Counted from the stretch's first letter, positions 1 to 64,000 are shown. The stretch is DNA of 64,000 nt from a virus (IMGVR_UViG_3300020160_001966:1-64000), one strand, 5' to 3'. Made by a program: numbers and translations. The notes: generated by a model from the sequence alone, not told the origin.

Positions 1-470
1 CATTTTCTGGAGATTCTATGCCATTTAGAAATTCGTTAACTTCCTGCGTGGATTCAGTACCTTGCAATTCTCCACTGATACTATCTGTAGACTCTGAACC
101 ATTTAAAAATTGATTAACACTCTCTGAAGATTCAACACCTTGCAATTCTCCACTAACACCCTCATTAGATTCAGTACCTTGCAATTTGCTATTAACATTT
201 TCTGGAGATTTGGTATCTTGTAATTCTCCACTAACAGTTTTTGGAGATTCAGCACCTTGCAATTCTCCACTAATATTATCTGAAGACTCCACACCATTTA
301 AAAATTCATTAACTTCCTGCGTAGATCCAACACCTTGTAATTTGCTATTAGCATTTTCTGGAGATTTGGTATCTTGTAATTCTCCACTAACACTTTCATT
401 AGATTCAGCACCTCGTAATTCTTCATTAGTACTATCTGTAGATTCGACACCATTTAAAAACTGATCAACT
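1..470 (-). repeat. Coding 39-bp tandem repeat array
   Basis: About twelve imperfect 39-bp units lie in frame within the left-edge gene. Each encodes 13 residues with a conserved L-[QN]-G-x-E-S core. A higher-order pattern is visible: the pair GELQDTKSPEN-[AV]-N then SKLQG occurs twice, separated by intermediate units, which suggests duplication of multi-unit blocks. Confidence 0.8.
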
Positions 471-1108
471 TCTTGTTCTTGCTTAGACTCCGCATTTTTT
501 ACATTTTCAACTTGATCTTCTCTAACTGATAAGTTGTTATTATTTACAGTATCCAATAAAGTATTTTTAACATTTTGATATTTGTTTTCAAAATTAATCA
601 ACTCTTCTTTATTTAAATTTTCTATATTAACATCTGTTTCAGAATTGCTAACAAAATTGTTTACTATACCTTTTATACCGTCTTCTTTTTCTCTTTTTAA
701 AGAATTTAACTCTGCTAATTGTTCCTCTACTTTAGATAACTGTTTTTTAATGGAATCTATATTTCCTTCATTTTTTATTTCTTTATTTTCAACTTTAGAA
801 TAAAAGGTTTCTTTTAATTTTTCAACTTCTTCTATGGATTTATCGATTTCTTTAATATAATTTTTATATTCTACTAATTGAGTGTAATTTTTTTCTATAG
901 TTTCTTTATCAGTCTTATTATTAAAACCATTTTTTTTCAAAAAATCCATTATATCCTGTAATGTAACGTCTTTTTTTACAATACTTTCTAACTCTTGTTC
1001 AGATTCATTAGAATTAGAAGATTCACTTTGATCAACAACATTTTGTAAATTTTGTTGATTTTCACTATCTTCAATTTTAAATGTTTTTTCTGGAGATTCA
1101 GGAGGCAT
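1..1108 (-). CDS. Virion-associated protein with 13-residue tandem repeats (partial, runs off left edge)
   Basis: This frame starts at ATG 1108-1106, six bases after the stop of the Pro-Thr fibre gene, and stays open to the window edge, giving at least 369 residues. The first part is acidic and helical, with long stretches likely to form coiled coil (E/K/N-rich, residues about 50-160). From about residue 210 it becomes a tandem array of 13-residue units of the form x-[EKF]-L-[QNR]-G-x-E-S-x-x-x-[VI]-[SN], alternating GELQG-type and EFLNG-type units; about twelve are visible. It is the last visible gene of the tail operon, so a fibre or tail-associated role is likely, but I recognise no family. 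Confidence 0.7.
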   Translation of the reverse strand, partial: MPPESPEKTFKIEDSENQQNLQNVVDQSESSNSNESEQELESIVKKDVTLQDIMDFLKKNGFNNKTDKETIEKNYTQLVEYKNYIKEIDKSIEEVEKLKETFYSKVENKEIKNEGNIDSIKKQLSKVEEQLAELNSLKREKEDGIKGIVNNFVSNSETDVNIENLNKEELINFENKYQNVKNTLLDTVNNNNLSVREDQVENVKNAESKQEQEVDQFLNGVESTDSTNEELRGAESNESVSGELQDTKSPENANSKLQGVGSTQEVNEFLNGVESSDNISGELQGAESPKTVSGELQDTKSPENVNSKLQGTESNEGVSGELQGVESSESVNQFLNGSESTDSISGELQGTESTQEVNEFLNGIESPEN

Positions 1109-1113
1109 AATTT

Positions 1114-3198
1114 TTAAGCATTGGGAAATAATTTTATATTAGATGAAGCCGAATAATAACCGTCTAATTGTAAAAGAAGATTCCATGACGTAGTATTCAA
1201 CGGGCTAGTTCCCCACCGCATTGTTTGTGTATCAGAATATCTGAAGCTTTCGTTCTCTCCAGTTTTTCCACCAGCATACATGTATGCGACAGCAGTCCAA
1301 GTATTATTGGAATTATCTCTTCTCATAATCCAATCTTGATTTAAATAACTATAACCAAATGTATAAGATTTTCCAGTATTAGTGGTAATATTCACAAATC
1401 TATAAGAGGAACTTTGATTCCAGAAATAACTACTATCAGCATAAGAATTTATAGTATTATTTCTTCCACTATCTATTAAATTAGTTGTTAAATAATTATT
1501 AACAATTTGTGAAGTTGAATAATTTGCTATAGTGTTGCTAAAAGATATGGTATTTACTAATATGTTTTGTGTGTTTCCAGTTGGTGTTGGTGTGGGAGTT
1601 GGAGTTTTTGTGGGAGTTTGAGTTTGGGTTATTGTAGGTGTTGGTGTTGGTGTTGGTTGAGCTATTGTAGTGTGGATAAAAATATTAGAAGATGGACTGA
1701 ATATCACACCATCAGTAGCCCTTATTCTTATATTGTAAGTTGTATTATAATTTAAATTCAATATAGAAGCTGGTGATGTAATATCAGATGGCGTGAAAGC
1801 AATCCAATTAATACCATCCATGCTATATTGGTAATTTATAACATTAGGTGTTGGAGTTGAAGCTAAGAAAAACACATTAGCTTTAACATTACTGCTAGAT
1901 TGGTATTCACTCGTAACATTTATAATACTCGGAGCCGTTAATGGTGCTCTTGTTTGCGTGGGTGTGGGAGTTTGAGTTGGAGTTTTGGTCGGAGTTGGTG
2001 TTTGGGTTTTTGTTGGAGTTTGAGTCGGTGTTTGAGTTGGTGTAGGTGTTGGGGTGACAAAAGAAGTTTTTGTGGGTGTGGGGGTTTGTGTGGAAGTTTT
2101 TGTGGGTGTGCATGTTTGTGTAGGTGTTTGTGTTGAAGTTTTTGTGGGGGTTGGAGTTTGTGTTTGTGTTGGAGTTTGCGTAGGTGTAGATGTTTGTGTT
2201 GGAGTTTTCGTGGGCGTGGGAGTTGTTGTAGGTGTGGGGGTTGTCGTGGGGGCTAAACTTAGAGTTGGGGTCGGTGTTGGTGTTTTAGTTTGTGTAGGTG
2301 TTAAAGTGGGTGTTGGGGTTGGGGTTGGGCATATGTCTAAATTTAAAAATATAGCTGGTGAATAATTGAATCCTTGCACACTTACCCAATTATTTGTTGG
2401 AACTTCGGTTGTTGTTGCTGAATTAGTGTAATAATATATAAAATTATTACTATTTATATCGTAATAAAAAGCAACCCAATTACCCCCTTGTGAAGTTGGC
2501 AATTTTCTTATATAGAAATCTTTATCAACTGAATTATTATACGCAAACACATATCCCAAATACCCTAAATTATACAAACCATATACATATGAACCTTTAA
2601 ATCCAGTTATTTGAGGCTCATTATACACGCAAAAATTTTGAGGGACGCTAACAAAGTTTATAGAAATATTGTAATCGTTTATATTGTTATTATTATTTAA
2701 AATTGAATATTGAAATCTGGCTTGATAAGAATCTGCTTGGACATTCCAACCCTCTTCTGGTATAAAAACTGGATTTATAGAGGGAACTTGCCATTTATCC
2801 ACGAATAAATCAACTCCAGCATATTGACTACCCAATAAAGGGATATCTACAGTTTCCATACCAGAATTTCTATTACCCCAAAGTGCTGGAGTTTGAATAT
2901 GAGTGTAGGGATCTTCCCATATAGATCCAGCGTTCATGTCAACCGAAAACTCACAATCTTGATCACTTCTAAATGTGCTTATTCTAGGTAAATCATTTTT
3001 ATTATAAAAAGGATTATATGTGCTGATTGGAACTGTGAGATTATTCCAATTTATCACCAAACGCTTACCCCTTAAAACTGGAGTTATTGTGGGTGTAGGT
3101 GTTGGAGTGGGAGTATTCGGAGTAGCAGGAATGGGAGTTTGCGTAACAATTGTAGATGCGGAGAAAATCCCACTCAATATTTTATTATCGAATAACAT
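1114..3198 (-). CDS. Fibre-like virion protein with Pro-Thr repeat linkers and an Fn3-like domain
   Basis: This 694-residue protein is mosaic. A short Thr/Pro segment (residues about 20-40) precedes a beta-rich domain (about 42-290). A long mucin-like stretch of PTPT, TQTPT and TKTPT units follows (about 293-425). Then comes a fibronectin-III-like domain (about 426-515, with YQYSMDGINWIAF and YNIRIRATDG). A second Pro-Thr linker and a C-terminal beta domain end the protein. Order and strand place it after the beta-helix fibre gene in the tail operon. Pro-Thr linkers of this kind usually act as extended spacers in surface proteins. The start ATG follows closely on the upstream stop. Receptor binding or surface decoration is inferred. 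Confidence 0.65.
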   Translation of the reverse strand: MLFDNKILSGIFSASTIVTQTPIPATPNTPTPTPTPTITPVLRGKRLVINWNNLTVPISTYNPFYNKNDLPRISTFRSDQDCEFSVDMNAGSIWEDPYTHIQTPALWGNRNSGMETVDIPLLGSQYAGVDLFVDKWQVPSINPVFIPEEGWNVQADSYQARFQYSILNNNNNINDYNISINFVSVPQNFCVYNEPQITGFKGSYVYGLYNLGYLGYVFAYNNSVDKDFYIRKLPTSQGGNWVAFYYDINSNNFIYYYTNSATTTEVPTNNWVSVQGFNYSPAIFLNLDICPTPTPTPTLTPTQTKTPTPTPTLSLAPTTTPTPTTTPTPTKTPTQTSTPTQTPTQTQTPTPTKTSTQTPTQTCTPTKTSTQTPTPTKTSFVTPTPTPTQTPTQTPTKTQTPTPTKTPTQTPTPTQTRAPLTAPSIINVTSEYQSSSNVKANVFFLASTPTPNVINYQYSMDGINWIAFTPSDITSPASILNLNYNTTYNIRIRATDGVIFSPSSNIFIHTTIAQPTPTPTPTITQTQTPTKTPTPTPTPTGNTQNILVNTISFSNTIANYSTSQIVNNYLTTNLIDSGRNNTINSYADSSYFWNQSSSYRFVNITTNTGKSYTFGYSYLNQDWIMRRDNSNNTWTAVAYMYAGGKTGENESFRYSDTQTMRWGTSPLNTTSWNLLLQLDGYYSASSNIKLFPNA
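1953..2330 (-). repeat. Pro-Thr codon repeat array
   Basis: On the minus strand this is a run of ACT/ACA/ACC and CCN codons encoding P-T, Q-T-P-T and K-T-P-T units in the middle of the fibre protein. Shorter arrays of the same kind lie near 1577-1665 and 3077-3160. The plus strand reads as Gly/Val/Cys frames that are only shadows. Confidence 0.85.
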
Positions 3199-3207
3199 AT
3201 TATATCA

Positions 3208-5580
3208 TTAACCCCCCAATTTTCCAATAGCATATATATTATTATTATTAACAAAAATATAAGCTGAATCATAAATCTCATAAAGAGTTTTTCCAGAAGA
3301 TTTATAATTGAAAGATGGTGCGGATAGATATAGATAATTAGTACCAACATTCATAATAGCTACATTAAAACCTTGTTTTAAATTAGCTGGAAATATTGCA
3401 GACAAAACACCCAAAGATGTATTAAAATTGAATATTTTAGAATTATCATTGTCAGAAAATATAAAATTATTCGAAAGATCTATAACGCTTACTGGAGTAA
3501 CCGAAGATTCTTGAATTGATATATTTTTGACAATTATTTGATTACCACTTAACGTATTATTTACTTGTGAATTATTAGAAATTATATTTTTTGAGGATAA
3601 TGATTCTGAAAGTATTTGTGGAGAATATAATACATTTGAAACATTTATGTTTGTAATTTTTAAGTCATAACCACTCAATTTTTCAACTATTATATTTTTT
3701 GAACTTAAACTATCAATATTGGAATTTCCAAAAATTCTTACAGAATTTTGATTATCAGAACTTCCCAAATATAAAGTTGAATTTAATTGATCATAATTAA
3801 AATATTTTCCTATTTTAAAATTACCATTTTCATCTGTAGAATTATAAAAAACTTTACCAACTTTATCAACAGCCACTTCGTTATTTTTATTTCCTCTTCC
3901 ACCATCTTCTAGTCTAGAGTTAGAGTAGTTTACACCAGATCCTATCGTATCGAAAGATTGTGAAGATGCCACTATATTGCTTCTTATAAAAAATTTAACT
4001 TTACTACCAGCTTCTAATTCCAGAGGCATTGGATCAACATATGGATTCCCCGCTATGCTTTGATCAGCGTTGCCTAGATAATAATCTTTTAAAATTATAT
4101 CACACGCATAGCCTTCATTTGGTGGCGTTGCTGCTCTAACCTTGGAAGCACTTAAAACTTCAAAATACATTCCAGAATTTGTTGCAGATAGATAATTTAT
4201 TCCAATGTTCGAAAGCACATAACTTTCATCTACAATAGAGAATACTTGACCAATATATGGTTGTATATCGTTTAAAAATACTTGTTCTCCCGATATTGTT
4301 GGAGATCCTAAATTAGTAACTGTTATCTGTTTAATCGGTACTGATAGATCTAAAGGAAATGGTAATTGACCTATTAATGTAGTTTTTGGAGATTTTCCAA
4401 TTGCAACAAGACCGCTTAAACCGTATGAGGAATTGCATCCATTAACAAAGCAAGTTCCTCCAAAATCACTTTTAACACTTTCATTACATAGTAAGAAAAC
4501 ATTGTTTTTGATATTAGCTGAACCATTATTGGTCACATTGACACCAGTACCACCTTGATTAAAATGATTGAATGAGTTTATCGTCATAGACCTAAACGGT
4601 CCATCCACATTATTCCCATCAATTACAACACCACCACCAGCATCCAATGTATCGGCTGAAGTTCCCTTTGTTTTTGAAGAACAAAAAATTATATATGGTG
4701 AATGTAAAACATATGGTTTTTGTATAGAAGATGATAAATTGAAATATTCAGTTTGCCAAAATTCTAATTGTTCAAACTTTTCATCATTTTTATAAAAATA
4801 ATTTTCACTTAAATCTCTATAATATCTTCCCAAAAATGCTATTTCAAATGGATCGAATATTGGATTTCCAGAATCTTTGGAAAAATTCAAAAAACTAGCT
4901 TTAAATTTTTTAGATACTTCATACACAAAAGGTCTAGGATTGTTTACAAATTCGTAGTAATACTTAACGGCTTTAGCACTGGCTTCTAGCAATCTACTAG
5001 AAGGATATGTTGTTTGTTTTTGATTGGTTAGATATCCAAATTCTGGATAAGCTATTCCATACGCTGGACTAAAATAATCTTTGAATTCTATATTTTGTAT
5101 AGAAGTTTGATTGTTAACCCAAAATATATCATAGAACTTATTTTTAGGTACAACAGTTACTGATTTTACGTTGTCTCCAACAACAGTAACACCTGGCGGT
5201 ACATATATCGGATTATCTTCATAATATTCTCCAGCCTTTACATAAACTGTTACTGGATTTGAAGATGTACCCCATCCATATTCATTTTCCAATTCTATTT
5301 GAATTGGATTTAAATTTCTAGATATTTCAAACGCTTTAGCTAACCCTCTTTTAATAGTTCTAAAAGAAAAAGCTTCCGATGTTCCGCTCTCAGAGTCATT
5401 TCCAGATAAAGAAATATATACGTTATTTGGTTCTAAAGGAACTGCCAATTTTTTAAAAATTAAAGTTAAATCTTGAATAGTTGATCTAAATTCACCACCA
5501 AGTTCTCTATAACCCACAAGATAATCACTAACATCTGGTGGATCAAATACTACGAAATCACTGAATTTTTTATAAGCCAT
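3208..5580 (-). CDS. Large tail fibre/spike with pectate-lyase-like beta-helix
   Basis: This 790-residue protein begins with a short module (SDYLVGYRELGGEFRSTI) shared with another fibre in the window at 26529-27554. It continues with SGNDSESGTSEAFSFRTIKRGL and then VTVYVKAGEYYEDNPIYVPP, a DUF1565/pectate-lyase-like opening of a right-handed beta-helix. Further rungs (VVIDGNNVDGPF, GVNVTNNGSANIKNNVF) follow to about residue 400. The C-terminal half is beta-rich with many short repeats and ends with a compact domain. It lies in the tail operon between the baseplate gene and the Pro-Thr fibre. Polysaccharide binding or cleavage is possible; I cannot identify catalytic residues. Confidence 0.7.
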   Translation of the reverse strand: MAYKKFSDFVVFDPPDVSDYLVGYRELGGEFRSTIQDLTLIFKKLAVPLEPNNVYISLSGNDSESGTSEAFSFRTIKRGLAKAFEISRNLNPIQIELENEYGWGTSSNPVTVYVKAGEYYEDNPIYVPPGVTVVGDNVKSVTVVPKNKFYDIFWVNNQTSIQNIEFKDYFSPAYGIAYPEFGYLTNQKQTTYPSSRLLEASAKAVKYYYEFVNNPRPFVYEVSKKFKASFLNFSKDSGNPIFDPFEIAFLGRYYRDLSENYFYKNDEKFEQLEFWQTEYFNLSSSIQKPYVLHSPYIIFCSSKTKGTSADTLDAGGGVVIDGNNVDGPFRSMTINSFNHFNQGGTGVNVTNNGSANIKNNVFLLCNESVKSDFGGTCFVNGCNSSYGLSGLVAIGKSPKTTLIGQLPFPLDLSVPIKQITVTNLGSPTISGEQVFLNDIQPYIGQVFSIVDESYVLSNIGINYLSATNSGMYFEVLSASKVRAATPPNEGYACDIILKDYYLGNADQSIAGNPYVDPMPLELEAGSKVKFFIRSNIVASSQSFDTIGSGVNYSNSRLEDGGRGNKNNEVAVDKVGKVFYNSTDENGNFKIGKYFNYDQLNSTLYLGSSDNQNSVRIFGNSNIDSLSSKNIIVEKLSGYDLKITNINVSNVLYSPQILSESLSSKNIISNNSQVNNTLSGNQIIVKNISIQESSVTPVSVIDLSNNFIFSDNDNSKIFNFNTSLGVLSAIFPANLKQGFNVAIMNVGTNYLYLSAPSFNYKSSGKTLYEIYDSAYIFVNNNNIYAIGKLGG

Positions 5581-5585
5581 TTCAA

Positions 5586-6242
5586 TTATTTAGCTTTGAG
5601 AAATAGATCTAATTCCTTCGGATTCATATTATAAATTTCATCCAATGAAAAATTAAACTTTTTTTTCAATGCAATTATTTTATTGTATATATTACTTAAA
5701 TTGGAGGAATATAAAGTTTTACAAAAATAAAAAAGAGTGTTATCGAAACAATTTATATAAACTTTAGGTATTCCTTTTATAAAATCAGGCATATCAAACA
5801 TTAATATTTTATTATCGTTTATATGTTTTTTTATTTGTTGAATATTTTGATTATTTTCTTTTAAAATATCTTCAACGTTTTCGTAGTATAAATTTTCTGG
5901 TAATTCAAAATTTTCAAAATTGTAATTTAAACATCTTTTCATTACGTCTTTCAAAAGTACGTCGAATATTACACTCTCTTCTTCATTTTTACCAGAAAGT
6001 CTCAACGAAGGATCGAAGAAAAAATCTTTTAAATGTAGTAAAATATAAAATTTATCTAAATTTTTAATTTTTTTAGGAAATTTTGTAAAATTTTCACATA
6101 TTTCATTAAAAATTTTATTTACAGATTCATAATCAGAATTTTGAATATAGTTGTTAATTTTTACAAAATCTCCAAATTTTATCGAATTGATTCTAATTTC
6201 TTTTTTTAAAGTTGGTATATAGCATTTTGTGTAAAAATCCAT
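5586..6242 (-). CDS. Putative baseplate hub/assembly protein (gp26-like)
   Basis: The product is 218 residues, charged and mostly helical, with no signal peptide or membrane segment. The N-terminus (CYIPTLKKEIRINSIKFGDF) and the overall pattern resemble the T4 gp26/gp51 baseplate hub family, which are short helical proteins needed for hub assembly. Its position, immediately after the tube-initiator gene and before the fibres in one operon, supports a baseplate role. The family match is by eye and weak, so gp26-like is a suggestion only. Confidence 0.4.
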   Translation of the reverse strand: MDFYTKCYIPTLKKEIRINSIKFGDFVKINNYIQNSDYESVNKIFNEICENFTKFPKKIKNLDKFYILLHLKDFFFDPSLRLSGKNEEESVIFDVLLKDVMKRCLNYNFENFELPENLYYENVEDILKENNQNIQQIKKHINDNKILMFDMPDFIKGIPKVYINCFDNTLFYFCKTLYSSNLSNIYNKIIALKKKFNFSLDEIYNMNPKELDLFLKAK

Positions 6243-6247
6243 ATAAT

Positions 6248-7183
6248 TTAAAATATTTCTCTAAAATTAGGTGGATTATTTTGTTTACCGCCTTGAAATG
6301 GGCTTACTTTTGGTAAATTTCCTCTAAAAATTCCAGAAACTCTATCAATTATTTCTGGTAATGGAATATATAAAGAATTTGATACCGCATAATTAGTATA
6401 TGTCCATTGTGTTCCTATACTTTGAGTGGAGGTTGGTTCATCATACCCTAAAGTTTGCGCATTTACACTTATAGGAGCGCAATTAAAAAATGTCCAAACT
6501 TTTCTAGGTATCATGGAGACGTTTTGATAAGTTCTAGTATATTGCATTATATAAATTGTGGATTTAACGTTTCTAATATCTCTTCTAATATATGTGTCGT
6601 TATCTCTAGCAACAAAACCAAAATGTTCTCCAGCTATAACCCAAGGTCTAATTACAAAATCGGAAAAGGATGTATTAGTTTCTAAGAAATCTATTGAAAG
6701 ACTGTTTCCGTAGACTTGTCTACCATCACTTAAAACACCTGGCAAAAAACCTCTATTGTTATTAACAGTAGCAACTTTTGTTTTTAAAGTTTCGCTAGGT
6801 ATGGTAACTTTTTGAGCAAAAATACATCCGTTTACTTTCTGAAAAGGATATGATGCTAAAAAACCTTTAGCTTTATCTATATCAAAATTTTTAGAATCTC
6901 CACCAGTTCTTTCCAATCCTTGCATTATATAAGTGTTTAAACATGCTGGAAAGGGGGATATTAATACAATCCATTGAGATTGTAATGGTATACTCGTTAA
7001 CCAAGATTCTAATTGTAATAGAAAATAATCTCTAGTGGATACTAATGGAGCGCCAGGTATATTAAACCCAAATAATTGACCTATTTGTGGTTGAGTTAAA
7101 GGATTTTGTCCATTTAAAACACCAGCTACATTGTTTTTTAAACTAGATATAGCATTGTTTACTGCATTATTTAAAGCACCCAT
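6248..7183 (-). CDS. Baseplate tail-tube initiator (gp54/gp48-like)
   Basis: This 311-residue protein has a central to C-terminal domain with the tail-tube fold pattern. Residues about 110-280 contain NGCIFAQKVTIPSETL, a DGRQVYGNSLSIDFLETN strand pair, IRPWVIAGEHFGF and a late PRKVWTFFNCAPISVNAQTL segment, as in T4 gp19 relatives. The N-terminal 60 residues are a hydrophobic/Gln-rich extension. In T4, gp48 and gp54 are tube-like proteins that cap the baseplate and start tube polymerisation, which fits a gene directly next to the tube gene. I cannot separate gp48 from gp54. A CATAAATA late-type motif lies 6 nt before the start. Confidence 0.65.
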   Translation of the reverse strand: MGALNNAVNNAISSLKNNVAGVLNGQNPLTQPQIGQLFGFNIPGAPLVSTRDYFLLQLESWLTSIPLQSQWIVLISPFPACLNTYIMQGLERTGGDSKNFDIDKAKGFLASYPFQKVNGCIFAQKVTIPSETLKTKVATVNNNRGFLPGVLSDGRQVYGNSLSIDFLETNTSFSDFVIRPWVIAGEHFGFVARDNDTYIRRDIRNVKSTIYIMQYTRTYQNVSMIPRKVWTFFNCAPISVNAQTLGYDEPTSTQSIGTQWTYTNYAVSNSLYIPLPEIIDRVSGIFRGNLPKVSPFQGGKQNNPPNFREIF

Positions 7184-7212
7184 TTTAATTATTTATGGGT
7201 GAAAAACGATTA

Positions 7213-7761
7213 TTAGTCGTTTTTCTGAGTCCAATAATGATATGCTAATGTCACTGGAAAATTCAACACAGCACCACCCCCATCAGCCATAGCATACGAT
7301 AAAGCACCAACTTGTCTAATACTCACACCAACTAATTGATATTGATTAACCTTCTCAAAGTTATTATCCAATTGAATTAAATCAATTGTTGAATTTTGAT
7401 TAGGGACTAGATAGTTACCTGTGCTATTAGCATCATTAAAAGTATCTCTAGACCATTGTTCAAATTTTCTACGTAATGTTGAGTCTTGAGAACAATAAAA
7501 TTGGATTTCGTAATTTTCCGAATTTGGATATTGTGCCACGCCTGGCAAGTTGAACTGCAATCCCATATATTTAGCTTGAACTGGTGTTATAGCCCTAGCT
7601 GGTAAGGTTGCGCTTCTAGCATATACCAAATCGTCTTCATCGAATCTTATAGTTGTTCCTTGAGGACTGATGCTTAATATTCTAAATTGAACGTCTCTAG
7701 CAAAATCTCTCGCTTGAGCTACTCTGTAGAAGTCTTGTATTGTTTGTTTTGTTGCTGCCAT
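7213..7761 (-). CDS. 19: Tail tube protein (gp19-like)
   Basis: This is the inner tube subunit of the contractile tail. Its 182 residues are close to the T4 gp19 length (about 163). It shows the expected order: an N-terminal helix (DFYRVAQARDFARDVQFRI), the loop DEDDLVYARSATLPARAI, a central strand pair (MGLQFNLPGVAQYPNSENYE), a helix (STLRRKFEQWSRDTFND) and the closing strands QYQLVGVSIRQVGALSY. It sits directly downstream of the sheath gene, the T4 order 18-19. Many copies are needed per virion, so strong late expression is expected. Confidence 0.9.
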   Translation of the reverse strand: MAATKQTIQDFYRVAQARDFARDVQFRILSISPQGTTIRFDEDDLVYARSATLPARAITPVQAKYMGLQFNLPGVAQYPNSENYEIQFYCSQDSTLRRKFEQWSRDTFNDANSTGNYLVPNQNSTIDLIQLDNNFEKVNQYQLVGVSIRQVGALSYAMADGGGAVLNFPVTLAYHYWTQKND

Positions 7762-7778
7762 AATATTTTAATTATTTA

Positions 7779-10700
7779 TTAACCTCCTATTAATTCATCG
7801 AAGTTTGCTCCAGTTCTTGTAGCAATAAAGTTAACAAGAATGAATTCTGCTGTTCTTACAGGTTGTATATAAATATCAACTTTAAGTTCATTATTATCTA
7901 TAACATCAGGTGTATTATTAAGCTCAGAACAAACTATTCTGTAGTCATATAAACCTTCTGTGTTTTTAGCGTTTTCAAATATTGGAGTTAATACGTTAAC
8001 AACTTGTGTTCTTGTAAATAATGTATTTGGTTCAAATACGAAGAACTTAGCAGTATTCTTAGTAGCAGTTTCGAGATTTAAGAACAATCTGCGAACATTG
8101 ATACGATCAAATGCTGATGGTTTTTTCAATAATGTCTTTTGACCAAACACTACGAATCCTTCATTTGGGAAAAATGCTACAGGATTTATAGAAATCTTAT
8201 ACAATTGGTCACGTTGTTTTTGTTTCGGATATACACCCAAATCATTAACTCCAGTTACAACACCGCGAGTGAAACCAGCTGGTGCGTACCAAGGTTGGAA
8301 GTTAGAATCTGTGTTAGCCATTAAAGAAGCCGCAATGCCAGAGAATGGTATCCATATCTGTCTATTTGTAAACGGATCTACAACTTGCGCCCATGTGCTA
8401 TATGTTGTGGCATAAGAGCAATTAATTGTTCCGAATTGATGTCTCAATGGCCAATATATATGTTGTGAGAAATTAGTACTCACATAATTTGGAGCATTTA
8501 AGTTTGGTTCAATTCCAGCATTTGGCGACCATATCTTTTTCGTATTTATAACTTTATTATTATCACCTTGTACGAAAATATTTTTTATAGGATCTAAAAT
8601 TACTAAAAAGTCTTTACGTTGTTTCTCAGCTACATTTATGAAAATATTAGCTATGGATGAATAATTACTTCTAAGATCCAAACCTGCCCCATTCAAACCT
8701 TCAAAATTAGTTATGTAAAAAGAAGATATGCCTTTTAATGATGTGTTTGCGGAGTATTCACCAGCAGATAATCCATCTGTGTTGGATTGTTCTAAAGAAT
8801 TAACATATATAGTACCCAAACCTCCTTCTATAGCTATATCTATAGGATAGACATCTGAATTTTCAACCAATTCAAAGGCTCTGTCTAGTTTTTGAGGTAA
8901 AGAACCTATGTTTTTATTCATTACCAAACTATTAGAATAAATTCCAAGAGGAAATAATGCATCGGTTCTACCATATTCTCTACCCAAGGTTTCGGTAACG
9001 GTAGATACGGCTCCAGATCTTGTTGTATATGTATCTATAGTATCAACAAATCCTTTCTTAGAATAAGGAGTTTCTAATTGAGTACCCAAAATTCTAATTC
9101 TTTTAGAAAGTCTACTATTAGTCAATGGAGACACTTCATTGTATCTATCACTCAAATATGGATTCATTAACAATTTAAAACTATTTGAACCTTCAGTAAC
9201 TTTTTCCATGGAAAAAGGTATGGGCCTTCCACCATCCGAACTATTAACAGTCCTGTTATAGTTTATAGAACCAACATAAGATTCTACTAAATTATAAGCT
9301 AAAGAAGTACTGTCAGTATATAAATCTTGTCTCAATTTGAAAACACCTAATGCGAATGTATCATCGAACGATTTGTCTGCTAAATCATAATTTGAGAGGT
9401 TTTCCATCACTTCAGATATGGAATTTCCACTACCAAATTGATCAGCCGATAAAGTGAAAGATAATCTGCTATTCGGTACTATAGTGAAATCTTTACTACT
9501 TACTACTTCAGCTTCTTTTTGTAAGGATTCAACTCTTGTTATTCCATCAAAGTCTGTGGCTGGATTATAATTACTATTATCCAATAAACCTATATAATAT
9601 CCTTCGAATTTATTGTTTATAGTGCTTTGAGCTTTATTTAAAATGATAAAAGCACTCTCACCAATATTATCATAATTAAAAGCTTGGGAACTTACATTTG
9701 GGTAATTTGACCAATTAACATTTCCGTTTAAAACATCTTCATATTGTTCCAGAGTTAACTCAACGTGAGTAGGTTTACCTATAAAACATGTTTTACCATA
9801 ATATTGTGAATTATAACTATCTGGAATATCGAATGGGTCTTTGCCATCATCTGCCAAAGGAGTATTATATTCATTTGAATTTTCATCACCAACTACTATA
9901 TTATTAGTCCATAAATGATCTATTCTTTGAGATCCATCGACTAAACCAAGAGCATTGAAATATGTACCTTCAACTTCTATTTCTGCTGGATTAATTCCTA
10001 TTCTCGTTCCAACTATTTGGACATCTGGAGGATTATCATATCCTGAACCAATATTTGTTAAATTAACACCAGTTATTCCATAAGTTTTTGTAGTATTGCC
10101 ATATATTAAAAATGTTGGATTCGGTATAGTTGAGGATGCATTCTTACCACCACCAAGGAAACATAATGTTGGAGTTTGGGTATATCCAAAACCAGCATCT
10201 ACAATTCTAACAGATGTCACAGTTGAAGTGTTGGTTGTTGGATTATAATAACCCATTTGAGCTTCCAATGTGGCCATTGTGGTCGGATTACCATTTATGG
10301 TAATAACATCTGGTCTACTAGAATATCCACCATTTTGATTTAAAGTTTGAGCGGAATTTGTTATAACTATGTTGGTCAAATTGAATTGACCCACTTTATC
10401 ATCTGCTAATAAATCAGATACAGCTTGGGCCTGAATAACACGCGTTTCTCCAGATTTTGTTATTAAATTAATTACAGGAAGATTTGCAGGATTTCCGTCC
10501 CATATATATCCAGATCCACTATTTGAAACAAAAATACTTTCATTTACAAATGATGTGGTTATTGAAACAGTCGGTATTGTTTGAAAAGTTCCTTTATTTG
10601 TAATTGTAAAACCAGTTATACCACAAGTATTGGTACCTCTACCATCATTTGCTGTTAAGGCTGCTATAACAGTGAGGTTATCGCCTTCTCCACCTATAGC

Positions 10701-11129
10701 TCTAACTTGTGGTAATTTAGCATACCCCGCACCGCTATTTGATACGAATACACTATTTACATTGTAGCTAGATAGAATAAAAAATTGCAATCTTTTAGCT
10801 TCTACTGGATAAACTAAGGCGCTATATTTCCAACTATCAAAACCTTCACCTCTACCGTCACCGTAAGGAAGTCTTGATACAAGAACTTTAGCAGGGGAAG
10901 TATTTAAAACTGAACGAACTGAATGATAAAAATATCTCTCAGCATCGTTTGTAGGTGCTCCATAAATTTGTTCAAATTCTGAAATACTTGTAGGTTGTAA
11001 AACTTCATCTATTGGACCTTGATTGGAAAACCCTGTTATAAAAACTGAAGTACCTTCTTGAGTTAAAGGTCTTAAAGTCAAATCTATTTCGTTTATCTCT
11101 ACGCCTGGTGATTGAATTGTTCTTGCCAT
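7779..11129 (-). CDS. 18: Tail sheath protein (gp18-like) with large repeat-bearing insertion
   Basis: The N-terminus (SPGVEINEIDLT, then GTSVFITGFSNQGPIDEV and the SEFEQIYG motif) and the C-terminus (a QKTLLKKPSAFDRINVRRL helix and an AEFILVNFIATRTGANFDE end) are typical of contractile sheath subunits. At 1116 residues it is far longer than T4 gp18 (659). The extra length includes residues about 120-380, where five degenerate units of the type [IV]-x-N-x-G-x-GY-x-x-P-x-V are visible (NSGAGY, NKGTF, NSGSGY, DAGFGY, NIGSGY). The insertion probably decorates the outside of the sheath. A TATAAATA motif lies 9 nt before the ATG. Confidence 0.92.
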   Translation of the reverse strand: MARTIQSPGVEINEIDLTLRPLTQEGTSVFITGFSNQGPIDEVLQPTSISEFEQIYGAPTNDAERYFYHSVRSVLNTSPAKVLVSRLPYGDGRGEGFDSWKYSALVYPVEAKRLQFFILSSYNVNSVFVSNSGAGYAKLPQVRAIGGEGDNLTVIAALTANDGRGTNTCGITGFTITNKGTFQTIPTVSITTSFVNESIFVSNSGSGYIWDGNPANLPVINLITKSGETRVIQAQAVSDLLADDKVGQFNLTNIVITNSAQTLNQNGGYSSRPDVITINGNPTTMATLEAQMGYYNPTTNTSTVTSVRIVDAGFGYTQTPTLCFLGGGKNASSTIPNPTFLIYGNTTKTYGITGVNLTNIGSGYDNPPDVQIVGTRIGINPAEIEVEGTYFNALGLVDGSQRIDHLWTNNIVVGDENSNEYNTPLADDGKDPFDIPDSYNSQYYGKTCFIGKPTHVELTLEQYEDVLNGNVNWSNYPNVSSQAFNYDNIGESAFIILNKAQSTINNKFEGYYIGLLDNSNYNPATDFDGITRVESLQKEAEVVSSKDFTIVPNSRLSFTLSADQFGSGNSISEVMENLSNYDLADKSFDDTFALGVFKLRQDLYTDSTSLAYNLVESYVGSINYNRTVNSSDGGRPIPFSMEKVTEGSNSFKLLMNPYLSDRYNEVSPLTNSRLSKRIRILGTQLETPYSKKGFVDTIDTYTTRSGAVSTVTETLGREYGRTDALFPLGIYSNSLVMNKNIGSLPQKLDRAFELVENSDVYPIDIAIEGGLGTIYVNSLEQSNTDGLSAGEYSANTSLKGISSFYITNFEGLNGAGLDLRSNYSSIANIFINVAEKQRKDFLVILDPIKNIFVQGDNNKVINTKKIWSPNAGIEPNLNAPNYVSTNFSQHIYWPLRHQFGTINCSYATTYSTWAQVVDPFTNRQIWIPFSGIAASLMANTDSNFQPWYAPAGFTRGVVTGVNDLGVYPKQKQRDQLYKISINPVAFFPNEGFVVFGQKTLLKKPSAFDRINVRRLFLNLETATKNTAKFFVFEPNTLFTRTQVVNVLTPIFENAKNTEGLYDYRIVCSELNNTPDVIDNNELKVDIYIQPVRTAEFILVNFIATRTGANFDELIGG

Positions 11130-11184
11130 ATATATGAATATTTATATTTTTTCAAGTCATTTTTTAACACAATTTTTTATTTTT

Positions 11185-11781
11185 TTAAATTTCAGGTAAA
11201 AGTTCAACATCAAATTGGTGATATGCGTATTGAAATGATGATTCCATCTCTCCAGCATCTCTATCAGAGTAATTAATACCCCCCAATAGCACTGGAAAAC
11301 AATGATAAAAATTAAATTTTATAACATTTTTATTATATTCATCTCTACCATAAATACTTATTGTTGTTTGATATTCATCCATGAAACCATCTGATTGTAT
11401 AGGAGAATTGAATAAACCAGTTTTACCATCATTAAAACTGTTTAACCATCTATGAATAGCCCAATAATTATTAAACATATTGTCTATAGTAAAATTGACG
11501 TTCATATTATCAAATGAAGGTCTTTTATAACTGGTCAATTTAACAGTTTGACCACCATAAGGAGTTTCAACAGCTGGTATGTTTAGCGATGGTATTACCG
11601 TACCATATATAGAGCATTGTACAGATTCTTGGATAATAGACTTATAAGGTGGTAAACTTTTTTTATCTCTTTCCAATACAGATTTCAATGGTTTCAATAT
11701 TTTAGGCAAGTCAAAAACCATTATGAATTTATCCTTTCTTTGTTTATTGAGAGGAGACTGATAAATTGAAAGATTGGACAT
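11185..11781 (-). CDS. Tail-tube-like structural protein
   Basis: This 198-residue protein has features of the gp19 tube fold: VPSLNIP-like strands (GTVIPSLNIPAVETPYGG), a central helix with YWAIHRWLNSFNDGKTG, TTISIYGRDEYNKN and a C-terminal block FYHCFPVLLGGINYSDRDAG ending in a beta strand. It lies between terminase and sheath, a place where T4 has no tube gene, so it may be a second tube-like component such as an end cap or baseplate adaptor. The assignment rests on pattern, not alignment. An AATAAATA motif precedes the ATG by 5 nt. Confidence 0.55.
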   Translation of the reverse strand: MSNLSIYQSPLNKQRKDKFIMVFDLPKILKPLKSVLERDKKSLPPYKSIIQESVQCSIYGTVIPSLNIPAVETPYGGQTVKLTSYKRPSFDNMNVNFTIDNMFNNYWAIHRWLNSFNDGKTGLFNSPIQSDGFMDEYQTTISIYGRDEYNKNVIKFNFYHCFPVLLGGINYSDRDAGEMESSFQYAYHQFDVELLPEI

Positions 11782-11795
11782 AAAAATATTTATTT

Positions 11796-13547
11796 TTACA
11801 TGAAGTTTTTATTAAAAACTTCCCAACCATCTTTCTTCATTATTTCATAGTCGGGTATATTCGATAAGGGATCATTGAATGGTTGATCTATTTCGGTAAA
11901 AGCAACTGGTAGAGGCATAAAAGCTTGAGCTTCTTTTTCGTTTATATATATGTTGCTCGGAGATATTATATCCGTAATACCATAATCTATAGGTTTTATT
12001 TTCAAAGGTCTTTGATTATCATCCATCGATATCATTTCAAAATATCTTTTACATATTTCATTTTGCAAAACAGCTAAAGACCAAACCAAAGACATAACTC
12101 TATCATCTAAAGTATTAGCAGTTCTTCCACTCCAAGTGCCATTAGGATGTTTAATAAAATCTTTAATTTCTTGTAAAGTTTTTACATCTCTTAATCTAAC
12201 AGACCTCATTTCGTTCAAATAATATCTCATATTCGTCACAGCTTCTATTTTTGAATTTTGGTGACTTATGATACCAGCCTTGGCAGCAATTTTAAAATCA
12301 TTAGCTATAGCTCCTTTGGTTCCCCAAGTGACAACGTTTTCATATCCAAAATTCATTTTTAATGAATCTATTACTTGAGCACCGCAACCATTCCTTTCAA
12401 TTAAAACTGGAGGTCTGCCCCATTGTTGTAACAAATCATGTAATTTTTGAGCAAAATTATATGGTGATATTTTTTTAGTATAATATACAGCGTCTTGAGT
12501 TATATTTGTTAAATCTGTGATATTTAATATTTGACATACTGTAGCGTTTTGATTAAGACCTTCCCCAACATCTACACCTACAACGTAAAATTTATCTCTA
12601 CTGGGTTCATCCCATACAACATACTGCCCATCATCAAATATATATTCTGGATCTTTACATCCAGATTGTAATAAATTATAAATGTCTTGATCAATAGGTA
12701 TTTCACCAGAAGCTAAAAAAACATTTTCATATTCTTGCAAAAATGCTTCTCTTGATCCCAATGTTTTTATAGTATCGTTTTTCCATTTTTCATCTCTTGC
12801 TGGAACCTCCCACCAATCAACCTTTTCTGGATGCCACCCATTCCATTCATCACCAGTTTTGTTGGCACCTTCCCATAGTTGATGGAATAAATTGCCTATG
12901 CCATTGGGTGTAGATGCCGCCAATATCTTAGATTTTTTTGAAGATGAAATAATCGGATATACGGATCGCCAGAAATTTTCCAATAAACCAGCATCCAAGA
13001 AAGCAAGCTCGTCCAATATTAAACAATTCACAGATTCGCCACGACCAGCATCGCTACTCGTCGTGGATATACCAATACTCGAACCGTTAGAGAGTGTTAT
13101 ATTAGTCTGACCATATTCTACAGCACCAGCTTTCAAAAAATTGGGCATCATTTCAAATGCTGTTTTAATTCTTTTCAATAACATTTTAGCTGTTTGCTCT
13201 TTGTTAGCGACGATAAGAATTCTTTGATCTTCGTGAAATAAAGCTATCCACAAAGCGTATATCGTCATAAGTGTCGTTTTACCAATTTGGCGGCTTGCCA
13301 ATAGAATATTAAACCTGTTTTCCATCAAAGATTTTAAAATCCTCTTTTGGAAATCGTGTAATTTAATCTTCTGGCGACCACTATCTACATTGATTATATA
13401 AAAATAATTACTAGCAAAATATAAAATAGATTTTTTACATTTTACAATCTCCTTTATCATTTTTGGAGTGTATTCGTATGTAGTCTGAGCAGTTGGTAAA
13501 TTAGTATTTCCTAAATAGAATTTTTCCTTTTTTTCTTTTGTTGGCAT
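11796..13547 (-). CDS. 17: Terminase large subunit (gp17-like)
   Basis: This is the DNA-packaging motor ATPase and headful nuclease. At 583 residues it matches T4 gp17 (610). The ATPase half has a Walker A-like segment ASRQIGKTT (residues 84-92), Walker B CLILDE (175-180) and a coupling motif AASTPNG (210-216). The nuclease half has an RNase H-like core: VVGVDVGEG with D326, LIERNGCGA with E384, and NTLDDRV with D481/D482. These are the expected acidic metal ligands. It is the first gene of the minus-strand tail operon and diverges from the UPF0489-like gene. Confidence 0.95.
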   Translation of the reverse strand: MPTKEKKEKFYLGNTNLPTAQTTYEYTPKMIKEIVKCKKSILYFASNYFYIINVDSGRQKIKLHDFQKRILKSLMENRFNILLASRQIGKTTLMTIYALWIALFHEDQRILIVANKEQTAKMLLKRIKTAFEMMPNFLKAGAVEYGQTNITLSNGSSIGISTTSSDAGRGESVNCLILDELAFLDAGLLENFWRSVYPIISSSKKSKILAASTPNGIGNLFHQLWEGANKTGDEWNGWHPEKVDWWEVPARDEKWKNDTIKTLGSREAFLQEYENVFLASGEIPIDQDIYNLLQSGCKDPEYIFDDGQYVVWDEPSRDKFYVVGVDVGEGLNQNATVCQILNITDLTNITQDAVYYTKKISPYNFAQKLHDLLQQWGRPPVLIERNGCGAQVIDSLKMNFGYENVVTWGTKGAIANDFKIAAKAGIISHQNSKIEAVTNMRYYLNEMRSVRLRDVKTLQEIKDFIKHPNGTWSGRTANTLDDRVMSLVWSLAVLQNEICKRYFEMISMDDNQRPLKIKPIDYGITDIISPSNIYINEKEAQAFMPLPVAFTEIDQPFNDPLSNIPDYEIMKKDGWEVFNKNFM

Positions 13548-13609
13548 ATAATTATTAATTATTTATGAATAATATTGATTAATTTAATTTTTGATGTAAA
13601 TTATATAAC

Positions 13610-14323
13610 ATGAATATTCTTTCCATAGACATAGACTATATAACATCAAAGTATCAACACGCCATAGTTGGTGATGATTCCAATGCTAAAGAAAAATGGG
13701 AAGATACTTTACAAAATTTAAAAGGAGATGCTAGTTTATTACAAATAGATTATGACAATTTGAGTTTTTTGATGGGTGTTTATATTAAAGCTTTGGAAAA
13801 AAGTAAAAGGATAACTTTTGCAATAAAGCATCACACCATTTTACAAGAATTGGAAAAAGATTCATATAAAAATTTAAATATAATAAATATAGACCATCAT
13901 CATGACATTTTTTACGGCAACGAGGAAGGTTTAGAATATTTTAGAAAATATAATAGTATCGATTGTGGCAATTGGGTTTGGAAATTGCATTCATTGGATA
14001 AAATAAATTCATACTGTTGGATTAAAGATAAAACATCTTCAGCTTTCGATGACGGTGTGACCAAAGGTGAAACTCCTAAAAATTTTAAATTCTATTTGAA
14101 AGAAAATATTGATTTTGATATATCCGATATAGAATATGATTTAATGTTTATCTGTTTATCTCCAGAATATATAGCACCTAAACATTGGATTTATTATGAT
14201 ATGATGATGAAAATTTATGAGGAAAAGACTGGAAATAAAGTTGAATTCATACAAAATATTCCAGAGATAAGAAGCGATATTTTATCATCTTGTAGCGATA
14301 TTTTTGATTATAGATTGAAATAA
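13610..14323 (+). CDS. UPF0489-like protein (arginase-like fold?)
   Basis: This 237-residue protein carries the motif IINIDHHHDIFYG (residues 91-103) and then SIDCGNWVWKL (116-126). Both resemble the metal-site motifs of the UPF0489 (C5orf22) family, whose members are predicted to have an arginase/deacetylase-like fold. An N-terminal SIDIDY is also present. D95, H96, H97, H98 and D99 look like candidate metal ligands. Substrate is unknown. It is the first of two plus-strand genes facing the minus-strand head genes. The family call is by motif only, and I know of no established phage role. Confidence 0.55.
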   Translation: MNILSIDIDYITSKYQHAIVGDDSNAKEKWEDTLQNLKGDASLLQIDYDNLSFLMGVYIKALEKSKRITFAIKHHTILQELEKDSYKNLNIINIDHHHDIFYGNEEGLEYFRKYNSIDCGNWVWKLHSLDKINSYCWIKDKTSSAFDDGVTKGETPKNFKFYLKENIDFDISDIEYDLMFICLSPEYIAPKHWIYYDMMMKIYEEKTGNKVEFIQNIPEIRSDILSSCSDIFDYRLK

Positions 14324-14350
14324 TAAATATATTAGAAGTAAATATTATAT

Positions 14351-15220
14351 ATGAATAGAGCTAAATCAATCACAGATATAAGAGACATATATCTTGAAAT
14401 GCAAAGAAGAAATTCAACATCCACTATAGATGAGAGTTTTTTGTATGAATCCAAAGACAATAAAAAAACTCAAAAGGTAAAGGCTAGAGAACCTAAAAAC
14501 ACATTTCCTAAATCAACGGATACTGTTAAAGAACCTTCAACCTTTAAAAAAGGTGGACCTACTAATGTGAAAAATTTAACAAAACCTAAAAAGAATAAAA
14601 AATTCTCACAAAAAAGTAAAAAAGTGAATGAATCAAATATAAATAATTTTATGAGTATATTCGATAAACTATATGAAAACGTAATGAAGAGTGATGAACT
14701 CGACATTGACACTGGGATTGGAACTGGACCAGAAGGTTCTTTTGGAGACACTGATATGGACGTTGAATCCGATACAGAGTCCACTGACAATGGTGGAGAC
14801 GTTACTTTAACACTCAATAAGGATCTTGCTAAAGAACTTCTTGATCTTCTCCAATCTGCTGTTGGTGATGATGAAACAGATTCCGATCTTAAAGATTTAG
14901 GTATCGATTCCGATTCCGATTCCGAATCTGAAGATGAAGATGAAAATGAAAGTTGTGACGATGATGATTACGAAGAATCTGAAGAAGTCAAATACGAAAC
15001 AACCGAGCTTCAAAAACTTCCAGATTCTACTGGTCATAAATTAACAAAAGCTGGAACAGTCGGTAACATTAAAGCTTCTTCTGGTAGAGCAGATAGCAAA
15101 GTTACAGATGAAGTCGGCACAGAAACTGGTAAACATCCATTAGATCATAAGTCTGAATTAACTAACCGTGCTAAAGATAAAGTTGGTAGTTTAAAGACTG
15201 GTAGAGGCTTATTTGATTAA
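14351..15220 (+). CDS. Acidic protein with leader-like N-terminus, head-associated candidate
   Basis: The 289 residues are low in complexity. An N-terminal helix contains IRDIYLEMQ, a possible L-x-E processing site, followed by a Lys-rich basic region (about 35-90) and a strongly acidic Ser/Asp/Glu region (about 115-220). The C-terminus ends in TGRGLFD. A mixed-charge, low-complexity protein next to the capsid and scaffold genes would fit an internal head or core protein, but no family is recognised. A GTAAATA motif ends 6 nt before the ATG, and a strong terminator follows the gene. Confidence 0.5.
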   Translation: MNRAKSITDIRDIYLEMQRRNSTSTIDESFLYESKDNKKTQKVKAREPKNTFPKSTDTVKEPSTFKKGGPTNVKNLTKPKKNKKFSQKSKKVNESNINNFMSIFDKLYENVMKSDELDIDTGIGTGPEGSFGDTDMDVESDTESTDNGGDVTLTLNKDLAKELLDLLQSAVGDDETDSDLKDLGIDSDSDSESEDEDENESCDDDDYEESEEVKYETTELQKLPDSTGHKLTKAGTVGNIKASSGRADSKVTDEVGTETGKHPLDHKSELTNRAKDKVGSLKTGRGLFD

Positions 15221-15250
15221 TAAAATAAGTTAAAAAAAACAATAACAGAA

Positions 15251-15277
15251 AGCCCCGAATTTTTCGGGGTTTTTTTT
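15251..15277 (+). terminator. Rho-independent terminator after the acidic protein gene
   Basis: A CCCCGAA / TTCGGGG stem (15253-15259 with 15263-15269) with a three-base T loop is followed by an eight-base T run. It ends transcription of the plus-strand pair 13610-15220. Confidence 0.9.
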
Positions 15278-15300
15278 GTCTAAAAATAATTATGTTATTA

Positions 15301-15338
15301 TAAAAAAAAGAATGCCAAGGAAAACCTTGGCATTCTTT
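15301..15338 (-). terminator. Rho-independent terminator of the capsid gene
   Basis: On the minus strand a 14-bp stem with an AATGCCAAGG / CCTTGGCATT core (15307-15320 with 15325-15338) and a TTTT loop runs into a T tract (the A run at 15302-15309). It lies 30 bases past the major capsid stop and faces the plus-strand terminator at 15251-15277. Confidence 0.9.
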
Positions 15339-15367
15339 ATGTAACTTCTACCGTTGACCTATATTTC

Positions 15368-16864
15368 TTAGAAATATACGGCGCTACTATTCGGTTCAAA
15401 TGCTTGACCTAATCCTGCTAACAGAATAACGTGGTAGTATAAGTTGGCTCCGAAGATATTGTCAACAACGCCATAGCGGGTCATAAGACCAACTCTTGGG
15501 CTGAAGTCATTCGTGCCAATTGTCCTTTGAATCATCACTGGGATGTAAGGGCAATATATAATACCAGTATCGTAGAACTCTGGTCCTTTGTAACCAAGAA
15601 GGGCATACTCAACACGTTGAGTACGAACTTGTCCTGGTGAAAGGTATGTAGAACTACGACCTTGCTCAAATTGAGCTTCTGTGCGGGTATCGCGGTAAAC
15701 ATTGAATCTACCTCCTAGATTACCAACCTTCGCTACACCTACAGGCTGAGTATTAACATTACCTTGAACGGGTACCCATTGGAATTCGGGTAACATTTCG
15801 AGGATTGCAGCAACGCGAGGTGTGCAAACAATAAAGTTTGCGGCTCCACGGCGGTTGCGAATGGCAATACGGTTAGCTTCGATGATTAAACGTTGATAGA
15901 AATCGCGGTTGCGTTCAACGAGCCAGCGGCCATCGGCTGATGCAGGACTCCATACAGAGTATCCAACACCAAAACCAGCATTGAGAGAAGTTTGAATCAT
16001 ACGCATGATCATTTCACGATCAATCTCAGCTTGCAATTCATAAGACATTGCATTCGTGAGTTCGGTATCAATATCGATACCATTCATATTCTTCAAGTCT
16101 TGCTCCAATTCAACTGACCATCTAGCGGCGAGGCGGCGTGTTCCAGCTTCAACAGCTGTTTTCTCAAAGCTAACTTCGATTTGAGGGATTTTACCTGTCA
16201 ATTCAAAATTTGCTAAGAGTTGCGCAACGCCTTTATCTGCTTCCACAAATGGGAAGAGATTGCCATAGGTGTCATTTGTTCCAGACAATCTAGAACTGGA
16301 AGTTCCAGTGTAGCTAGTGTCAAGATATTGGTAGCCTAGCTCTTTACCGCCAGCAGCAGCTTGAGGGTTGATCATATCAGCATTGGCATTTGTGCCACTG
16401 CCATCAACACCATCATTGCCAAGTTGCTTGGCAAGATACTTATAGCGGAGAGCGAAAGCTAAACCAACGGGACCACCCATGGGTTGTACGCCAACGATTT
16501 CATTGGTAATCAATTCGGGGAATGTGCGGCGAATCATCGGGATGAGGATCTTTGGTAAACGAGCATCACCAGAAGCATATGTATCACCATTAGGGTAACT
16601 ATTGGGGAATCTGCCACCTACGCCACCATATTGGCCAGCATTAACAGTTCCGAAAACGGAACTTGAGCCACCAGCTTGGTTTTGTTCCTCAATGCACCAG
16701 CGTTCTTGGTTCTCAAGAAGCATAGCGGTATTAAGGCGTGTATGATCGTCTTCGATAGCGGCAACCTTATCTGAAGTATAATTCAGAACTGGCTTCCACT
16801 TCTCCAAAAGAGCTTCAGCGCGAGTTTGGTCAATATAGGCTTGTGTTGGTCTAATTGATTTCAT
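15368..16864 (-). CDS. 23: Major capsid protein (gp23-like)
   Basis: This 498-residue HK97-fold capsid subunit compares with T4 gp23 at 521. Shared landmarks are LLEKWKPVLNY near the N-terminus, AMLLENQERW (48-57), MIRRTFPELITNEIVGVQPM (about 111-130), RWSVELEQDLKNMNGID, GAANFIVCTPRVA, GGRFNVYRD, YKGPEFYDTGIIYCPYIP and SPRVGLMTRYGVVDN. Prohead-protease cleavage is expected in the N-terminal arm; CIEE (58-61) is one candidate site. Base composition looks richer in G and C than its neighbours, as expected for a highly expressed gene. Unlike many late genes here it has a long leader with a hairpin and an AAAGGAG sequence about 14 nt before the ATG. Confidence 0.97.
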   Translation of the reverse strand: MKSIRPTQAYIDQTRAEALLEKWKPVLNYTSDKVAAIEDDHTRLNTAMLLENQERWCIEEQNQAGGSSSVFGTVNAGQYGGVGGRFPNSYPNGDTYASGDARLPKILIPMIRRTFPELITNEIVGVQPMGGPVGLAFALRYKYLAKQLGNDGVDGSGTNANADMINPQAAAGGKELGYQYLDTSYTGTSSSRLSGTNDTYGNLFPFVEADKGVAQLLANFELTGKIPQIEVSFEKTAVEAGTRRLAARWSVELEQDLKNMNGIDIDTELTNAMSYELQAEIDREMIMRMIQTSLNAGFGVGYSVWSPASADGRWLVERNRDFYQRLIIEANRIAIRNRRGAANFIVCTPRVAAILEMLPEFQWVPVQGNVNTQPVGVAKVGNLGGRFNVYRDTRTEAQFEQGRSSTYLSPGQVRTQRVEYALLGYKGPEFYDTGIIYCPYIPVMIQRTIGTNDFSPRVGLMTRYGVVDNIFGANLYYHVILLAGLGQAFEPNSSAVYF

Positions 16865-16937
16865 ATTCGTTTTTTTGTTTCTCCTTTTCGACTTTCGATT
16901 AATTCAGATATTAAACCATTTAATATCTCAGCTAAAA
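16865..16937 (-). promoter_or_regulatory. Capsid mRNA leader with perfect hairpin and Shine-Dalgarno sequence
   Basis: Between scaffold and capsid genes lies a 10-bp perfect hairpin (AGATATTAAA, loop, TTTAATATCT; 16906-16915 with 16919-16928) and an AAAAGGAGAAAC element before the capsid ATG. There is no T run, so it is not a terminator. It probably stabilises the capsid mRNA or controls its translation. A CTAAATA late-type motif (16942-16948) overlaps the last codons of the scaffold gene and could start this transcript. Confidence 0.6.
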
Positions 16938-17810
16938 TTAGTATTTAGATAATTCTTGAAGGTAAGGGTTCATATTCAAATCATCTTGAACGTTTTCACG
17001 TTTTTCTTCGATGATTTTTGGTACATCAACTCCCTTTGATACAGAATGCTTGATAGCATTCTCCTTCAATTCATGAAGTCTTTCAGATTCATTTTTAAGA
17101 AAAAGATTTAGAGCATAATCAAAATTTTCATTTATAAATTGAGTACTCTTCCCTTTCATTATTCTCTTAATATAATCTCTTTTCTTATCACTAAGACCTT
17201 CCGTTTTCTTTTCCAATATAAGATCGGAAGCAACGGCGTTATATTTTTCTATGAGAACTCTATGTTCTTTCTGAACGACTTCAAGCTTTTTAGTAGCTTC
17301 ATCTATTTGTTTTTTACCGTCTATGATAGCTGATTTAACAGCTTTCTTGGCAACGGCACTATCAACTCCAAGAAATTCTTTAATTTGTTCCAAAACAATT
17401 CTCGCTTTTCTATTTTTAACAGCTTCATTGATTTTAGCTTTTGGTAAAGCTTCTTCAACATAAGCATCTAGATAAGTGGAAACATCATTGATAATAGTAT
17501 CTTTAAAGGAACCAGCTTCATTAACAATAGCTCCTTTATATTTTTCAACTATATTTTTTAATTTTTCACCATGATTGAGATCTATGGCTTTAACAACCTT
17601 TTTTAACTTTTCTGTATGATCTTTGTCAATAACTTCCAACAAATTGGAAAGCTTACTAGCATAATCTTCATCTTGTTTCACTAAAGCAGCCGCGACATTT
17701 AACTTAGCTTTTTCTTCCACAGCCTTTTCAAAAGCTAGTTGAATTTCATTAAGAGCTTCCTCGCTCAATAATTCTTTAGTTACCTTTTTAAGTTGTTTTT
17801 TAATATCCAT
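16938..17810 (-). CDS. 22: Prohead core scaffolding protein (gp22-like)
   Basis: The 290 residues are almost entirely charged and helical, as in the T4 gp22 core scaffold (269). Coiled-coil-like stretches (KKVVKAIDLNHGEKLKNI, KKAVKSAIIDGKKQIDEA) and the C-terminal half (KGKSTQFINENFDYALNLF, then a short tail ending QELSKY) follow the pattern of phage core proteins. The gene lies just upstream of the capsid gene on the same strand, the T4 22-23 order. Scaffold is degraded by the prohead protease during maturation. That protease gene is not in this window. Confidence 0.85.
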   Translation of the reverse strand: MDIKKQLKKVTKELLSEEALNEIQLAFEKAVEEKAKLNVAAALVKQDEDYASKLSNLLEVIDKDHTEKLKKVVKAIDLNHGEKLKNIVEKYKGAIVNEAGSFKDTIINDVSTYLDAYVEEALPKAKINEAVKNRKARIVLEQIKEFLGVDSAVAKKAVKSAIIDGKKQIDEATKKLEVVQKEHRVLIEKYNAVASDLILEKKTEGLSDKKRDYIKRIMKGKSTQFINENFDYALNLFLKNESERLHELKENAIKHSVSKGVDVPKIIEEKRENVQDDLNMNPYLQELSKY

Positions 17811-17812
17811 AA

Positions 17813-18625
17813 TTAAATTCTTCCAATCTCTCTCATCAAAGCTTTTTGAACTTTATAATCCAAGATTGTCTTCAAGTATTTATGCGATGAGGAATAATTT
17901 TTTTCAGATAATTGCTTTAAAAATTTAGCAATCATATTTTTTTCGTCAACTTTAGTCATATTTTTATATTTTTTATTAGATTTTTCTCCAGATTCTTCAT
18001 TTTCTTCGTAGTCAATATCTACTGGTAAAGTTAATCCATCTTCGTCAATTTCATTTTCGTCTTGGCTTTTAAATTCTTCATCACCAGCAACAACTGGACT
18101 AGATGTTATAGTGGTTCCATTGAAATTTGACGTTCCAGCCGCATTAGCTGGCCTACTTCCAATAAATTGTTTTGTTACTGTTTCTCCTTCGCTTCCCATA
18201 CTGTTTGATTGATCTAAAGAAGGAGATGATGTTGGCTGATATGTTTTAACGGCATTGGGAATTGTTTCTGTCGTAGTTTCAACACTATCCCATGTTTCTC
18301 CCTCATCATCAACAACATTACCAGCTTGAGCTTGTGCTGTTGGAGTAGCTTGTGCTGTTGGAGTAGCTGGTGTGACTGGCGCGGTCTGTGTCTGTCCAGT
18401 GGCAGCTTGTGCATAAGGTGTTTGAGCACTTTTTAATTCATTTTGTCTATCAAACATTATTCTAGCTTGAGGAACTGTCCAACCTTTTTGCTGTCTAATT
18501 TGTTCCTCTTGGGGTGTTAAAGGTCTTTGAGGAGTATTAACCTCTTCAGGTTTAACAGCTTCATTTAAAACAATATTATTCATATAAGATTCAAATATAT
18601 TGTCTAAATCTGATTTCTTTTTCAT
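17813..18625 (-). CDS. Putative head-internal protein with capsid-targeting-like leader
   Basis: This 270-residue protein starts DLDNIFESYMNNIVLNEAVK, a helix ending in L-N-E before Ala. That is the form of T4 prohead-protease sites and capsid-targeting leaders. The middle is low complexity (Ala/Thr/Pro/Gln, residues about 65-105) and then acidic. The C-terminal 60 residues form a compact basic helical domain (MIAKFLKQLSEKNYSSSHKYL). It sits next to the scaffold gene, so a core or internal head protein is likely. TATAAATA lies 7 nt before the ATG. No family recognised. Confidence 0.55.
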   Translation of the reverse strand: MKKKSDLDNIFESYMNNIVLNEAVKPEEVNTPQRPLTPQEEQIRQQKGWTVPQARIMFDRQNELKSAQTPYAQAATGQTQTAPVTPATPTAQATPTAQAQAGNVVDDEGETWDSVETTTETIPNAVKTYQPTSSPSLDQSNSMGSEGETVTKQFIGSRPANAAGTSNFNGTTITSSPVVAGDEEFKSQDENEIDEDGLTLPVDIDYEENEESGEKSNKKYKNMTKVDEKNMIAKFLKQLSEKNYSSSHKYLKTILDYKVQKALMREIGRI

Positions 18626-18653
18626 ATATGAATATTTATAACGACTACGATTA

Positions 18654-19058
18654 TTATTTATTAAAACTGCTTAATATTTTATCAAAATTTGTAGGATTTT
18701 TTAAATTTTGACTATTAGGTTGACTATTAGATTGAACATTTTGTTGAGGTGCCATTTGAGTTATTAGCATTTTTCTTTGAAAGTCTTGCAATTGTGATTG
18801 TTGTTTTTTGAACTCGTCTTCTCTTTTTTTGTTTTCAACCTCAGATTGTTTACCCTCTTCTTCAGTTTTTTTATTTAAATCTTCTACTTGTTTAATTAAG
18901 GCGTTTATTGTTTCTTGTGAATTATTTTTATCATTTATTGCGCCTTTTTGATTAATCTTCATTTTTTCAATATCTGGAACTTGCGTCATATCTCCAGTTT
19001 GTAAACTTTCAATAATGTATCTTCGAATAACTTCATCAAATTTCGAGTTCATTTTCAT
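18654..19058 (-). CDS. Small coiled-coil protein with leader motif, head-associated candidate
   Basis: This 134-residue protein opens with FDEVIRRYIIESLQTGD, which holds an I-I-E-S processing-like motif. A coiled coil follows (about 50-100, ALIKQVEDLNKKTEEEGK and onward), then a Gln/Asn-rich tail. It is upstream of the other core-region genes. The start could be either Met in ATGAAAATGAAC (19058 or 19052). A TATAAATA element lies 12-20 nt upstream. Function unknown. Confidence 0.5.
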   Translation of the reverse strand: MKMNSKFDEVIRRYIIESLQTGDMTQVPDIEKMKINQKGAINDKNNSQETINALIKQVEDLNKKTEEEGKQSEVENKKREDEFKKQQSQLQDFQRKMLITQMAPQQNVQSNSQPNSQNLKNPTNFDKILSSFNK

Positions 19059-19092
19059 TCATTTATTATTTATAATAGAGTTAAATAATTTC

Positions 19093-19521
19093 ATGGACAT
19101 TTTTACAGCATATAAAATAATCAAAGAATCTAAAATAAATCAATTTAGTGGTGCTGGTATTTTATTTTTTGATGGATCTAAAATTCTTTTAGTAAAGAAA
19201 CCCAACGGAAAATGGGGTTTTATTGGAGGTAAACCAATAGAAACAGAAACTCCTTTAGAAACGGCTAAAAGAGAAACACTTGAAGAAATAGGAGTAATAC
19301 ACGGAAAAAATGAAAAGGAATTGAAACTAAGAATTCGTGGTGGAAATTATTATACTTATATTTTTAAAGTAAATGAAGCATTTATGGATATTAAATTATC
19401 CGACGAACATATTGACTTTTCTTGGGTAAAATTGGAAAATTTAGAAAAAATAAAACTATCTAAAATATTCAAATACTGTTTACAAGATATATTAAAAGAA
19501 TTAAAATCTTTGAGTAGATAA
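19093..19521 (+). CDS. Nudix hydrolase
   Basis: The 142-residue product carries a complete Nudix box, G-x5-E-x7-RE-T-x-EE-x-G-V, at residues 46-68 (GGKPIETETPLETAKRETLEEIGV region). This is the magnesium site that cleaves nucleoside diphosphate derivatives. Substrate cannot be read from sequence. I start at ATG 19093 (MDIFTAYKII) because an in-frame upstream extension overlaps the divergent gene. The N-terminus MDIFTAYKIIKES also fits the leader pattern (I-K-E before S) seen in other candidate cargo. The 3' end overlaps the convergent gene by 21 bases. Confidence 0.85.
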   Translation: MDIFTAYKIIKESKINQFSGAGILFFDGSKILLVKKPNGKWGFIGGKPIETETPLETAKRETLEEIGVIHGKNEKELKLRIRGGNYYTYIFKVNEAFMDIKLSDEHIDFSWVKLENLEKIKLSKIFKYCLQDILKELKSLSR

Positions 19522-20655
19522 TCTACTTATTGTTGGAAACTTACCAAAGGTTCCGTATTGCTTGTCTCCTAGTTTTTTAGTTATTTCTTCCCCATCTTTT
19601 TCCCAATCTTTTAAAGTTTGCGGTATGTTTCCAGATGCCACCACCGTTGCAACCTTTGCACCAGTTGCTCCAACTTTTGCTGCTTTTTTTCCAGCAGACG
19701 CTACTGCTTTTACAGGATTCTTAGCAATATCGACAACTTTTTTACTAGCATTTTTAGTACCAGTAACTACTGCTTTTGCAGCTTTAGGTAAAGTTTTAAC
19801 AGCATTTGCAGCTGGTGTTTTTGCAATTTTCCCAAGGCTTGTGTTTTTAGAAGATGCCTTGGTTACAACACTTGCAGCTTTTTGAATATTTGGAGATGTT
19901 GATATTCTATTTTTTATCGTACCAGCTAAAGATCTAGAAACTTTAGATACTCCAGTAACCCCAAATACTTTGCGAAGAATAAAAGCTGGAGCGCCAAACA
20001 ACAATCTAAAGGGTAGTGTTAATATTCTAAATGGGACTCTAACGCCTGGTATTACGGAAATTTGAGCCGCTAATAAATTTAATTGATATATATCCTCATC
20101 TTCAGTCCCTATACTAGCTTCATAGGCTTCTTTAGCTTTTGCCAAATAAGGCCAAGACATTACACCAGTAGGTTCTAGAACCGCTATAATTTTATATATA
20201 ACATTTTCACTCATGTTATTTTTTATATCATCAACATACTCGTCTCCTATACTTTTTCTTACAATAGAACCCATGTTTTCAACGGCCAAATCCGCTAAAA
20301 AAGTTTGTGTATCTTCAATTTCATCAGCAATAGGCGACCACAACTCTTTGCCTTTATTCTTTAGAAGATCCCATGCATTTGAAGCATCTTTTTTTAAATC
20401 TTCATAAGATTCATTTATAGATTTTTCTATTTGACTTAATTCTTTAACAAAAGAATCTTCTATATTTTGACCAGAATTGTATCTAATTTCGCAATCTCTT
20501 TGAAAAGATTCTGGATCATTTTTAATTCTTTTTTTTATTTCTTCAATAGTTGAATTAACAAAATTATCAGCCTTTTCTATTTCAGAATCACTTTCATTTT
20601 GTTCATGAATCATTTTTTCCAAAATGATATCTATTGCTTTATTAAAACGATGCAT
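19501..20655 (-). CDS. Candidate packaged protein with hydrophobic segment and DPTG-SWP-like domain
   Basis: This 384-residue protein begins with a leader (FNKAIDIILEKM, I-L-E before K). Residues about 155-215 contain LEPTGVMSWPYL and then a hydrophobic run (ISVIPGVRVPFRILTLPF and onward) that could insert in a membrane. The same domain appears in the protein at 57603-58400 (LDPTGITSWPDV). The second half is Ala/Lys-rich and basic (about 260-355). It is preceded by TATAAATA with a 5-nt gap. A head-packaged, membrane-active protein injected with DNA is one possibility; nothing proves it. Confidence 0.5.
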   Translation of the reverse strand: MHRFNKAIDIILEKMIHEQNESDSEIEKADNFVNSTIEEIKKRIKNDPESFQRDCEIRYNSGQNIEDSFVKELSQIEKSINESYEDLKKDASNAWDLLKNKGKELWSPIADEIEDTQTFLADLAVENMGSIVRKSIGDEYVDDIKNNMSENVIYKIIAVLEPTGVMSWPYLAKAKEAYEASIGTEDEDIYQLNLLAAQISVIPGVRVPFRILTLPFRLLFGAPAFILRKVFGVTGVSKVSRSLAGTIKNRISTSPNIQKAASVVTKASSKNTSLGKIAKTPAANAVKTLPKAAKAVVTGTKNASKKVVDIAKNPVKAVASAGKKAAKVGATGAKVATVVASGNIPQTLKDWEKDGEEITKKLGDKQYGTFGKFPTISRLSTQRF

Positions 20656-20663
20656 AATAATAT

Positions 20664-21398
20664 TTATAATAAAATGTTTTGAAAATCATTTATAGCATTT
20701 TTATAGGATTGTTTAGATTCATCATTGGAATTGGATGTATATTGCCAATTCCAACATATTTTATCAGAAACTTCGAAACCATAATATTTCAAAACCTGCT
20801 TCTGTGTTTCTATAACATTCTCACCATTCCAATTTTGACCTATTAAAATAATTCCAGCAGCAATATCCTTAACTATGTTATTTTCCCTTAAAGTAGTATG
20901 TCTATTCTCTATCCAACACAATCTTTCTATCAATTTTTGATATATAGCGTTTGTTTGCCCCCATCTAACAGATCCGAAAAATAAAACGCAGTCGGATTCG
21001 AATAAAGATTTTGATATTTTCCAAAGCTCATCATCTTTATTATTAAAAGAACACCAACATCTATGATAACCAGAGGGATTTTTATCTTTATCCTTCAATA
21101 AAGCTTCCTTTTTACCACAACCGTTACCTTCAGCACTACTAACATTACCTTCGCAATTATATATTTTCAACTTAGGAACTTCTATAATTTCAATTTTTTT
21201 CATTCCTATCAACTCTTGAATGTAATATGCCAATTGTGTACTTTTAGGAATATCATCGACATTTTTTTCATATCTATTCGATGTTGTTAAAAACAAAACT
21301 TTATTCTTTTTTTCTAAAAAAGATATTGTTTCTTCTATATTTTTTTTCATTTTATTATCAGAAACTGATTCGTTTATAAAGGATGAAAATGATCTCAT
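20664..21398 (-). CDS. Flavodoxin-like NADPH-dependent FMN reductase family protein
   Basis: I start at ATG 21398 (MRSFSSFINESV), one base after the stop of the hub gene, rather than at the longer in-frame Met. The 244-residue product has a flavodoxin-like core: VLFLTTSNRYEKN near residue 30 (phosphate loop region), DCVLFFGSVRWGQTNAIYQK (flavin-edge loop and helix) and IILIGQNWNG. Several Cys residues (CEGN, GNGCGKK, CWCSF) could bind metal or be redox active. The leader FINES (I-N-E before S) matches the capsid-targeting pattern. NAD(P)H-dependent flavin reduction is inferred from fold only. Confidence 0.65.
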   Translation of the reverse strand: MRSFSSFINESVSDNKMKKNIEETISFLEKKNKVLFLTTSNRYEKNVDDIPKSTQLAYYIQELIGMKKIEIIEVPKLKIYNCEGNVSSAEGNGCGKKEALLKDKDKNPSGYHRCWCSFNNKDDELWKISKSLFESDCVLFFGSVRWGQTNAIYQKLIERLCWIENRHTTLRENNIVKDIAAGIILIGQNWNGENVIETQKQVLKYYGFEVSDKICWNWQYTSNSNDESKQSYKNAINDFQNILL

Positions 21399-21399
21399 A

Positions 21400-23826
21400 T
21401 TATATAGATACTGGTGTAAATTTTTGAGATTTAAGTTGATTATCCAACCCAACCATGGCTTCTTTCGTAGTTCCTTTAACTTCTTTACATTTTAAACCGT
21501 TTTGTATTTTTTGCGATTCCAAGGGAGTTTTAGAATCCACTCCAGAAGCTTTTGTTCTAACCTCTTCATATTTTGTGGCGAGATTTAAAGGTAAGTTTCT
21601 AAACAAATGTTGATGCGGATAAACAAATATACAACCATCATCTGCTATATTCCCAGCATCCATTGAATATATTGGAACCGTTTGTGTTACGGTTATAGTT
21701 CCTGTTCCAGTGGCAGTTCCAGTGACTGGTCCTGAACCCACATTGGGTATAGTGGCTGTTTGTCCTGTTAAATTTAAACTCACACTAACATTTATTACTT
21801 GAGTATTTTTTATAAATCCAACCTTTAATTGTTTGTGTGGATAAGCTGTACCATAAAGCTCTGATTGAAATTCAGTTTCTTGTATTTCCATTGGAGCAGT
21901 AACATGTTGCAAGAACACTTCACCACCAAACATTGCACCACCTCTACAAGCCATATTACCATCAACTCCAACACTACCCTTTATGAATGTTTGATCACCA
22001 GCTTCAAGTGCTATGTTTGGGGCTTTAATGGTAATAACTTCACCAGTTGCTATATTTAATCCACTTTTTGAACTCAAGTTTAATTGTTCCCCAGTTATTT
22101 CAGCGACAGTGCCATATAAACTCAAACATCCTGTACTATTCAAATCTAACCCTCCAGATCCACCTATCAAGTTAATACCATTTTGAGCATCAATTGTAAA
22201 TTGACCGCCAGGAAACTTATCGACGTGAACCTTTTCCACAACAGAACTTGTAACTTGTGAAGGATATAATCCCTTTTCTCCATCTAAATTAACCCTAATA
22301 TCATGCGCTGCACCCTTTTTATTGATCCGTATACTGTCCAAATCATTCGATGCACAACCAACACTTACAAATAAATCTTTCGTGATATTTAAACTCAAAC
22401 TCCCCCCGTTTCCCATTTCATTTTCAGCATCAAAAAAGTCTTTTGCTGAATTTAAATATAAATTTCCAATTTCATCCTTTCTTTTATCGGTTGGAAATTT
22501 ACCACCCATGGTTGATGGAGATGTTCCAGAACCTTTACACACTGGACAGTTTGTTGTTTTTGGATATTGCTCATCTTTAGCATCTTCTATTTTTAACTCT
22601 GTCTTTATACCTAAAAATTTTAAAAAACTTTTTAATAATGTATCTTTAAATGTTGTTTGTCCACTATCAATTTTGCTTTTATTTTTATCATCACCATTAC
22701 CACCCACCAATGTTTTGAATTTTTTACCTTGACTACAAGCTGGACAAGGTGGATTTTTACCACCTTTTTTTGCTAAAGGTGATGAGAAAAAAGATTCATT
22801 ATCAGCATTTTGAGTTTCTGGTAAACTTTTTACAGCATGAATCGAAGAAGACGCATCTTTCCATTTTTGAGCAGCTGCATAATTTGCACCACCTATTTGT
22901 ATCTTCATGTCACCAGCAACTTCAATGGTGCTGTCTTCTCTACAAGAAAGATTATAACTATCTTCAATCGTTACATATTCTGGACCTTTAACCAATTTAT
23001 TATTAAGACCCATCACTAAAGTTTTTTTTCCAGAATGATTCATTTCGCTATAAGAACCACTATCATGAGCTATACTTAAAGACTCTTCATTGTCTGTTCC
23101 ATTAAAAGAAATACTACCACCCTTATAATTTAAAGCGGTTAATTGTCTACGTTTTAAATTTTCTGGATTATCCTCATTTGTTGGGTCATTATTCTCATAA
23201 CCACTAGGATAATTCGTATCATCAAAAATTTGATTATAAGAATCAGCGGATGGACTATATCCAAAAATTACAGGCGTGTTTGGATTCCCATTCAAAAAGA
23301 AAAGCCAAACTTTAGAATTTACTTGAGGTATTCCAAACATGCCTTTAGGTGCATTATAATATGATTGTGTTTGGTAAGACGCTCCTAAAGGATTTGGATT
23401 GTCTGAAGCTGATGCGAATCTATCAGATGGTGGATTTTGTTTTAACTCTGCACCAGCTGGTGCTCCAGTTGACCCATCCTCTTCTGCTTGCTGGTTTAAA
23501 TAATTTGGAGCATCTGAAGTTGTTGCTCTGTTGCTAGGAGAATTGAAAGAACTATACCCTCCACCAGTTATTGGTAGTGATATTTCAGCCCATGGTAATT
23601 TTAATTTTATTTTTTCGATATATTTTGTCATATCGATCATTTTTTTACCTTTTGACTGATAATTTGTACCAAATTCCGCAAAGAAAAATTCACCATCATA
23701 ATCGGATTCCTCCAAATCCAATAAAGACATGTGCAAATGAGGTACAAAAACTTTAACTCTACCCAATCTTTCTGGATCGTTGTTTTGTGCTACTATACCT
23801 CTGTAAAAACCATGTAATTGTTCCAT
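21400..23826 (-). CDS. 5: Baseplate hub/spike protein (gp5-like), with zinc-ribbon insertion
   Basis: The 808 residues start with a gp5-type OB domain (FYRGIVAQNNDPERLGRVKV, then a second OB part with GMFGIPQVNSKVWLFFLNGN and TPVIFGYSPS at about 162-192). The C-terminal half has repeated short strands, as in spike beta-helices. I see no T4-type lysozyme domain between OB and helix. Instead residues 361-364 (CPAC) and 427-430 (CPVC), both followed by Gly-rich loops, look like a split zinc ribbon. It is the central spike of the baseplate. Peptidoglycan cleavage may be supplied by other proteins such as the adjacent 3D-domain protein. Confidence 0.8.
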   Translation of the reverse strand: MEQLHGFYRGIVAQNNDPERLGRVKVFVPHLHMSLLDLEESDYDGEFFFAEFGTNYQSKGKKMIDMTKYIEKIKLKLPWAEISLPITGGGYSSFNSPSNRATTSDAPNYLNQQAEEDGSTGAPAGAELKQNPPSDRFASASDNPNPLGASYQTQSYYNAPKGMFGIPQVNSKVWLFFLNGNPNTPVIFGYSPSADSYNQIFDDTNYPSGYENNDPTNEDNPENLKRRQLTALNYKGGSISFNGTDNEESLSIAHDSGSYSEMNHSGKKTLVMGLNNKLVKGPEYVTIEDSYNLSCREDSTIEVAGDMKIQIGGANYAAAQKWKDASSSIHAVKSLPETQNADNESFFSSPLAKKGGKNPPCPACSQGKKFKTLVGGNGDDKNKSKIDSGQTTFKDTLLKSFLKFLGIKTELKIEDAKDEQYPKTTNCPVCKGSGTSPSTMGGKFPTDKRKDEIGNLYLNSAKDFFDAENEMGNGGSLSLNITKDLFVSVGCASNDLDSIRINKKGAAHDIRVNLDGEKGLYPSQVTSSVVEKVHVDKFPGGQFTIDAQNGINLIGGSGGLDLNSTGCLSLYGTVAEITGEQLNLSSKSGLNIATGEVITIKAPNIALEAGDQTFIKGSVGVDGNMACRGGAMFGGEVFLQHVTAPMEIQETEFQSELYGTAYPHKQLKVGFIKNTQVINVSVSLNLTGQTATIPNVGSGPVTGTATGTGTITVTQTVPIYSMDAGNIADDGCIFVYPHQHLFRNLPLNLATKYEEVRTKASGVDSKTPLESQKIQNGLKCKEVKGTTKEAMVGLDNQLKSQKFTPVSI

Positions 23827-23881
23827 AAAATATATGTATATTTAAGAGAGAAATCTATTAAGTATATCCTCGTAATGTTAA

Positions 23882-25048
23882 TTATCCTACCGTAGCCTGT
23901 AATTCGGCTAATTTCTTAATAACATCTTCTCCAGTTTGCAGTTTTTCAGCTTTTTTCTCCAATTCTTTATTATTTTTTTTAATTTTAGTAGCTTCTTTTT
24001 TTCTCTGATCTGTTGGTAGTTCCACTATTGCGGTGACAATTTTTTCTGGATATTTTTTAGTATATTCCATAGCTTTTTCTTTATCATCGAAATATATACC
24101 AATTACAGGATACGTACCGCTTGGACTTAAACCTTTAGATGGTGTAGCTGTATCTACAGCTTCTCTTTGTTTACTATCATCTGAAAATTTAACTTTAGCT
24201 CCAATTAAAATATTGGAATTATCCACAGCTAAACTATAATCACTCACTAATTTACTACCACTATTAGATTTTTTTGCAAAAGCTTCTGGAGTAGCTCCTT
24301 CACCTTTCCCCCAATAAACCTTTCGTTCAACTGCAATTTTTTGATTCCCATCCTTTTCATCTACTTTCTTTTTAGAATTTTCTTTAAAACAATCTATATA
24401 TCCAGAACCATCTATTTGATCGTTTAACAAACTTTGTCCAGTAGCTAATAACGCAGCTGTGTTAGTAGCATCTAATGCGGTGTTTAAAGTTGTGTTAACC
24501 ACTTTTTTATAGTATTCTGGATTAGATAAATCTCTCAATTGTTTTGGAGATAATTTAGTAAAACTCTCTATACTATTTGTAGCGGTTTTATAAATTGAGC
24601 CTAAAGCTTGAACATCTAAATTAAGCCCAGTGGCATTATTAAGAGTGGATAACGCTAAATCAGCGACTTTAGAATTGTCTTTTTCAAAAATAGATTTCAT
24701 ATTAGACAATTCTTGATACACAGCTTTACCTTCATTATAAACAGCATCTATTTCACCTTTAACGGTTTCAAATAATCCTAGTATCTCTCCCTCTAAATAA
24801 CCTTTAATATCATTCAATCCAGAATTTAAAGCTTGTTGTAAATCAGTTAATGAGAGTAAACTAACCTTACCATCTTCTCCAAATTTTACTAAATTTTTAG
24901 GTAAAAATTTTTCGGCTAATTGAGAAAATTCGGATAATTCTGGAATCTGAACAAAGCTTTCTATTTCGCTTAATGCGACATCTAAATCCAATTTACCTAA
25001 CATTTTTTTACCATCTTCTTGTATTTCCGATGAATTGAAATTTGCCAT
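23882..25048 (-). CDS. Tail-associated protein with C-terminal 3D (double-psi barrel) domain
   Basis: I choose ATG 25048 (MANFNSSEIQ) because a GTAAATA motif lies 5 nt before it; an in-frame Met is 33 nt upstream. The 388 residues are helical at first (two long helical regions to about 210). Residues about 245-345 resemble a 3D domain: VYWGKGEGATPEAFAKK, LIGAKVKF, AVDTATPSKGL and IGIYFDDKEKAMEY, with the Asp residues expected in RlpA/MltA-type murein-degrading barrels. It lies next to the hub gene, which suggests local cell-wall opening during infection. The exact reaction is unproven. Confidence 0.6.
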   Translation of the reverse strand: MANFNSSEIQEDGKKMLGKLDLDVALSEIESFVQIPELSEFSQLAEKFLPKNLVKFGEDGKVSLLSLTDLQQALNSGLNDIKGYLEGEILGLFETVKGEIDAVYNEGKAVYQELSNMKSIFEKDNSKVADLALSTLNNATGLNLDVQALGSIYKTATNSIESFTKLSPKQLRDLSNPEYYKKVVNTTLNTALDATNTAALLATGQSLLNDQIDGSGYIDCFKENSKKKVDEKDGNQKIAVERKVYWGKGEGATPEAFAKKSNSGSKLVSDYSLAVDNSNILIGAKVKFSDDSKQREAVDTATPSKGLSPSGTYPVIGIYFDDKEKAMEYTKKYPEKIVTAIVELPTDQRKKEATKIKKNNKELEKKAEKLQTGEDVIKKLAELQATVG

Positions 25049-25096
25049 AAAAATATTTACTTGAACTTTATAAAATTGCATATAAACTACGGCAAT

Positions 25097-25453
25097 ATGT
25101 CAAACGCCGAAAAAGATACAATTTCCAATCATATAGAAAAAAAATACCCACAAACTACCGAAGCTTTTAAACAAATACAAAAAAATCAATATGAGATGTT
25201 TTGTAAAAAATTACACGATTATGGTCCATATAACGTAACTTTGGGTAGAGAAATTAAAAACGAAAATGACATCCATACGGCTTTGACTGTAATATTAGTA
25301 AGAATTTCTGACAAATTTCAAAGACTTTTGAATATTTTATTTTATAAAAAAGATGCGGATACGTCAAACGAACCATTGATAGATTCTTTCAAAGATTTAG
25401 GAGTTTATGCAATCATTGCTGAGATTGTAAACGATAATAAATGGAATAAGTAA
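25097..25453 (+). CDS. DUF1599-like protein (nucleotide-modification-associated family)
   Basis: The 118-residue product starts at ATG 25097 (MSNAEKDTISN). The central part (MFCKKLHDYGPYNVTLG, then VRISDKFQRLLNILF and DSFKDLGVYAIIAE) follows the pattern of DUF1599 proteins: Cys-Lys...Tyr-Gly, Lys-x-x-Arg and a final helix with Asp...Asn/Tyr. These small helical proteins occur in phages with nucleotide metabolism or DNA modification genes. It is upstream of Hsp20 on the same strand. Assignment is moderate, and the biochemical role of the family is poorly known. Confidence 0.5.
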   Translation: MSNAEKDTISNHIEKKYPQTTEAFKQIQKNQYEMFCKKLHDYGPYNVTLGREIKNENDIHTALTVILVRISDKFQRLLNILFYKKDADTSNEPLIDSFKDLGVYAIIAEIVNDNKWNK

Positions 25454-25454
25454 T

Positions 25455-25481
25455 TTTATAACATGTCAATCATGTTATAAA
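25455..25481. promoter_or_regulatory. 11-bp inverted repeat before hsp20
   Basis: TTTATAACATG (25455-25465) and CATGTTATAAA (25471-25481) form a perfect inverted repeat with a five-base loop, between the DUF1599-like gene and hsp20. There is no T run, so a simple terminator is unlikely. It could be an mRNA-end hairpin or an operator. Confidence 0.45.
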
Positions 25482-25541
25482 TCTGGTGCTAAAACTAGAC
25501 TAGACAAACATATAACTCGCTTATAATAAAGGAGAAATAAT

Positions 25542-26039
25542 ATGAATACAGAAATAAAAAACTACAAACAACCAACATACACAGTTGGCCACTATGCGGC
25601 TACAGAGCGGTTAATGAATCAGCTACCCGCCCTGTTCAATGATAGCTGGTTTAAAAATATATTGGGAGATGTCGATAAAGCTTTCGATATTCCCAATGCA
25701 GTATACCCATACAATGTTAAAGCAATTCATAATAAAGAGGGTGAAACGGAAAAATATGAAGTTGAAATAGCATTGGCTGGTGTAGGTAAAAATAACATTG
25801 ATGTGAAGGTTAGAGATGGCCATTTACATATTGATGTATTGAAAGATGAAACAAATGAAAATAACAACGTAAAATATGTTAAAAAAGGTATTAGTAGGCG
25901 TAAAGGTGGTATATCATTTGTTTTAAATGAGAATACAGATGCTAAAAGAATATCATCAACATACTTGGACGGTCTTTTGCGAGTTACCGTTCCTGTAAAA
26001 CAACCTGAAATCTATAATATAGATATTAAAGTTGATTAA
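25542..26039 (+). CDS. Small heat-shock protein (Hsp20/alpha-crystallin)
   Basis: This 165-residue protein has an alpha-crystallin domain at about 55-160: YEVEIALAGVGKNNIDVKV, HLHIDVLKDE, ISRRKGGISFVL and LDGLLRVTVPV with the C-terminal strand. T4-like cyanophages and related marine phages carry such Hsp20 genes, probably to hold phage proteins during assembly. It has a clear Shine-Dalgarno sequence (AAAGGAG, 25528-25534) 7 nt before the ATG, unlike most genes here. A possible sigma70 -10 (TATAAT, 25522-25527) overlaps the SD region, so I do not call the promoter. Confidence 0.9.
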   Translation: MNTEIKNYKQPTYTVGHYAATERLMNQLPALFNDSWFKNILGDVDKAFDIPNAVYPYNVKAIHNKEGETEKYEVEIALAGVGKNNIDVKVRDGHLHIDVLKDETNENNNVKYVKKGISRRKGGISFVLNENTDAKRISSTYLDGLLRVTVPVKQPEIYNIDIKVD

Positions 26040-26090
26040 AAAGTTTGTTAGTCTTTTTTAGCACCAGTATCATTTATTCTAAATATATAT

Positions 26091-26501
26091 GTGGAAGATT
26101 GCAATTGTTTAAAAAAAAATAAAGATTATTCGAAACCAACATTTACGGTTTCAATAAAAAATTTATCATCAACATTTATAAAAATGTTTGGTGAGAATTT
26201 TAATTTTAGTACTTTAAATGGGTTATATCTTTCCACCAATAATGTGGAAATGTCATCCATATTATTGAATATTTTCACAAATATAAAATCTATAAGTTCA
26301 AAATTTGCTCCAATTGAAATATTTCCAGTGGAAACTTATACATACGATAACGGTAAAGTTTCTTTTTATCTACCAAGCAATTTATTAATTGGTAATTATG
26401 ACGTAGTATATATTAATAACGCTGGATATTCCAAAGCTTCAAACTCTTTAACCTTTACATATTTCACAGTAACAACATCATTTTCATCACATCATAATTA
26501 A
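26091..26501 (+). CDS. Small IPT/Ig-like virion protein
   Basis: The 136-residue product starts with GTG 26091; TCTAAATA lies 5 nt upstream. After KKNKDYSKPTFTVS the protein shows an Ig/IPT-like strand pattern (IKMFGENFNFSTLNGLYL, then VSFYLPSNLLIGNYDVVY). Such folds are common in virion decoration and fibre proteins. It precedes the Pro-Thr fibre on the same strand. No specific family recognised. Confidence 0.45.
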   Translation: MEDCNCLKKNKDYSKPTFTVSIKNLSSTFIKMFGENFNFSTLNGLYLSTNNVEMSSILLNIFTNIKSISSKFAPIEIFPVETYTYDNGKVSFYLPSNLLIGNYDVVYINNAGYSKASNSLTFTYFTVTTSFSSHHN

Positions 26502-26528
26502 ATGTAAATAACTATAATAAATATTTTC

Positions 26529-27554
26529 ATGCCAGATACAAATTTCACAGAATTTAATTTAAAAACATCATCCAGTCTAGTAACTGGAGATTATCTGGTA
26601 GGTTATGATAAAAATGGTGTCAATGAAATAAGAACCAACATACATGATGTTTTAAATCTTTTTAGTGATTATCAAGCTTTAACATTTAACGAATCTACTA
26701 GAAAATTAACAATTTCTAAAGGAAACAATGTGTCACTATCGGCAATAGATGCCACTTATAATTCTTCCAGTGGTAGATATGAAAGTGTTTATTCTTCTTT
26801 TAATGGATTAAGTGGCAAATATGAAAATTTAACCACTAACGTATATTCAAGTTCATCTTTATGGGAGGGTACGGTTCCAGTTAATAATAAAAATTTTAAT
26901 GGAATAACAACTTATAACTTATCTCTTTCAGATAAAAGTAGTATATTATCAATAAACAATCACACTTTAACATATGTCACGATATCCAACGATTCGGATA
27001 TAAATTTTCCAATAGGTTCTGAAATAAGAATATTGAGAAACGGATTAGGTTTTGTTGGATTATCCGCATTAGACGGTGTCTCTTTAAAAAGTGTTAATGG
27101 TTTAACATTTCTAGAAGAAACATACACTGTTGTAAATTTATTAAAATTAAACAATAATGATTGGATATTGTATGGCGATTTAATTGTAATCCCAACACCA
27201 ACTCCATCACCAACCCCCACTCAAACTCAAACTCCTACTCAAACTCAAACTCCCACACAAACTCAAACTCCCACTCAAACACAAACTCAAACTCCTACTC
27301 AAACTCAAACTCCCACTCTAACTCCCACTCAAACACAAACAGAGACTCCAACACAAACACCAACTAATACAGAGACTCCTACACCAACACAAACACCAAC
27401 TAATACAGAGACTCCTACACCAACTCCAACACAAACACCAACCAATACAGAGACTCCTACACCAACACAAACACCAACTAATACAGAGACTCCTACACCA
27501 ACTCCAACACCAACTAATACAGAGACTCCTACACCAACTCCAACAAAACCCTAA
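26529..27554 (+). CDS. Fibre-like protein with mucin-like Pro-Thr tail
   Basis: The 341 residues start with a docking-like module ([20 protein letters not shown]) shared with the beta-helix fibre at 3208-5580. A beta-rich region follows to about residue 218. From there to the C-terminus (about 120 residues) the sequence is [10 protein letters not shown] and [10 protein letters not shown] units with no other domain. The tail has very many Thr residues beside Pro, a typical O-glycosylation substrate form. It lies directly next to a convergent glycosyltransferase gene. AATAAATA precedes the ATG by 5 nt. Confidence 0.65.
27190..27552 (+). repeat. Pro-Thr codon repeat array
   Basis: This long array of P-T-Q-T and T-N-T-E-T-P-T-P units ends the fibre-like gene. 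The DNA repeats include an 18-30 bp periodicity of ACTAATACAGAGACTCCTAC-type units near 27364-27535. Confidence 0.85.
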
Positions 27555-27663
27555 ACTATAGAGTTAATCGTGTATTTACTTGATAATTTTAAGTACAAAT
27601 CGCAATTTGCCAATAGAAACTTGTATGAGTATTTATTATAATAAATTTTTAATATTAAATAAA

Positions 27664-29979
27664 TCAAGATTCTTTTCTCAATTCTCTAGAATAGTGATCA
27701 AATCTATTATGATTTATTGGAGTTAATAATAAAATAGCGGATTTTATATTATTTTTAACAGTTTCTTGATATATATAAGACATCCAAGTTTGCTCGAAAG
27801 GGTGCGCCCATTTATCCGTTAAAAACATTTTATTATTTCCAGTTTTAGAAACAATCTGAGGCCAATTACAATAATATATTTCACCATCAACATATGGAAT
27901 TTTTTCAAACGATCCTACATTTTTAAATTTTGTTTTAGGAGGATTTGGATCTAATCCCATAACTGGTAATTTATTTTTATCAGGCCAAAGTTGTTCTCTA
28001 ACATTTTGAGGTACATTGTACCAAGACCATTGGGTTATGTTATCACCATAAAATTCAGAAAAAGATAATTTTAAAAAATCATATGAGTTATTTTTTACTA
28101 TCTTCAATGAATTTTCATATAGATTATCAACGTATGATGAGAAACCATTTTTACACCTATAATCTTTATTGGGATTTAAAAACATATCATCTTCAAAAAA
28201 GAAATAAAAATCAAAATTCATCTCGGATGCATGTTCCGCTATGAATTGCCTACCACCACAAATACCCAAATTGTCCTTTTTAATGTGTTTGAAATTGTAT
28301 TTTACACATAACTCTTCATACTCATTGTAAGTAGATTCATCTGTAGAATTATTCAATAAAAATTTACTAGGTTTATCTATAAAATTTTTATCATATCCCA
28401 ACATTGATGTTATTAATGTTTTAAATTGATTTGGACTGTTAAAGGTTAAAACATATAAAGCCGTATTGTTGATATTTAAATCATTTTTAATAAAATTTTC
28501 AGACTTGTTTATTATATTTTTATTATAATTTTTATTTTTTAAATCTTCGAAGAATGGCCACACCAAACCATTACCTTCAAGCATATATTGTGCGATCATA
28601 TCATCATGATTATGCATCAATATTGTGAATATGCTTTCTTCCGTACCCATTAATCCCTCATTTAGAGAACTATTTAAATAAGAATAATATAAACCATTAA
28701 TTTGATTTATGCATGATTTTTTACCACCAAAAAATCCACCTCTGCAAACGTATTTAACATAATCAACATTACAATATCTAGCCAAAGCGTTTCTCTCAAA
28801 ACCATGAACTTCAGATCCTCCTTCATACGGATATGATAAAAATAAAAAATCTTTATTTGTCCCTATAAAATCTGTAATATTATTAAACACTTTATCATGT
28901 GTAAAATAACCATAATGTACAGTGTTGGTTATGCCAGCATCAATCCAGAAAAAATAATCAGAACTAAAAGGATTCCAAATTGTCACATTGTTAACCATGA
29001 ACATCTTACTCATTACTAATGGATTATAACCATCTAGAGTGGCTTGTGGAGAATTTCTTAACCAAGCAGCTTGAGACAACCATGATTCATTAACCCTTAT
29101 ATCGTTTGTATTTTTCGTAAAATTGAACCATTTTTTAAGTTCATCCAAAGACATCAAGTTTACTACTGTATTTTCTCTGCTTCTGTGTTCCCAAATGAAA
29201 TCTTCATCCTTTGGATCTACAAAAATATACATATTGACATCCGTTTTTAATAATTCTGAAAATTTCTTTTGATAATCCGAATAAGATCTTTTAAAAGAAT
29301 CCTCAATATCACCTCTACCCAAATCCCACAAAGCCGTAACAATCGTTATTGGTGATTTTCTCAATTCAACTGGAGCATCTATTTCAAATATTTTTTTGTC
29401 TAAAAAATCCTTTAATACCTCTTCTTTATTAGGCAAATCTATGGTGTAAATTTTTTGTCTAATGTTTATAGAATTTATATTTAAAAATATACCATAATCA
29501 TATCTAACACAAAAAGGTATATAATTTTTATATGTTTTAATAAAATGATCAAAAGTCAATTTATCTTGTAAATGAGTTTCATGTATATTGCCAAAATGTT
29601 CACCTTGGACGGCATCAAAAGGAACAGCAACTATAACACTAGTTTCATTTTTAATTTTATTCAAAACAGATAACGCATCTTCCTCACTAAGATGTTCTAT
29701 AATATCACCAAATATTACCAAATCATATTGATTAAAATCTATATCAGATTTCGTTATATCTTGATTATATACATTATTATATTTCGCCTTTAAATCATAT
29801 TCGTCAATATAAGGTTGATAAACCTCAACGCAATCCATATTTAAGTAACCTCTAGGTTTCAATAAATCGGAATATGTGCCTATACCAGCCCCAACATCTA
29901 ATATTTTACAATCTGTTGGGTAGTTTTTTACGATATATGATATTGTTTCCTTTTTAAAAAAAGATGTAGATGATGGCAT
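27664..29979 (-). CDS. Three-domain methyltransferase-glycosyltransferase fusion
   Basis: The 771 residues fuse three parts. Residues 1-170 are a class I SAM methyltransferase (ILDVGAGIGTYSDLL motif I, VIFGDIIEHLSEEDAL). Residues about 205-485 resemble the HtrL/YibB (WlaTC) family (ITIVTALWDLGRGD, FWIDAGITN, RGGFFGGKKSCINQ). Residues about 505-771 are a GT-A-like transferase (ALYVLTFNSPNQFKTLITSM, FYFFFEDDMFL with an EDD metal motif). It begins the sugar cluster next to the Pro-Thr fibre at 26529-27554. Building and methylating a glycan on a virion protein or surface polymer is inferred. Confidence 0.75.
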   Translation of the reverse strand: MPSSTSFFKKETISYIVKNYPTDCKILDVGAGIGTYSDLLKPRGYLNMDCVEVYQPYIDEYDLKAKYNNVYNQDITKSDIDFNQYDLVIFGDIIEHLSEEDALSVLNKIKNETSVIVAVPFDAVQGEHFGNIHETHLQDKLTFDHFIKTYKNYIPFCVRYDYGIFLNINSINIRQKIYTIDLPNKEEVLKDFLDKKIFEIDAPVELRKSPITIVTALWDLGRGDIEDSFKRSYSDYQKKFSELLKTDVNMYIFVDPKDEDFIWEHRSRENTVVNLMSLDELKKWFNFTKNTNDIRVNESWLSQAAWLRNSPQATLDGYNPLVMSKMFMVNNVTIWNPFSSDYFFWIDAGITNTVHYGYFTHDKVFNNITDFIGTNKDFLFLSYPYEGGSEVHGFERNALARYCNVDYVKYVCRGGFFGGKKSCINQINGLYYSYLNSSLNEGLMGTEESIFTILMHNHDDMIAQYMLEGNGLVWPFFEDLKNKNYNKNIINKSENFIKNDLNINNTALYVLTFNSPNQFKTLITSMLGYDKNFIDKPSKFLLNNSTDESTYNEYEELCVKYNFKHIKKDNLGICGGRQFIAEHASEMNFDFYFFFEDDMFLNPNKDYRCKNGFSSYVDNLYENSLKIVKNNSYDFLKLSFSEFYGDNITQWSWYNVPQNVREQLWPDKNKLPVMGLDPNPPKTKFKNVGSFEKIPYVDGEIYYCNWPQIVSKTGNNKMFLTDKWAHPFEQTWMSYIYQETVKNNIKSAILLLTPINHNRFDHYSRELRKES

Positions 29980-29984
29980 ATTAA

Positions 29985-30551
29985 TTATTCTGTATCTCTC
30001 ACTTTATATATCACATGGTTTACAAATTCATAGTCCATCTGTTGACCAATTTCCTCAAAAAAACAAACATCCCCTAAAACATCTTCTCTGAATTTTGGTA
30101 AATTATGAGTATTGGGTATAGCGCACATACATTTTCCAATATTACCTCTAGAAAAATTTTGAACATTCCAAGCATAAGTGTTTCCCCATTTATGTTTAAA
30201 GATATACAATTTATTTTTAACCTTCAAAGTTTTCTTAATATAATCAAAAGCTCCATCAACATATCTATCATCATCATCAGCAAACATTATGAAATCTCCT
30301 TCCAACCCATTCAAATACATATTCAATAAAGGATGACCATACGCCCCCTTTCTATCACTTTCATTTATAATATGTTGTGTTTTAAATTTAAAATTATATT
30401 TTTTTAAAACATTAGCTACATAATCATGGTTTATATCGGATATTATAGTGAATATATCATTTTCCGATAATTGGTTAATAAAAGATTCAATCAATCTAGG
30501 TAGAGTCTCTCTACCAATTGTTGTACATACAACATTTATACTAAAATTCAT
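29985..30551 (-). CDS. GT-A glycosyltransferase (family 2-like)
   Basis: I start at ATG 30551 (MNFSINVVCTT), which overlaps the upstream stop by 11 nt; an in-frame Met is 30 nt further. The 188 residues have the GT2 pattern: INVVCTTIGRETLPRLIESF, a nucleotide-binding first half, and FIMFADDDDRYVDGAFDYI with the DDD metal motif. It is short for a GT2 enzyme, so it may be a minimal catalytic domain. It is coupled to the HtrL-like gene before it. Confidence 0.75.
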   Translation of the reverse strand: MNFSINVVCTTIGRETLPRLIESFINQLSENDIFTIISDINHDYVANVLKKYNFKFKTQHIINESDRKGAYGHPLLNMYLNGLEGDFIMFADDDDRYVDGAFDYIKKTLKVKNKLYIFKHKWGNTYAWNVQNFSRGNIGKCMCAIPNTHNLPKFREDVLGDVCFFEEIGQQMDYEFVNHVIYKVRDTE

Positions 30552-31413
30552 AACACTTTTCAGTAAAATATTTGGACTCATCGTACATATCCATAATTTT
30601 CAAAAAAGCTTTTTGTAAATCTATCCAATCATCGAATTCAAAAAATTTAACATTTTTATCGTTTAAAACAACACCTAATACTTCTTGTTCGCTTATCAAT
30701 TCGTCATATTTTTCAATATGTTGTATGAAAGTGTTTTTAAATTCTTTCAAAACCTCCAAATTTTTTTCTTTACTCCCTCCAAATAAACAACCTGGTACTA
30801 ATTTCAAATCAACTCCAGTTAAATTTCTAATTCTATCTTTTAGTTCATAATTTATAACTATACTATTACCTTTCGTAGCTATAAATTCATGTTCTTCAAC
30901 TTTTTCAAAAATTTTGTCTAAAAATATTTCCTTACCGTATATGACACCTCTCATATAATCCCTCCAACCATTATGGCAACTCGTACCAAACAATCCAGCA
31001 TCCAACCAAACAACCAAATCATTACGATCATTCTCACTATGAGAAGAATTTTCCAATAATAATTCGATCTTATTCAAGATAACTTCAATATAATTTTTTA
31101 CAGAATATATTCTGTCATATATGTCACCAGCTTGAAATCTTCTTTCTCTTATAGGATTTACTTTATTCAAATAAAAATCATTATTCAATTCTTTTTGAAT
31201 TATTTTAACATTAGCTCTTTCACCAGTTCTATAAACATCATGTAAACGATGTTTATTTATAGTTTCTTCATTGCTGTATATGATATAATCATACTTATCG
31301 AAAATTAAAGAGTTTAATGTTTCAGCTAAAAGTGCAAAATTTTTATAAACCTCCCCACTCCTAGAAGGTTCGTATCTTAATTCATAGACTGAGCTAATTA
31401 TTGTTTTTTTCAT
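30541..31413 (-). CDS. HtrL/YibB-like (WlaTC) protein, putative glycosyltransferase
   Basis: This 290-residue protein resembles the middle part of the fusion at 27664-29979. It contains TIISSVYELRYEPSRSGEV near the start, IIYSNEET, NDLVVWLDAGLFGTSCHNGW and VPGCLFGGSKE. The family occurs in LPS and capsule sugar loci and is thought to be a glycosyltransferase. It is paralogous to the fusion and coupled to its neighbours, with overlaps of a few bases. Confidence 0.65.
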   Translation of the reverse strand: MKKTIISSVYELRYEPSRSGEVYKNFALLAETLNSLIFDKYDYIIYSNEETINKHRLHDVYRTGERANVKIIQKELNNDFYLNKVNPIRERRFQAGDIYDRIYSVKNYIEVILNKIELLLENSSHSENDRNDLVVWLDAGLFGTSCHNGWRDYMRGVIYGKEIFLDKIFEKVEEHEFIATKGNSIVINYELKDRIRNLTGVDLKLVPGCLFGGSKEKNLEVLKEFKNTFIQHIEKYDELISEQEVLGVVLNDKNVKFFEFDDWIDLQKAFLKIMDMYDESKYFTEKCYEF

Positions 31414-31416
31414 ATT

Positions 31417-32136
31417 TTAATACCACTTATCATGTACAGCTATTAAAGCATTGACAGATTTTGAAGAACTGTTTCTATTATATATATCATTCATTAAACC
31501 AGCAAAACACATTTCATCTATATTTCCAGCTGGAGTATTATGCAAACCATCTTCTTTTTTAATTTTTATCAATTCATTCCAAGTTTTTATAAACTTCACG
31601 GCATTGCCGTTATTTATTGATATAAATTGAATACAATCTTCAACCATTTCGTTTAATAATTCTTTATCAAATTCTTTATTATAAAATTTTTCGTAATGTA
31701 AAAATCTTCTCCCAAGCATACTATTAGTATCAATCTGATCTTTAAAATTATATGTAACTTGACCAGTTATGGAATTTTCTATAAAAGTATTTTTTATAGT
31801 ATCGTGATTATATATCGAAGAATTTGCAACAGCATCAGTGTCTGTTAAAACAACCTTTTCATATCCATTTTCAAATGCAAATAATAAAGAAAATCTTTTT
31901 ACAGAAAAATCGAAAGAATAATAATTATCTTTCTCATAATTCAAATATGACTCATTATATGCTTTTACATTTTTTACATGAATGTTTTCTTTTTTTATAA
32001 TAGATTCTGGAGAATCAGTTACTATAAAAATTTCAGGTTTGATATCTAAGAAATCAAAACTTTCAATCAAACGATTAGTTTGTTTATAATACCTCTCACC
32101 ATAACAAAATGTAGAAATAGCATAATCTAAAATCAT
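31417..32136 (-). CDS. Putative glycosyltransferase with DTD motif
   Basis: The 239-residue product has a nucleotide-sugar transferase layout: ISTFCYGERYYKQTNRLIES at the start, IFIVTDSPESI, and KVVLTDTDAVANSSIYN, where DTD is the likely metal-binding motif. It overlaps the methyltransferase before it by four bases (ATGA-type coupling). Donor and acceptor are unknown. Confidence 0.6.
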   Translation of the reverse strand: MILDYAISTFCYGERYYKQTNRLIESFDFLDIKPEIFIVTDSPESIIKKENIHVKNVKAYNESYLNYEKDNYYSFDFSVKRFSLLFAFENGYEKVVLTDTDAVANSSIYNHDTIKNTFIENSITGQVTYNFKDQIDTNSMLGRRFLHYEKFYNKEFDKELLNEMVEDCIQFISINNGNAVKFIKTWNELIKIKKEDGLHNTPAGNIDEMCFAGLMNDIYNRNSSSKSVNALIAVHDKWY

Positions 32137-32723
32137 ATTCTAACGTAACAACACCAAGCAGCTTTTTTAAAATCCAACTTTCCATATTCTATTAAATTAT
32201 TTCTTGTTATAGAATCACATATATCCGAGTATTGTATCTCAAACCAATTCCAAATCTTTTTTTCAATATCATTTTTAAAAACAACATCACTTTGAGCATA
32301 GTCATGTGCCATTATAAAATCGTTTCTCTTAATATAATCGGAATAAAAATTAAATTCATTTATTTTAAACCCACCATCACACAACAATAATACTTTACCC
32401 CCATTGTTTATGAGATGTATCACATAATTTTTGAAAGTTTCAGTGGTTTCATCCATCACATGGTAATGAACACCCCTCTCTTTTAATTGAGCCTCAACAT
32501 AATCTTTATGTGAAAAATCAAAAGTGTGAATTTTTTTTGACAGATCGTTTTCGACACATACATCATCTATAATATAAGTTAATCCACCTAAAGAAGTTCC
32601 TAATTCTATTATAGTATCAAAATTTTCTTCCTTTAAAAAAGTTTCAAAAAAAGATTTAATATCCTTTACTTGTTGCGTGGTATGTAAATTTTTATATAAA
32701 AAAAATGAGTCTATAGTTTCCAT
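32133..32723 (-). CDS. SAM methyltransferase (CmcI/Methyltransf_24-like)
   Basis: The 196 residues have a Rossmann-type SAM site (DTIIELGTSLGGLTYII, residues about 34-50), an acidic strand end (IHTFDFSHKDY) and LLLCDGGFKINEFNFYS. This matches the cephalosporin-hydroxylase/Methyltransf_24 group that methylates small molecules and sugars. Placed among glycosyltransferases, O-methylation of a glycan is the likely use. Confidence 0.65.
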   Translation of the reverse strand: METIDSFFLYKNLHTTQQVKDIKSFFETFLKEENFDTIIELGTSLGGLTYIIDDVCVENDLSKKIHTFDFSHKDYVEAQLKERGVHYHVMDETTETFKNYVIHLINNGGKVLLLCDGGFKINEFNFYSDYIKRNDFIMAHDYAQSDVVFKNDIEKKIWNWFEIQYSDICDSITRNNLIEYGKLDFKKAAWCCYVRI

Positions 32724-32726
32724 AAT

Positions 32727-33998
32727 TTAAAAAAGATTTCCTGTAATTTTTTCACACCAACCTTTAGATTTGGAATATGGCCAAACCACCCAATACTTGG
32801 GTTTACTTGATGTTTGAAATTCTCTCCAAACTTTACAATATTTATCTGGATCGTTTAACATTGTATTGATTTCGGATATATCGGCATCTTTTCTGTATAA
32901 AGTTTCATCATTTTCATCGTGGAAAGCAACGCACCAGAATTCATAATCCTTTTCTGGAACTTGATGATAACCCACATCAATACAATGTTTGAACACATTA
33001 GCAAATTGTTTTTTCCAATTTTCTTCTCCACCCAATTCTTCAATAGATGGATTTGGTGGATCTTTCTTATCTAAAGTATATTGCTGAACCGATCTTTCAG
33101 AAAAAAGCAAGCCAGAATATTCTTCATATTCTCTGAGGGTTCTGATTTTACCAAAACCATACTTACCATCGTGACCTTCTTGCTTTTCACCATCCATACC
33201 GAAAAGTTTTCTATTGGTGTGATGAGATATTCTATTCCTTTCACCCCACTGTTTATCATCATCCCACTGTTTCGTTCTACCCTTTCTCGTATATTCGTGC
33301 CAAATTACAGCTTGATGAGGATGAAATAAATCATAACCATAAGTATAAGCTCTAGCCGCTATGGATATTTCTTCTCCATGAAAATAATATTCTGGATTAT
33401 GTTGTACTTCTACACTAAATTCTCCAAGAGTAAAACACATATGAGCAGAATAAAATCTAGCTCTAGTTGGAGATTTTAATTCGGTATGGTTGGGGATATC
33501 TTCTGGAAGGAAGAAGACAGCACCCTCTGGAATAAATCTATCAAACACCATTCTCCAAGGTTTCTGAACTCTTTCTTGTGGATCATTTTCTGGATTAAAT
33601 GATGGAGCGTATGCTGTCAATAAAGGCTTTTTATAACCCATATCTTGCAACTGTTTAACCATTCCTATTAGCGTTTCATCCCAATCTTTATTAAAACGCA
33701 TATGTGAATCTATTTGTAAAGTATATTTTTCATCAGAATATAATTGTTGAACAGCATTTCTAGCCCAACAAACCCCTTTACTATCTTGATAAGGAACGTC
33801 TATTATTTTAAACCTTGTATCATTTTTAAACTCATCCAAATTTTCAGTATCGTCGTGTTGCCAACAGATAGCAAACACCAAATTTTCTGGATTTTTCGCA
33901 TTATTCAAACAATCTTTTATTGTTGGTATTAGTTGAGGATCTCTATAGGATGCTATCTGAATGAATATTTTATTGTTTCGCATATTAAATGATATCAA
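32727..33998 (-). CDS. GlcNAc-type glycosyltransferase (PF11397-like)
   Basis: This 423-residue enzyme matches the glycosyltransferase (GlcNAc) family. It has IFIQIASYRDPQLIPTIKDC at the start, AICWQHDDTENL, KGVCWARNAVQQLY, YTLQIDSHMRFNKDWDE (DSH metal motif), GAVFFLPEDIPN, RARFYSAHMCFTLGEF and YYFHGEEISIAARAYTYGYD, and ends in a DFHP-like W/H-rich part. The best-known eukaryotic member adds GlcNAc to hydroxyproline in Skp1, so this group can act on proteins. It lies immediately before the Pro-Thr protein at 34096-34812. Start could be the first Met or MRNNK 15 nt later. Confidence 0.85.
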   Translation of the reverse strand: MISFNMRNNKIFIQIASYRDPQLIPTIKDCLNNAKNPENLVFAICWQHDDTENLDEFKNDTRFKIIDVPYQDSKGVCWARNAVQQLYSDEKYTLQIDSHMRFNKDWDETLIGMVKQLQDMGYKKPLLTAYAPSFNPENDPQERVQKPWRMVFDRFIPEGAVFFLPEDIPNHTELKSPTRARFYSAHMCFTLGEFSVEVQHNPEYYFHGEEISIAARAYTYGYDLFHPHQAVIWHEYTRKGRTKQWDDDKQWGERNRISHHTNRKLFGMDGEKQEGHDGKYGFGKIRTLREYEEYSGLLFSERSVQQYTLDKKDPPNPSIEELGGEENWKKQFANVFKHCIDVGYHQVPEKDYEFWCVAFHDENDETLYRKDADISEINTMLNDPDKYCKVWREFQTSSKPKYWVVWPYSKSKGWCEKITGNLF

Positions 33999-34095
33999 TT
34001 TAGTTTATCACAAAAAAGATATAATTCAATATAATATATTTTCTCGAATTATATAAAAATATTCTTTAAAGTTACTCTTAGATCCAAGATCGACT

Positions 34096-34812
34096 TTATG
34101 TTTTAGGATCTGTTGGAGTTGGTGTAGGAGTTTCTGTAGGTGTAGGAGTTGGTGTTGGAGTCTCGGTTTCTGTCGGTGTAGGTGTAGGAGTCCCTGTTGG
34201 AGTCTGTGTTGGAGTTTCTGTATTGGTTGGTGTCTGTGTTGGAGTAGGAGTCCCTGTTGGAGTAGGAGTCCCTGTTGGAGTCTGTGTTGGAGTTTCTGTA
34301 TTGGTTGGTGTCTGTGTATTGGTTGGTGTCTGTGTTGGAGTAGGAGTTTCTGTTGGAGTCTGTGTATTGGTTGGTGTCTGTGTTGGAGTAGGAGTTTCTG
34401 TTGGTGTCTGTGTATTGGTTGGTGTCTGTGTTGGTGTTGTAGTCGGTGTTGTAGTTGAAGTCTGTGTTTGTGTGGGCGTTTGAGTCACAGTCTGTGTATT
34501 GGTTGGAGTTTGGGTTTGTGTGGGGGTTAAAGTTTGTGTTGGAGTGGGTGTTGGACTTAAAGGAAGTAATGGAGTTGTTAAAATTGCTCCAATATCTGAA
34601 ATTGTTATTTTAAATCTTGAACCGTTATCTGCCAACATGATAACATTGTTTAATTGCACCAAATCGTTTGCCGTAACACTACCATAAATAGTAGTATTTC
34701 CAGAGACAGAATTATTGTAACAAGAATCTATTAAATCTGAAAATTCAGTTCCTATAGGTTTTTTTAAATCACTAAAACGTTCTTTTAAATATTCTGCACT
34801 CTGTATCGCCAT
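34096..34812 (-). CDS. Small virion-like protein with mucin-like Pro-Thr tail
   Basis: This 238-residue protein has an N-terminal part (residues 1-85: [20 protein letters not shown], then beta segments [12 protein letters not shown] and [11 protein letters not shown]). After it comes a 150-residue Pro-Thr tail made of [20 protein letters not shown] and PTGTPTPT units. It borders the glycosyltransferase cluster on the side opposite the fibre at 26529-27554. CTAAATA lies 5 nt before the ATG. Virion surface location is inferred from the other Pro-Thr proteins. Confidence 0.6.
34100..34560 (-). repeat. Pro-Thr codon repeat array
   Basis: This long minus-strand array of Thr/Pro codons forms the C-terminal tail of the small virion-like protein. 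Units such as QTPTNTQT and ETPTPTQT recur many times; the plus strand reads as Gly/Val shadows. Confidence 0.85.
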
Positions 34813-34813
34813 T

Positions 34814-35065
34814 CTAATATTTAGTCAGAAAACATGGTGTTTTATCACCAACATAAGAACCTAATTGATTAAATTCAAAATACTCTAAAGCCTCTTCATG
34901 AGACATGCCATCGGACTCTAATTTGTTAATAACTTTATCGAGATTGTAACAAACTTTATAATCTTGACCGAATTGTATCGAAACCCCTTCGATACAATCG
35001 TCAAAACCATCCATAATAATCAAATCATCTCCAAAGTCTGATAAAAAATCTTTTACATTAGACAT
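34814..35065 (-). CDS. Small protein of unknown function
   Basis: I start at ATG 35065 ([10 protein letters not shown]), which overlaps the stop of the phosphoesterase gene by eight bases; a longer in-frame Met exists. The 83 residues are acidic ([18 protein letters not shown]) and end in a helical part with [16 protein letters not shown] recognise no family. Translational coupling to the phosphoesterase is likely. Confidence 0.45.
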
Positions 35066-36140
35066 AAAACGTTTTTTGCAAAGTAGATACTGTAGCCTTT
35101 GAATCATTAATCATAACAGTTTCAAGTCCAAAATTACCATCATCGGACAATGACACTATACCAAAAGCATTCTGCCAATTTGGAGCAGAACCATATAAAG
35201 GATTCAAATCACACATACATCCCATTTCCCAAGCGTATATCTGCTTATCCTTTCTTTTACCTATTGATGGTATCCTTTGCGCTGTATATCCAACTCTATG
35301 AGTATGCCCCATTATGGAAGATTGGTAATACTTTTCTAAAGTACCTCTAGCGGAATATCCACCATATTTTCTAACAACCTCACCATGCAATACAACCAAA
35401 TCGTCAGTCAATTCAACATAATCGGCCATTTTAACAAATTTTTTATATTCTCCCAAAAAAACATTTTCATAACTCAAAGTTTCTTTAATTTCTGGAAGAC
35501 ATGACAATTCTCCAATTCTTTCACTTAAATACCTCCACCATCTACCAAAAGTAGAATCTCCGCTATGATTACCATGAATTTCAACAATTTCAGCACCGTT
35601 AGATACTGATAAAAGATCTGATAAAAATTTATGATATTCAATTCTTTCTTCTAAAAGATTGAATTTTGTTCTAATATCTTTAGGATATCTGGATATGGCT
35701 AACATATCCAGAGAATCTCCATTTATAATGATAGATTTTGGTTGTAGCTCTGAAACAACTGATAAAAATATATCTATGGAAGTTTTACACTGCATCGGAA
35801 AATGTAGATCATTCAAAATCATTACATTATTCGTGTGTGTGTAATTATTTTTAGAATTTAATTTAAGATTTTGAACGTTTATAGGTGCCAATTGAGATAA
35901 AAAATCACAAATATCAAAATTTTTATCAAATTTACTCATATTCTCATATGATTTTATTGGATAAGTTTTAACAGATTCACATACATTAGTTCTACGCCTA
36001 TCGTTAAACCAATCCCACACTGTAGATTTAGGAATATTTAATTTTTCAGAAGTTTCTGAAACTGAATATCCTTTATGTTTTAGATTTAAAGCTTTATTTT
36101 TTAAATCTGAGAGGTTTTGGTGTTTTTCGTTTTTAATCAT
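35058..36140 (-). CDS. Metallophosphoesterase with N-terminal helix-turn-helix
   Basis: The 360 residues carry the five calcineurin-like motifs: ILNDLHFP (about 108), INGDSLDML, IHGNHSGDS, VLHGEVV and IMGHTHRVG. An N-terminal homeodomain-like helix-turn-helix (residues about 12-52, KGYSVSETSEKLNIPKST and WDWFNDRRRT) precedes it. The pairing suggests an enzyme directed to DNA or to a nucleoprotein, such as a phosphodiesterase, but the substrate is unknown. Confidence 0.75.
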   Translation of the reverse strand: MIKNEKHQNLSDLKNKALNLKHKGYSVSETSEKLNIPKSTVWDWFNDRRRTNVCESVKTYPIKSYENMSKFDKNFDICDFLSQLAPINVQNLKLNSKNNYTHTNNVMILNDLHFPMQCKTSIDIFLSVVSELQPKSIIINGDSLDMLAISRYPKDIRTKFNLLEERIEYHKFLSDLLSVSNGAEIVEIHGNHSGDSTFGRWWRYLSERIGELSCLPEIKETLSYENVFLGEYKKFVKMADYVELTDDLVVLHGEVVRKYGGYSARGTLEKYYQSSIMGHTHRVGYTAQRIPSIGKRKDKQIYAWEMGCMCDLNPLYGSAPNWQNAFGIVSLSDDGNFGLETVMINDSKATVSTLQKTFYV

Positions 36141-36200
36141 ATATGATTTCCTATCGATATTAACAGATTGAACAAATATGTCAATAAAAATTATTCAAAC

Positions 36201-36251
36201 CTTAAACAGTACAACCTCTAATGTTGTCCCGCCAACCCTCCCCTGTTTAAG
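36201..36251 (-). ncRNA. Structured, unusually G/C-rich leader element (candidate)
   Basis: Between the membrane coiled-coil gene and the phosphoesterase gene, CTTAAACAG (36201-36209) and CTGTTTAAG (36243-36251) pair as a 9-bp stem. Within the loop, ACAAC and GTTGT (36211-36215, 36223-36227) form a second stem. On the minus strand the loop is G-rich (GGGGAGGG, then GGCGGG). No T run follows directly. It might be a regulatory RNA element for the gene at 35058-36140. Confidence 0.35.
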
Positions 36252-36268
36252 TATGCTCCTTCAAAATT

Positions 36269-37516
36269 TCAATAATCGTAATATATTCGTTCTCGCAAAT
36301 TATTTATTTCAGGTTCTTGTCTTTTTTTCTGTTTATCTGGTTTAACCCCTCTAACCATGTAAACTATAATAGTATCAACCAATTCCAATAAAGCTGCTAA
36401 AAGAAAACATATAAGTGCTGTAATTTCACCTTTTAATAAAGCATTAAAAGATTGCTGAATTACATTATCATATTCAAATTTTACGTAATCTGGTTTGACT
36501 CCTATTTTTGAAGATACTGTATTGATAGCACTGTTTAATTTTATGGAAACATCGGCTAATTCGGTGAAATCTTTAGCTTTATTAACTTCAAAAATTAGAC
36601 CCTTTTCTCCCAACAGAGCATCTATATTGGCAACTCCCTCTTTTAAGGATTGCATTTTAATATCAGTTTCTTTTTTAATTTTTTCCAACTCTTTAATTTT
36701 ATTTTCTTCTAGAGTTTTTATCTCTAATTCTGATATTTTTTGTTGTTTTTCTATTTCCTTTTGTTTATTAGATTCAATTTCCCCTTTTTCTAAATCAACA
36801 TTGGCTTGTTCTCTTCTTAATTCGGATTCTAATTCTTTAGTTTTTGGACCTGTTCCAGCTACACCAGAACTATACTTACCTTTAACACCTTGAGTTTCGT
36901 CTATTATAGCTTGTTGAGCTTTATTAACTCTATCGTTTAAGGATTTTACTTGAGATACAAATTTTTGTTCTATTTCTGTTTGGATTTTATTATTTCTCTC
37001 ATTTATTTCTTTAATTTTTAAATTGAAAATTTGTTCTTGCTCTGTAGATTTTTCGTTTAATTTTTTCTCTAAATCTAAAATTTGAAAATTTAAAGATTCT
37101 CTAGCATCTTTATCGAAATAATTTACAATTTCTAAAACTTCAAATTTTTTAGTCAATAAAGATTGCCTAATACTGGTTTCAGAATAAAAACCAACAAAAT
37201 CAAATATTGTCGGTAATAAACTTATTAAAATACATAAAACAGCATGTTTATATTCGAAAACTTCCTTACCATACATTATAATTTTAATACAATATGGTAA
37301 TCCAACTACGGATAAAGCAGCTAAAAATATTAAACCAGTGTTCCAATCTGTCAATATTAAACTAAGTGCATGATAAGCAAAAGCGATAGCAACCACCATC
37401 ACTATAATATAAACAAAATTTAAAGTCTTAGAAGCGAATCCATTCTTTGTAGGAAATCCAAACAATGTTGGATGTGAATCATTATCTTCAACTTTATTAT
37501 CTATTAGAACTGGCAT
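36269..37516 (-). CDS. Membrane protein with long coiled coil (DUF4407-like)
   Basis: This 415-residue protein has three N-terminal membrane segments (FVYIIVMVVAIAFAYHALSL, GLIFLAALSVVGLPY, HAVLCILISLLPTIFDFVGF). A coiled coil of about 170 residues rich in E/K/Q follows, then a C-terminal segment (ITALICFLLAALLELVDTII) and a basic tail. This layout resembles DUF4407 proteins. It could sit in the host inner membrane with a cytoplasmic rod. GATAAATA lies 7 nt before the ATG. Role unknown; exclusion or a membrane scaffold are guesses. Confidence 0.55.
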   Translation of the reverse strand: MPVLIDNKVEDNDSHPTLFGFPTKNGFASKTLNFVYIIVMVVAIAFAYHALSLILTDWNTGLIFLAALSVVGLPYCIKIIMYGKEVFEYKHAVLCILISLLPTIFDFVGFYSETSIRQSLLTKKFEVLEIVNYFDKDARESLNFQILDLEKKLNEKSTEQEQIFNLKIKEINERNNKIQTEIEQKFVSQVKSLNDRVNKAQQAIIDETQGVKGKYSSGVAGTGPKTKELESELRREQANVDLEKGEIESNKQKEIEKQQKISELEIKTLEENKIKELEKIKKETDIKMQSLKEGVANIDALLGEKGLIFEVNKAKDFTELADVSIKLNSAINTVSSKIGVKPDYVKFEYDNVIQQSFNALLKGEITALICFLLAALLELVDTIIVYMVRGVKPDKQKKRQEPEINNLRERIYYDY

Positions 37517-37539
37517 GTTCTAATATTTATCTTTTTTAA

Positions 37540-39207
37540 TCAAGCCTCACATGATTTACAAATCATTATAGATCTAGCTAATTCTTGAGCGGGATTTGCG
37601 CTGCGTTGATAATACAAGGATTTAATTCCCTGTTCCCATGCGAAGATCATAAGTTCATTTACATCTTTTGGTTTCGTATTAGGAGGAATCATAATATTTA
37701 AACTTTGACCCTGATCAATATATTTTTGACGTTGTGCAGCTTGTATAACAATTTCTTTTTGTGAAATTTCACCAAATGTTTTAAACACTTCTTTTTCATT
37801 ATCAGAAAGAAAATCTAAATGTTGAACACTTCCACCCTTAACAAGAATAGATTTCCAAGTTTCATCATCATCTTTACCCTTTTCCTTTAAAAGAGTTTTG
37901 AGATATGGGTTTTTAAATGTAAATTTACCCTTCGCAAGATCTTTTACAAAATAATTACTATTAAGAGGTTCTATACTAGGTGATACCTGTCCAAGAATAA
38001 AACTGGATGAAGTTGTAGGAGCAACCGCAAGAGTTGTTACGTTTCTTCTGTTGTATTCTGACTTATTCTCAGAAAGGGAAAATATTGGGGCGCGACCAAA
38101 AAGTTTCGCTAATTCACATGTTGCATGTTCAGAACGTTGTCTGATGAATCTCCATATCTGATTGTTCAATATTTTCGCCTCCATTGATTCAAATCCAATC
38201 ATCTTGGATTGCAATAAAGAATGCCAACCGAGAACACCTACTCCTAATGCTCTTTGACTAATAGCAAAATTTCTAGGAGCTTCCATGAATTTCATTCCTT
38301 CGGTTTTTTCGATGAACTCTGACATTACCGCATCCAAAAAATAAACCAAAGTTTCTACCGCATCAGTATCTTTCCATTCTTCCCATGTTTCCAAGTTTAA
38401 AGAAGAAAGATCACATACAAACGACTCTTCCTCAGAATTAGAAAGCATAATTTCCGAACACAAGTTGGAATTATTAATTTTAATCCCTTTGTCTTTATAA
38501 ATTTGCGGTGCTTGGTTGTTAGCATTATCACTGAAAAAAATGTAAGGATAACCAGATTCAAATCGTTTCTTGATAACAAGACCCCAAATTTTACGTGCTT
38601 CCTTATCACCCTCTACCATTTTTTTCATCCATTCATCCGACACAGAAACACCAATAGATAGATCTTGAATTTCACAACCTTCTGATTTGATTTTTAGAAA
38701 TTCTTCAATGTCTGGATGATCGATTGGAAGATATGCGGCAAATGATCCTCTACGAACATTTCCTTGCGAAACAACATTCATGAGCTTGTCAAACAATTCC
38801 ATGAAATGTACAGAACCTGTAGATTCTCCACCAGATGAAATTGGAGTTCCTCTTCCTCTTACGTTACCAAAATAAGCAGATGTACCACCTCCATGTTTGG
38901 TCATAACAGCGGTTTCGGAAACTTTCTCCATAATTCCTTCCATTGTGTCTGGTATATATGAACCGAAGCAAGAGATAGGAAGACCTCTTTTACGTCCGAA
39001 ATTGCTCCATATGGGGCTGGATAAGGAATAAAATCCTCTAGCCATATAATCTTCAAATTTATCAGCAAATCCTTCAGAGTTTAAATATTTTTCTGCTGTT
39101 TCTGCAATATCTCTAATTCTTTGTTCTGCTGTTTCTCCCTCTAACAAATAACCTCTTTCCAGAAATTTTCGTGAGTCTTTGTTAAGCCATTCGTATTTGT
39201 TTGTCAT
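37540..39207 (-). CDS. nrdA: Ribonucleotide reductase class I alpha subunit
   Basis: The large subunit reduces ribonucleotides to deoxyribonucleotides for phage DNA synthesis. Visible catalytic landmarks are PISCFGSY (C80), the N-x-C-x-E radical site NLCSEI (N248, C250, E252), FVCDLSSLNL (C265), the radical-path pair SLYYQRS (Y532, Y533) and a C-terminal CKSC (C550, C553) for re-reduction. At 555 residues it lacks the N-terminal ATP-cone found in longer class Ia enzymes. It shares an operon with nrdB. Confidence 0.95.
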   Translation of the reverse strand: MTNKYEWLNKDSRKFLERGYLLEGETAEQRIRDIAETAEKYLNSEGFADKFEDYMARGFYSLSSPIWSNFGRKRGLPISCFGSYIPDTMEGIMEKVSETAVMTKHGGGTSAYFGNVRGRGTPISSGGESTGSVHFMELFDKLMNVVSQGNVRRGSFAAYLPIDHPDIEEFLKIKSEGCEIQDLSIGVSVSDEWMKKMVEGDKEARKIWGLVIKKRFESGYPYIFFSDNANNQAPQIYKDKGIKINNSNLCSEIMLSNSEEESFVCDLSSLNLETWEEWKDTDAVETLVYFLDAVMSEFIEKTEGMKFMEAPRNFAISQRALGVGVLGWHSLLQSKMIGFESMEAKILNNQIWRFIRQRSEHATCELAKLFGRAPIFSLSENKSEYNRRNVTTLAVAPTTSSSFILGQVSPSIEPLNSNYFVKDLAKGKFTFKNPYLKTLLKEKGKDDDETWKSILVKGGSVQHLDFLSDNEKEVFKTFGEISQKEIVIQAAQRQKYIDQGQSLNIMIPPNTKPKDVNELMIFAWEQGIKSLYYQRSANPAQELARSIMICKSCEA

Positions 39208-39212
39208 ATAAT

Positions 39213-39611
39213 TTAATCTAAAATTGTGCTATCTGGAATATCTTTTTCTGGCACAAGATAAACATCTATTACCTTTTTATGTTCAACATCTCTTGCTTTT
39301 TTTAATCTATTCAATCCATCCGATACCGATAAACCATAACTTTTGTTTTTTATAACCAATAATGGAAAGGAAGTATCAGCCTTCATCATTCTCTTATTTG
39401 ATTTTTCTGGATCATCTTTATTTTGTTTATCCCACCATTTCAACTCATGTTCAAGCTTTGAAATCGAAAAATCTTTTTTAAAGTATTTTTCTTTATTTTT
39501 CTCTGCAAATTTTACAACAGCGTCAACGGATCTTTTAATTCCATTTTCATCTGTCATAATACCTAGATCTTTTTTTTCTAAAATTTGGTTGATAAGTTTA
39601 TCAAATTTCAT
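39213..39611 (-). CDS. ParB/sulfiredoxin-like small protein with leader-like start
   Basis: This 132-residue protein lies between nrdB and nrdA. The N-terminus MKFDKLINQILEKK ends in I-L-E before K, the leader pattern seen in other candidate packaged proteins. The C-terminal half contains PLLVIKNKSYGLSVSDGLNR, which resembles the ParB-like nuclease/sulfiredoxin core with a DGLNR loop. Stop and start are spaced by a few bases on each side, so it is translated with the reductase genes. Function is unknown. Confidence 0.5.
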   Translation of the reverse strand: MKFDKLINQILEKKDLGIMTDENGIKRSVDAVVKFAEKNKEKYFKKDFSISKLEHELKWWDKQNKDDPEKSNKRMMKADTSFPLLVIKNKSYGLSVSDGLNRLKKARDVEHKKVIDVYLVPEKDIPDSTILD

Positions 39612-39614
39612 ATT

Positions 39615-40586
39615 TTAAAATAAATCGTCTTCTGAAAATGATTGGGATTTTTTGGAGTACTCAACTGGTCTGGAATGAAAAAAGTCAGTCATATTATTTC
39701 CCAATAATTCCTCTTCGAACCACATTGTAGAAGAAATAAGTTCTTTGTCAATCTCAAAAGCTGGGGGAAATCCAATCATTTTAAGGGATTCGTTGATTCT
39801 GTTTTTTACAAATTCTTTAAGAATAACGGCACTAAGACCTTCCTCTTTAATTCCATTTATCATCCAGTCGATAATTTTTGCTTCTGATTCATATGCTTCC
39901 TTTGCTTCGGAAACAACTCTTTCTACAAATTCATCATCAAAAAGATCTGGATATTCTTCTCTAATTGTATTGATTATTTTAGCACCAACAAGAGCATGGA
40001 TATTTTCTTCATTGCGAGTATATTTTACTTGTTGATCTGTATCTTTAAGAACGTTCTTAAAACGAGCGAACCAATTGATTACATAGAATTGAGAAAACAA
40101 TGATACGTTTTCAACGAACAATGTAAAAAGAGTCAAGGCGTATACATATTGCTTCTTAGAATCCTTGTAATAACGATGCGTGTATTTCTTTAAATATTTT
40201 ACCCTACCTTCAATCCAATCAAGTTTTAGGTTCTTCTCAAATACATCTTCTAGCCCAAGTGTAGAGATTAGACGTTCATATGCATTATTATGAATAACTT
40301 CTGTGTTAGCCATAACATACCCCAAATCTTGTAATGCAGGATGTGGAAGATTTTCACCAAGCTTTGACCAGAAAGTTTTTACTGCTATTTCAATTTGTCC
40401 AATAGCAGACAAAGTGCGTATGACTATTTCTCTTTCTTGATCGGTTAAATTTACTTTAAATTGTTGAACATCAGACTTAAATGAAAATTCTTTATCTGTC
40501 CAGAATCCATTGTGCATAGCTTCTATAAATTTATCAGTCCATGGATATTTGTTCGGTTTGCGTGAAATTTGTTCTTCGAAAATCAT
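39615..40586 (-). CDS. nrdB: Ribonucleotide reductase class I beta subunit
   Basis: The 323-residue radical-generating subunit shows the ferritin-like metal site: E96 and H99 in MANTEVIHNNAYERL, radical tyrosine Y103, E159 (FTLFVENVSLF), and E194/H197 (RNEENIHALVG). The first ligand position appears to be E66 (IGQIEIAV) instead of the Asp of E. coli NrdB, although the spacing is one residue short, so this is provisional. It is the first gene of the nrd operon. Confidence 0.93.
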   Translation of the reverse strand: MIFEEQISRKPNKYPWTDKFIEAMHNGFWTDKEFSFKSDVQQFKVNLTDQEREIVIRTLSAIGQIEIAVKTFWSKLGENLPHPALQDLGYVMANTEVIHNNAYERLISTLGLEDVFEKNLKLDWIEGRVKYLKKYTHRYYKDSKKQYVYALTLFTLFVENVSLFSQFYVINWFARFKNVLKDTDQQVKYTRNEENIHALVGAKIINTIREEYPDLFDDEFVERVVSEAKEAYESEAKIIDWMINGIKEEGLSAVILKEFVKNRINESLKMIGFPPAFEIDKELISSTMWFEEELLGNNMTDFFHSRPVEYSKKSQSFSEDDLF

Positions 40587-40621
40587 AGTATTATATTTTA
40601 TTTAATATGAACGCTTCTCTA

Positions 40622-41107
40622 TCAGTTTGGAAATAGAAACATCATATTAATAGATTTAATTCTTTGATAACTAGGCAAATTACCATCTTCCGCGAAAAAG
40701 TCATTATATGAAAATTTCGGAAAATATTTTAAAATATGTTTAGAATCAATAGGATATAACCCATAATCTAAATATAAAAAATTATCACCACATGTTAAAT
40801 CGAACTCATTCAATGTTTTATTATAAAAAAACAAATCTATAATTTTATATTTTTCAAATATATTCAATAAACTAGAATGTTCATCCTTTAATGGCAATAA
40901 AGGGCCATAAAAATTTCTATCTAAATGATTTATTCTTATTGGATTGAAAGATTCCTTTATATGTATTCGATTTTCGTCATATTTACTCTTAATATCACAA
41001 CCTATAAATACACCTCTTTTTTCCAAAGGTGAATATTCTAAAATTGGATTTTTTTCAAAAGAATAAAAATCGTGTTCCATATTAGAGTTATAATAACACA
41101 TCAACAC
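40622..41107 (-). CDS. Hypothetical protein
   Basis: The 161-residue product follows the stop at 41114 by a few bases, which argues for a coupled start at 41107; MEHDFYSFEKN (41080) is an alternative. It contains EYSPLEKRGVFIGCDIKSKY and many aromatic residues. No signal, membrane segment or known motif is visible. It precedes the nrd operon on the same strand. Confidence 0.4.
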   Translation of the reverse strand: MLMCYYNSNMEHDFYSFEKNPILEYSPLEKRGVFIGCDIKSKYDENRIHIKESFNPIRINHLDRNFYGPLLPLKDEHSSLLNIFEKYKIIDLFFYNKTLNEFDLTCGDNFLYLDYGLYPIDSKHILKYFPKFSYNDFFAEDGNLPSYQRIKSINMMFLFPN

Positions 41108-41113
41108 ATCTTA

Positions 41114-41329
41114 TCAAGCATTAAATGTGGTGGCAACATTGAAATTTGGCAATTTGTATATTACACCTTTAGAATTATTAAAAATTACAGTGCATCTATC
41201 ACCAACAACCATGGGATTCGTTGTGATTTTATCTTGATAATTCACACTTCCCAAAACATTACCATTAGAAGTATCTATACATTTCAACATATTAGCGTCT
41301 AATATCACACCATAAATTAAAGAATTCAT
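41114..41329 (-). CDS. Small beta-rich hypothetical protein
   Basis: The 71-residue product has alternating hydrophobic strands (LIYGVILDANMLKCIDTSNG, then RCTVIFNNSKGVIYKLP) like part of a beta-propeller or a small barrel. TTAAATA precedes the ATG by 5 nt. It diverges from the collar-domain fibre gene. Function unknown. Confidence 0.45.
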   Translation of the reverse strand: MNSLIYGVILDANMLKCIDTSNGNVLGSVNYQDKITTNPMVVGDRCTVIFNNSKGVIYKLPNFNVATTFNA

Positions 41330-41361
41330 ATAATTATTTAATTGACAACATAAATAACTCT

Positions 41362-42516
41362 ATGGATGATGAGAATAAATTCATAAAATTTATTATAAGA
41401 AAAGGTGCTGAAGTTAACAGGGATGATGTGGTATACGATGAAGCCGAACCCGTTTATGTAACTGATTATAAAAGATTGTTTATAGGAGACGGAATAACAC
41501 CTGGCGGTGTTTTAACATCAAATAAATTTTTAGGTTTTGCCAATTTTAATTTAATAACTAACCAGTCTGGAGTTATATCGGCGTATAAAGGAGATTATGT
41601 TTACGATAATACTACCAACAATTTATACGCATTGAGTGGAACAATTCCTTCGAATATATTGTCTTATGCTAGAATAACTAGAAATTTTGTAGCAGATAAT
41701 ATCACAACCACATTAACAGAAAGTAGTGCTTTTTCTGTTAAAAAGTTAAGTTTAGACGCTCAATATTTACAAGATTCTTCTATAGGTAGAGGTTTAGAGA
41801 AATATTCTAGTACAGAAATAAGATTAGCCAACCCCTCACAAGAATTATATTTCGATCTAGCCAATAAATTAGCCATAAGTCCAAATGGTATTTCTAATGA
41901 TATGTTAGAAATTATCCAAGGTAATCATATTAAAGGTAATCTTGGAGTGACTGGTAATGTTGAAGATATTCCTTTACAAGACTTGGCTAATGTATTGGCA
42001 CCATTATTAGCAAATTCATCTGGTCAAACTTTAGGGGTACCTGTGGGTACGGTCATAGACTATGCTGGACCAACTCCACCCGAAGGTTATCTTTTCTGTA
42101 ATGGTCAAACTTTATCAGCATCAGAGTATCCCGAATTGTACAATTCTATAGAAAATTACTGGGGAGGTACATATCCTTTATTCAATTTACCAGATTTTAG
42201 AAGAAGAGTATCTGTAGGATCTGGTGGTACATCTACGACAAATTTAGAAAATGCTTTAGGTAGTGTTGGTGGATCAGAAACAGTTATTCTGGAAAAAGAT
42301 GATATACCATCACACATTCACACTTATCAAGGATTTTCCGAAGAGAATGGTAATTACTACATACAAAAATTCGAAAATCCTGATGGTAATTTTTCATTTA
42401 AAGATATTCCAAGTGGAGATGGTTCCATTAACGGTTTAAACATTGGACCTTTGGGAAGACCCGCTAATATTATCCAACCTAGTGTTGTTGTAACAAAATG
42501 TATAAAAGCTTTTTAA
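41362..42516 (+). CDS. Tail fibre with phage tail-collar domain
   Basis: The 384-residue protein starts with an adaptor-like part (FIIRKGAEVNRDDVVYDE, FIGDGITPGG). Near residue 230 it shows the tail-collar signature: GTVIDYAGPTPPEGYLFCNG, then YPELYNSIENYWGG, FNLPDFRRRVSVGSGG and a final IPSHIHTYQG segment. Collar domains occur in T4 short tail fibres and other receptor-binding proteins. It is a likely host-contact protein. CATAAATA precedes the ATG by 5 nt. Its stop overlaps the next gene (TAATG). Confidence 0.8.
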   Translation: MDDENKFIKFIIRKGAEVNRDDVVYDEAEPVYVTDYKRLFIGDGITPGGVLTSNKFLGFANFNLITNQSGVISAYKGDYVYDNTTNNLYALSGTIPSNILSYARITRNFVADNITTTLTESSAFSVKKLSLDAQYLQDSSIGRGLEKYSSTEIRLANPSQELYFDLANKLAISPNGISNDMLEIIQGNHIKGNLGVTGNVEDIPLQDLANVLAPLLANSSGQTLGVPVGTVIDYAGPTPPEGYLFCNGQTLSASEYPELYNSIENYWGGTYPLFNLPDFRRRVSVGSGGTSTTNLENALGSVGGSETVILEKDDIPSHIHTYQGFSEENGNYYIQKFENPDGNFSFKDIPSGDGSINGLNIGPLGRPANIIQPSVVVTKCIKAF

Positions 42517-42755
42517 TGAAATTTGATGATGAAATATTGAGAATAATAGAAGCCTTCAATATATACCCAAGATCTAAAAACGTTCAAGGATTGCAAGCTC
42601 CTGTACCTTCAACTAATATTAACACTGTAGGTTCATTACCAGTAGGTTTTAAAGGTTCTGGACCAGCTGGTATAGCACCGTCCAGCATGTCAACAATTTT
42701 AATAAAAAAACCAAAGAAGAAAAAAATTAAAAAGAAGAAAGATTCTTCTCTTTAA
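42516..42755 (+). CDS. Short protein with leader motif and Lys-rich tail
   Basis: The start at ATG 42516 overlaps the fibre stop as TAATG, which supports MKFDDEILRIIEAFNIYP as the true N-terminus rather than a Met 18 nt upstream. The leader ends in I-I-E before Ala. The 79-residue protein is otherwise unstructured (Pro/Gly/Ser), with a strongly basic end (KKPKKKKIKKKK). A DNA-binding head-internal protein would fit. It overlaps the convergent gene by 29 bases. Confidence 0.5.
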   Translation: MKFDDEILRIIEAFNIYPRSKNVQGLQAPVPSTNINTVGSLPVGFKGSGPAGIAPSSMSTILIKKPKKKKIKKKKDSSL

Positions 42756-43110
42756 TTTCATTAGAAGCTATTTCCAACATGGATTTTAAATCTGGATTAT
42801 CCATCATTTGAATAATATTTTCGTAAGGATTAACGCCTTTATTATCTTTATCCACTTTAGATAGGTTGTATATATCTTCTAAAATTTGATTGATTTGATC
42901 CTTTAATCTGGAAAATGTCGTTATACCCTTATAACTCTGTTTTAATTTATCAAATTCTTCCTCTTCTTCGGATTTAACAGGTAGTGGGAAATTTGAACCT
43001 CCAGCCATAAAATCTCCAGAAAATTTAGAATTGTTATCCACTGCACTATTATTGGCATCGTTTTCTTTTAAAATCCAATTATCTATAGATGGTTGCCAAA
43101 AGTTTCTCAT
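42727..43110 (-). CDS. Hypothetical protein with leader-like start
   Basis: The 127-residue product begins MRNFWQPSIDNWILKENDAN, with L-K-E before N, like the leaders of candidate packaged proteins. Residues about 45-110 are helical and charged (KSEEEEEFDKLKQSYKG, LKDQINQILEDIYNLSK). CTAAATA precedes the ATG by 5 nt. It overlaps the convergent gene by 29 bases. Function unknown. Confidence 0.45.
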   Translation of the reverse strand: MRNFWQPSIDNWILKENDANNSAVDNNSKFSGDFMAGGSNFPLPVKSEEEEEFDKLKQSYKGITTFSRLKDQINQILEDIYNLSKVDKDNKGVNPYENIIQMMDNPDLKSMLEIASNEIKEKNLSSF

Positions 43111-43133
43111 ATATTTATTTAGTTTTTAATGTA

Positions 43134-44849
43134 TCAACGACTAACTTCTTCCCAATCCATAGAAGCGAAAATTTCGGAACCATTCGCAGTACGCGCAGCG
43201 GCAACCAAAGTTAATTCAAAAGGAGTATTTGTTAGTTTATTTCGTTCTAATTGAAATTTAAACAAAGCTTCTTTGAGAATATCCAAATTCGGAGAACCTT
43301 GATTCGAAGCATTTAAAAATCCACTAGCCAATATTCTACCACCAGCGTAACTAGTTCCACTTATATTATATTCCACAGCACTATCAATTCCTGAATTTAT
43401 CCAAGATCCTCCTGATGTAACTCCGCTTGCTCTAACTTGCCAGTTGTAATCAATTCCATTCCCTCCCGCAAGAATTGATAAAGCCGTTAAAATAACAATC
43501 GCATCCAATCTATCTGGAGAATCTTTTAATCGAATTGAAATAATTGGATAAAACGTACCAGCTACTGCGAAAGTTCTTGGTGTAGTTATTGGAATCGAGA
43601 CTGCTTGTTGTAAGCCTCCTAATTCATAACCGCCTTCGGAAATTACGGTAGAACATATTTGTTTTAGTGTTTTAGATCCACCTGTTGTAGCTGCTTTATT
43701 AGTAATCTCATATCTTAAAGGTAAAGAAGCTGTAGTAATATAAGTTGAATCTATAATATTAGCATGATGGAATGAGTGGCAAACAATAAACTGTCCATTA
43801 ACACAAAAACCAACTCTTACTGTTCCTACGCCCAACCATTCGATATCCATCCAAAGAATTTGTGCTTTGGATGGATCTAAAATTATACCAGAAGAACCAG
43901 TTCCATCTAGCTTATCGCCATTCCAATTGGATCGAGAAACTACACTCTCTACAATGGAACCTGTGACGAGTGATCTTTTGACTATACTAATATTATCATC
44001 ATCTAACTGAAAGTATATTCCATTCTGATCTCCAAAATATCCCACCCTCTGTCTTAAATTGGTAGCAGAAGAAGCCATGACAAATGTATTCATGACAAGC
44101 AAGGACTTGCCAGGTTGATAGGAGAATACTTTTGTTGTTTCTCTTATCGCACTTGCTCCTGTTGTATTAGTAACATTCAAGTCCATCAATCCCTGTGATT
44201 GATTGAATGAAACTGAACCTCCATTCGCGGATAGCGTAGACCATAAATTATTATCCCTGTAACGATGTGAAGAATCAAAAAGTGTTAAAGGATTTGAAAC
44301 TCGCATTCTATTGAATGCATCAAAATTAGGGGAATCGGCAAATGTTATTGGAAATCCTTTTGTTGTATCTACTGTAGCTACTATATTTCCAGAAACTGGA
44401 ATAGTTCTTGAAGCATGAATTGTAAAATCTGTCGTAGATAATGTTCTAAAATTTGAATTTAATTTTAATAATTCACGATAAGTATCATCACAAGCAGATG
44501 CTGTATCAAAAGTGTTACTTTCTAAATCATCTGTGTAAGTTTGGATATAAAATATTTGAGATGATATGGCGTTTAGTAGGGTTTCAACTCTTTGATTGCT
44601 AACCGTAATGTTATTTGCGCTTAAAGATATTTTTATATCCTCTGGATTTACTAAATGCGTTAAAACGGCATATTTCGAATATACATCCACTGATGAAAGT
44701 GGTTTTAGTGCTGAGTTTTGTGGAAATGCATTGCTAGTATCTGGATAGGAGAAACGTGTGACAGAAATTGGGGGAAAAGTGGTATTTTCTCCCAGTTCTA
44801 AGAATTTTCCTTGCTCTGCTGTTTGATAAGATGTGATATAATTAGCCAC
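43134..44849 (-). CDS. Large virion protein with conserved phage beta domain
   Basis: This 571-residue protein starts with GTG 44849; TATAAATA lies 6 nt upstream. Residues about 175-400 contain DAFNRMRVSNPLTLFDSSHR, GKSLLVMNTFVM and RVGYFGDQNGIYFQLDDD, a beta domain that recurs in many large-phage virion proteins and resembles a concanavalin-type or head-fibre fold. The C-terminal 150 residues are also beta-rich and end DWEEVSR. It is probably a capsid decoration or fibre protein. Confidence 0.6.
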   Translation of the reverse strand: MANYITSYQTAEQGKFLELGENTTFPPISVTRFSYPDTSNAFPQNSALKPLSSVDVYSKYAVLTHLVNPEDIKISLSANNITVSNQRVETLLNAISSQIFYIQTYTDDLESNTFDTASACDDTYRELLKLNSNFRTLSTTDFTIHASRTIPVSGNIVATVDTTKGFPITFADSPNFDAFNRMRVSNPLTLFDSSHRYRDNNLWSTLSANGGSVSFNQSQGLMDLNVTNTTGASAIRETTKVFSYQPGKSLLVMNTFVMASSATNLRQRVGYFGDQNGIYFQLDDDNISIVKRSLVTGSIVESVVSRSNWNGDKLDGTGSSGIILDPSKAQILWMDIEWLGVGTVRVGFCVNGQFIVCHSFHHANIIDSTYITTASLPLRYEITNKAATTGGSKTLKQICSTVISEGGYELGGLQQAVSIPITTPRTFAVAGTFYPIISIRLKDSPDRLDAIVILTALSILAGGNGIDYNWQVRASGVTSGGSWINSGIDSAVEYNISGTSYAGGRILASGFLNASNQGSPNLDILKEALFKFQLERNKLTNTPFELTLVAAARTANGSEIFASMDWEEVSR

Positions 44850-44854
44850 TTATA

Positions 44855-45025
44855 TTATTTATATCTTCTAGGCGAACCAAGTTTCTTTCTTTTCGATAAT
44901 TTCTCTTCTACAATTTCGCTTAATATTTTTTTATCTTTTTTCGATATAAAATTAACTATTTTATTAAAATTTAAATATATGATAAAAATAAACGATATTG
45001 AAATTAAACATATAACAAATTCCAT
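44855..45025 (-). CDS. 56-residue single-pass membrane protein
   Basis: This short gene is easily missed. From ATG 45025 it reads MEFVICLISISFIFIIYLNF, a membrane segment, then a basic charged tail (KKDKKILSEI, SKRKKLGSPRRYK). The stop at 44855 overlaps the TATAAATA motif of the next gene. Its start lies back to back with the divergent lysis gene region. A small membrane protein with a cytoplasmic basic tail could modulate lysis or exclusion; this is inference. Confidence 0.45.
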   Translation of the reverse strand: MEFVICLISISFIFIIYLNFNKIVNFISKKDKKILSEIVEEKLSKRKKLGSPRRYK

Positions 45026-45040
45026 ATGTTAAATAGTTAT

Positions 45041-45628
45041 ATGAACTATATTCTAATTTCAATATTATCTCTATTGATGGTTTCTTGCACGACCACAAAA
45101 TATGTTGAAAAGCAATCGGAAGAATTGAGTAGATCGGTTTATGCTGTTAAAGACTCTTTAGGCTCCGCTCGTTTTGATCTTGCGGAGAAATATTCTAATG
45201 AAAGTACTAGACTGGTAGCTCCCCCAAAACACAGAATAAAAATAGAATCAATCGTAAAAACCAATAGTAATAATCAAACTGAAAGAGTTGCTCTTTTACC
45301 ACAATCCAATAAAAAAGATAAAGTAATTCTAGCCGAATCTCCAGAATATCTCGATTTGTTAAAGGATGAAAGAGTTTTAAATCAATTAAAAATAGATAAT
45401 GACAATTTAAATTTATATTCTAAAGAAGTTGACAAACAATTAACAGAACAATATAAAATACAAAATGACATGGTTGTGAAAATACAAGATTTGGAAAAAC
45501 AAATTCTTCAAAAAGATAAAAAACTTTTGCAAAAGGATTTAGCAATTCTTTGGAGAAACATAACAATAATATCTTTAATAGGTGTTATGGGAGTTGGTGT
45601 ATATCTCAGAATAAAAGGAATTTTATGA
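45041..45628 (+). CDS. Candidate u-spanin (lipoprotein with C-terminal membrane anchor)
   Basis: I start at ATG 45041 (MNYILISILSLLMVSCTT) because TTAAATA lies 5 nt upstream; a Met 15 nt earlier is possible. The signal peptide ends in a lipobox L-M-V-S-C. The periplasmic part is helical (DLLKDERVLNQLKIDNDN, KIQDLEKQILQKDKKL). The C-terminus is a membrane segment (ITIISLIGVMGVGVYL). An outer-membrane lipid anchor plus an inner-membrane anchor in one protein is the layout of unimolecular spanins such as T1 gp11, which fuse the two membranes at lysis. It opens the lysis cassette. Confidence 0.75.
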   Translation: MNYILISILSLLMVSCTTTKYVEKQSEELSRSVYAVKDSLGSARFDLAEKYSNESTRLVAPPKHRIKIESIVKTNSNNQTERVALLPQSNKKDKVILAESPEYLDLLKDERVLNQLKIDNDNLNLYSKEVDKQLTEQYKIQNDMVVKIQDLEKQILQKDKKLLQKDLAILWRNITIISLIGVMGVGVYLRIKGIL

Positions 45629-45732
45629 ATATAATAATGTCGATAAAAAAATGGTGTGACGATAATCCTATAAAATCAATATTTATATGTGGTTTTCTAG
45701 TTGGTTTTATATTTGGGGGTATTTTATTATAA
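45625..45732 (+). CDS. 35-residue membrane protein in lysis cassette
   Basis: The ATG at 45625 overlaps the spanin stop (ATGA). The product MNIIMSIKKWCDDNP followed by SIFICGFLVGFIFGGILL has one membrane segment. Its stop overlaps the next start (TAATG). A small holin, pinholin or antiholin role is inferred from position alone. Confidence 0.5.
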   Translation: MNIIMSIKKWCDDNPIKSIFICGFLVGFIFGGILL

Positions 45733-46169
45733 TGTGGGATAAGATTGTAAATATAGCAAAAACAGCAAGTTCTATGTTGCATAGCGGAGAAGTTCCACCA
45801 AACACTCCAGCTAGATACAAAGAGGATTTGAGTAAGGTGAATTTTTTAGCATCTAAAAAATTCTATGTTGTTTTTTGTTCTGTTATAATTTTGGCATTTT
45901 TTTATATTGGTAGTATTTTTGTTTTATTTTTAACTGCTGCTAGTCCAGCATTAACTCTACCATTTGTTTCTATTTTTACAGAAACAATTAAAATTTTAGC
46001 GGTTATAATAGCTAGTTATCTAGGTGTTCAAACTGTTTTAGATTATAGAATGCAGTCTAATTCTTTGATTGATTTAAAAGGTGAACAAAAATTTATTAAA
46101 GAAGAAATTCGTGTAGAAGAATATCTATCTGGACATAAAGAAGATGACTATAAATTAGAAATTGATTAA
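45732..46169 (+). CDS. Holin candidate
   Basis: The start ATG 45732 overlaps the previous stop as TAATG. The 145-residue protein has two membrane segments (YVVFCSVIILAFFYIGSIFV, then IKILAVIIASYLGVQTVL) and charged ends. It sits directly before the endolysin gene. Two or three segments plus a charged C-terminus fit a holin that forms the inner-membrane hole, but the family is not recognised. Confidence 0.6.
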   Translation: MWDKIVNIAKTASSMLHSGEVPPNTPARYKEDLSKVNFLASKKFYVVFCSVIILAFFYIGSIFVLFLTAASPALTLPFVSIFTETIKILAVIIASYLGVQTVLDYRMQSNSLIDLKGEQKFIKEEIRVEEYLSGHKEDDYKLEID

Positions 46170-46171
46170 TT

Positions 46172-46786
46172 ATGGGAAAAGAGAAAACATTTTTAGATTA
46201 TGATTGGACTCCTGTTATAGCTTTTGAAAGTGGTGGCGAAAAGTATTACAATAAATTCTTAAAAAAAATGACTTGGCCAAGGGGGGCTTCAGGAATAACT
46301 ATGGGAATAGGTGCAGATCTTGGATATATGAGTGAAAAGGAATTTGATACTTATTTTTCAAAATATTTCACTGATGATGAAAATAAAAAATTAAAATCAA
46401 CAATAGGATTAAAAGGTGAATTAGCTAAAAACGCATTACATAAAGTTCAAAATATAGAGCTTTCTTGGGAAAATGCTTCAGAGGCATTTGTTGATTGGAC
46501 GTTACCCAAATTTTGGAATTTGACCAATGCTCTATGGTCAAAAATGGATGAATTGTGTGAAAATGCTCAAATCGGATTAGTAAGTATTGTGTTTAACAGG
46601 GGAGCATCAACTAAAGGATTTTCTAGAACAGAAATGCTAAACATAAAACCATTGGTATTAAAAAAAGATTACAAAGGAATAGCTAAAGAGATACGTTCCA
46701 TGAAAAGGCTTTGGGAGGGTAAAAATATGGATGGTCTTATAAAAAGAAGAGAAGAGGAAGCGAGAATGGTAGAAAGTTGCATTTAA
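46172..46786 (+). CDS. Endolysin (T4-lysozyme-like muramidase)
   Basis: The 204-residue enzyme shows FESGGEKYYNKF with the likely catalytic Glu (E19), followed by ASGITMGIGADLGYMS. This is the Glu...Gly-x-x-Thr-x-Gly-x-Gly pattern of GH24/T4-lysozyme and pesticin-like muramidases. The C-terminal GLIKRREEEARMVE also matches that group. It cleaves murein at the end of infection after holin action. It ends the lysis cassette and overlaps the convergent methyltransferase by four bases. Confidence 0.8.
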   Translation: MGKEKTFLDYDWTPVIAFESGGEKYYNKFLKKMTWPRGASGITMGIGADLGYMSEKEFDTYFSKYFTDDENKKLKSTIGLKGELAKNALHKVQNIELSWENASEAFVDWTLPKFWNLTNALWSKMDELCENAQIGLVSIVFNRGASTKGFSRTEMLNIKPLVLKKDYKGIAKEIRSMKRLWEGKNMDGLIKRREEEARMVESCI

Positions 46787-47322
46787 TCGACAACTATGCA
46801 ATACGTGGGGCATCCATCCTCTGTTAAAAAATCTATTTTTAAATTTTTATCTCTGCAAAATTCATCGACAGCATTAACTACGCTTTGAAATATATTTTTA
46901 GAATAATCGTGACCACATATATGTTTACCTTTTTTAATTTTTCTATAAGAAACTTCTAAGTCTTTTTTGACACCCTCATAACTATGATCTCCATCAATAT
47001 AAATCAAATCAAAATATCCGTCTGGAAAATTATTTAATACATTAAAACTACATCCCTTATGTAGATGAATAATGCTGTTATTATCGTATTCGTTTTTAAG
47101 TTTTAAATATTCATCGTTCAAATTTGTCCATACGACATTATTTCCATCTTTATCACCAGAACACATTTCACCATCGAAAATATCTATTAAATGTAATTCT
47201 TTGGGTTCCATTTTCTCATATATTATTTTTGAAAAATCTCCTTTAAAAACTCCAATTTCAGCTACAATTATATTTTTAGGCAATATATCTAAAAGATCGT
47301 TTCGCGTTTTTAATATTTTCAT
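46783..47322 (-). CDS. SAM methyltransferase
   Basis: The 179-residue class I enzyme has IIVAEIGVFKGDFSKII (motif I), LHLIDIFDGEM, and FDLIYIDGDHSYEGVKKDLE, a Methyltransf_24 signature with D-G-D-H. It overlaps the TylF-like gene start by four bases. It is likely to methylate a sugar made by the second glycosyltransferase cluster. Confidence 0.75.
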   Translation of the reverse strand: MKILKTRNDLLDILPKNIIVAEIGVFKGDFSKIIYEKMEPKELHLIDIFDGEMCSGDKDGNNVVWTNLNDEYLKLKNEYDNNSIIHLHKGCSFNVLNNFPDGYFDLIYIDGDHSYEGVKKDLEVSYRKIKKGKHICGHDYSKNIFQSVVNAVDEFCRDKNLKIDFLTEDGCPTYCIVVD

Positions 47323-47963
47323 TTTTTTATAATTTTAATTCCAGTATAATCTATCTTTTCAATAGAAATATTAACATTTTCAAAATATTCATCAAATGCT
47401 TTTTTCGAACCTTGCCAATGACCATAATCATCGACAATTAAAACTCCATCATTTTTTAATTTAGGATATAACACATCTAACTCTTTTTTTGTGGATTTAT
47501 ACCAATCAGTATCTAATCGTAATAAACTTATATCTTTTGGAATATTTTTATCACAATTTAATGTTTCAACTATATCACCAACAATATAATGCACATTATC
47601 TACAGGAAATGTTGATTTGGATAAATTGTTTTTCACATCATTCAAATCAGCATATGCTTTCACAAGTGGCAAATTCATGATATCAATCGCTTTTCTACCA
47701 TCACAATCAATATCAGCATCTTCTGGTTCAGTCATTCCTTCAAATGTGTCATACAGCCAAACGTGTCTATTAAACATTTTGTGATGATTCAAATATTCCA
47801 TTATTCCTAAAATATTACCACCTCTCCATACCCCACATTCAACAAAATCGCCATCTATATTTTGCAATCTAACATATTCTAAAGAATCGAATAAAGATCT
47901 TATTCTTTCCAAAGAAGTCATTGTATATGGGTGTACTATTTCTATAAAATCGTTTATATTCAT
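47319..47963 (-). CDS. TylF/macrocin O-methyltransferase-like protein
   Basis: The 214 residues match the TylF (PF05711) family: TSLERIRSLFDSLEYVR, GDFVECGVWRGGNILGIMEY, VWLYDTFEGMTEPEDAD, ISLLRLDTDWYKSTKKELDV and GVLIVDDYGHWQGSKKAFDE. These enzymes O-methylate sugars. It is part of a three-gene minus-strand group with a second methyltransferase and a glycosyltransferase. Confidence 0.85.
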   Translation of the reverse strand: MNINDFIEIVHPYTMTSLERIRSLFDSLEYVRLQNIDGDFVECGVWRGGNILGIMEYLNHHKMFNRHVWLYDTFEGMTEPEDADIDCDGRKAIDIMNLPLVKAYADLNDVKNNLSKSTFPVDNVHYIVGDIVETLNCDKNIPKDISLLRLDTDWYKSTKKELDVLYPKLKNDGVLIVDDYGHWQGSKKAFDEYFENVNISIEKIDYTGIKIIKK

Positions 47964-48691
47964 AAATTATTATCGTTTTTAAAACTTATCATTTTTTCAA
48001 TTTTTTTATGATAATTTCCAGAATCTGTCGTGAAATGTATCGCGGTGCCGTTAAAATTATTCATATGATAACCTTTAGCTGTCACTTCATCGCTAAAAGA
48101 ATCGTTGTATAAATCTTTTCTATATAAAAACACATTCAAATAAGGTTGTTCCAAACAATTATTGCCCTTATCCATATTATTTAACATATATTCTTCAATA
48201 TCTCTAAACACATCCACCATATTGTTATTGAAACCAAAAATACCAGCATTCATGCCATATATATTTTTTTTAAAAATATCATCCCTTTCATAATCATTTA
48301 TAAGATTACCGCCCCACAATTCATGTGACATCAAATCCGTTTCTTTACACAAATATATTTTATTTTCTCTTATTTTATCAAATAAAATGTCAGGATTTTT
48401 CAAAAAAAGAATATCCGAATCACAAAATAATATTTTGTTGAAATCTTTTATTTTTTCAAACTGATATATTTTGAATTTATTAGCACTAGATTGAAATAGA
48501 TTTTCATTTTTTGAAAAAATAAAATAAGGTTTTTTTTGAAATTCAATCTTTTCCAATATTTCATTTTCAAATTCACTTATAAACAAAAAATCACCATCAT
48601 AACCATTCTTATACAAACTTTCTATGCATAATTTCGTTAAATTTAAATACTCTATATTGTATCCTAAAGTAAAATATATTAATCTAGACAT
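47960..48691 (-). CDS. Glycosyltransferase (family 8-like, DSD motif)
   Basis: The 243-residue GT-A-like protein begins MSRLIYFTLGYNIEYLNLTK. It has KILFCDSDILFLKNPD with the D-S-D metal motif and GMNAGIFGFNN. This pattern resembles GT8 and related transferases. It diverges from the plus-strand glycosyltransferase series. Confidence 0.7.
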   Translation of the reverse strand: MSRLIYFTLGYNIEYLNLTKLCIESLYKNGYDGDFLFISEFENEILEKIEFQKKPYFIFSKNENLFQSSANKFKIYQFEKIKDFNKILFCDSDILFLKNPDILFDKIRENKIYLCKETDLMSHELWGGNLINDYERDDIFKKNIYGMNAGIFGFNNNMVDVFRDIEEYMLNNMDKGNNCLEQPYLNVFLYRKDLYNDSFSDEVTAKGYHMNNFNGTAIHFTTDSGNYHKKIEKMISFKNDNNL

Positions 48692-48763
48692 CGACCTAAA
48701 AATTTAATAAGATAATAACAATAATCAAGTTGATATTTGATCGAAAAAAGATAAAATATTATT

Positions 48764-49561
48764 GTGAAAATATGCATAGGTTTTAATCTGCACCATCCTT
48801 TAAATGAAAGAGTTTTAATTTCACAAAAAAGTCTATTGAGACTTAAAGAAAAATTTAATATAGAGTTGGTAAATTTAGATTTTAAGAATAGCGATAAAGT
48901 CAATGATAGTGATGATTTTAAAAATTTATATGTCTTGAAAGAGCATAGTAGTTTTTATACAAATGGTAGCAGTAGAGATTTACCAATGATCCATGATATG
49001 TTTAATTGTTTAAGTGATTACTCAGATGAAAATGGTATAGACATGTTTATATTTGTAAATTCGGACATAATAATATCCGATAGATTCATAAAACATATAT
49101 TAAGCACGAATTTCGACACTTATTGTGCTGCCAGATTAGCTATAGGAAATATTGACTCTTTAGACGAGCAGCCTAAAGAAATTTCACATTATCAAGTTGC
49201 TGGATTTGATGCATATGCTGTAAAAACAAAGTGGTGGAAAGAAAATGGACATAAATTTCCAAAATACATTTATGCTATCAGTGGTTGGGATGTTGATTAT
49301 GCCACTAAGATGAAACGATACGGTAATTGCGATTTTTGTAACAAATGGCCAGCGATGACTTTTCATATAATGCATGAAGAAATATCATCGAAAGATTCTC
49401 CAGAATTAATTTATAATAAAAATCTTTTATGGAATATAAACAAAGAAGATTGTGATATTTGGCATAATTATCTTTACAACGTTTTATTAAAAAGAAAAGG
49501 TGGTAATTATTGGCATCCTTTCGACAATGAAGTTGAATTAGAAAGAATTTATTTTAAATGA
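48764..49561 (+). CDS. Glycosyltransferase-like protein
   Basis: This 265-residue protein starts with GTG 48764 (AAAATA lies 5 nt before). It begins KICIGFNLHHPLNERVLISQ and has MFIFVNSDIIISDRFIKHIL with an NSD motif, YQVAGFDAYAVKTKWW and ISGWDVDYATKMKRYG. This is a GT-A-like layout. It begins a chain of six overlapping plus-strand genes. Donor and acceptor unknown. Confidence 0.65.
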   Translation: MKICIGFNLHHPLNERVLISQKSLLRLKEKFNIELVNLDFKNSDKVNDSDDFKNLYVLKEHSSFYTNGSSRDLPMIHDMFNCLSDYSDENGIDMFIFVNSDIIISDRFIKHILSTNFDTYCAARLAIGNIDSLDEQPKEISHYQVAGFDAYAVKTKWWKENGHKFPKYIYAISGWDVDYATKMKRYGNCDFCNKWPAMTFHIMHEEISSKDSPELIYNKNLLWNINKEDCDIWHNYLYNVLLKRKGGNYWHPFDNEVELERIYFK

Positions 49562-50469
49562 AATATTACGTCGATAAAAATTATTTGAAATTGGAAGATT
49601 TGGAATTGGTTACAGAATTATTATTTTCTTATCAACTTTTATCAAATGATGCTAAAAATTACATAAACAATAATCGTTTTTGGGAGTCTGGTATATTTTA
49701 TAATTTAAATACGGTAGAATATTCAAACGAAAATGAATGTGATTATTTCGCATTACCTTTCAAATTCAAAAGTTCAAAAGAAGACAGATTTTTAAAAGTT
49801 TTACACAAAGCTAAAGAATTTAATAAAAAATTAATATGTTTGAATAACGATGATTTTGGTGGTGATTACGAAATACCTAGCGATATAATTCTCTTTAGAA
49901 CATCTTTCGATTATAAATCTAAAATGGAAAATGAATACGCTTTTCCAGTTTTTATACCAGATATAATAAAAAACTCTAAAGGATATTCGAATAATTTATC
50001 TATAGGTTTTTGTGGAGATAGTAATAGGCCAGTTAGAAAAGAAGCTTTATTTGAACTCAAAAAAGGAAATATTCCATTGAATCATGATGAAGTGTTTTCT
50101 TTTTTTCAAAACCCAATAATTGATAAAAAAATTGGCAGGGAAAGATTTTTTAAAAATTTAGAGAATAACATTTTTGTATTATGCCCAAGAGGTTGTGGAA
50201 ATTTTTCATATAGATTTTACGAGACAATGTGTTATGGTAGAATACCGATTTTCATAAACACTGATTGTGTTTTACCTTTTGAAAACTTAATAGATTATAA
50301 AAAAGAAATAGTTTTTGTCGAAGAGAGTGAGTTGACAAACATAAACGATATAATTAAAGAATATTGTGACAAAAAAGATTTAATATTACAACAAAAAAAG
50401 TGTAGAGAAATATGGGAAAATTACCTATCACCTAATGGTTTTTTAAAAAATATAGAAAATATATTATGA
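49558..50469 (+). CDS. Exostosin-like glycosyltransferase
   Basis: The 303-residue GT-B-like protein carries the exostosin signature in its C-terminal half: FVLCPRGCGNFSYRFYETMC, then GRIPIFINTDCVLPFENLID. It overlaps both neighbours by four bases. A homologous gene lies at 51118-51993. Exostosin-fold enzymes add sugars such as GlcA or GlcNAc. Confidence 0.7.
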   Translation: MKYYVDKNYLKLEDLELVTELLFSYQLLSNDAKNYINNNRFWESGIFYNLNTVEYSNENECDYFALPFKFKSSKEDRFLKVLHKAKEFNKKLICLNNDDFGGDYEIPSDIILFRTSFDYKSKMENEYAFPVFIPDIIKNSKGYSNNLSIGFCGDSNRPVRKEALFELKKGNIPLNHDEVFSFFQNPIIDKKIGRERFFKNLENNIFVLCPRGCGNFSYRFYETMCYGRIPIFINTDCVLPFENLIDYKKEIVFVEESELTNINDIIKEYCDKKDLILQQKKCREIWENYLSPNGFLKNIENIL

Positions 50470-51146
50470 AAATTTATACAACCTTTTCATCTTCTCATAA
50501 AATTCTTTTTGATGAGTACTTTTTACCGTCATATAAGAAAGCGAACGCTAATAAACAATTTTCCCTATATGTTTCAGAAATGGAGCAGATAAGCAAAAAC
50601 GGTTCTTACAGCACCTATGGATTTAGAGAATCGACTTCAGATAAATTGAAGGTTATTATAAAGGCAATATCGGATAATATGGGGGAATGGATAATATTTT
50701 CAGATCCAGATATTCAATTTTTTGAAGGTTTTGCGGATGATGTTTTAAAATATTCTGATAAAAATGTAGATATATATTGTCAATGTGATACTCCAAAATG
50801 TCCAGAAAATGTCATAATGTGTACTGGGTTTATGATTATAAATTGCAATGAGCAAATTAAAAAAACATTCGAATCATCTTTAACATACATTAACAGTTTC
50901 GAGCATGATCAATATGCTTTTAATTATTTCGCAAGAGATAATAAAATTAAGTTTAAGACTTTACCAGAAGACAAATATTATACCATAGCATATAACACAG
51001 GAAATGCTGTTTGGAATGGTGAGACGTATAATAACATTCCTAAAAATATTCTAATGCATCATGCTAACTGGACTGCTGGTATAGAAAATAAAATAAAACT
51101 TTTAAAATATATTAAAGATGAAATTACAGGAAAAGTTACTATTTGA
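50466..51146 (+). CDS. Nucleotide-sugar transferase-like protein (DPD motif)
   Basis: The 226-residue protein has EWIIFSDPDIQFFEGFADDV (D-P-D metal motif), MCTGFMIINCNEQIKKTFES and FEHDQYAFNYFARD. This is the pattern of the nucleotide-diphospho-sugar transferase family. It overlaps the next gene by 29 bases. Confidence 0.65.
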   Translation: MKIYTTFSSSHKILFDEYFLPSYKKANANKQFSLYVSEMEQISKNGSYSTYGFRESTSDKLKVIIKAISDNMGEWIIFSDPDIQFFEGFADDVLKYSDKNVDIYCQCDTPKCPENVIMCTGFMIINCNEQIKKTFESSLTYINSFEHDQYAFNYFARDNKIKFKTLPEDKYYTIAYNTGNAVWNGETYNNIPKNILMHHANWTAGIENKIKLLKYIKDEITGKVTI

Positions 51147-51993
51147 TACCACATATTTAAGGATAAAATATCCTTTAACGCCATATCCTTCTTATCATCA
51201 AGGTTTGTATTTAGAAGAATATTTTTGTGATTATTTTATAAAAAATTGTTTACACGAAGTATATGATAGATATTACCTTCCTATATTTTGGACCAACATA
51301 TATTTAAAAAATTGGTTACACAATTACAGAAACCCAGTGCTGCAATGTTTCTTAGACACTTTGCCAAAAAATCAAAAATATTTCACCGTTTGTCAACACG
51401 ATGACGCTCCTTCTGAAAATATAGATGGTTTTGACATCAAAGTTTTTTCCGCTGGTGGTAATTATTCTAAAGGCATACCAATACCTTTAATATGCGCCCC
51501 GATGAATGTCGATAATATTATAAAGGATAAAAATATTTTTTGCAGTTTTGTCGGATCTTTAACACATGATGTTAGGAAAAAATTTATAGAAACATATAAA
51601 AATGATGAGGAATTTTACATATCTTCCAGAGAATGGAATTATGGAATAAACGCGCAACAATTAGATTTATTCTCAAATATAACATCCAAGTCTCATTTTA
51701 CTATATGTGCGAGAGGTTATGGTAAACAAAGTTTTAGATTTTACGAGACTTTACAATTAAGAAGCATACCAGTATACATTTATGATAATGATCCATATCT
51801 GCCTTTTTCGGACGTTATTGATTATAATTCTTTTTCTATAATACTAAATGTTAAAGATATTGGCAAATTAAAAGATATTTTAAAGTCTATTGATTTTAAT
51901 AAAAGGATTGAAATGATTGAAAAGGGATGGGAAATATATAAAAATTTCTTCACTTTTGAAAAAGTAACAGAAAGAATTTTAAAAAATGTCTAA
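51118..51993 (+). CDS. Exostosin-like glycosyltransferase
   Basis: The 291 residues contain FTVCQHDDAPSENIDGF and the exostosin core FTICARGYGKQSFRFYETLQ followed by RSIPVYIYDNDPYLPFSD. It is a relative of the product of 49558-50469, which suggests duplication within the cluster. Start ATG 51118 lies inside the previous gene; later starts are possible. Confidence 0.7.
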   Translation: MKLQEKLLFDTTYLRIKYPLTPYPSYHQGLYLEEYFCDYFIKNCLHEVYDRYYLPIFWTNIYLKNWLHNYRNPVLQCFLDTLPKNQKYFTVCQHDDAPSENIDGFDIKVFSAGGNYSKGIPIPLICAPMNVDNIIKDKNIFCSFVGSLTHDVRKKFIETYKNDEEFYISSREWNYGINAQQLDLFSNITSKSHFTICARGYGKQSFRFYETLQLRSIPVYIYDNDPYLPFSDVIDYNSFSIILNVKDIGKLKDILKSIDFNKRIEMIEKGWEIYKNFFTFEKVTERILKNV

Positions 51994-52759
51994 TACGAAT
52001 GGTGTAATATATTTTGAAGGTGTTGGTAAAAATAAAGGAGGATTATGTGACAGGTTAAAAGGTATGTATTCTTGTTGGATTTTATCCGAAAAATTGAATA
52101 AAGATTTTATATATAATATACCTCATCCAGTAGCTTTAAAAGTTAAAAATTATAAACAAATAAATAGCGAGGCTTTCACGGAATTGAATGTGATAGATTG
52201 GGAAAATTATTTACAATATTCTTCAAAAATAAAAAATTTGGATTTTCCAGAATTAAATTATAAAATACACACAAATATTGATTTCTCTAACGATTTCAAT
52301 CATTATAATAGTTTTCAAATTTTTATAAAACAATTTTTCAATTTAAATCAATTTGAAAAAGAACATAATGTTCAAAAATACGATATAGGTATACATGTAA
52401 GATGTGGTGGAGAAATGGTTGAATGGAACGATTATGATTTTGGTAAAAAAATAATAGAAACGGAATTTAAAAAAAGATTGGAAGAAATAGCAAATTTTAA
52501 AAAAGAAATATTTTTATGCTCAGATTCCAAAAAAGTTTTAGATATGGTTGATAGTTATAATATAAAAAACATATACTTGAGTCCATATGAACCCAATCAT
52601 ATTGATAGAGGTTTCAATGTTACAGAAAATGACTATATTTCAACTTTTTATGATCTATTGACTTTGGCTAATTGTCGATCAATATATGCGACTCTCGGAG
52701 AGTTTGCTAAAACATCTTCTAGAATTTACAACAATGAATTACAATATTTTTACAACTGA
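51986..52759 (+). CDS. Fucosyltransferase-like glycosyltransferase
   Basis: The 257-residue GT-B-like protein contains GGLCDRLKGMYSCWILSEKL near the N-terminus and the donor-binding motif DIGIHVRCGGE (H-x-R), then EIFLCSDSKKVLDM and STFYDLLTLANC. These are features of alpha-1,2 and alpha-1,6 fucosyltransferases. It overlaps the next gene, which has the same motifs. Confidence 0.65.
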   Translation: MSNTNGVIYFEGVGKNKGGLCDRLKGMYSCWILSEKLNKDFIYNIPHPVALKVKNYKQINSEAFTELNVIDWENYLQYSSKIKNLDFPELNYKIHTNIDFSNDFNHYNSFQIFIKQFFNLNQFEKEHNVQKYDIGIHVRCGGEMVEWNDYDFGKKIIETEFKKRLEEIANFKKEIFLCSDSKKVLDMVDSYNIKNIYLSPYEPNHIDRGFNVTENDYISTFYDLLTLANCRSIYATLGEFAKTSSRIYNNELQYFYN

Positions 52760-53654
52760 AAAAGAACAATATCTAGTGGGTAATATCGAGTATGGTGGTT
52801 TTGGGGCCATGTATGCTAGAAGAAAACTCATAATGCAAATAGCTCAAGCCTTTAACAGAATACCCATCTTTAGATATTCTAAAGATTATGTATACGATGA
52901 TCCATTTTTAGAATTTAATCCAAATATAAATGATTTAAAAAATAAAGGCATAAAAGAAATTAAAAAATTTGATTTCACTGATAATGATGAGGTAGCGGTT
53001 TTTTTCGATTTCGGTTCGTATTGGAATAGTGAAAACATGCATAAGTATCAATGCTGGAGTCCTGATAAAGAAGATTATGTTCAATATTCTGGATATATGT
53101 ACAATCTTTTAAAGTTAAAGGAAGAATATTCATTAAAGGTAGAAGAAAAGATAGATTTTTTAAAACATAAGTATGATATAAAATCTTTCGATGATTATAT
53201 AGCAATACATTTAAGAAGAGGCGATAAAATAACAGAAACTAATTACATTAACGATGTTACATTGTTTGATTATGTGGAAAATTTAAACATAGGGAATAAA
53301 ATTTTTGTTACTAGCGATGAGTTGGATTATATATATGAAATTGAGCAAAAATATCCAAATTTTGAATTTATTTACGATTCTGAAGAAAAAAGATATGGGA
53401 ATAAAACTATTTCTAATGTTGATATGGTGGCTATGAATCCTTCATTAAAAGAACAAGAGACTTTAACATTTGTAAAAAATGTGGAGATTTTAAAAAGATG
53501 TAAAGTTGTTATTGGACCTCATAGCGCACAAATGACTAAAATAGCAGGTTCTATGAATTCTTATTTAAAAAATAAAAAGACTTTGCTTCTTATAAATACA
53601 GAAAGCGATAAATGGGAATTAGAGACTATGGGTAGCTCTGAGCAAACTGCTTAA
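52734..53654 (+). CDS. Fucosyltransferase-like glycosyltransferase
   Basis: I start at ATG 52734 (MNYNIFTTEKEQYLVGNIEY), inside the end of the previous gene; a Met 48 nt upstream is also in frame. The 306-residue protein has IAIHLRRGDKITE (H-x-R-R-G-D), KIFVTSDELDYIYEIE and VVIGPHSAQMTKIAG, the GT23-like fucosyltransferase pattern. It overlaps the convergent GT at its 3' end by 29 bases. Confidence 0.7.
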   Translation: MNYNIFTTEKEQYLVGNIEYGGFGAMYARRKLIMQIAQAFNRIPIFRYSKDYVYDDPFLEFNPNINDLKNKGIKEIKKFDFTDNDEVAVFFDFGSYWNSENMHKYQCWSPDKEDYVQYSGYMYNLLKLKEEYSLKVEEKIDFLKHKYDIKSFDDYIAIHLRRGDKITETNYINDVTLFDYVENLNIGNKIFVTSDELDYIYEIEQKYPNFEFIYDSEEKRYGNKTISNVDMVAMNPSLKEQETLTFVKNVEILKRCKVVIGPHSAQMTKIAGSMNSYLKNKKTLLLINTESDKWELETMGSSEQTA

Positions 53655-54432
53655 AAATATTTTTCATAATAGTCTTGACTTGTTGTTCTGATGTATCTGG
53701 AACACAATTATTCCAAGCTGGTAAGACTCCATGTTTTTGTTTGAAATATTCAGCCCCCCTTTGAATATTATCAGACCAGTCTTTTCTAGGTCTAATTGTA
53801 CTGCTATTTTCCGAACATTCTATTTCATCCAAATATTCACAACTATTGGCCAGATCAGGCCAATTCCAATAAGGTGTGGTATAGCCTTCCTTTGAAATTC
53901 TATAAGAATGCTCAACATGCTCAAACGCATTTACAAAATTTTCATCTATAGTTCCACATTTATATAGAACTTCTCTACTATAATAACAGAACGCCCCAAC
54001 ACTGTGAGTATTTATAGACAATTTTATATCCCCATAATCCACTATATATCTAGGACAAGGTTTCCCCTTAGATACCCCATTTTTATTAGCTGGACCATGA
54101 TATGCAAAACAAAAATGTTGTATACCAGTTATTTTTCTAGCACGAATATATTCGTTAAAAACATTCGGGTCTTTTACAATTATATCGTCTTCAATAATAA
54201 AAATATGGTCCGCTCCAGATTTAATAGCATTTTGAAATAAAATATTTTTACTTTTACCCACTCCCAAATTTGTTTTATTTTTTATATAAAAATCATTTCT
54301 TTCAACCTCAACATCGATCTTACCATCATTAACAACTCCAATAAAATCAACATTATTAGATTTTTTAACAGATTGATAACATTTTTTAAAAAAATCTGTT
54401 CTATCGCAAGTAACTATTCCAACAAATACCAT
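53626..54432 (-). CDS. GT-A glycosyltransferase (family 2-like)
   Basis: The 268-residue protein begins MVFVGIVTCDRTDFFKKCYQ and has DHIFIIEDDIIVKDPNVFNE with the EDD metal motif and SVGAFCYYSREVL. It is a GT2-type layout with a C-terminal W/C-rich part. It closes the second sugar cluster next to two small virion genes. Confidence 0.7.
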   Translation of the reverse strand: MVFVGIVTCDRTDFFKKCYQSVKKSNNVDFIGVVNDGKIDVEVERNDFYIKNKTNLGVGKSKNILFQNAIKSGADHIFIIEDDIIVKDPNVFNEYIRARKITGIQHFCFAYHGPANKNGVSKGKPCPRYIVDYGDIKLSINTHSVGAFCYYSREVLYKCGTIDENFVNAFEHVEHSYRISKEGYTTPYWNWPDLANSCEYLDEIECSENSSTIRPRKDWSDNIQRGAEYFKQKHGVLPAWNNCVPDTSEQQVKTIMKNIFKQFAQSYP

Positions 54433-54468
54433 ACTTGTTTAACTTATCTCCAAATATAAATAATTCAA

Positions 54469-54804
54469 ATGGCTGATGGAATTAATATTAGAATTTTACC
54501 AAGAACTGAAGTTTTAGATCCTCAAGATCTTTTTATTTTGGACAATAAATTTTTAGGAACACAAACACTGGCTTTCAGTTCTGTGGTTCTTTCTGGTTCT
54601 CAAGTATCCTTTTATTCAGATTTTTTAAAATTATCATCTTATACCACAAGCACTTTACTTAGTGGAGGTATATCACCTTCTGGTAACATAATACCATCAA
54701 AAGAAGGTATTATATATTATTCGTCAAATACAAAAGATTTATTCGTTTCCGTTGGAAGATATTCTGAAAAAGACTGGAAGAGAATATTAACAGTAAATTA
54801 TTAA
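54469..54804 (+). CDS. Small virion-like protein
   Basis: The 111-residue product starts MADGINIRILPRTEVLDPQD, followed by a short module (LFILDNKFLGTQTLAFSS) like the N-termini of cyanophage and T4-like fibre adaptors. The rest is beta-rich. TATAAATA lies 6 nt before the ATG. It is coupled to the next gene by two bases. Fibre or neck decoration is inferred. Confidence 0.5.
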   Translation: MADGINIRILPRTEVLDPQDLFILDNKFLGTQTLAFSSVVLSGSQVSFYSDFLKLSSYTTSTLLSGGISPSGNIIPSKEGIIYYSSNTKDLFVSVGRYSEKDWKRILTVNY

Positions 54805-54806
54805 AT

Positions 54807-55376
54807 ATGGCATTATACAATACTAAAAGCGTTAAAGATTTACCACAAGTTGAAGAAGTTATAGATGGCAATTATCTTCTTATTGAAAATGATTTGGGTA
54901 CCAATATTATAGATTTTAAAGATTTTGTAATAGGTCCAAATAATGCATCTTTTTATAACACTATAGTATCATTATGTTCTAGATCCATTTCAATGTCTGC
55001 CACAGTAGACACTAAGTTACAATCAACGAGTGCCAAAATAGTCGAGGAAAATAACACTAAGATAGATGCATTAACAGCAAATTATCCTAGATATTTTGTA
55101 GTTTATCCGAAGAATCAATTAACAGTGGTTCAAGGCTTGAGATATGGTCAAACCATATTTAATAGTGAATTGGCGAGCATTGTTCCAGCCGATGTTAATG
55201 TGATACCAACCAATACATATGCTGCAAACATGAATTGGGTATTATTGTTATCGAGCACACAAAATCCAGGTAATCCTCCAAGCCCAACGCCTTACAGTTA
55301 CACAATAACAATTTCCTCAACGACTACACTTTCTCAAAATGCGGAGTTCGATTTACGAGTTTTAACCTTTTATTAA
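54807..55376 (+). CDS. Virion-like protein with docking module
   Basis: The 189-residue product has the module DGNYLLIENDLGTNIIDFKD, similar to that of the previous gene and distantly to the DYLVGY module of the larger fibres. A coiled-coil-like part (SATVDTKLQSTSAKIVEENN) and a beta-rich C-terminus with a short Pro segment follow. It is probably part of the same virion appendage. Confidence 0.5.
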   Translation: MALYNTKSVKDLPQVEEVIDGNYLLIENDLGTNIIDFKDFVIGPNNASFYNTIVSLCSRSISMSATVDTKLQSTSAKIVEENNTKIDALTANYPRYFVVYPKNQLTVVQGLRYGQTIFNSELASIVPADVNVIPTNTYAANMNWVLLLSSTQNPGNPPSPTPYSYTITISSTTTLSQNAEFDLRVLTFY

Positions 55377-55379
55377 TTT

Positions 55380-55589
55380 TTATTTTAAATGAAAATGTAA
55401 GGCTTTTGTAATTTTTCTCAAAATATCTCTATCAGATACCTTCTCGGCCTTTAATCTAGTTACTTCCTTTTTAAACGCATTAACAAATTCAGAAGATAAA
55501 TTAAAATTTCTAGGGTAAAACATCCTAGACTTTGTTAATATTGAACCGTAACTCTCTAAAACTGTATTGACTTTTTTATAAAACTTCAC
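55380..55589 (-). CDS. Small basic protein with leader motif
   Basis: The 69-residue product uses GTG 55589; TATAAATA lies 5 nt upstream. It begins KFYKKVNTVLESYGSIL, where V-L-E before S fits the capsid-targeting pattern. The rest is a basic helical domain (VNAFKKEVTRLKAEKVSDRD, LRKITKALHFHLK). A packaged DNA-binding protein is possible; function unknown. Confidence 0.5.
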   Translation of the reverse strand: MKFYKKVNTVLESYGSILTKSRMFYPRNFNLSSEFVNAFKKEVTRLKAEKVSDRDILRKITKALHFHLK

Positions 55590-55597
55590 ATTATTAT

Positions 55598-56305
55598 TTA
55601 TATCTTAATAATAGGAGTTTTCTCATCGTTCAAAGCTTCTTTTTGTTCATACAAAAGCTTTTGCATTTCTGCCAATTCGTTAATATCTAAAAGAGATTGA
55701 TCCTCACCATACATATTACCATCATCTGTAACATACATGGCTATTTGAGCAATTCTTTCATGCGGTTGACCATATATGTCGATAATAGCTGGTGCATTAT
55801 CTTTTTCAAAGAAAGGTAGTTCTTCAGCACCTTTTTTATACTTCTTTAAGATTGCTTTAAATAAATTATCAATTTCTTCAACGTATTTAGGATCAACTTC
55901 TCTTACACCATTCTTTTCAATAGGAGGCATTAAATCTCTAGTACATATGAAAATGACATCGAAATGCGCCATCGATTTCCTAACTTTAAATAAAGAATTT
56001 TCTATAAATTTATCGTTAAAACCTTTAACTCCATTACCATAACACCACATGGAATATATTAAATTATCTAAAGGACATCTATCAAAAACAACATTTTGAT
56101 GCAATGTGTAGGGTTCAGCTTCAGCGCATAAGATGTCTAAAATTTCTTCCTGCAATTTTGGAGTAGTATTTTTAGAATGATTTTTCTTTTTAATCAATTT
56201 CCTATAATTACTATTAATTAGTTGATATTTAGGCCATTTTTGCAAAAAATGTTGAATTATTGTACTTTTACCAGTACATGCGGCTCCACTAAATGCAATT
56301 CTCAT
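55598..56305 (-). CDS. P-loop kinase (AAA_28/NadR-like)
   Basis: The 235-residue protein has a Walker A GAACTGKST at residues 7-15, an Arg/Asp segment NVVFDRCPLDNLIYS and FIENSLFKVRKSMAHFDVIF. This suits the AAA_28 nucleoside or nucleotide kinase group found in T4-like phages. It probably phosphorylates a nucleoside derivative; the substrate is unknown. Confidence 0.75.
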   Translation of the reverse strand: MRIAFSGAACTGKSTIIQHFLQKWPKYQLINSNYRKLIKKKNHSKNTTPKLQEEILDILCAEAEPYTLHQNVVFDRCPLDNLIYSMWCYGNGVKGFNDKFIENSLFKVRKSMAHFDVIFICTRDLMPPIEKNGVREVDPKYVEEIDNLFKAILKKYKKGAEELPFFEKDNAPAIIDIYGQPHERIAQIAMYVTDDGNMYGEDQSLLDINELAEMQKLLYEQKEALNDEKTPIIKI

Positions 56306-56359
56306 AATGATATATTATCTCAAAAATTACAATATTCAACTAAAATATATTACCAAACA

Positions 56360-57595
56360 TTATCTAGATTGTATTCTAGCAGGAGGTCTATCTGCTGTAG
56401 GAGATTGTTGTTGTCTAACAGAAGGTCTATTAGTTGTTTGAGACTCTTGGCTGTTCTTCTCATCTTCCTTTTTACCACCTGAGAAAAAGTTTTTAATCGA
56501 TGTGCCAACATCTCCAGCAAAATTGGAAGCAGAACCAGCGGCACCGCTCATTCCAGATTGTGGTCTAAAATCTTTACCTTCTCTTCTAACCTGAACATAT
56601 TCTGGTTTATTATACTCACCTCTACCTTTTTTTGGATTTCTGATATATAATTGAGTTTTTGGATTATTAACATCTTCCTGTGTTGCTGGTCTATATTTCC
56701 CACCACCCATATCAACATATGATGGAAGAGTGTCTTTTCCAAATTTGATAGGCGTTGGTACTTGATATTTTGGGGTCTGATCCGATGTTGTGGGTGTCGT
56801 TGAAGATCCTTGAACATTTCTTCCTAAAGTAGCTGCATTTTTATAATCAGATGAAGCATATGCCTTGTTTATGATGGGTTGAAACTTTTTAACATCATCT
56901 GGATTGTTTATATCGAATCTTTTACCGTTATTATCGTAAAATTGTTTTAAAGCAGATTTTAATACTTCATTTTTACCTTTATCTAATGAACTTGCTGAAT
57001 CATATTCACCACCCATGTATTTTTTAAACACATTTTTAAGTCTTTCATCAGCGGCTAATTCAGCTTCACTTCCAGTAGCTTGTGTCGTTTTTTCCGCTTC
57101 TGAAGATACTTCATTTCCAGCAGTTTCTTGTGACGGCGCGGCATCTACTCCACCATCTGGTACACTCACAGGTTCAATTTCTTCTATAGATGCATCTTTG
57201 CCAGCAGTGGGAGTTTCACTTTCAACTTCTTCTGGAGTATCACCAGAGTTTATTATCTCTATTACAACTGGTTGAAAATCTGAATTATAAACACTTGGAA
57301 ATACAGTTACTAAATTGTTTTGAAATTCTCTAAAAGCATTTGTGGCTTTTTGATCATTGGAATTTAGATAAGCTTTACCAGCATCTGTATTTGCAGCATC
57401 TTTATATCCATTTAAAAATTCCAAAGCTTTTTCATACATGCTAACGCCGCCAGGTGTTTCGACTTTAGGATTATTTAAAAATTCCTTTTTTTGTTCTTCG
57501 GATAAATTTGAAAAATAATTGTTAAATTTAATTATTTTAGAAATTACATCTTCCATGTTATTTTCATTCTGTTCTCTCAATATTTTATATTTCAT
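56360..57595 (-). CDS. Low-complexity protein with leader-like start, candidate cargo
   Basis: I start at ATG 57595 (MKYKILREQNENN), close behind the upstream stop; the open frame upstream only shadows that gene. The 411 residues include an acidic Glu/Ser/Pro-rich region (about 115-190), a helical part (ERLKNVFKKYMGGEYDSASS, about 190-235), a basic middle with KYQVPTPIKFGK and a Gln/Arg-rich tail. The start resembles the leaders less strictly (L-R-E before Q). Function unknown; it lies among candidate packaged genes. Confidence 0.45.
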   Translation of the reverse strand: MKYKILREQNENNMEDVISKIIKFNNYFSNLSEEQKKEFLNNPKVETPGGVSMYEKALEFLNGYKDAANTDAGKAYLNSNDQKATNAFREFQNNLVTVFPSVYNSDFQPVVIEIINSGDTPEEVESETPTAGKDASIEEIEPVSVPDGGVDAAPSQETAGNEVSSEAEKTTQATGSEAELAADERLKNVFKKYMGGEYDSASSLDKGKNEVLKSALKQFYDNNGKRFDINNPDDVKKFQPIINKAYASSDYKNAATLGRNVQGSSTTPTTSDQTPKYQVPTPIKFGKDTLPSYVDMGGGKYRPATQEDVNNPKTQLYIRNPKKGRGEYNKPEYVQVRREGKDFRPQSGMSGAAGSASNFAGDVGTSIKNFFSGGKKEDEKNSQESQTTNRPSVRQQQSPTADRPPARIQSR

Positions 57596-57602
57596 AATAC
57601 TA

Positions 57603-58400
57603 TTAAAAAGTGGGTTCTGGCAAGTTTGCACTTGAAGATGATCTTTTAGGTTTAGGTGATGGTTTAGGGGATGGGGAAGGCGATGCTTTAGGAGTTGCTT
57701 TTGAAGATGGTGAGGGGGTTGGTTTTGGTGATGGTTTACCATTCTCGGAATCTTGAGGTTGATTTTCATCAGATGATGTAGACATCGCAACATTCGCACC
57801 AACATGTGCCAATAATGTTCTAGCACCAATAGCACCTAAAACTGCAACTAAAATTTCTTGCATATTTTTTGGTGAAGATTTAAATATTGTTTTAAAACCA
57901 TTTATAAATTCTGGTTTTGAAAAAATAATATTTAGTATTTTTTGAATAATAGCCATTATACCTTTAAAAACATAAGCATTTTTGGATGCAGCACTTATAG
58001 CAGAACCGCCTTTCCAAGCCACTTTCAAAACCTTTAATCTACCAATCATTGGTATTGAGAAGAATATACTCAATAAAAGTTCAAATTTATTTTCATCTGA
58101 AGGATCGGATTGGTATTTTTTTAAATTTTTTTCAACATCTGGCCAACTGGTAATGCCTGTTGGATCAAGACATGATAAAAATTCCCCAATTGGATGTTCG
58201 AGTATTCCTTGCAAATCGATCAATCCATCAGTGCTTCTTTTTATGGATTCCATAAAATCTGAAGTTAAACTATATTTTCCAGAAAAATATCCTGCTATCG
58301 GTGCTGCTATAGCGGCTAACAACGCTAACGGCACTGCTTCATTTATAAGTTGTACATTATTTTTATAATTTTCAAAAATTAACTCGCAGTCTTTATTCAT
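57603..58400 (-). CDS. Candidate packaged protein with DPTG-SWP domain and Ser-Pro tail
   Basis: The 265 residues start NKDCELIFENYKNNVQLINE with I-N-E before Ala, which resembles the leader of the right-edge gene (NKDCYLIFEQY). Residues about 75-130 contain LDPTGITSWPDVEKNL and IPMIGRLKVLKVAWKGGSAI, the domain shared with 19501-20655. A Ser/Pro/Lys tail (PSPKPTPSPSSKATPKASPS) ends the protein. AATAAATA lies 8 nt before the ATG. A membrane-active injected protein is one possibility. Confidence 0.5.
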   Translation of the reverse strand: MNKDCELIFENYKNNVQLINEAVPLALLAAIAAPIAGYFSGKYSLTSDFMESIKRSTDGLIDLQGILEHPIGEFLSCLDPTGITSWPDVEKNLKKYQSDPSDENKFELLLSIFFSIPMIGRLKVLKVAWKGGSAISAASKNAYVFKGIMAIIQKILNIIFSKPEFINGFKTIFKSSPKNMQEILVAVLGAIGARTLLAHVGANVAMSTSSDENQPQDSENGKPSPKPTPSPSSKATPKASPSPSPKPSPKPKRSSSSANLPEPTF

Positions 58401-58473
58401 AATATCTTTATTTATTTAGTTTTTTTTTATTTATGATATCAATTTAAGGTTTGAGTTTATAATACAAATATTT

Positions 58474-59067
58474 TTAATTATATACAAGAGCAGGATTCCT
58501 CCAGACACTACCATCCCACCATTCAAAACCTTGAAGATTCTTTTTATAGGACAAAAAATGTACATAGTATTGAGATATGTATAAATACTCGTAACCTTCT
58601 TTGAATAATTTGTCTATCATAAAATAATAAGATAGAGTTCCATAAGAATGTTTTTTACTCGACTCATCCCAAACCATCATTGGAAAGTAAGGTATATTAT
58701 CTCTAAAATATAAAAGTCCGCAAAAACAATCATCGAAAAAGAATTTGAAAGTATTGGGGTCTTCTAGAAGAATAGGTAAAGTTATACTACAGTATTTTTC
58801 TTTATTCGCCATTTGAGCGATTTCCAGTACATCTTTATCATATGTTATATTAATTTTTGAAAGTCTTTTCTGTCTTTTTTTAGATATGGGTTTTAATTTC
58901 AACCTCGAAGATCTAACTTGATACCAAGAATCGCTTTTAGGAAATTCAGGCAACCACCCGTTCTCAAACATATATTCGGATGTTTCATGCTCTTGTTTTG
59001 CTGTAACAGTCAAATAATTGTGTCCATCGGTATACAAGCCGTCATTGTGATCAAAAAAAATTTTCAT
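58474..59067 (-). CDS. Arginyl-tRNA:protein transferase-like (ATE/GNAT) protein
   Basis: The 197 residues resemble the arginyltransferase family. SWYQVRSSRLKLKPISKKRQ parallels the Cys-rich-to-basic segment before the GNAT part, though the canonical Cys residues are not kept. LSYYFMIDKLFKEGYEYLYI, then YKKNLQGFEWWDG and W near the end parallel the GNAT-like core that ends in a W-rich motif. Known ATE proteins add Arg to protein N-termini (N-degron pathway). It is coupled to a methyltransferase with a 17-base overlap. The call is by pattern and should be tested. Confidence 0.5.
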   Translation of the reverse strand: MKIFFDHNDGLYTDGHNYLTVTAKQEHETSEYMFENGWLPEFPKSDSWYQVRSSRLKLKPISKKRQKRLSKINITYDKDVLEIAQMANKEKYCSITLPILLEDPNTFKFFFDDCFCGLLYFRDNIPYFPMMVWDESSKKHSYGTLSYYFMIDKLFKEGYEYLYISQYYVHFLSYKKNLQGFEWWDGSVWRNPALVYN

Positions 59068-59812
59068 TTGTTTTTTTAAATTTTAATTCAAAAGGCTCCA
59101 CATAAGGATAACCATCTTCTATATAAAGTTTGTTGTAATTTAAAATTTCATCAGTATGGTACTTTATACTTCTTTCGCCAAATGAAAAATTGACTTCTGG
59201 TAAGTGATTAACGCTTAAACATTCAAAACCATATTTTTCAGCTATTTTTATCACATTAGATACAGTTTGGGGATAGTACTTGAAAAAATTTTCATAATAT
59301 TTCCTATTTTGTGTTTTTTCAAAAGTATCAGAAACATCAAACGTTTCTTTTAGAAATAAAATTCCTCCGTCTGCAAGAACTATATTACAATTTTTTAAAG
59401 TATTTTCTATTTTGGAGTGAAATAAACTCTCTAAAAAAACACAATGGGTCATGTCTTTTCCAGTATAATTTTCCATGTCTTCGACTTTAAATACGCAATT
59501 TGGAAAATTTGTTCTGGCTTGTTTTACACATTCTTCACTATTAGAAATGCCTTCAGCGTAACATATTTTACTTAATTTATCAACCATATAACCTGTACCA
59601 CATCCCATATCAACTACCCTAGAATTTTTGTCGATACCGCTTTGCTTGATAATATGATCCATGAATTCTTTTTCATCTTTACCCACTGCAAAATTGCAAT
59701 AAAAGGGAACCTCTAATGGATGACTAAGCAATCCAATTTGAGCGTTGTAAAATTCTCTAGCGTCTTTCCAAGGAACTTCTATTGTTATATAATTCTCACC
59801 AATTTCGGTCAT
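59051..59812 (-). CDS. Class I SAM methyltransferase
   Basis: The 253-residue enzyme has SRVVDMGCGTGYMVDKLSKI (motif I), then DMTHCVFLESLFHSKI and GGILFLKETFDVSDTFEKTQ. The layout matches small-molecule methyltransferases. It overlaps the ATE-like gene, which suggests a shared pathway. Substrate unknown. Confidence 0.7.
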   Translation of the reverse strand: MTEIGENYITIEVPWKDAREFYNAQIGLLSHPLEVPFYCNFAVGKDEKEFMDHIIKQSGIDKNSRVVDMGCGTGYMVDKLSKICYAEGISNSEECVKQARTNFPNCVFKVEDMENYTGKDMTHCVFLESLFHSKIENTLKNCNIVLADGGILFLKETFDVSDTFEKTQNRKYYENFFKYYPQTVSNVIKIAEKYGFECLSVNHLPEVNFSFGERSIKYHTDEILNYNKLYIEDGYPYVEPFELKFKKTNENFF

Positions 59813-59850
59813 ATGTATTATATACTAATAATAAATAAAATTACAAAATA

Positions 59851-60597
59851 TTATTTATTAATAAAATTTTGTAATTTCTTACCACTCTCAGAATTTGATA
59901 TAGCACCCCATGCTTGAGATAATGTTCCTTGTAAAGCTTTTTGCATTGCAGATGTTGAAAAATCCATAACAGCGTTTCCAGCATTTTGTAAAGTATCTTT
60001 CCAAGAATTATTTTCTGGTGGCGTGGTATTACCATCTTTATCAACATTTTCTTCTTTATCATCTGGAATTGTATTATTCTGTTCTATTCCAACCTTAGAA
60101 GATCTTGCAACTCCAAGATGAACGTGATCATAATGATTACCACCAACATTTGATAACCAAATAATCTGGATTCTAAAACCATCTGGTGTATAATATTTGA
60201 AATCTCTACCCTCATAAGGTTTCCAAGAAGTAACATTTGCTCCACAATTTCTAGCAACAGCTATTGCAAATTGCGTTCCAGCCTCAACGTTTCCATTAAA
60301 TGTCGTATTCAAACCAAAATCTGCTGCATATGCTGTCGTATTTCCAACATAATGATCTGACATATACCCCGATTTCGTATTTTTTGTCCCCCTTTTTAAA
60401 GAATATGCTTTCCAATTACCCATGGGTAAAAGCGATATAAGTTTTGGCATGGAACCTCCCCAATCCCCATTTGAACCTCCAGCACTAGGTTGACCAGATG
60501 CATTTGCAACACCCACCAATGACCCTAAAGGGTTTTTATATGCCTCAAGAATAATATTATATTGTTTTAATATATTATGTGTGTCGGAATTAAACAT
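59851..60597 (-). CDS. Candidate packaged zinc peptidase (M15/DD-peptidase-like)
   Basis: The 248-residue protein begins with a leader (THNILKQYNIILEAYKN, I-L-E before Ala). A domain follows with GYMSDHYVGNTTAYAADFG (H82, D93) and GGNHYDHVHLGVA (D157, H158, H160). These form a likely zinc site like that of M15/DD-peptidases, although the H to D spacing is longer than usual. The C-terminal segment (DFSTSAMQKALQGTLSQAW) resembles that of the next gene. Peptidoglycan peptide cleavage at infection start is inferred. Confidence 0.6.
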   Translation of the reverse strand: MFNSDTHNILKQYNIILEAYKNPLGSLVGVANASGQPSAGGSNGDWGGSMPKLISLLPMGNWKAYSLKRGTKNTKSGYMSDHYVGNTTAYAADFGLNTTFNGNVEAGTQFAIAVARNCGANVTSWKPYEGRDFKYYTPDGFRIQIIWLSNVGGNHYDHVHLGVARSSKVGIEQNNTIPDDKEENVDKDGNTTPPENNSWKDTLQNAGNAVMDFSTSAMQKALQGTLSQAWGAISNSESGKKLQNFINK

Positions 60598-60603
60598 ATT
60601 CGA

Positions 60604-61278
60604 TTATTTCATATAGCTACTCATAAAATCTTCGTATTTTTTACCAATAGCCCCCTTTGCTGTATTTAAAACAGAAGATAATGCTTTTTTCATTCCCTCT
60701 TTACTAAAATCCCCACCAGTTAAATCATATACTTGTTGTTTAACATCATCGTATGTACTAGATGCAACATCTCCAATTTTAGACAATGTATCATTTTCTT
60801 CCGAACCATTATCACTTTCATCGTTTGATTTAATATTTGAAACTATTTCTCTTTCGTAATCGGAATTAGGTTTTATATTTAAAGGTGTAACTACCAAGTT
60901 ATTACTATTTTTACCCAAATTTGCAAAATAATTGTACATTTGTTTATCAGATCCAGAGTAAAAATCTATATTGTTTGTGACAGAACCACCACCTTTATCA
61001 TCAACTCTATATATACCTTCAGTATTTCCAAATTCAGAACCTACAGGTCTTCCAGTTCTTTTATCTACTATTTTGACAATAGTACCGTGTGGAAGTTTAT
61101 TATTTGCTACAGAATATCCTGCTATTAATTTGTTGTTTTTATTTCCCATGTATTGCCACTCTGGTTTCAATATACCGTTCCTTATTTCACTTGCAGTTGT
61201 GCTATCAATATCAGCATTTCCATAAGCTGTGGCTCCAAACATATATTTTTCCAAAACAAATTGTTTAAATGTTCTCAC
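60604..61278 (-). CDS. Candidate packaged 3D-domain murein hydrolase-like protein
   Basis: The 224-residue protein starts with GTG 61278 and TATAAATA 5 nt before. It begins MRTFKQFVLEKYMF (V-L-E before K), very like the T4 internal-protein leader MKTYQEFIAEA. Residues about 10-120 contain GYSVANNKLPHGTIVKIVDK, IYRVDDKGGGSVTNNIDFYS and a helix, the 3D double-psi barrel pattern of MltA/RlpA-type murein-degrading enzymes. The C-terminal helices (FSKEGMKKALSSVLNTAKGA) match the neighbouring peptidase-like gene. Confidence 0.6.
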   Translation of the reverse strand: MRTFKQFVLEKYMFGATAYGNADIDSTTASEIRNGILKPEWQYMGNKNNKLIAGYSVANNKLPHGTIVKIVDKRTGRPVGSEFGNTEGIYRVDDKGGGSVTNNIDFYSGSDKQMYNYFANLGKNSNNLVVTPLNIKPNSDYEREIVSNIKSNDESDNGSEENDTLSKIGDVASSTYDDVKQQVYDLTGGDFSKEGMKKALSSVLNTAKGAIGKKYEDFMSSYMK

Positions 61279-61283
61279 GTTAA

Positions 61284-61291
61284 TATTTATA
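61284..61291 (-). promoter_or_regulatory. T4-type late promoter octamer TATAAATA
   Basis: An exact TATAAATA lies 5 nt before the GTG of the 3D-domain gene at 60604-61278. It is representative of many such sites in the window. Confidence 0.6.
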
Positions 61292-61316
61292 ATAAAGAAA
61301 CACTAAATATTCTTAT

Positions 61317-61841
61317 ATGGTTGGAAAAAAAGATACAGTAATGATATTTGAAAAATATCGCAACGTTTTAGCTGAACAACAACAAAACAATAATATACAG
61401 TCTATAATAAATCAAATAAACACTTCAGCTTTAGCTCCAGAAGTTAAACAAGGTCTAGTTTCTTTATTAAAAAATCCCGAAGTTGCATCTAAATGGCAAA
61501 GTGGTGATGCTGATACTGTGAATGCTGGTGATTCAAATTTTGCTAAAGAATTATCAATGGCAAAATATGGCGCTCCAGATCAAGATTTAGCAAATGCTCC
61601 AGATCCCAATTTTGCTAAAGAAATGGCCGCTGAAAGAGCTAAACAACAAAAGCAATATCCAGAACAAGAAGAAAACGAAGAATCTCCAGTAAATTGTGCA
61701 ACTCTCCCCACACCAGAGGAAAGAAACAATTGTAACGTTAGAAGAAAACAAGTTGCAATCAACAGTTTTTCAAAAATTCAAAATCCAGAGAAAAAAACGG
61801 TTTATAACGATCCTAACACCAGCAATAAAAGCTGGTTTTAA
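61317..61841 (+). CDS. Candidate packaged protein with leader motif
   Basis: The 174-residue product starts with ATG 61317 (CTAAATA 7 nt upstream) and reads VGKKDTVMIFEKYRNVLAEQ with L-A-E before Q. A helical part with VKQGLVSLLKNPEVASKWQS follows, then a repeated PDQDLANAPDPNFAKEM-type acidic/Pro segment and a basic C-terminus. No family recognised. It lies among genes with similar leaders. Confidence 0.45.
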   Translation: MVGKKDTVMIFEKYRNVLAEQQQNNNIQSIINQINTSALAPEVKQGLVSLLKNPEVASKWQSGDADTVNAGDSNFAKELSMAKYGAPDQDLANAPDPNFAKEMAAERAKQQKQYPEQEENEESPVNCATLPTPEERNNCNVRRKQVAINSFSKIQNPEKKTVYNDPNTSNKSWF

Positions 61842-61850
61842 TATAAAAAA

Positions 61851-62171
61851 TTAAACACCCCAACTTGTACCACCGAAAGGATTGCTCCATCCAGTAGTTG
61901 TTTTTTGTCCTATTTCAGCTGGAATGGGTAAAGGTTTTTGTGGTTGATTATCTGTGATTTTTTGCAAAGGAACTCCAAACAAATTTTGATTATCTTTATT
62001 GTCAAAATGAGTCTCTTTCATTTTTGAATAACTATCTCTTTTATCTATAGTAGCGTAAAAAGTTTCAATACAATTTACAATATAATCACATAGAATGTAA
62101 TCTGGAGTATTACATTTATTGTCTAAAGAAAATTTATTAATTAAATCTGTTAGTTCTTTCTTAAATTCCAT
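61851..62171 (-). CDS. Conserved small phage protein, function unknown
   Basis: The 106-residue product begins EFKKELTDLINKFSLDNKCN and continues TPDYILCDYIVNCIETFYAT. This resembles a small helical protein seen in T4-like cyanophages and relatives. A Pro-rich tail ends the protein. The role is unknown. The gene ends ten bases from the convergent plus-strand gene. Confidence 0.5.
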   Translation of the reverse strand: MEFKKELTDLINKFSLDNKCNTPDYILCDYIVNCIETFYATIDKRDSYSKMKETHFDNKDNQNLFGVPLQKITDNQPQKPLPIPAEIGQKTTTGWSNPFGGTSWGV

Positions 62172-62200
62172 ATTAAAATTTAGAAAGATTTTTTAAAAAA

Positions 62201-62563
62201 TCAAACCAAACCGAAAGATTTTTTAACTAATAAATTAATCCATCTATCAAAAGACTCTTTGACTATGGATTTTTTCTTTTTCTTTTTGTCCATGAAAGCT
62301 TTTTTCATAGGTTCTTTTTTATTACCATCTCTATCAACATCCAAATAATCTGGTTTTCTAGATTCTTTTATTTGTTTCTTTTTTGGAATTTTTGCACCAG
62401 ACTCTTTAGCTTTATTTAAAGAAATAGCCACTGCTTGTTTTTGAGCTTTTTTCTTCGTTTTGGGTTTAGAAGTCCCAATTTTACCAGTTTTCTTATATTT
62501 CCCCATTTCAGATTTAATGTTTTTGGAGATTGTTTCTTTAGATTTTCCTTTTTTAAGTGGCAT
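62201..62563 (-). CDS. Lys-rich basic protein (DUF6496-like)
   Basis: The 120-residue product is extremely basic: MPLKKGKSKETISKNIKSEM, then QKQAVAISLNKAKESGA, a phrase common in phage DUF6496-type proteins, and KKKKKKSIVKESFDRWINLL at the end. A DNA- or RNA-binding or head-internal role is likely from its charge. AATAAATA precedes the start by 8 nt. Confidence 0.55.
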   Translation of the reverse strand: MPLKKGKSKETISKNIKSEMGKYKKTGKIGTSKPKTKKKAQKQAVAISLNKAKESGAKIPKKKQIKESRKPDYLDVDRDGNKKEPMKKAFMDKKKKKKSIVKESFDRWINLLVKKSFGLV

Positions 62564-62577
62564 AGTGAAATTATTTA

Positions 62578-63051
62578 TTATTTTTGAAGTGTTTTTCTAT
62601 ACAAATTTAAAATATCCTCATCATTTAAACCCATTTGCTTTAGATAAGTTTCTATGAAAGATATATCATTTGATGTTATTGCTTGTTGAACATCTGCGGA
62701 TTCCAAATCCTTACCAAGTTCTTTCAATTTTTCGACAAGGTGTTTTTTAAATGTTGAAAGTCTTGAGCTATTAATTTTCGTTGCTTTTCCAGTTTCTTGA
62801 GTATTTTCATCTTCAACAGGCTCCAAATTAGACTTAGAGACAGTTTGAATAGGATTAATTCCTGTTGGAGTGTTGATAATGAAAACTTTGAACTCTGTGG
62901 GAGAACCTCCACATTCTTGCAATACATATCCTTCATAATAAGGTGAATTGATTATACCCAACTTCTCAGACCACATAGGATCTACCTTAATGCGGACTTT
63001 TTGAAGTTTTGTTGTTCCAATCGCTTTTTCCAACAGGTTTAAAAATTTCAC
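62578..63051 (-). CDS. Hypothetical protein with leader motif
   Basis: The 157-residue product starts with GTG 63051, TATAAATA 5 nt upstream, and reads KFLNLLEKAIGTTKLQKVRI with L-L-E before K. A beta-rich segment (YEGYVLQECGGSPTEFKVFI) and a helical C-terminal half (TFKKHLVEKLKELGKDLESA) follow. No family recognised. It is one of three neighbouring genes with near-identical leaders. Confidence 0.5.
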   Translation of the reverse strand: MKFLNLLEKAIGTTKLQKVRIKVDPMWSEKLGIINSPYYEGYVLQECGGSPTEFKVFIINTPTGINPIQTVSKSNLEPVEDENTQETGKATKINSSRLSTFKKHLVEKLKELGKDLESADVQQAITSNDISFIETYLKQMGLNDEDILNLYRKTLQK

Positions 63052-63086
63052 TTAATTATTTATACAAATGATGTATTAAAATTCAT

Positions 63087-63497
63087 TTAGTCTTTTTTAC
63101 TAACATCAACCAACCCACCATTTATTTTAATAAATGGTTCTCCCAATAACACCTTATATTCATTTTCCGTTCTATCCGCAATTGAAAATGGAACGTTGGA
63201 ATATTTTTTACCATTTATAGAAACATTAAATTCAACCACTGGTCTATTTTCTTTATTGCCAGATCCTATATGTATTTTTATATCGTCTTTAAATGGACAT
63301 GTTATTATTTTCCCATCTATGGTTTCGAACGTAACTTGTCCGTTTTTAGTAGCTTTGACTATACCATGTAAAACATTGTGTGCGGTATTTCCAGTATCTG
63401 TTTTTGCTTTTAAAAATCCAATACCTTCAATTTCAATATCCTCTACAATACCTAGAGCTTTTTCTAAAATAGTTTTATATAGTTTTATAAATTTCAC
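63087..63497 (-). CDS. Retropepsin-like aspartic protease with leader motif
   Basis: The 136-residue product starts with GTG 63497, TATAAATA 6 nt upstream, and reads KFIKLYKTILEKALGIVEDI with I-L-E before K. The body shows the retropepsin motif FLKAKTDTGNTAHN (D34-T35-G36) and the second motif YKVLLGEPFIKING (about 114-126). This is the pattern of the PF05618/RimK-linked retropepsin-like group. As a homodimer it could be an active aspartic protease. Cleavage target is unknown; packaging is inferred from the leader. Confidence 0.65.
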   Translation of the reverse strand: MKFIKLYKTILEKALGIVEDIEIEGIGFLKAKTDTGNTAHNVLHGIVKATKNGQVTFETIDGKIITCPFKDDIKIHIGSGNKENRPVVEFNVSINGKKYSNVPFSIADRTENEYKVLLGEPFIKINGGLVDVSKKD

Positions 63498-63503
63498 TTG
63501 AAT

Positions 63504-63517
63504 TATTTATATAAATA
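63504..63517. promoter_or_regulatory. Palindromic bidirectional late promoter
   Basis: TATTTATATAAATA is its own reverse complement and holds one TATAAATA on each strand, 5-6 nt from two divergent GTG starts (63497 minus and 63523 plus). One element may serve both genes. Confidence 0.65.
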
Positions 63518-63522
63518 ATAAG

Positions 63523-64000
63523 GTGAATAAAGATTGTTATTTAATTTTTGAACAATATAGATTAATTTCAGAAAATTTAATTCTAGAAAATGTACAAAAG
63601 GCTATAGAAATAAGAAACAAATATTACCCATCTTTAAAATATCAAGGAGAATTGATAGGAGATTATGAAGTTGAGGAAATATACAACGCCTTGGCTAGAC
63701 AGCAAGTGGCGAAAACGATATATTTGAATTGGATATTCCTTTTAATACAAAATCGTGTTCCTAGAATAATGGAAGATTTACAAACAATAGCCAAAAATTT
63801 AAAAGTTTTTAATTCCAAGAGTAGTAAAATAGCAGCAGATGGATACCCAACTCAACTTTTCAAACCAAATAAAGAATTAATATATAAAACACCTCAAGAC
63901 TTATATAAAGTTGTTGAAAATTATATGAATACTGATGATGTTGGTGAAAGAGGATTGTTAAAAACAGCTGAATATTTGAAATCAAAAGGAGAAGTTGGAA
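63523..64000 (+). CDS. Candidate packaged protein with leader motif (partial, right edge)
   Basis: This frame starts at GTG 63523; a stop at 63499 blocks extension, and the frame is open to the window end, giving at least 159 residues. It begins NKDCYLIFEQYRLISENLIL, closely matching the leader of the DPTG-SWP protein (NKDCELIFENY), with I-L-E before N. The rest is helical (QVAKTIYLNWIFLLIQNRVP, then basic regions). No family recognised. TATAAATA lies 5 nt upstream. Confidence 0.55.
   Translation, partial: MNKDCYLIFEQYRLISENLILENVQKAIEIRNKYYPSLKYQGELIGDYEVEEIYNALARQQVAKTIYLNWIFLLIQNRVPRIMEDLQTIAKNLKVFNSKSSKIAADGYPTQLFKPNKELIYKTPQDLYKVVENYMNTDDVGERGLLKTAEYLKSKGEVG

Follow-up and report, generated by a model that had tools for sequence, protein, structure and literature searches.

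Leader-tagged genes at a conserved cargo locus of an uncultured T4-like phage

Between positions 57603 and 64000 of a viral DNA stretch of 64,000 bases (the window), genes with unrelated products begin with similar short N-terminal leaders. This raises the question of what the leader does, and whether the locus is a site at which cargo genes are exchanged behind it.

The window represents bases 1-64000 of an incomplete virus contig of 116,359 bases. Profile searches of this contig revealed genes for a gp23 major capsid protein (MCP; Pfam Gp23, 2e-87), a T4-type terminase (Terminase_6N, 3e-17), a tail sheath (3.5e-67) and a tail tube; the large subunit of ribonucleotide reductase is also encoded. 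A gp23 capsid protein, a T4-type terminase and T4-type tail genes together are the marks of T4-like myoviruses of the gp23 lineage. The capsid protein shares at most about 34% identity with that of any isolate, cyanophages being the best, and the closest relatives of the contig are IMG/VR fragments. Because the head, tail and terminase genes are of T4 type and the capsid protein is so distant from those of isolates, the source is, judged by its gene content, an uncultured T4-like myovirus. Its head module (15368..21398, reverse strand) contains the gp23 gene (15368-16864), a scaffold candidate (16938-17810) and the leader-tagged core genes 17813, 18654, 19501 and 20664, all on the reverse strand.

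Tagged genes and their late promoters

Seven leader-bearing genes had been proposed for the interval by the sequence-only reading, and all seven open reading frames are present, each with an N-terminal leader. Gene 57603 (57603..58400, reverse strand, 265 aa) carries the type A leader MNKDCELIFENY and a second site, QLINE|AV, leader and site covering residues 1-22 (DNA 58335-58400); its cargo consists of a hydrophobic LDPTG..SW domain and a Pro/Ser/Lys-rich tail. Gene 59851 (59851..60597, reverse strand, 248 aa) has a type A-like leader, MFNSDTHNILKQYNIILEAY, which through the second site reads MFNSDTHNILKQYNIILE|AY (DNA 60544-60597). This leader is a variant, with ILKQY at the first site (IFEKY in the orthologue of L005) and the second site, IILE|AY, retained. 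Gene 60604 (60604..61278, reverse strand, GTG start, 224 aa) begins with VRTFKQFVLEKY, of which the T4-type part, VRTFKQFVLE, is encoded at 61249-61278.

Gene 61317 (61317..61841, forward strand, 174 aa) has the leader MVGKKDTVMIFEKY / MVGKKDTVMIFEKYRNVLAE, with a CTAAATA nearby at 61303-61309. The three remaining tagged genes have GTG starts: 62578 (62578..63051, reverse strand, 157 aa) with VKFLNLLE|KA, 63087 (63087..63497, reverse strand, 136 aa) with VKFIKLYKTILEKA / VKFIKLYKTILE (DNA 63462-63497), and 63523 (63523..64000 and on to contig position 65136, forward strand, 537 aa) with the type A leader VNKDCYLIFEQY (DNA 63523-63558). The motif NKDC-x-LIFE-x-Y, which 57603 and 63523 had been said to share, matches exactly in both. 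Four genes of the interval have no leader, all on the reverse strand: 58474 (58474-59067), 59051 (59051-59812; SAM-methyltransferase-like by eye), 61851 (61851-62171) and 62201 (62201-62563; DUF6496).

The island runs past 64000 to about 67.6 kb, genes 65140, 65449, 66051 and 67378 being tagged too. Its left edge, in relatives as well, is gene 55380 (55380..55589, reverse strand), which lies outside the interval and has the leader VKFYKKVNTVLE and a GTG start with TATAAATA 5 nt upstream. Elsewhere on the contig, tagged genes are scattered (17813, 18654, 19501, 39213, 55380, 80860, 90332, 93064, 111111, 111803 and 112060); they are dense at 57.6-67.6 kb.

The pattern [ILVF][ILF]E[KSNAQ] occurred within residues 5-24 of 25 of the 142 contig genes, as against 4.2 ± 1.9 expected from random internal windows of the same proteins (maximum 11 among 2000 draws). 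In a 49-kb control stretch of cyanophage P-SSM2, the hhE site was found in 0 of 63 genes, where 2.7 were expected. The laxer patterns [ILVMF]xE and [ILVMFY][ILVFMYN][EK]x discriminated poorly and were not used as evidence. One leader sequence, a candidate packaging tag, is MNKDSKLIFEAY.

Two leader types can be distinguished in this phage by alignment, a T4-like one, as in 60604, and type A, MNxDxxLIFExY. In the T4 record, the ipII and ipIII leaders read MKTYQEFIAEA and the ipI leader MKTFKEFTST. The leaders of 60604 and 20664 (MRSFSSFINE) can be aligned with the former. Homologues of 63087 in distant relatives begin with MKTFKQYIQE, MRSYKEFFYE or MKTFKDFTQS, and other island genes of relatives with MKPFKQFLTE or MITFKQFLTEA; MKTFKQYIQE, MKPFKQFLTE and MITFKQFLTEA align with ipII/ipIII and MKTFKDFTQS with ipI. 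Likeness to the leaders of T4 internal proteins (IPs) is thus a property of the T4-type leader and not of type A, which is a separate sequence, present in full in 57603 and 63523 and in relaxed form in 17813, 59851, 61317 and 80860.

The T4-type late promoter TATAAATA is located 5 nt before the GTG of 60604 (61284..61291, reverse strand) and 5 nt before that of 62578 (63057..63064, reverse strand). In addition, the palindrome TATTTATATAAATA (63504..63517) is formed by two overlapping divergent late promoters and drives both 63087 and 63523, whose GTG codons lie 6 and 5 nt away. The fixed spacing claimed for the GTG starts therefore holds for these four genes (5, 5, 6 and 5 nt), and the sequence points to late expression from TATAAATA promoters.

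Throughout this clade, TATAAATA and AATAAATA were mostly found 4-7 nt before called starts; a control motif, TTTAAATA, given an equal bonus by the gene caller, was mostly not at that distance. In T4 stretches, the motif is typically separated from the next gene start by 26-28 nt, with a Shine-Dalgarno sequence between them. A late promoter preceded 42 of 79 leader genes versus 203 of 861 others (p 8e-8), a difference that start choice may inflate, the starts having been called with our own caller, which favours promoter-proximal ones. These promoters lie 4-7 nt from the starts, and in T4 late transcription sets in roughly a helical turn away from the TATA box (PMC2988020); the late mRNAs of this clade are therefore expected to begin at the start codon or beside it. 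The spacing predicts translation of its late genes from leaderless mRNAs, unlike in T4. No paper linking TATAAATA with leaderless was found in a literature search.

Conservation of the locus and turnover of its cargo

The same locus, with the same flanking genes, was found in five distant relatives (G003, G005, G016, G022 and G025). One flank consists in all five of homologues of 67622, joined by 68047 and 69494 where covered, and the other of 55380/55598 where the stretch read extends that far. Between the flanks, the island keeps homologues of 62578, 63087 and 65449, and the relatives have differing tagged genes: DUF6267, cytidylyltransferase-like and RNA ligase-like ones. The island of G022 contains a homologue of 65140, and that of G025 homologues of 111803 and 112060, which are 47 kb distant on the window contig. 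None of these five relatives has a homologue of 57603, 59851, 60604, 61317 or 63523.

The island and its leaders are preserved gene by gene in L005, the nearest relative (86% in 63523), except that the untagged pair 58474-59812 is missing at this junction. When viral contigs were searched with 59851, 60604 and 63523, matches were obtained in L005 only. Among isolate phages, no match was found for 63087, 63523, 60604 or 57603, and only a 33-residue one (E 0.9, mycobacteriophage tape measure) for 59851.

The proposal of a cargo island behind a constant leader is thus supported by the comparison across relatives, with a conserved site and both shared and differing tagged cargo. The case that would have spoken against it, relatives having these genes without leaders, was looked for in 62578 and 63087, the two cargo families of the interval with distant homologues, and was not seen: an N-terminal leader is present in all of these homologues, including those of 62578 in each of the five relatives, a clear h-x-E being absent from two of the five for 63087. 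Sequence comparison therefore supports cargo turnover behind constant leaders, and the island appears as a conserved genomic site at which tagged cargo genes have been gained, lost and exchanged.

As to the cargo itself, 63087 encodes a putative retropepsin-like aspartic peptidase, a candidate member of the RloA/RimB peptidases (PF05618, 7e-9, 36.1 bits against a cut-off of 27), with a conserved D[ST]GN; the RloA3 model was matched at 2.7e-9, yet far under its equivalog cut-off. In 59851, the M15-peptidase-like motif SDHY..AADF..HYDHVHLGV was read by eye, suggesting a putative M15-type enzyme, and by eye only the cargo of 60604 is double-psi-barrel-like. These two proteins have in common a tail of some 35 residues at the C terminus (E 9e-5). 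Searches of Pfam, PHROGs, NCBIfam and PDB turned up no convincing match for 59851, 60604 or 63523, so the enzyme readings of 59851 and 60604 remain a matter of motif inspection; AlphaFold models built on two-sequence alignments reached a mean pLDDT of 47 (60604) and 39 (59851).

Among the small, basic products, 65140 resembles DUF5754, and 112060 bears a weak similarity to DUF5872. Injected T4 IPs inhibit type IV restriction enzymes (PMC12373910), and by analogy our leading guess for part of the cargo is defence inhibition. Likely roles for the cargo as a whole would be inhibition of defence or restriction, envelope or nucleic-acid enzymes, and DNA-binding basic proteins.

Constraint on the leader peptide

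A collection of 2.9 million viral contigs was scanned with a degenerate DNA pattern for the type A leader. At least 118 stretches were obtained, encoding at least 114 distinct proteins. After removal of the leader, the cargo fell into at least 26 unrelated clusters, with 18 singletons among the matches listed; one cargo is a phage lysozyme (PF00959). A single leader sequence heads many unrelated cargoes. Among the matches listed, gp23 was present in 11 of the 11 type A contigs of at least 117 kb that were searched. The type A leader was not found in a search of isolate phages, nor MNxDxxLIFExY in searchable paper text.

With starts lying 4-7 nt behind TATAAATA, initiation must depend on the start region, and the conserved start might be thought a nucleic-acid signal, for leaderless-mRNA initiation or recombination homology, of which the peptide is a by-product. 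This is hardly credible in view of the codons: at the fixed leader residues, third position included, codon choice equals cargo usage in the same genes. Since this usage is ordinary, it is the leader peptide that is conserved and not the DNA. Furthermore, among the matches listed, the leader persists in 29 type A genes where TAAATA is absent within 25 nt; 20 of these follow directly on another long frame. Neighbouring type A genes share neither promoters nor following codons.

The same data bear on a recent tandem duplication of a leader-promoter cassette as the origin of the island. Such an origin could be suspected from the identical 12-residue pattern in 57603 and 63523 and from the tandem type A genes of L203 and L218, but it is very improbable. 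Adjacent type A genes are alike in 29-33 of 36 leader nucleotides, compared with 26.9 ± 2.4 for random type A pairs; their promoters are unrelated, and the same gene set is kept in L005. With leader DNA barely above background and ordinary codon use, there is no sign of recent copying of DNA, and for this window recent tandem duplication is largely refuted. The codons, the TAAATA-less genes and the DNA of neighbours together exclude a translation-initiation or fresh-duplication account for most cases.

An older exchange is another matter. A hydrophobic domain common to 57603, 19501 and L194 (E ~2e-5) stands behind both leader types, so that cargo and leader must have recombined in the past. 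Of the leader duplication or exchange suggested by the sequence-only reading, the part that stands is therefore an old process, which placed one domain behind different leaders; recent duplication does not.

Proposed head packaging and comparison with known systems

Given the leaders observed, their enrichment, the promoter spacing, the conserved locus, the cargo turnover and the peptide-level constraint, it is very probable that the leaders are capsid-targeting sequences (CTS), the cargo being packaged, cleaved after Glu and ejected into the host. Unrelated proteins would be made late from TATAAATA promoters, on transcripts starting at or beside the start codon. The short amphipathic N-terminal peptide of each would dock into the prohead scaffold core, and a gp21-type prohead protease would cut after the Glu of h-x-E (LIFE, ILE, L[NST]E|A), thereby releasing the cargo within the head, from which it would be ejected with the DNA into the next host cell.

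Both in T4 and in giant phages, the head protease is known to cleave after Glu (PMC5694885), and the T4 CTS, of about 10 aa, is removed by this enzyme (PMC7697877, PMC5694885). In uncultured viral contigs, the type A leader is often followed by L[NST]E|A. Among the matches listed, residues 13-32 included [LIMV][NSTA]E[AGSN] in 41 of 109 type A proteins, where 1.0 would be expected. When these were reduced to one protein per cargo cluster, 10 of 26 had the laxer [LIMV]-x-E-[AGSN], as compared with 0.83 expected. Sites of this kind (FIAE|A, TITE|A, FLTE|A) are also seen in head-maturation substrates in the T4 record. QLINEAV is retained at the second-site place in 57603 and its L005 orthologue; a clear h-x-E site is absent from some leaders (MKTFKDFTQSRP in G025, MDNFKEYYNKVILG in G016).

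Of 12 relatives searched, 10 have the gp21 gene (PF03420) next to those for scaffold and MCP, and the relatives' gp21 itself includes a conserved ILE-S/K site. No gp21 gene was found in the 116-kb contig or in the fragments of the closest relatives, which for an incomplete contig does not show that the phage lacks one. In the clade to which the window belongs, further leader-tagged core genes occupy the gp21 slot.

Short length, a tendency to amphipathicity (mean helical moment 0.41 versus 0.27) and late expression, which suits any virion part, are features that the leaders would share with a docking helix for another late structure, such as tail, baseplate, membrane or portal. Such a helix is nevertheless an unlikely explanation. 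The T4-like leaders match the CTS of internal proteins specifically, protease-type L[NST]E|A sites come after leaders, core proteins beside the scaffold (17813, 18654 and 19501) bear the same leaders, and the cargo is too varied for a single structural role.

It is conceivable, though we hold it only tentatively and consider it rather doubtful, that MNxDxxLIFExY acts as another head address, independent of and distinct from the T4-type CTS, and docks to a different core partner. If so, dozens of cargoes would be sorted via two parallel tags from leaderless late mRNAs, and the tag would mark a set of injected effectors that has gone unrecognised in uncultured T4-like phages. Injected phage proteins are known mainly from T4 and a few models. 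As the tag most likely gets proteins into the head and the host, injected proteins should be findable by sequence alone; with a strict 12-residue tag predicting head packaging, injected effectors could be listed from metagenomes and tested singly in laboratory strains.

The closest known system is that of T4 (Tequatrovirus), where IPI, IPII, IPIII and Alt are unrelated proteins with a short N-terminal leader. Both systems have the T4-type leader F-K/Q-x-F-h-x-E, hyperdiverse cargo behind a conserved core leader, island-like clustering and T4-like head genes. They differ in number, this partial genome having about 25 tagged genes and T4 three IPs (at least ten IPs have been reported across T4-related phages, PMC12373910), in the extra leader type MNxDxxLIFExY, and in the late promoters, which here abut the start codon. 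The cargo is also different, being retropepsin-like here and, in relatives, lysozyme, RNA ligase-like or nucleotidyltransferase-like.

In the giant Salmonella phage SPN3US, the prohead protease likewise cuts head proteins after Glu; propeptides of its ejection proteins are cut at A-x-E, and two diverged paralogues have identical N-termini (PMC5694885). Unlike the leaders described here, its propeptides are mostly of 100 residues with another cleavage consensus, and there is no cargo island behind a single short tag. In phage P1, an N-terminal tag brings antirestriction proteins into the head, as for DarB (PMC9024508), but the phage lineage and the sequence are different, and the tag is not common to many cargoes.

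The cargo island is real and very probably belongs to a CTS system of T4 type, a kind already known from T4. The novelty lies in how many genes are tagged, in a second type of leader spread over uncultured phages and in late promoters lying adjacent to the start codon.

The gp21 position in the head module

Leader-tagged core genes occupy the slot of gp21, the prohead protease predicted to cut such leaders, in the head cluster (15368-21398) of the window's clade. The usual position of gp21 is beside the scaffold, and the protease was not found in this cluster, the contig being incomplete. The protein encoded at 20664-21398 bears a T4-type leader (MRSFSSFINES); it was judged by eye to be flavodoxin/FMN-reductase-like and had no Pfam match.

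Cargo behind the leaders

The neighbouring tagged proteins encoded at 59851-60597 and 60604-61278 are unrelated apart from a common C-terminal helical tail of about 35 residues (46%, E 9e-5), which is possibly a second docking element. Outside the island of tagged genes, blocks of genes judged by eye to be glycosyltransferase- and methyltransferase-like lie at 27664-33998 and 46783-54432.

Among other uncultured viral contigs, neighbouring genes with the type A leader (MNxDxxLIFExY) were observed in L203 (two) and L218 (three), their cargo being unrelated to one another. In L237, the cargo of a 184-aa type A product is a phage lysozyme (PF00959, 1.5e-7), predicted to be a head-packaged muramidase.

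Late promoter spacing

When the whole contig was read, the late promoters TATAAATA/AATAAATA were found 4-9 nt upstream of ATG/GTG, a clade-wide spacing (for example at 63504-63517, 61284-61291, 55595-55602, 44856-44863, 20661-20668 and 18633-18640). Such proximity implies that the late mRNAs of this clade would be leaderless, whereas in T4 the promoter-to-start distance is typically 26-28 nt and a Shine-Dalgarno sequence is present.
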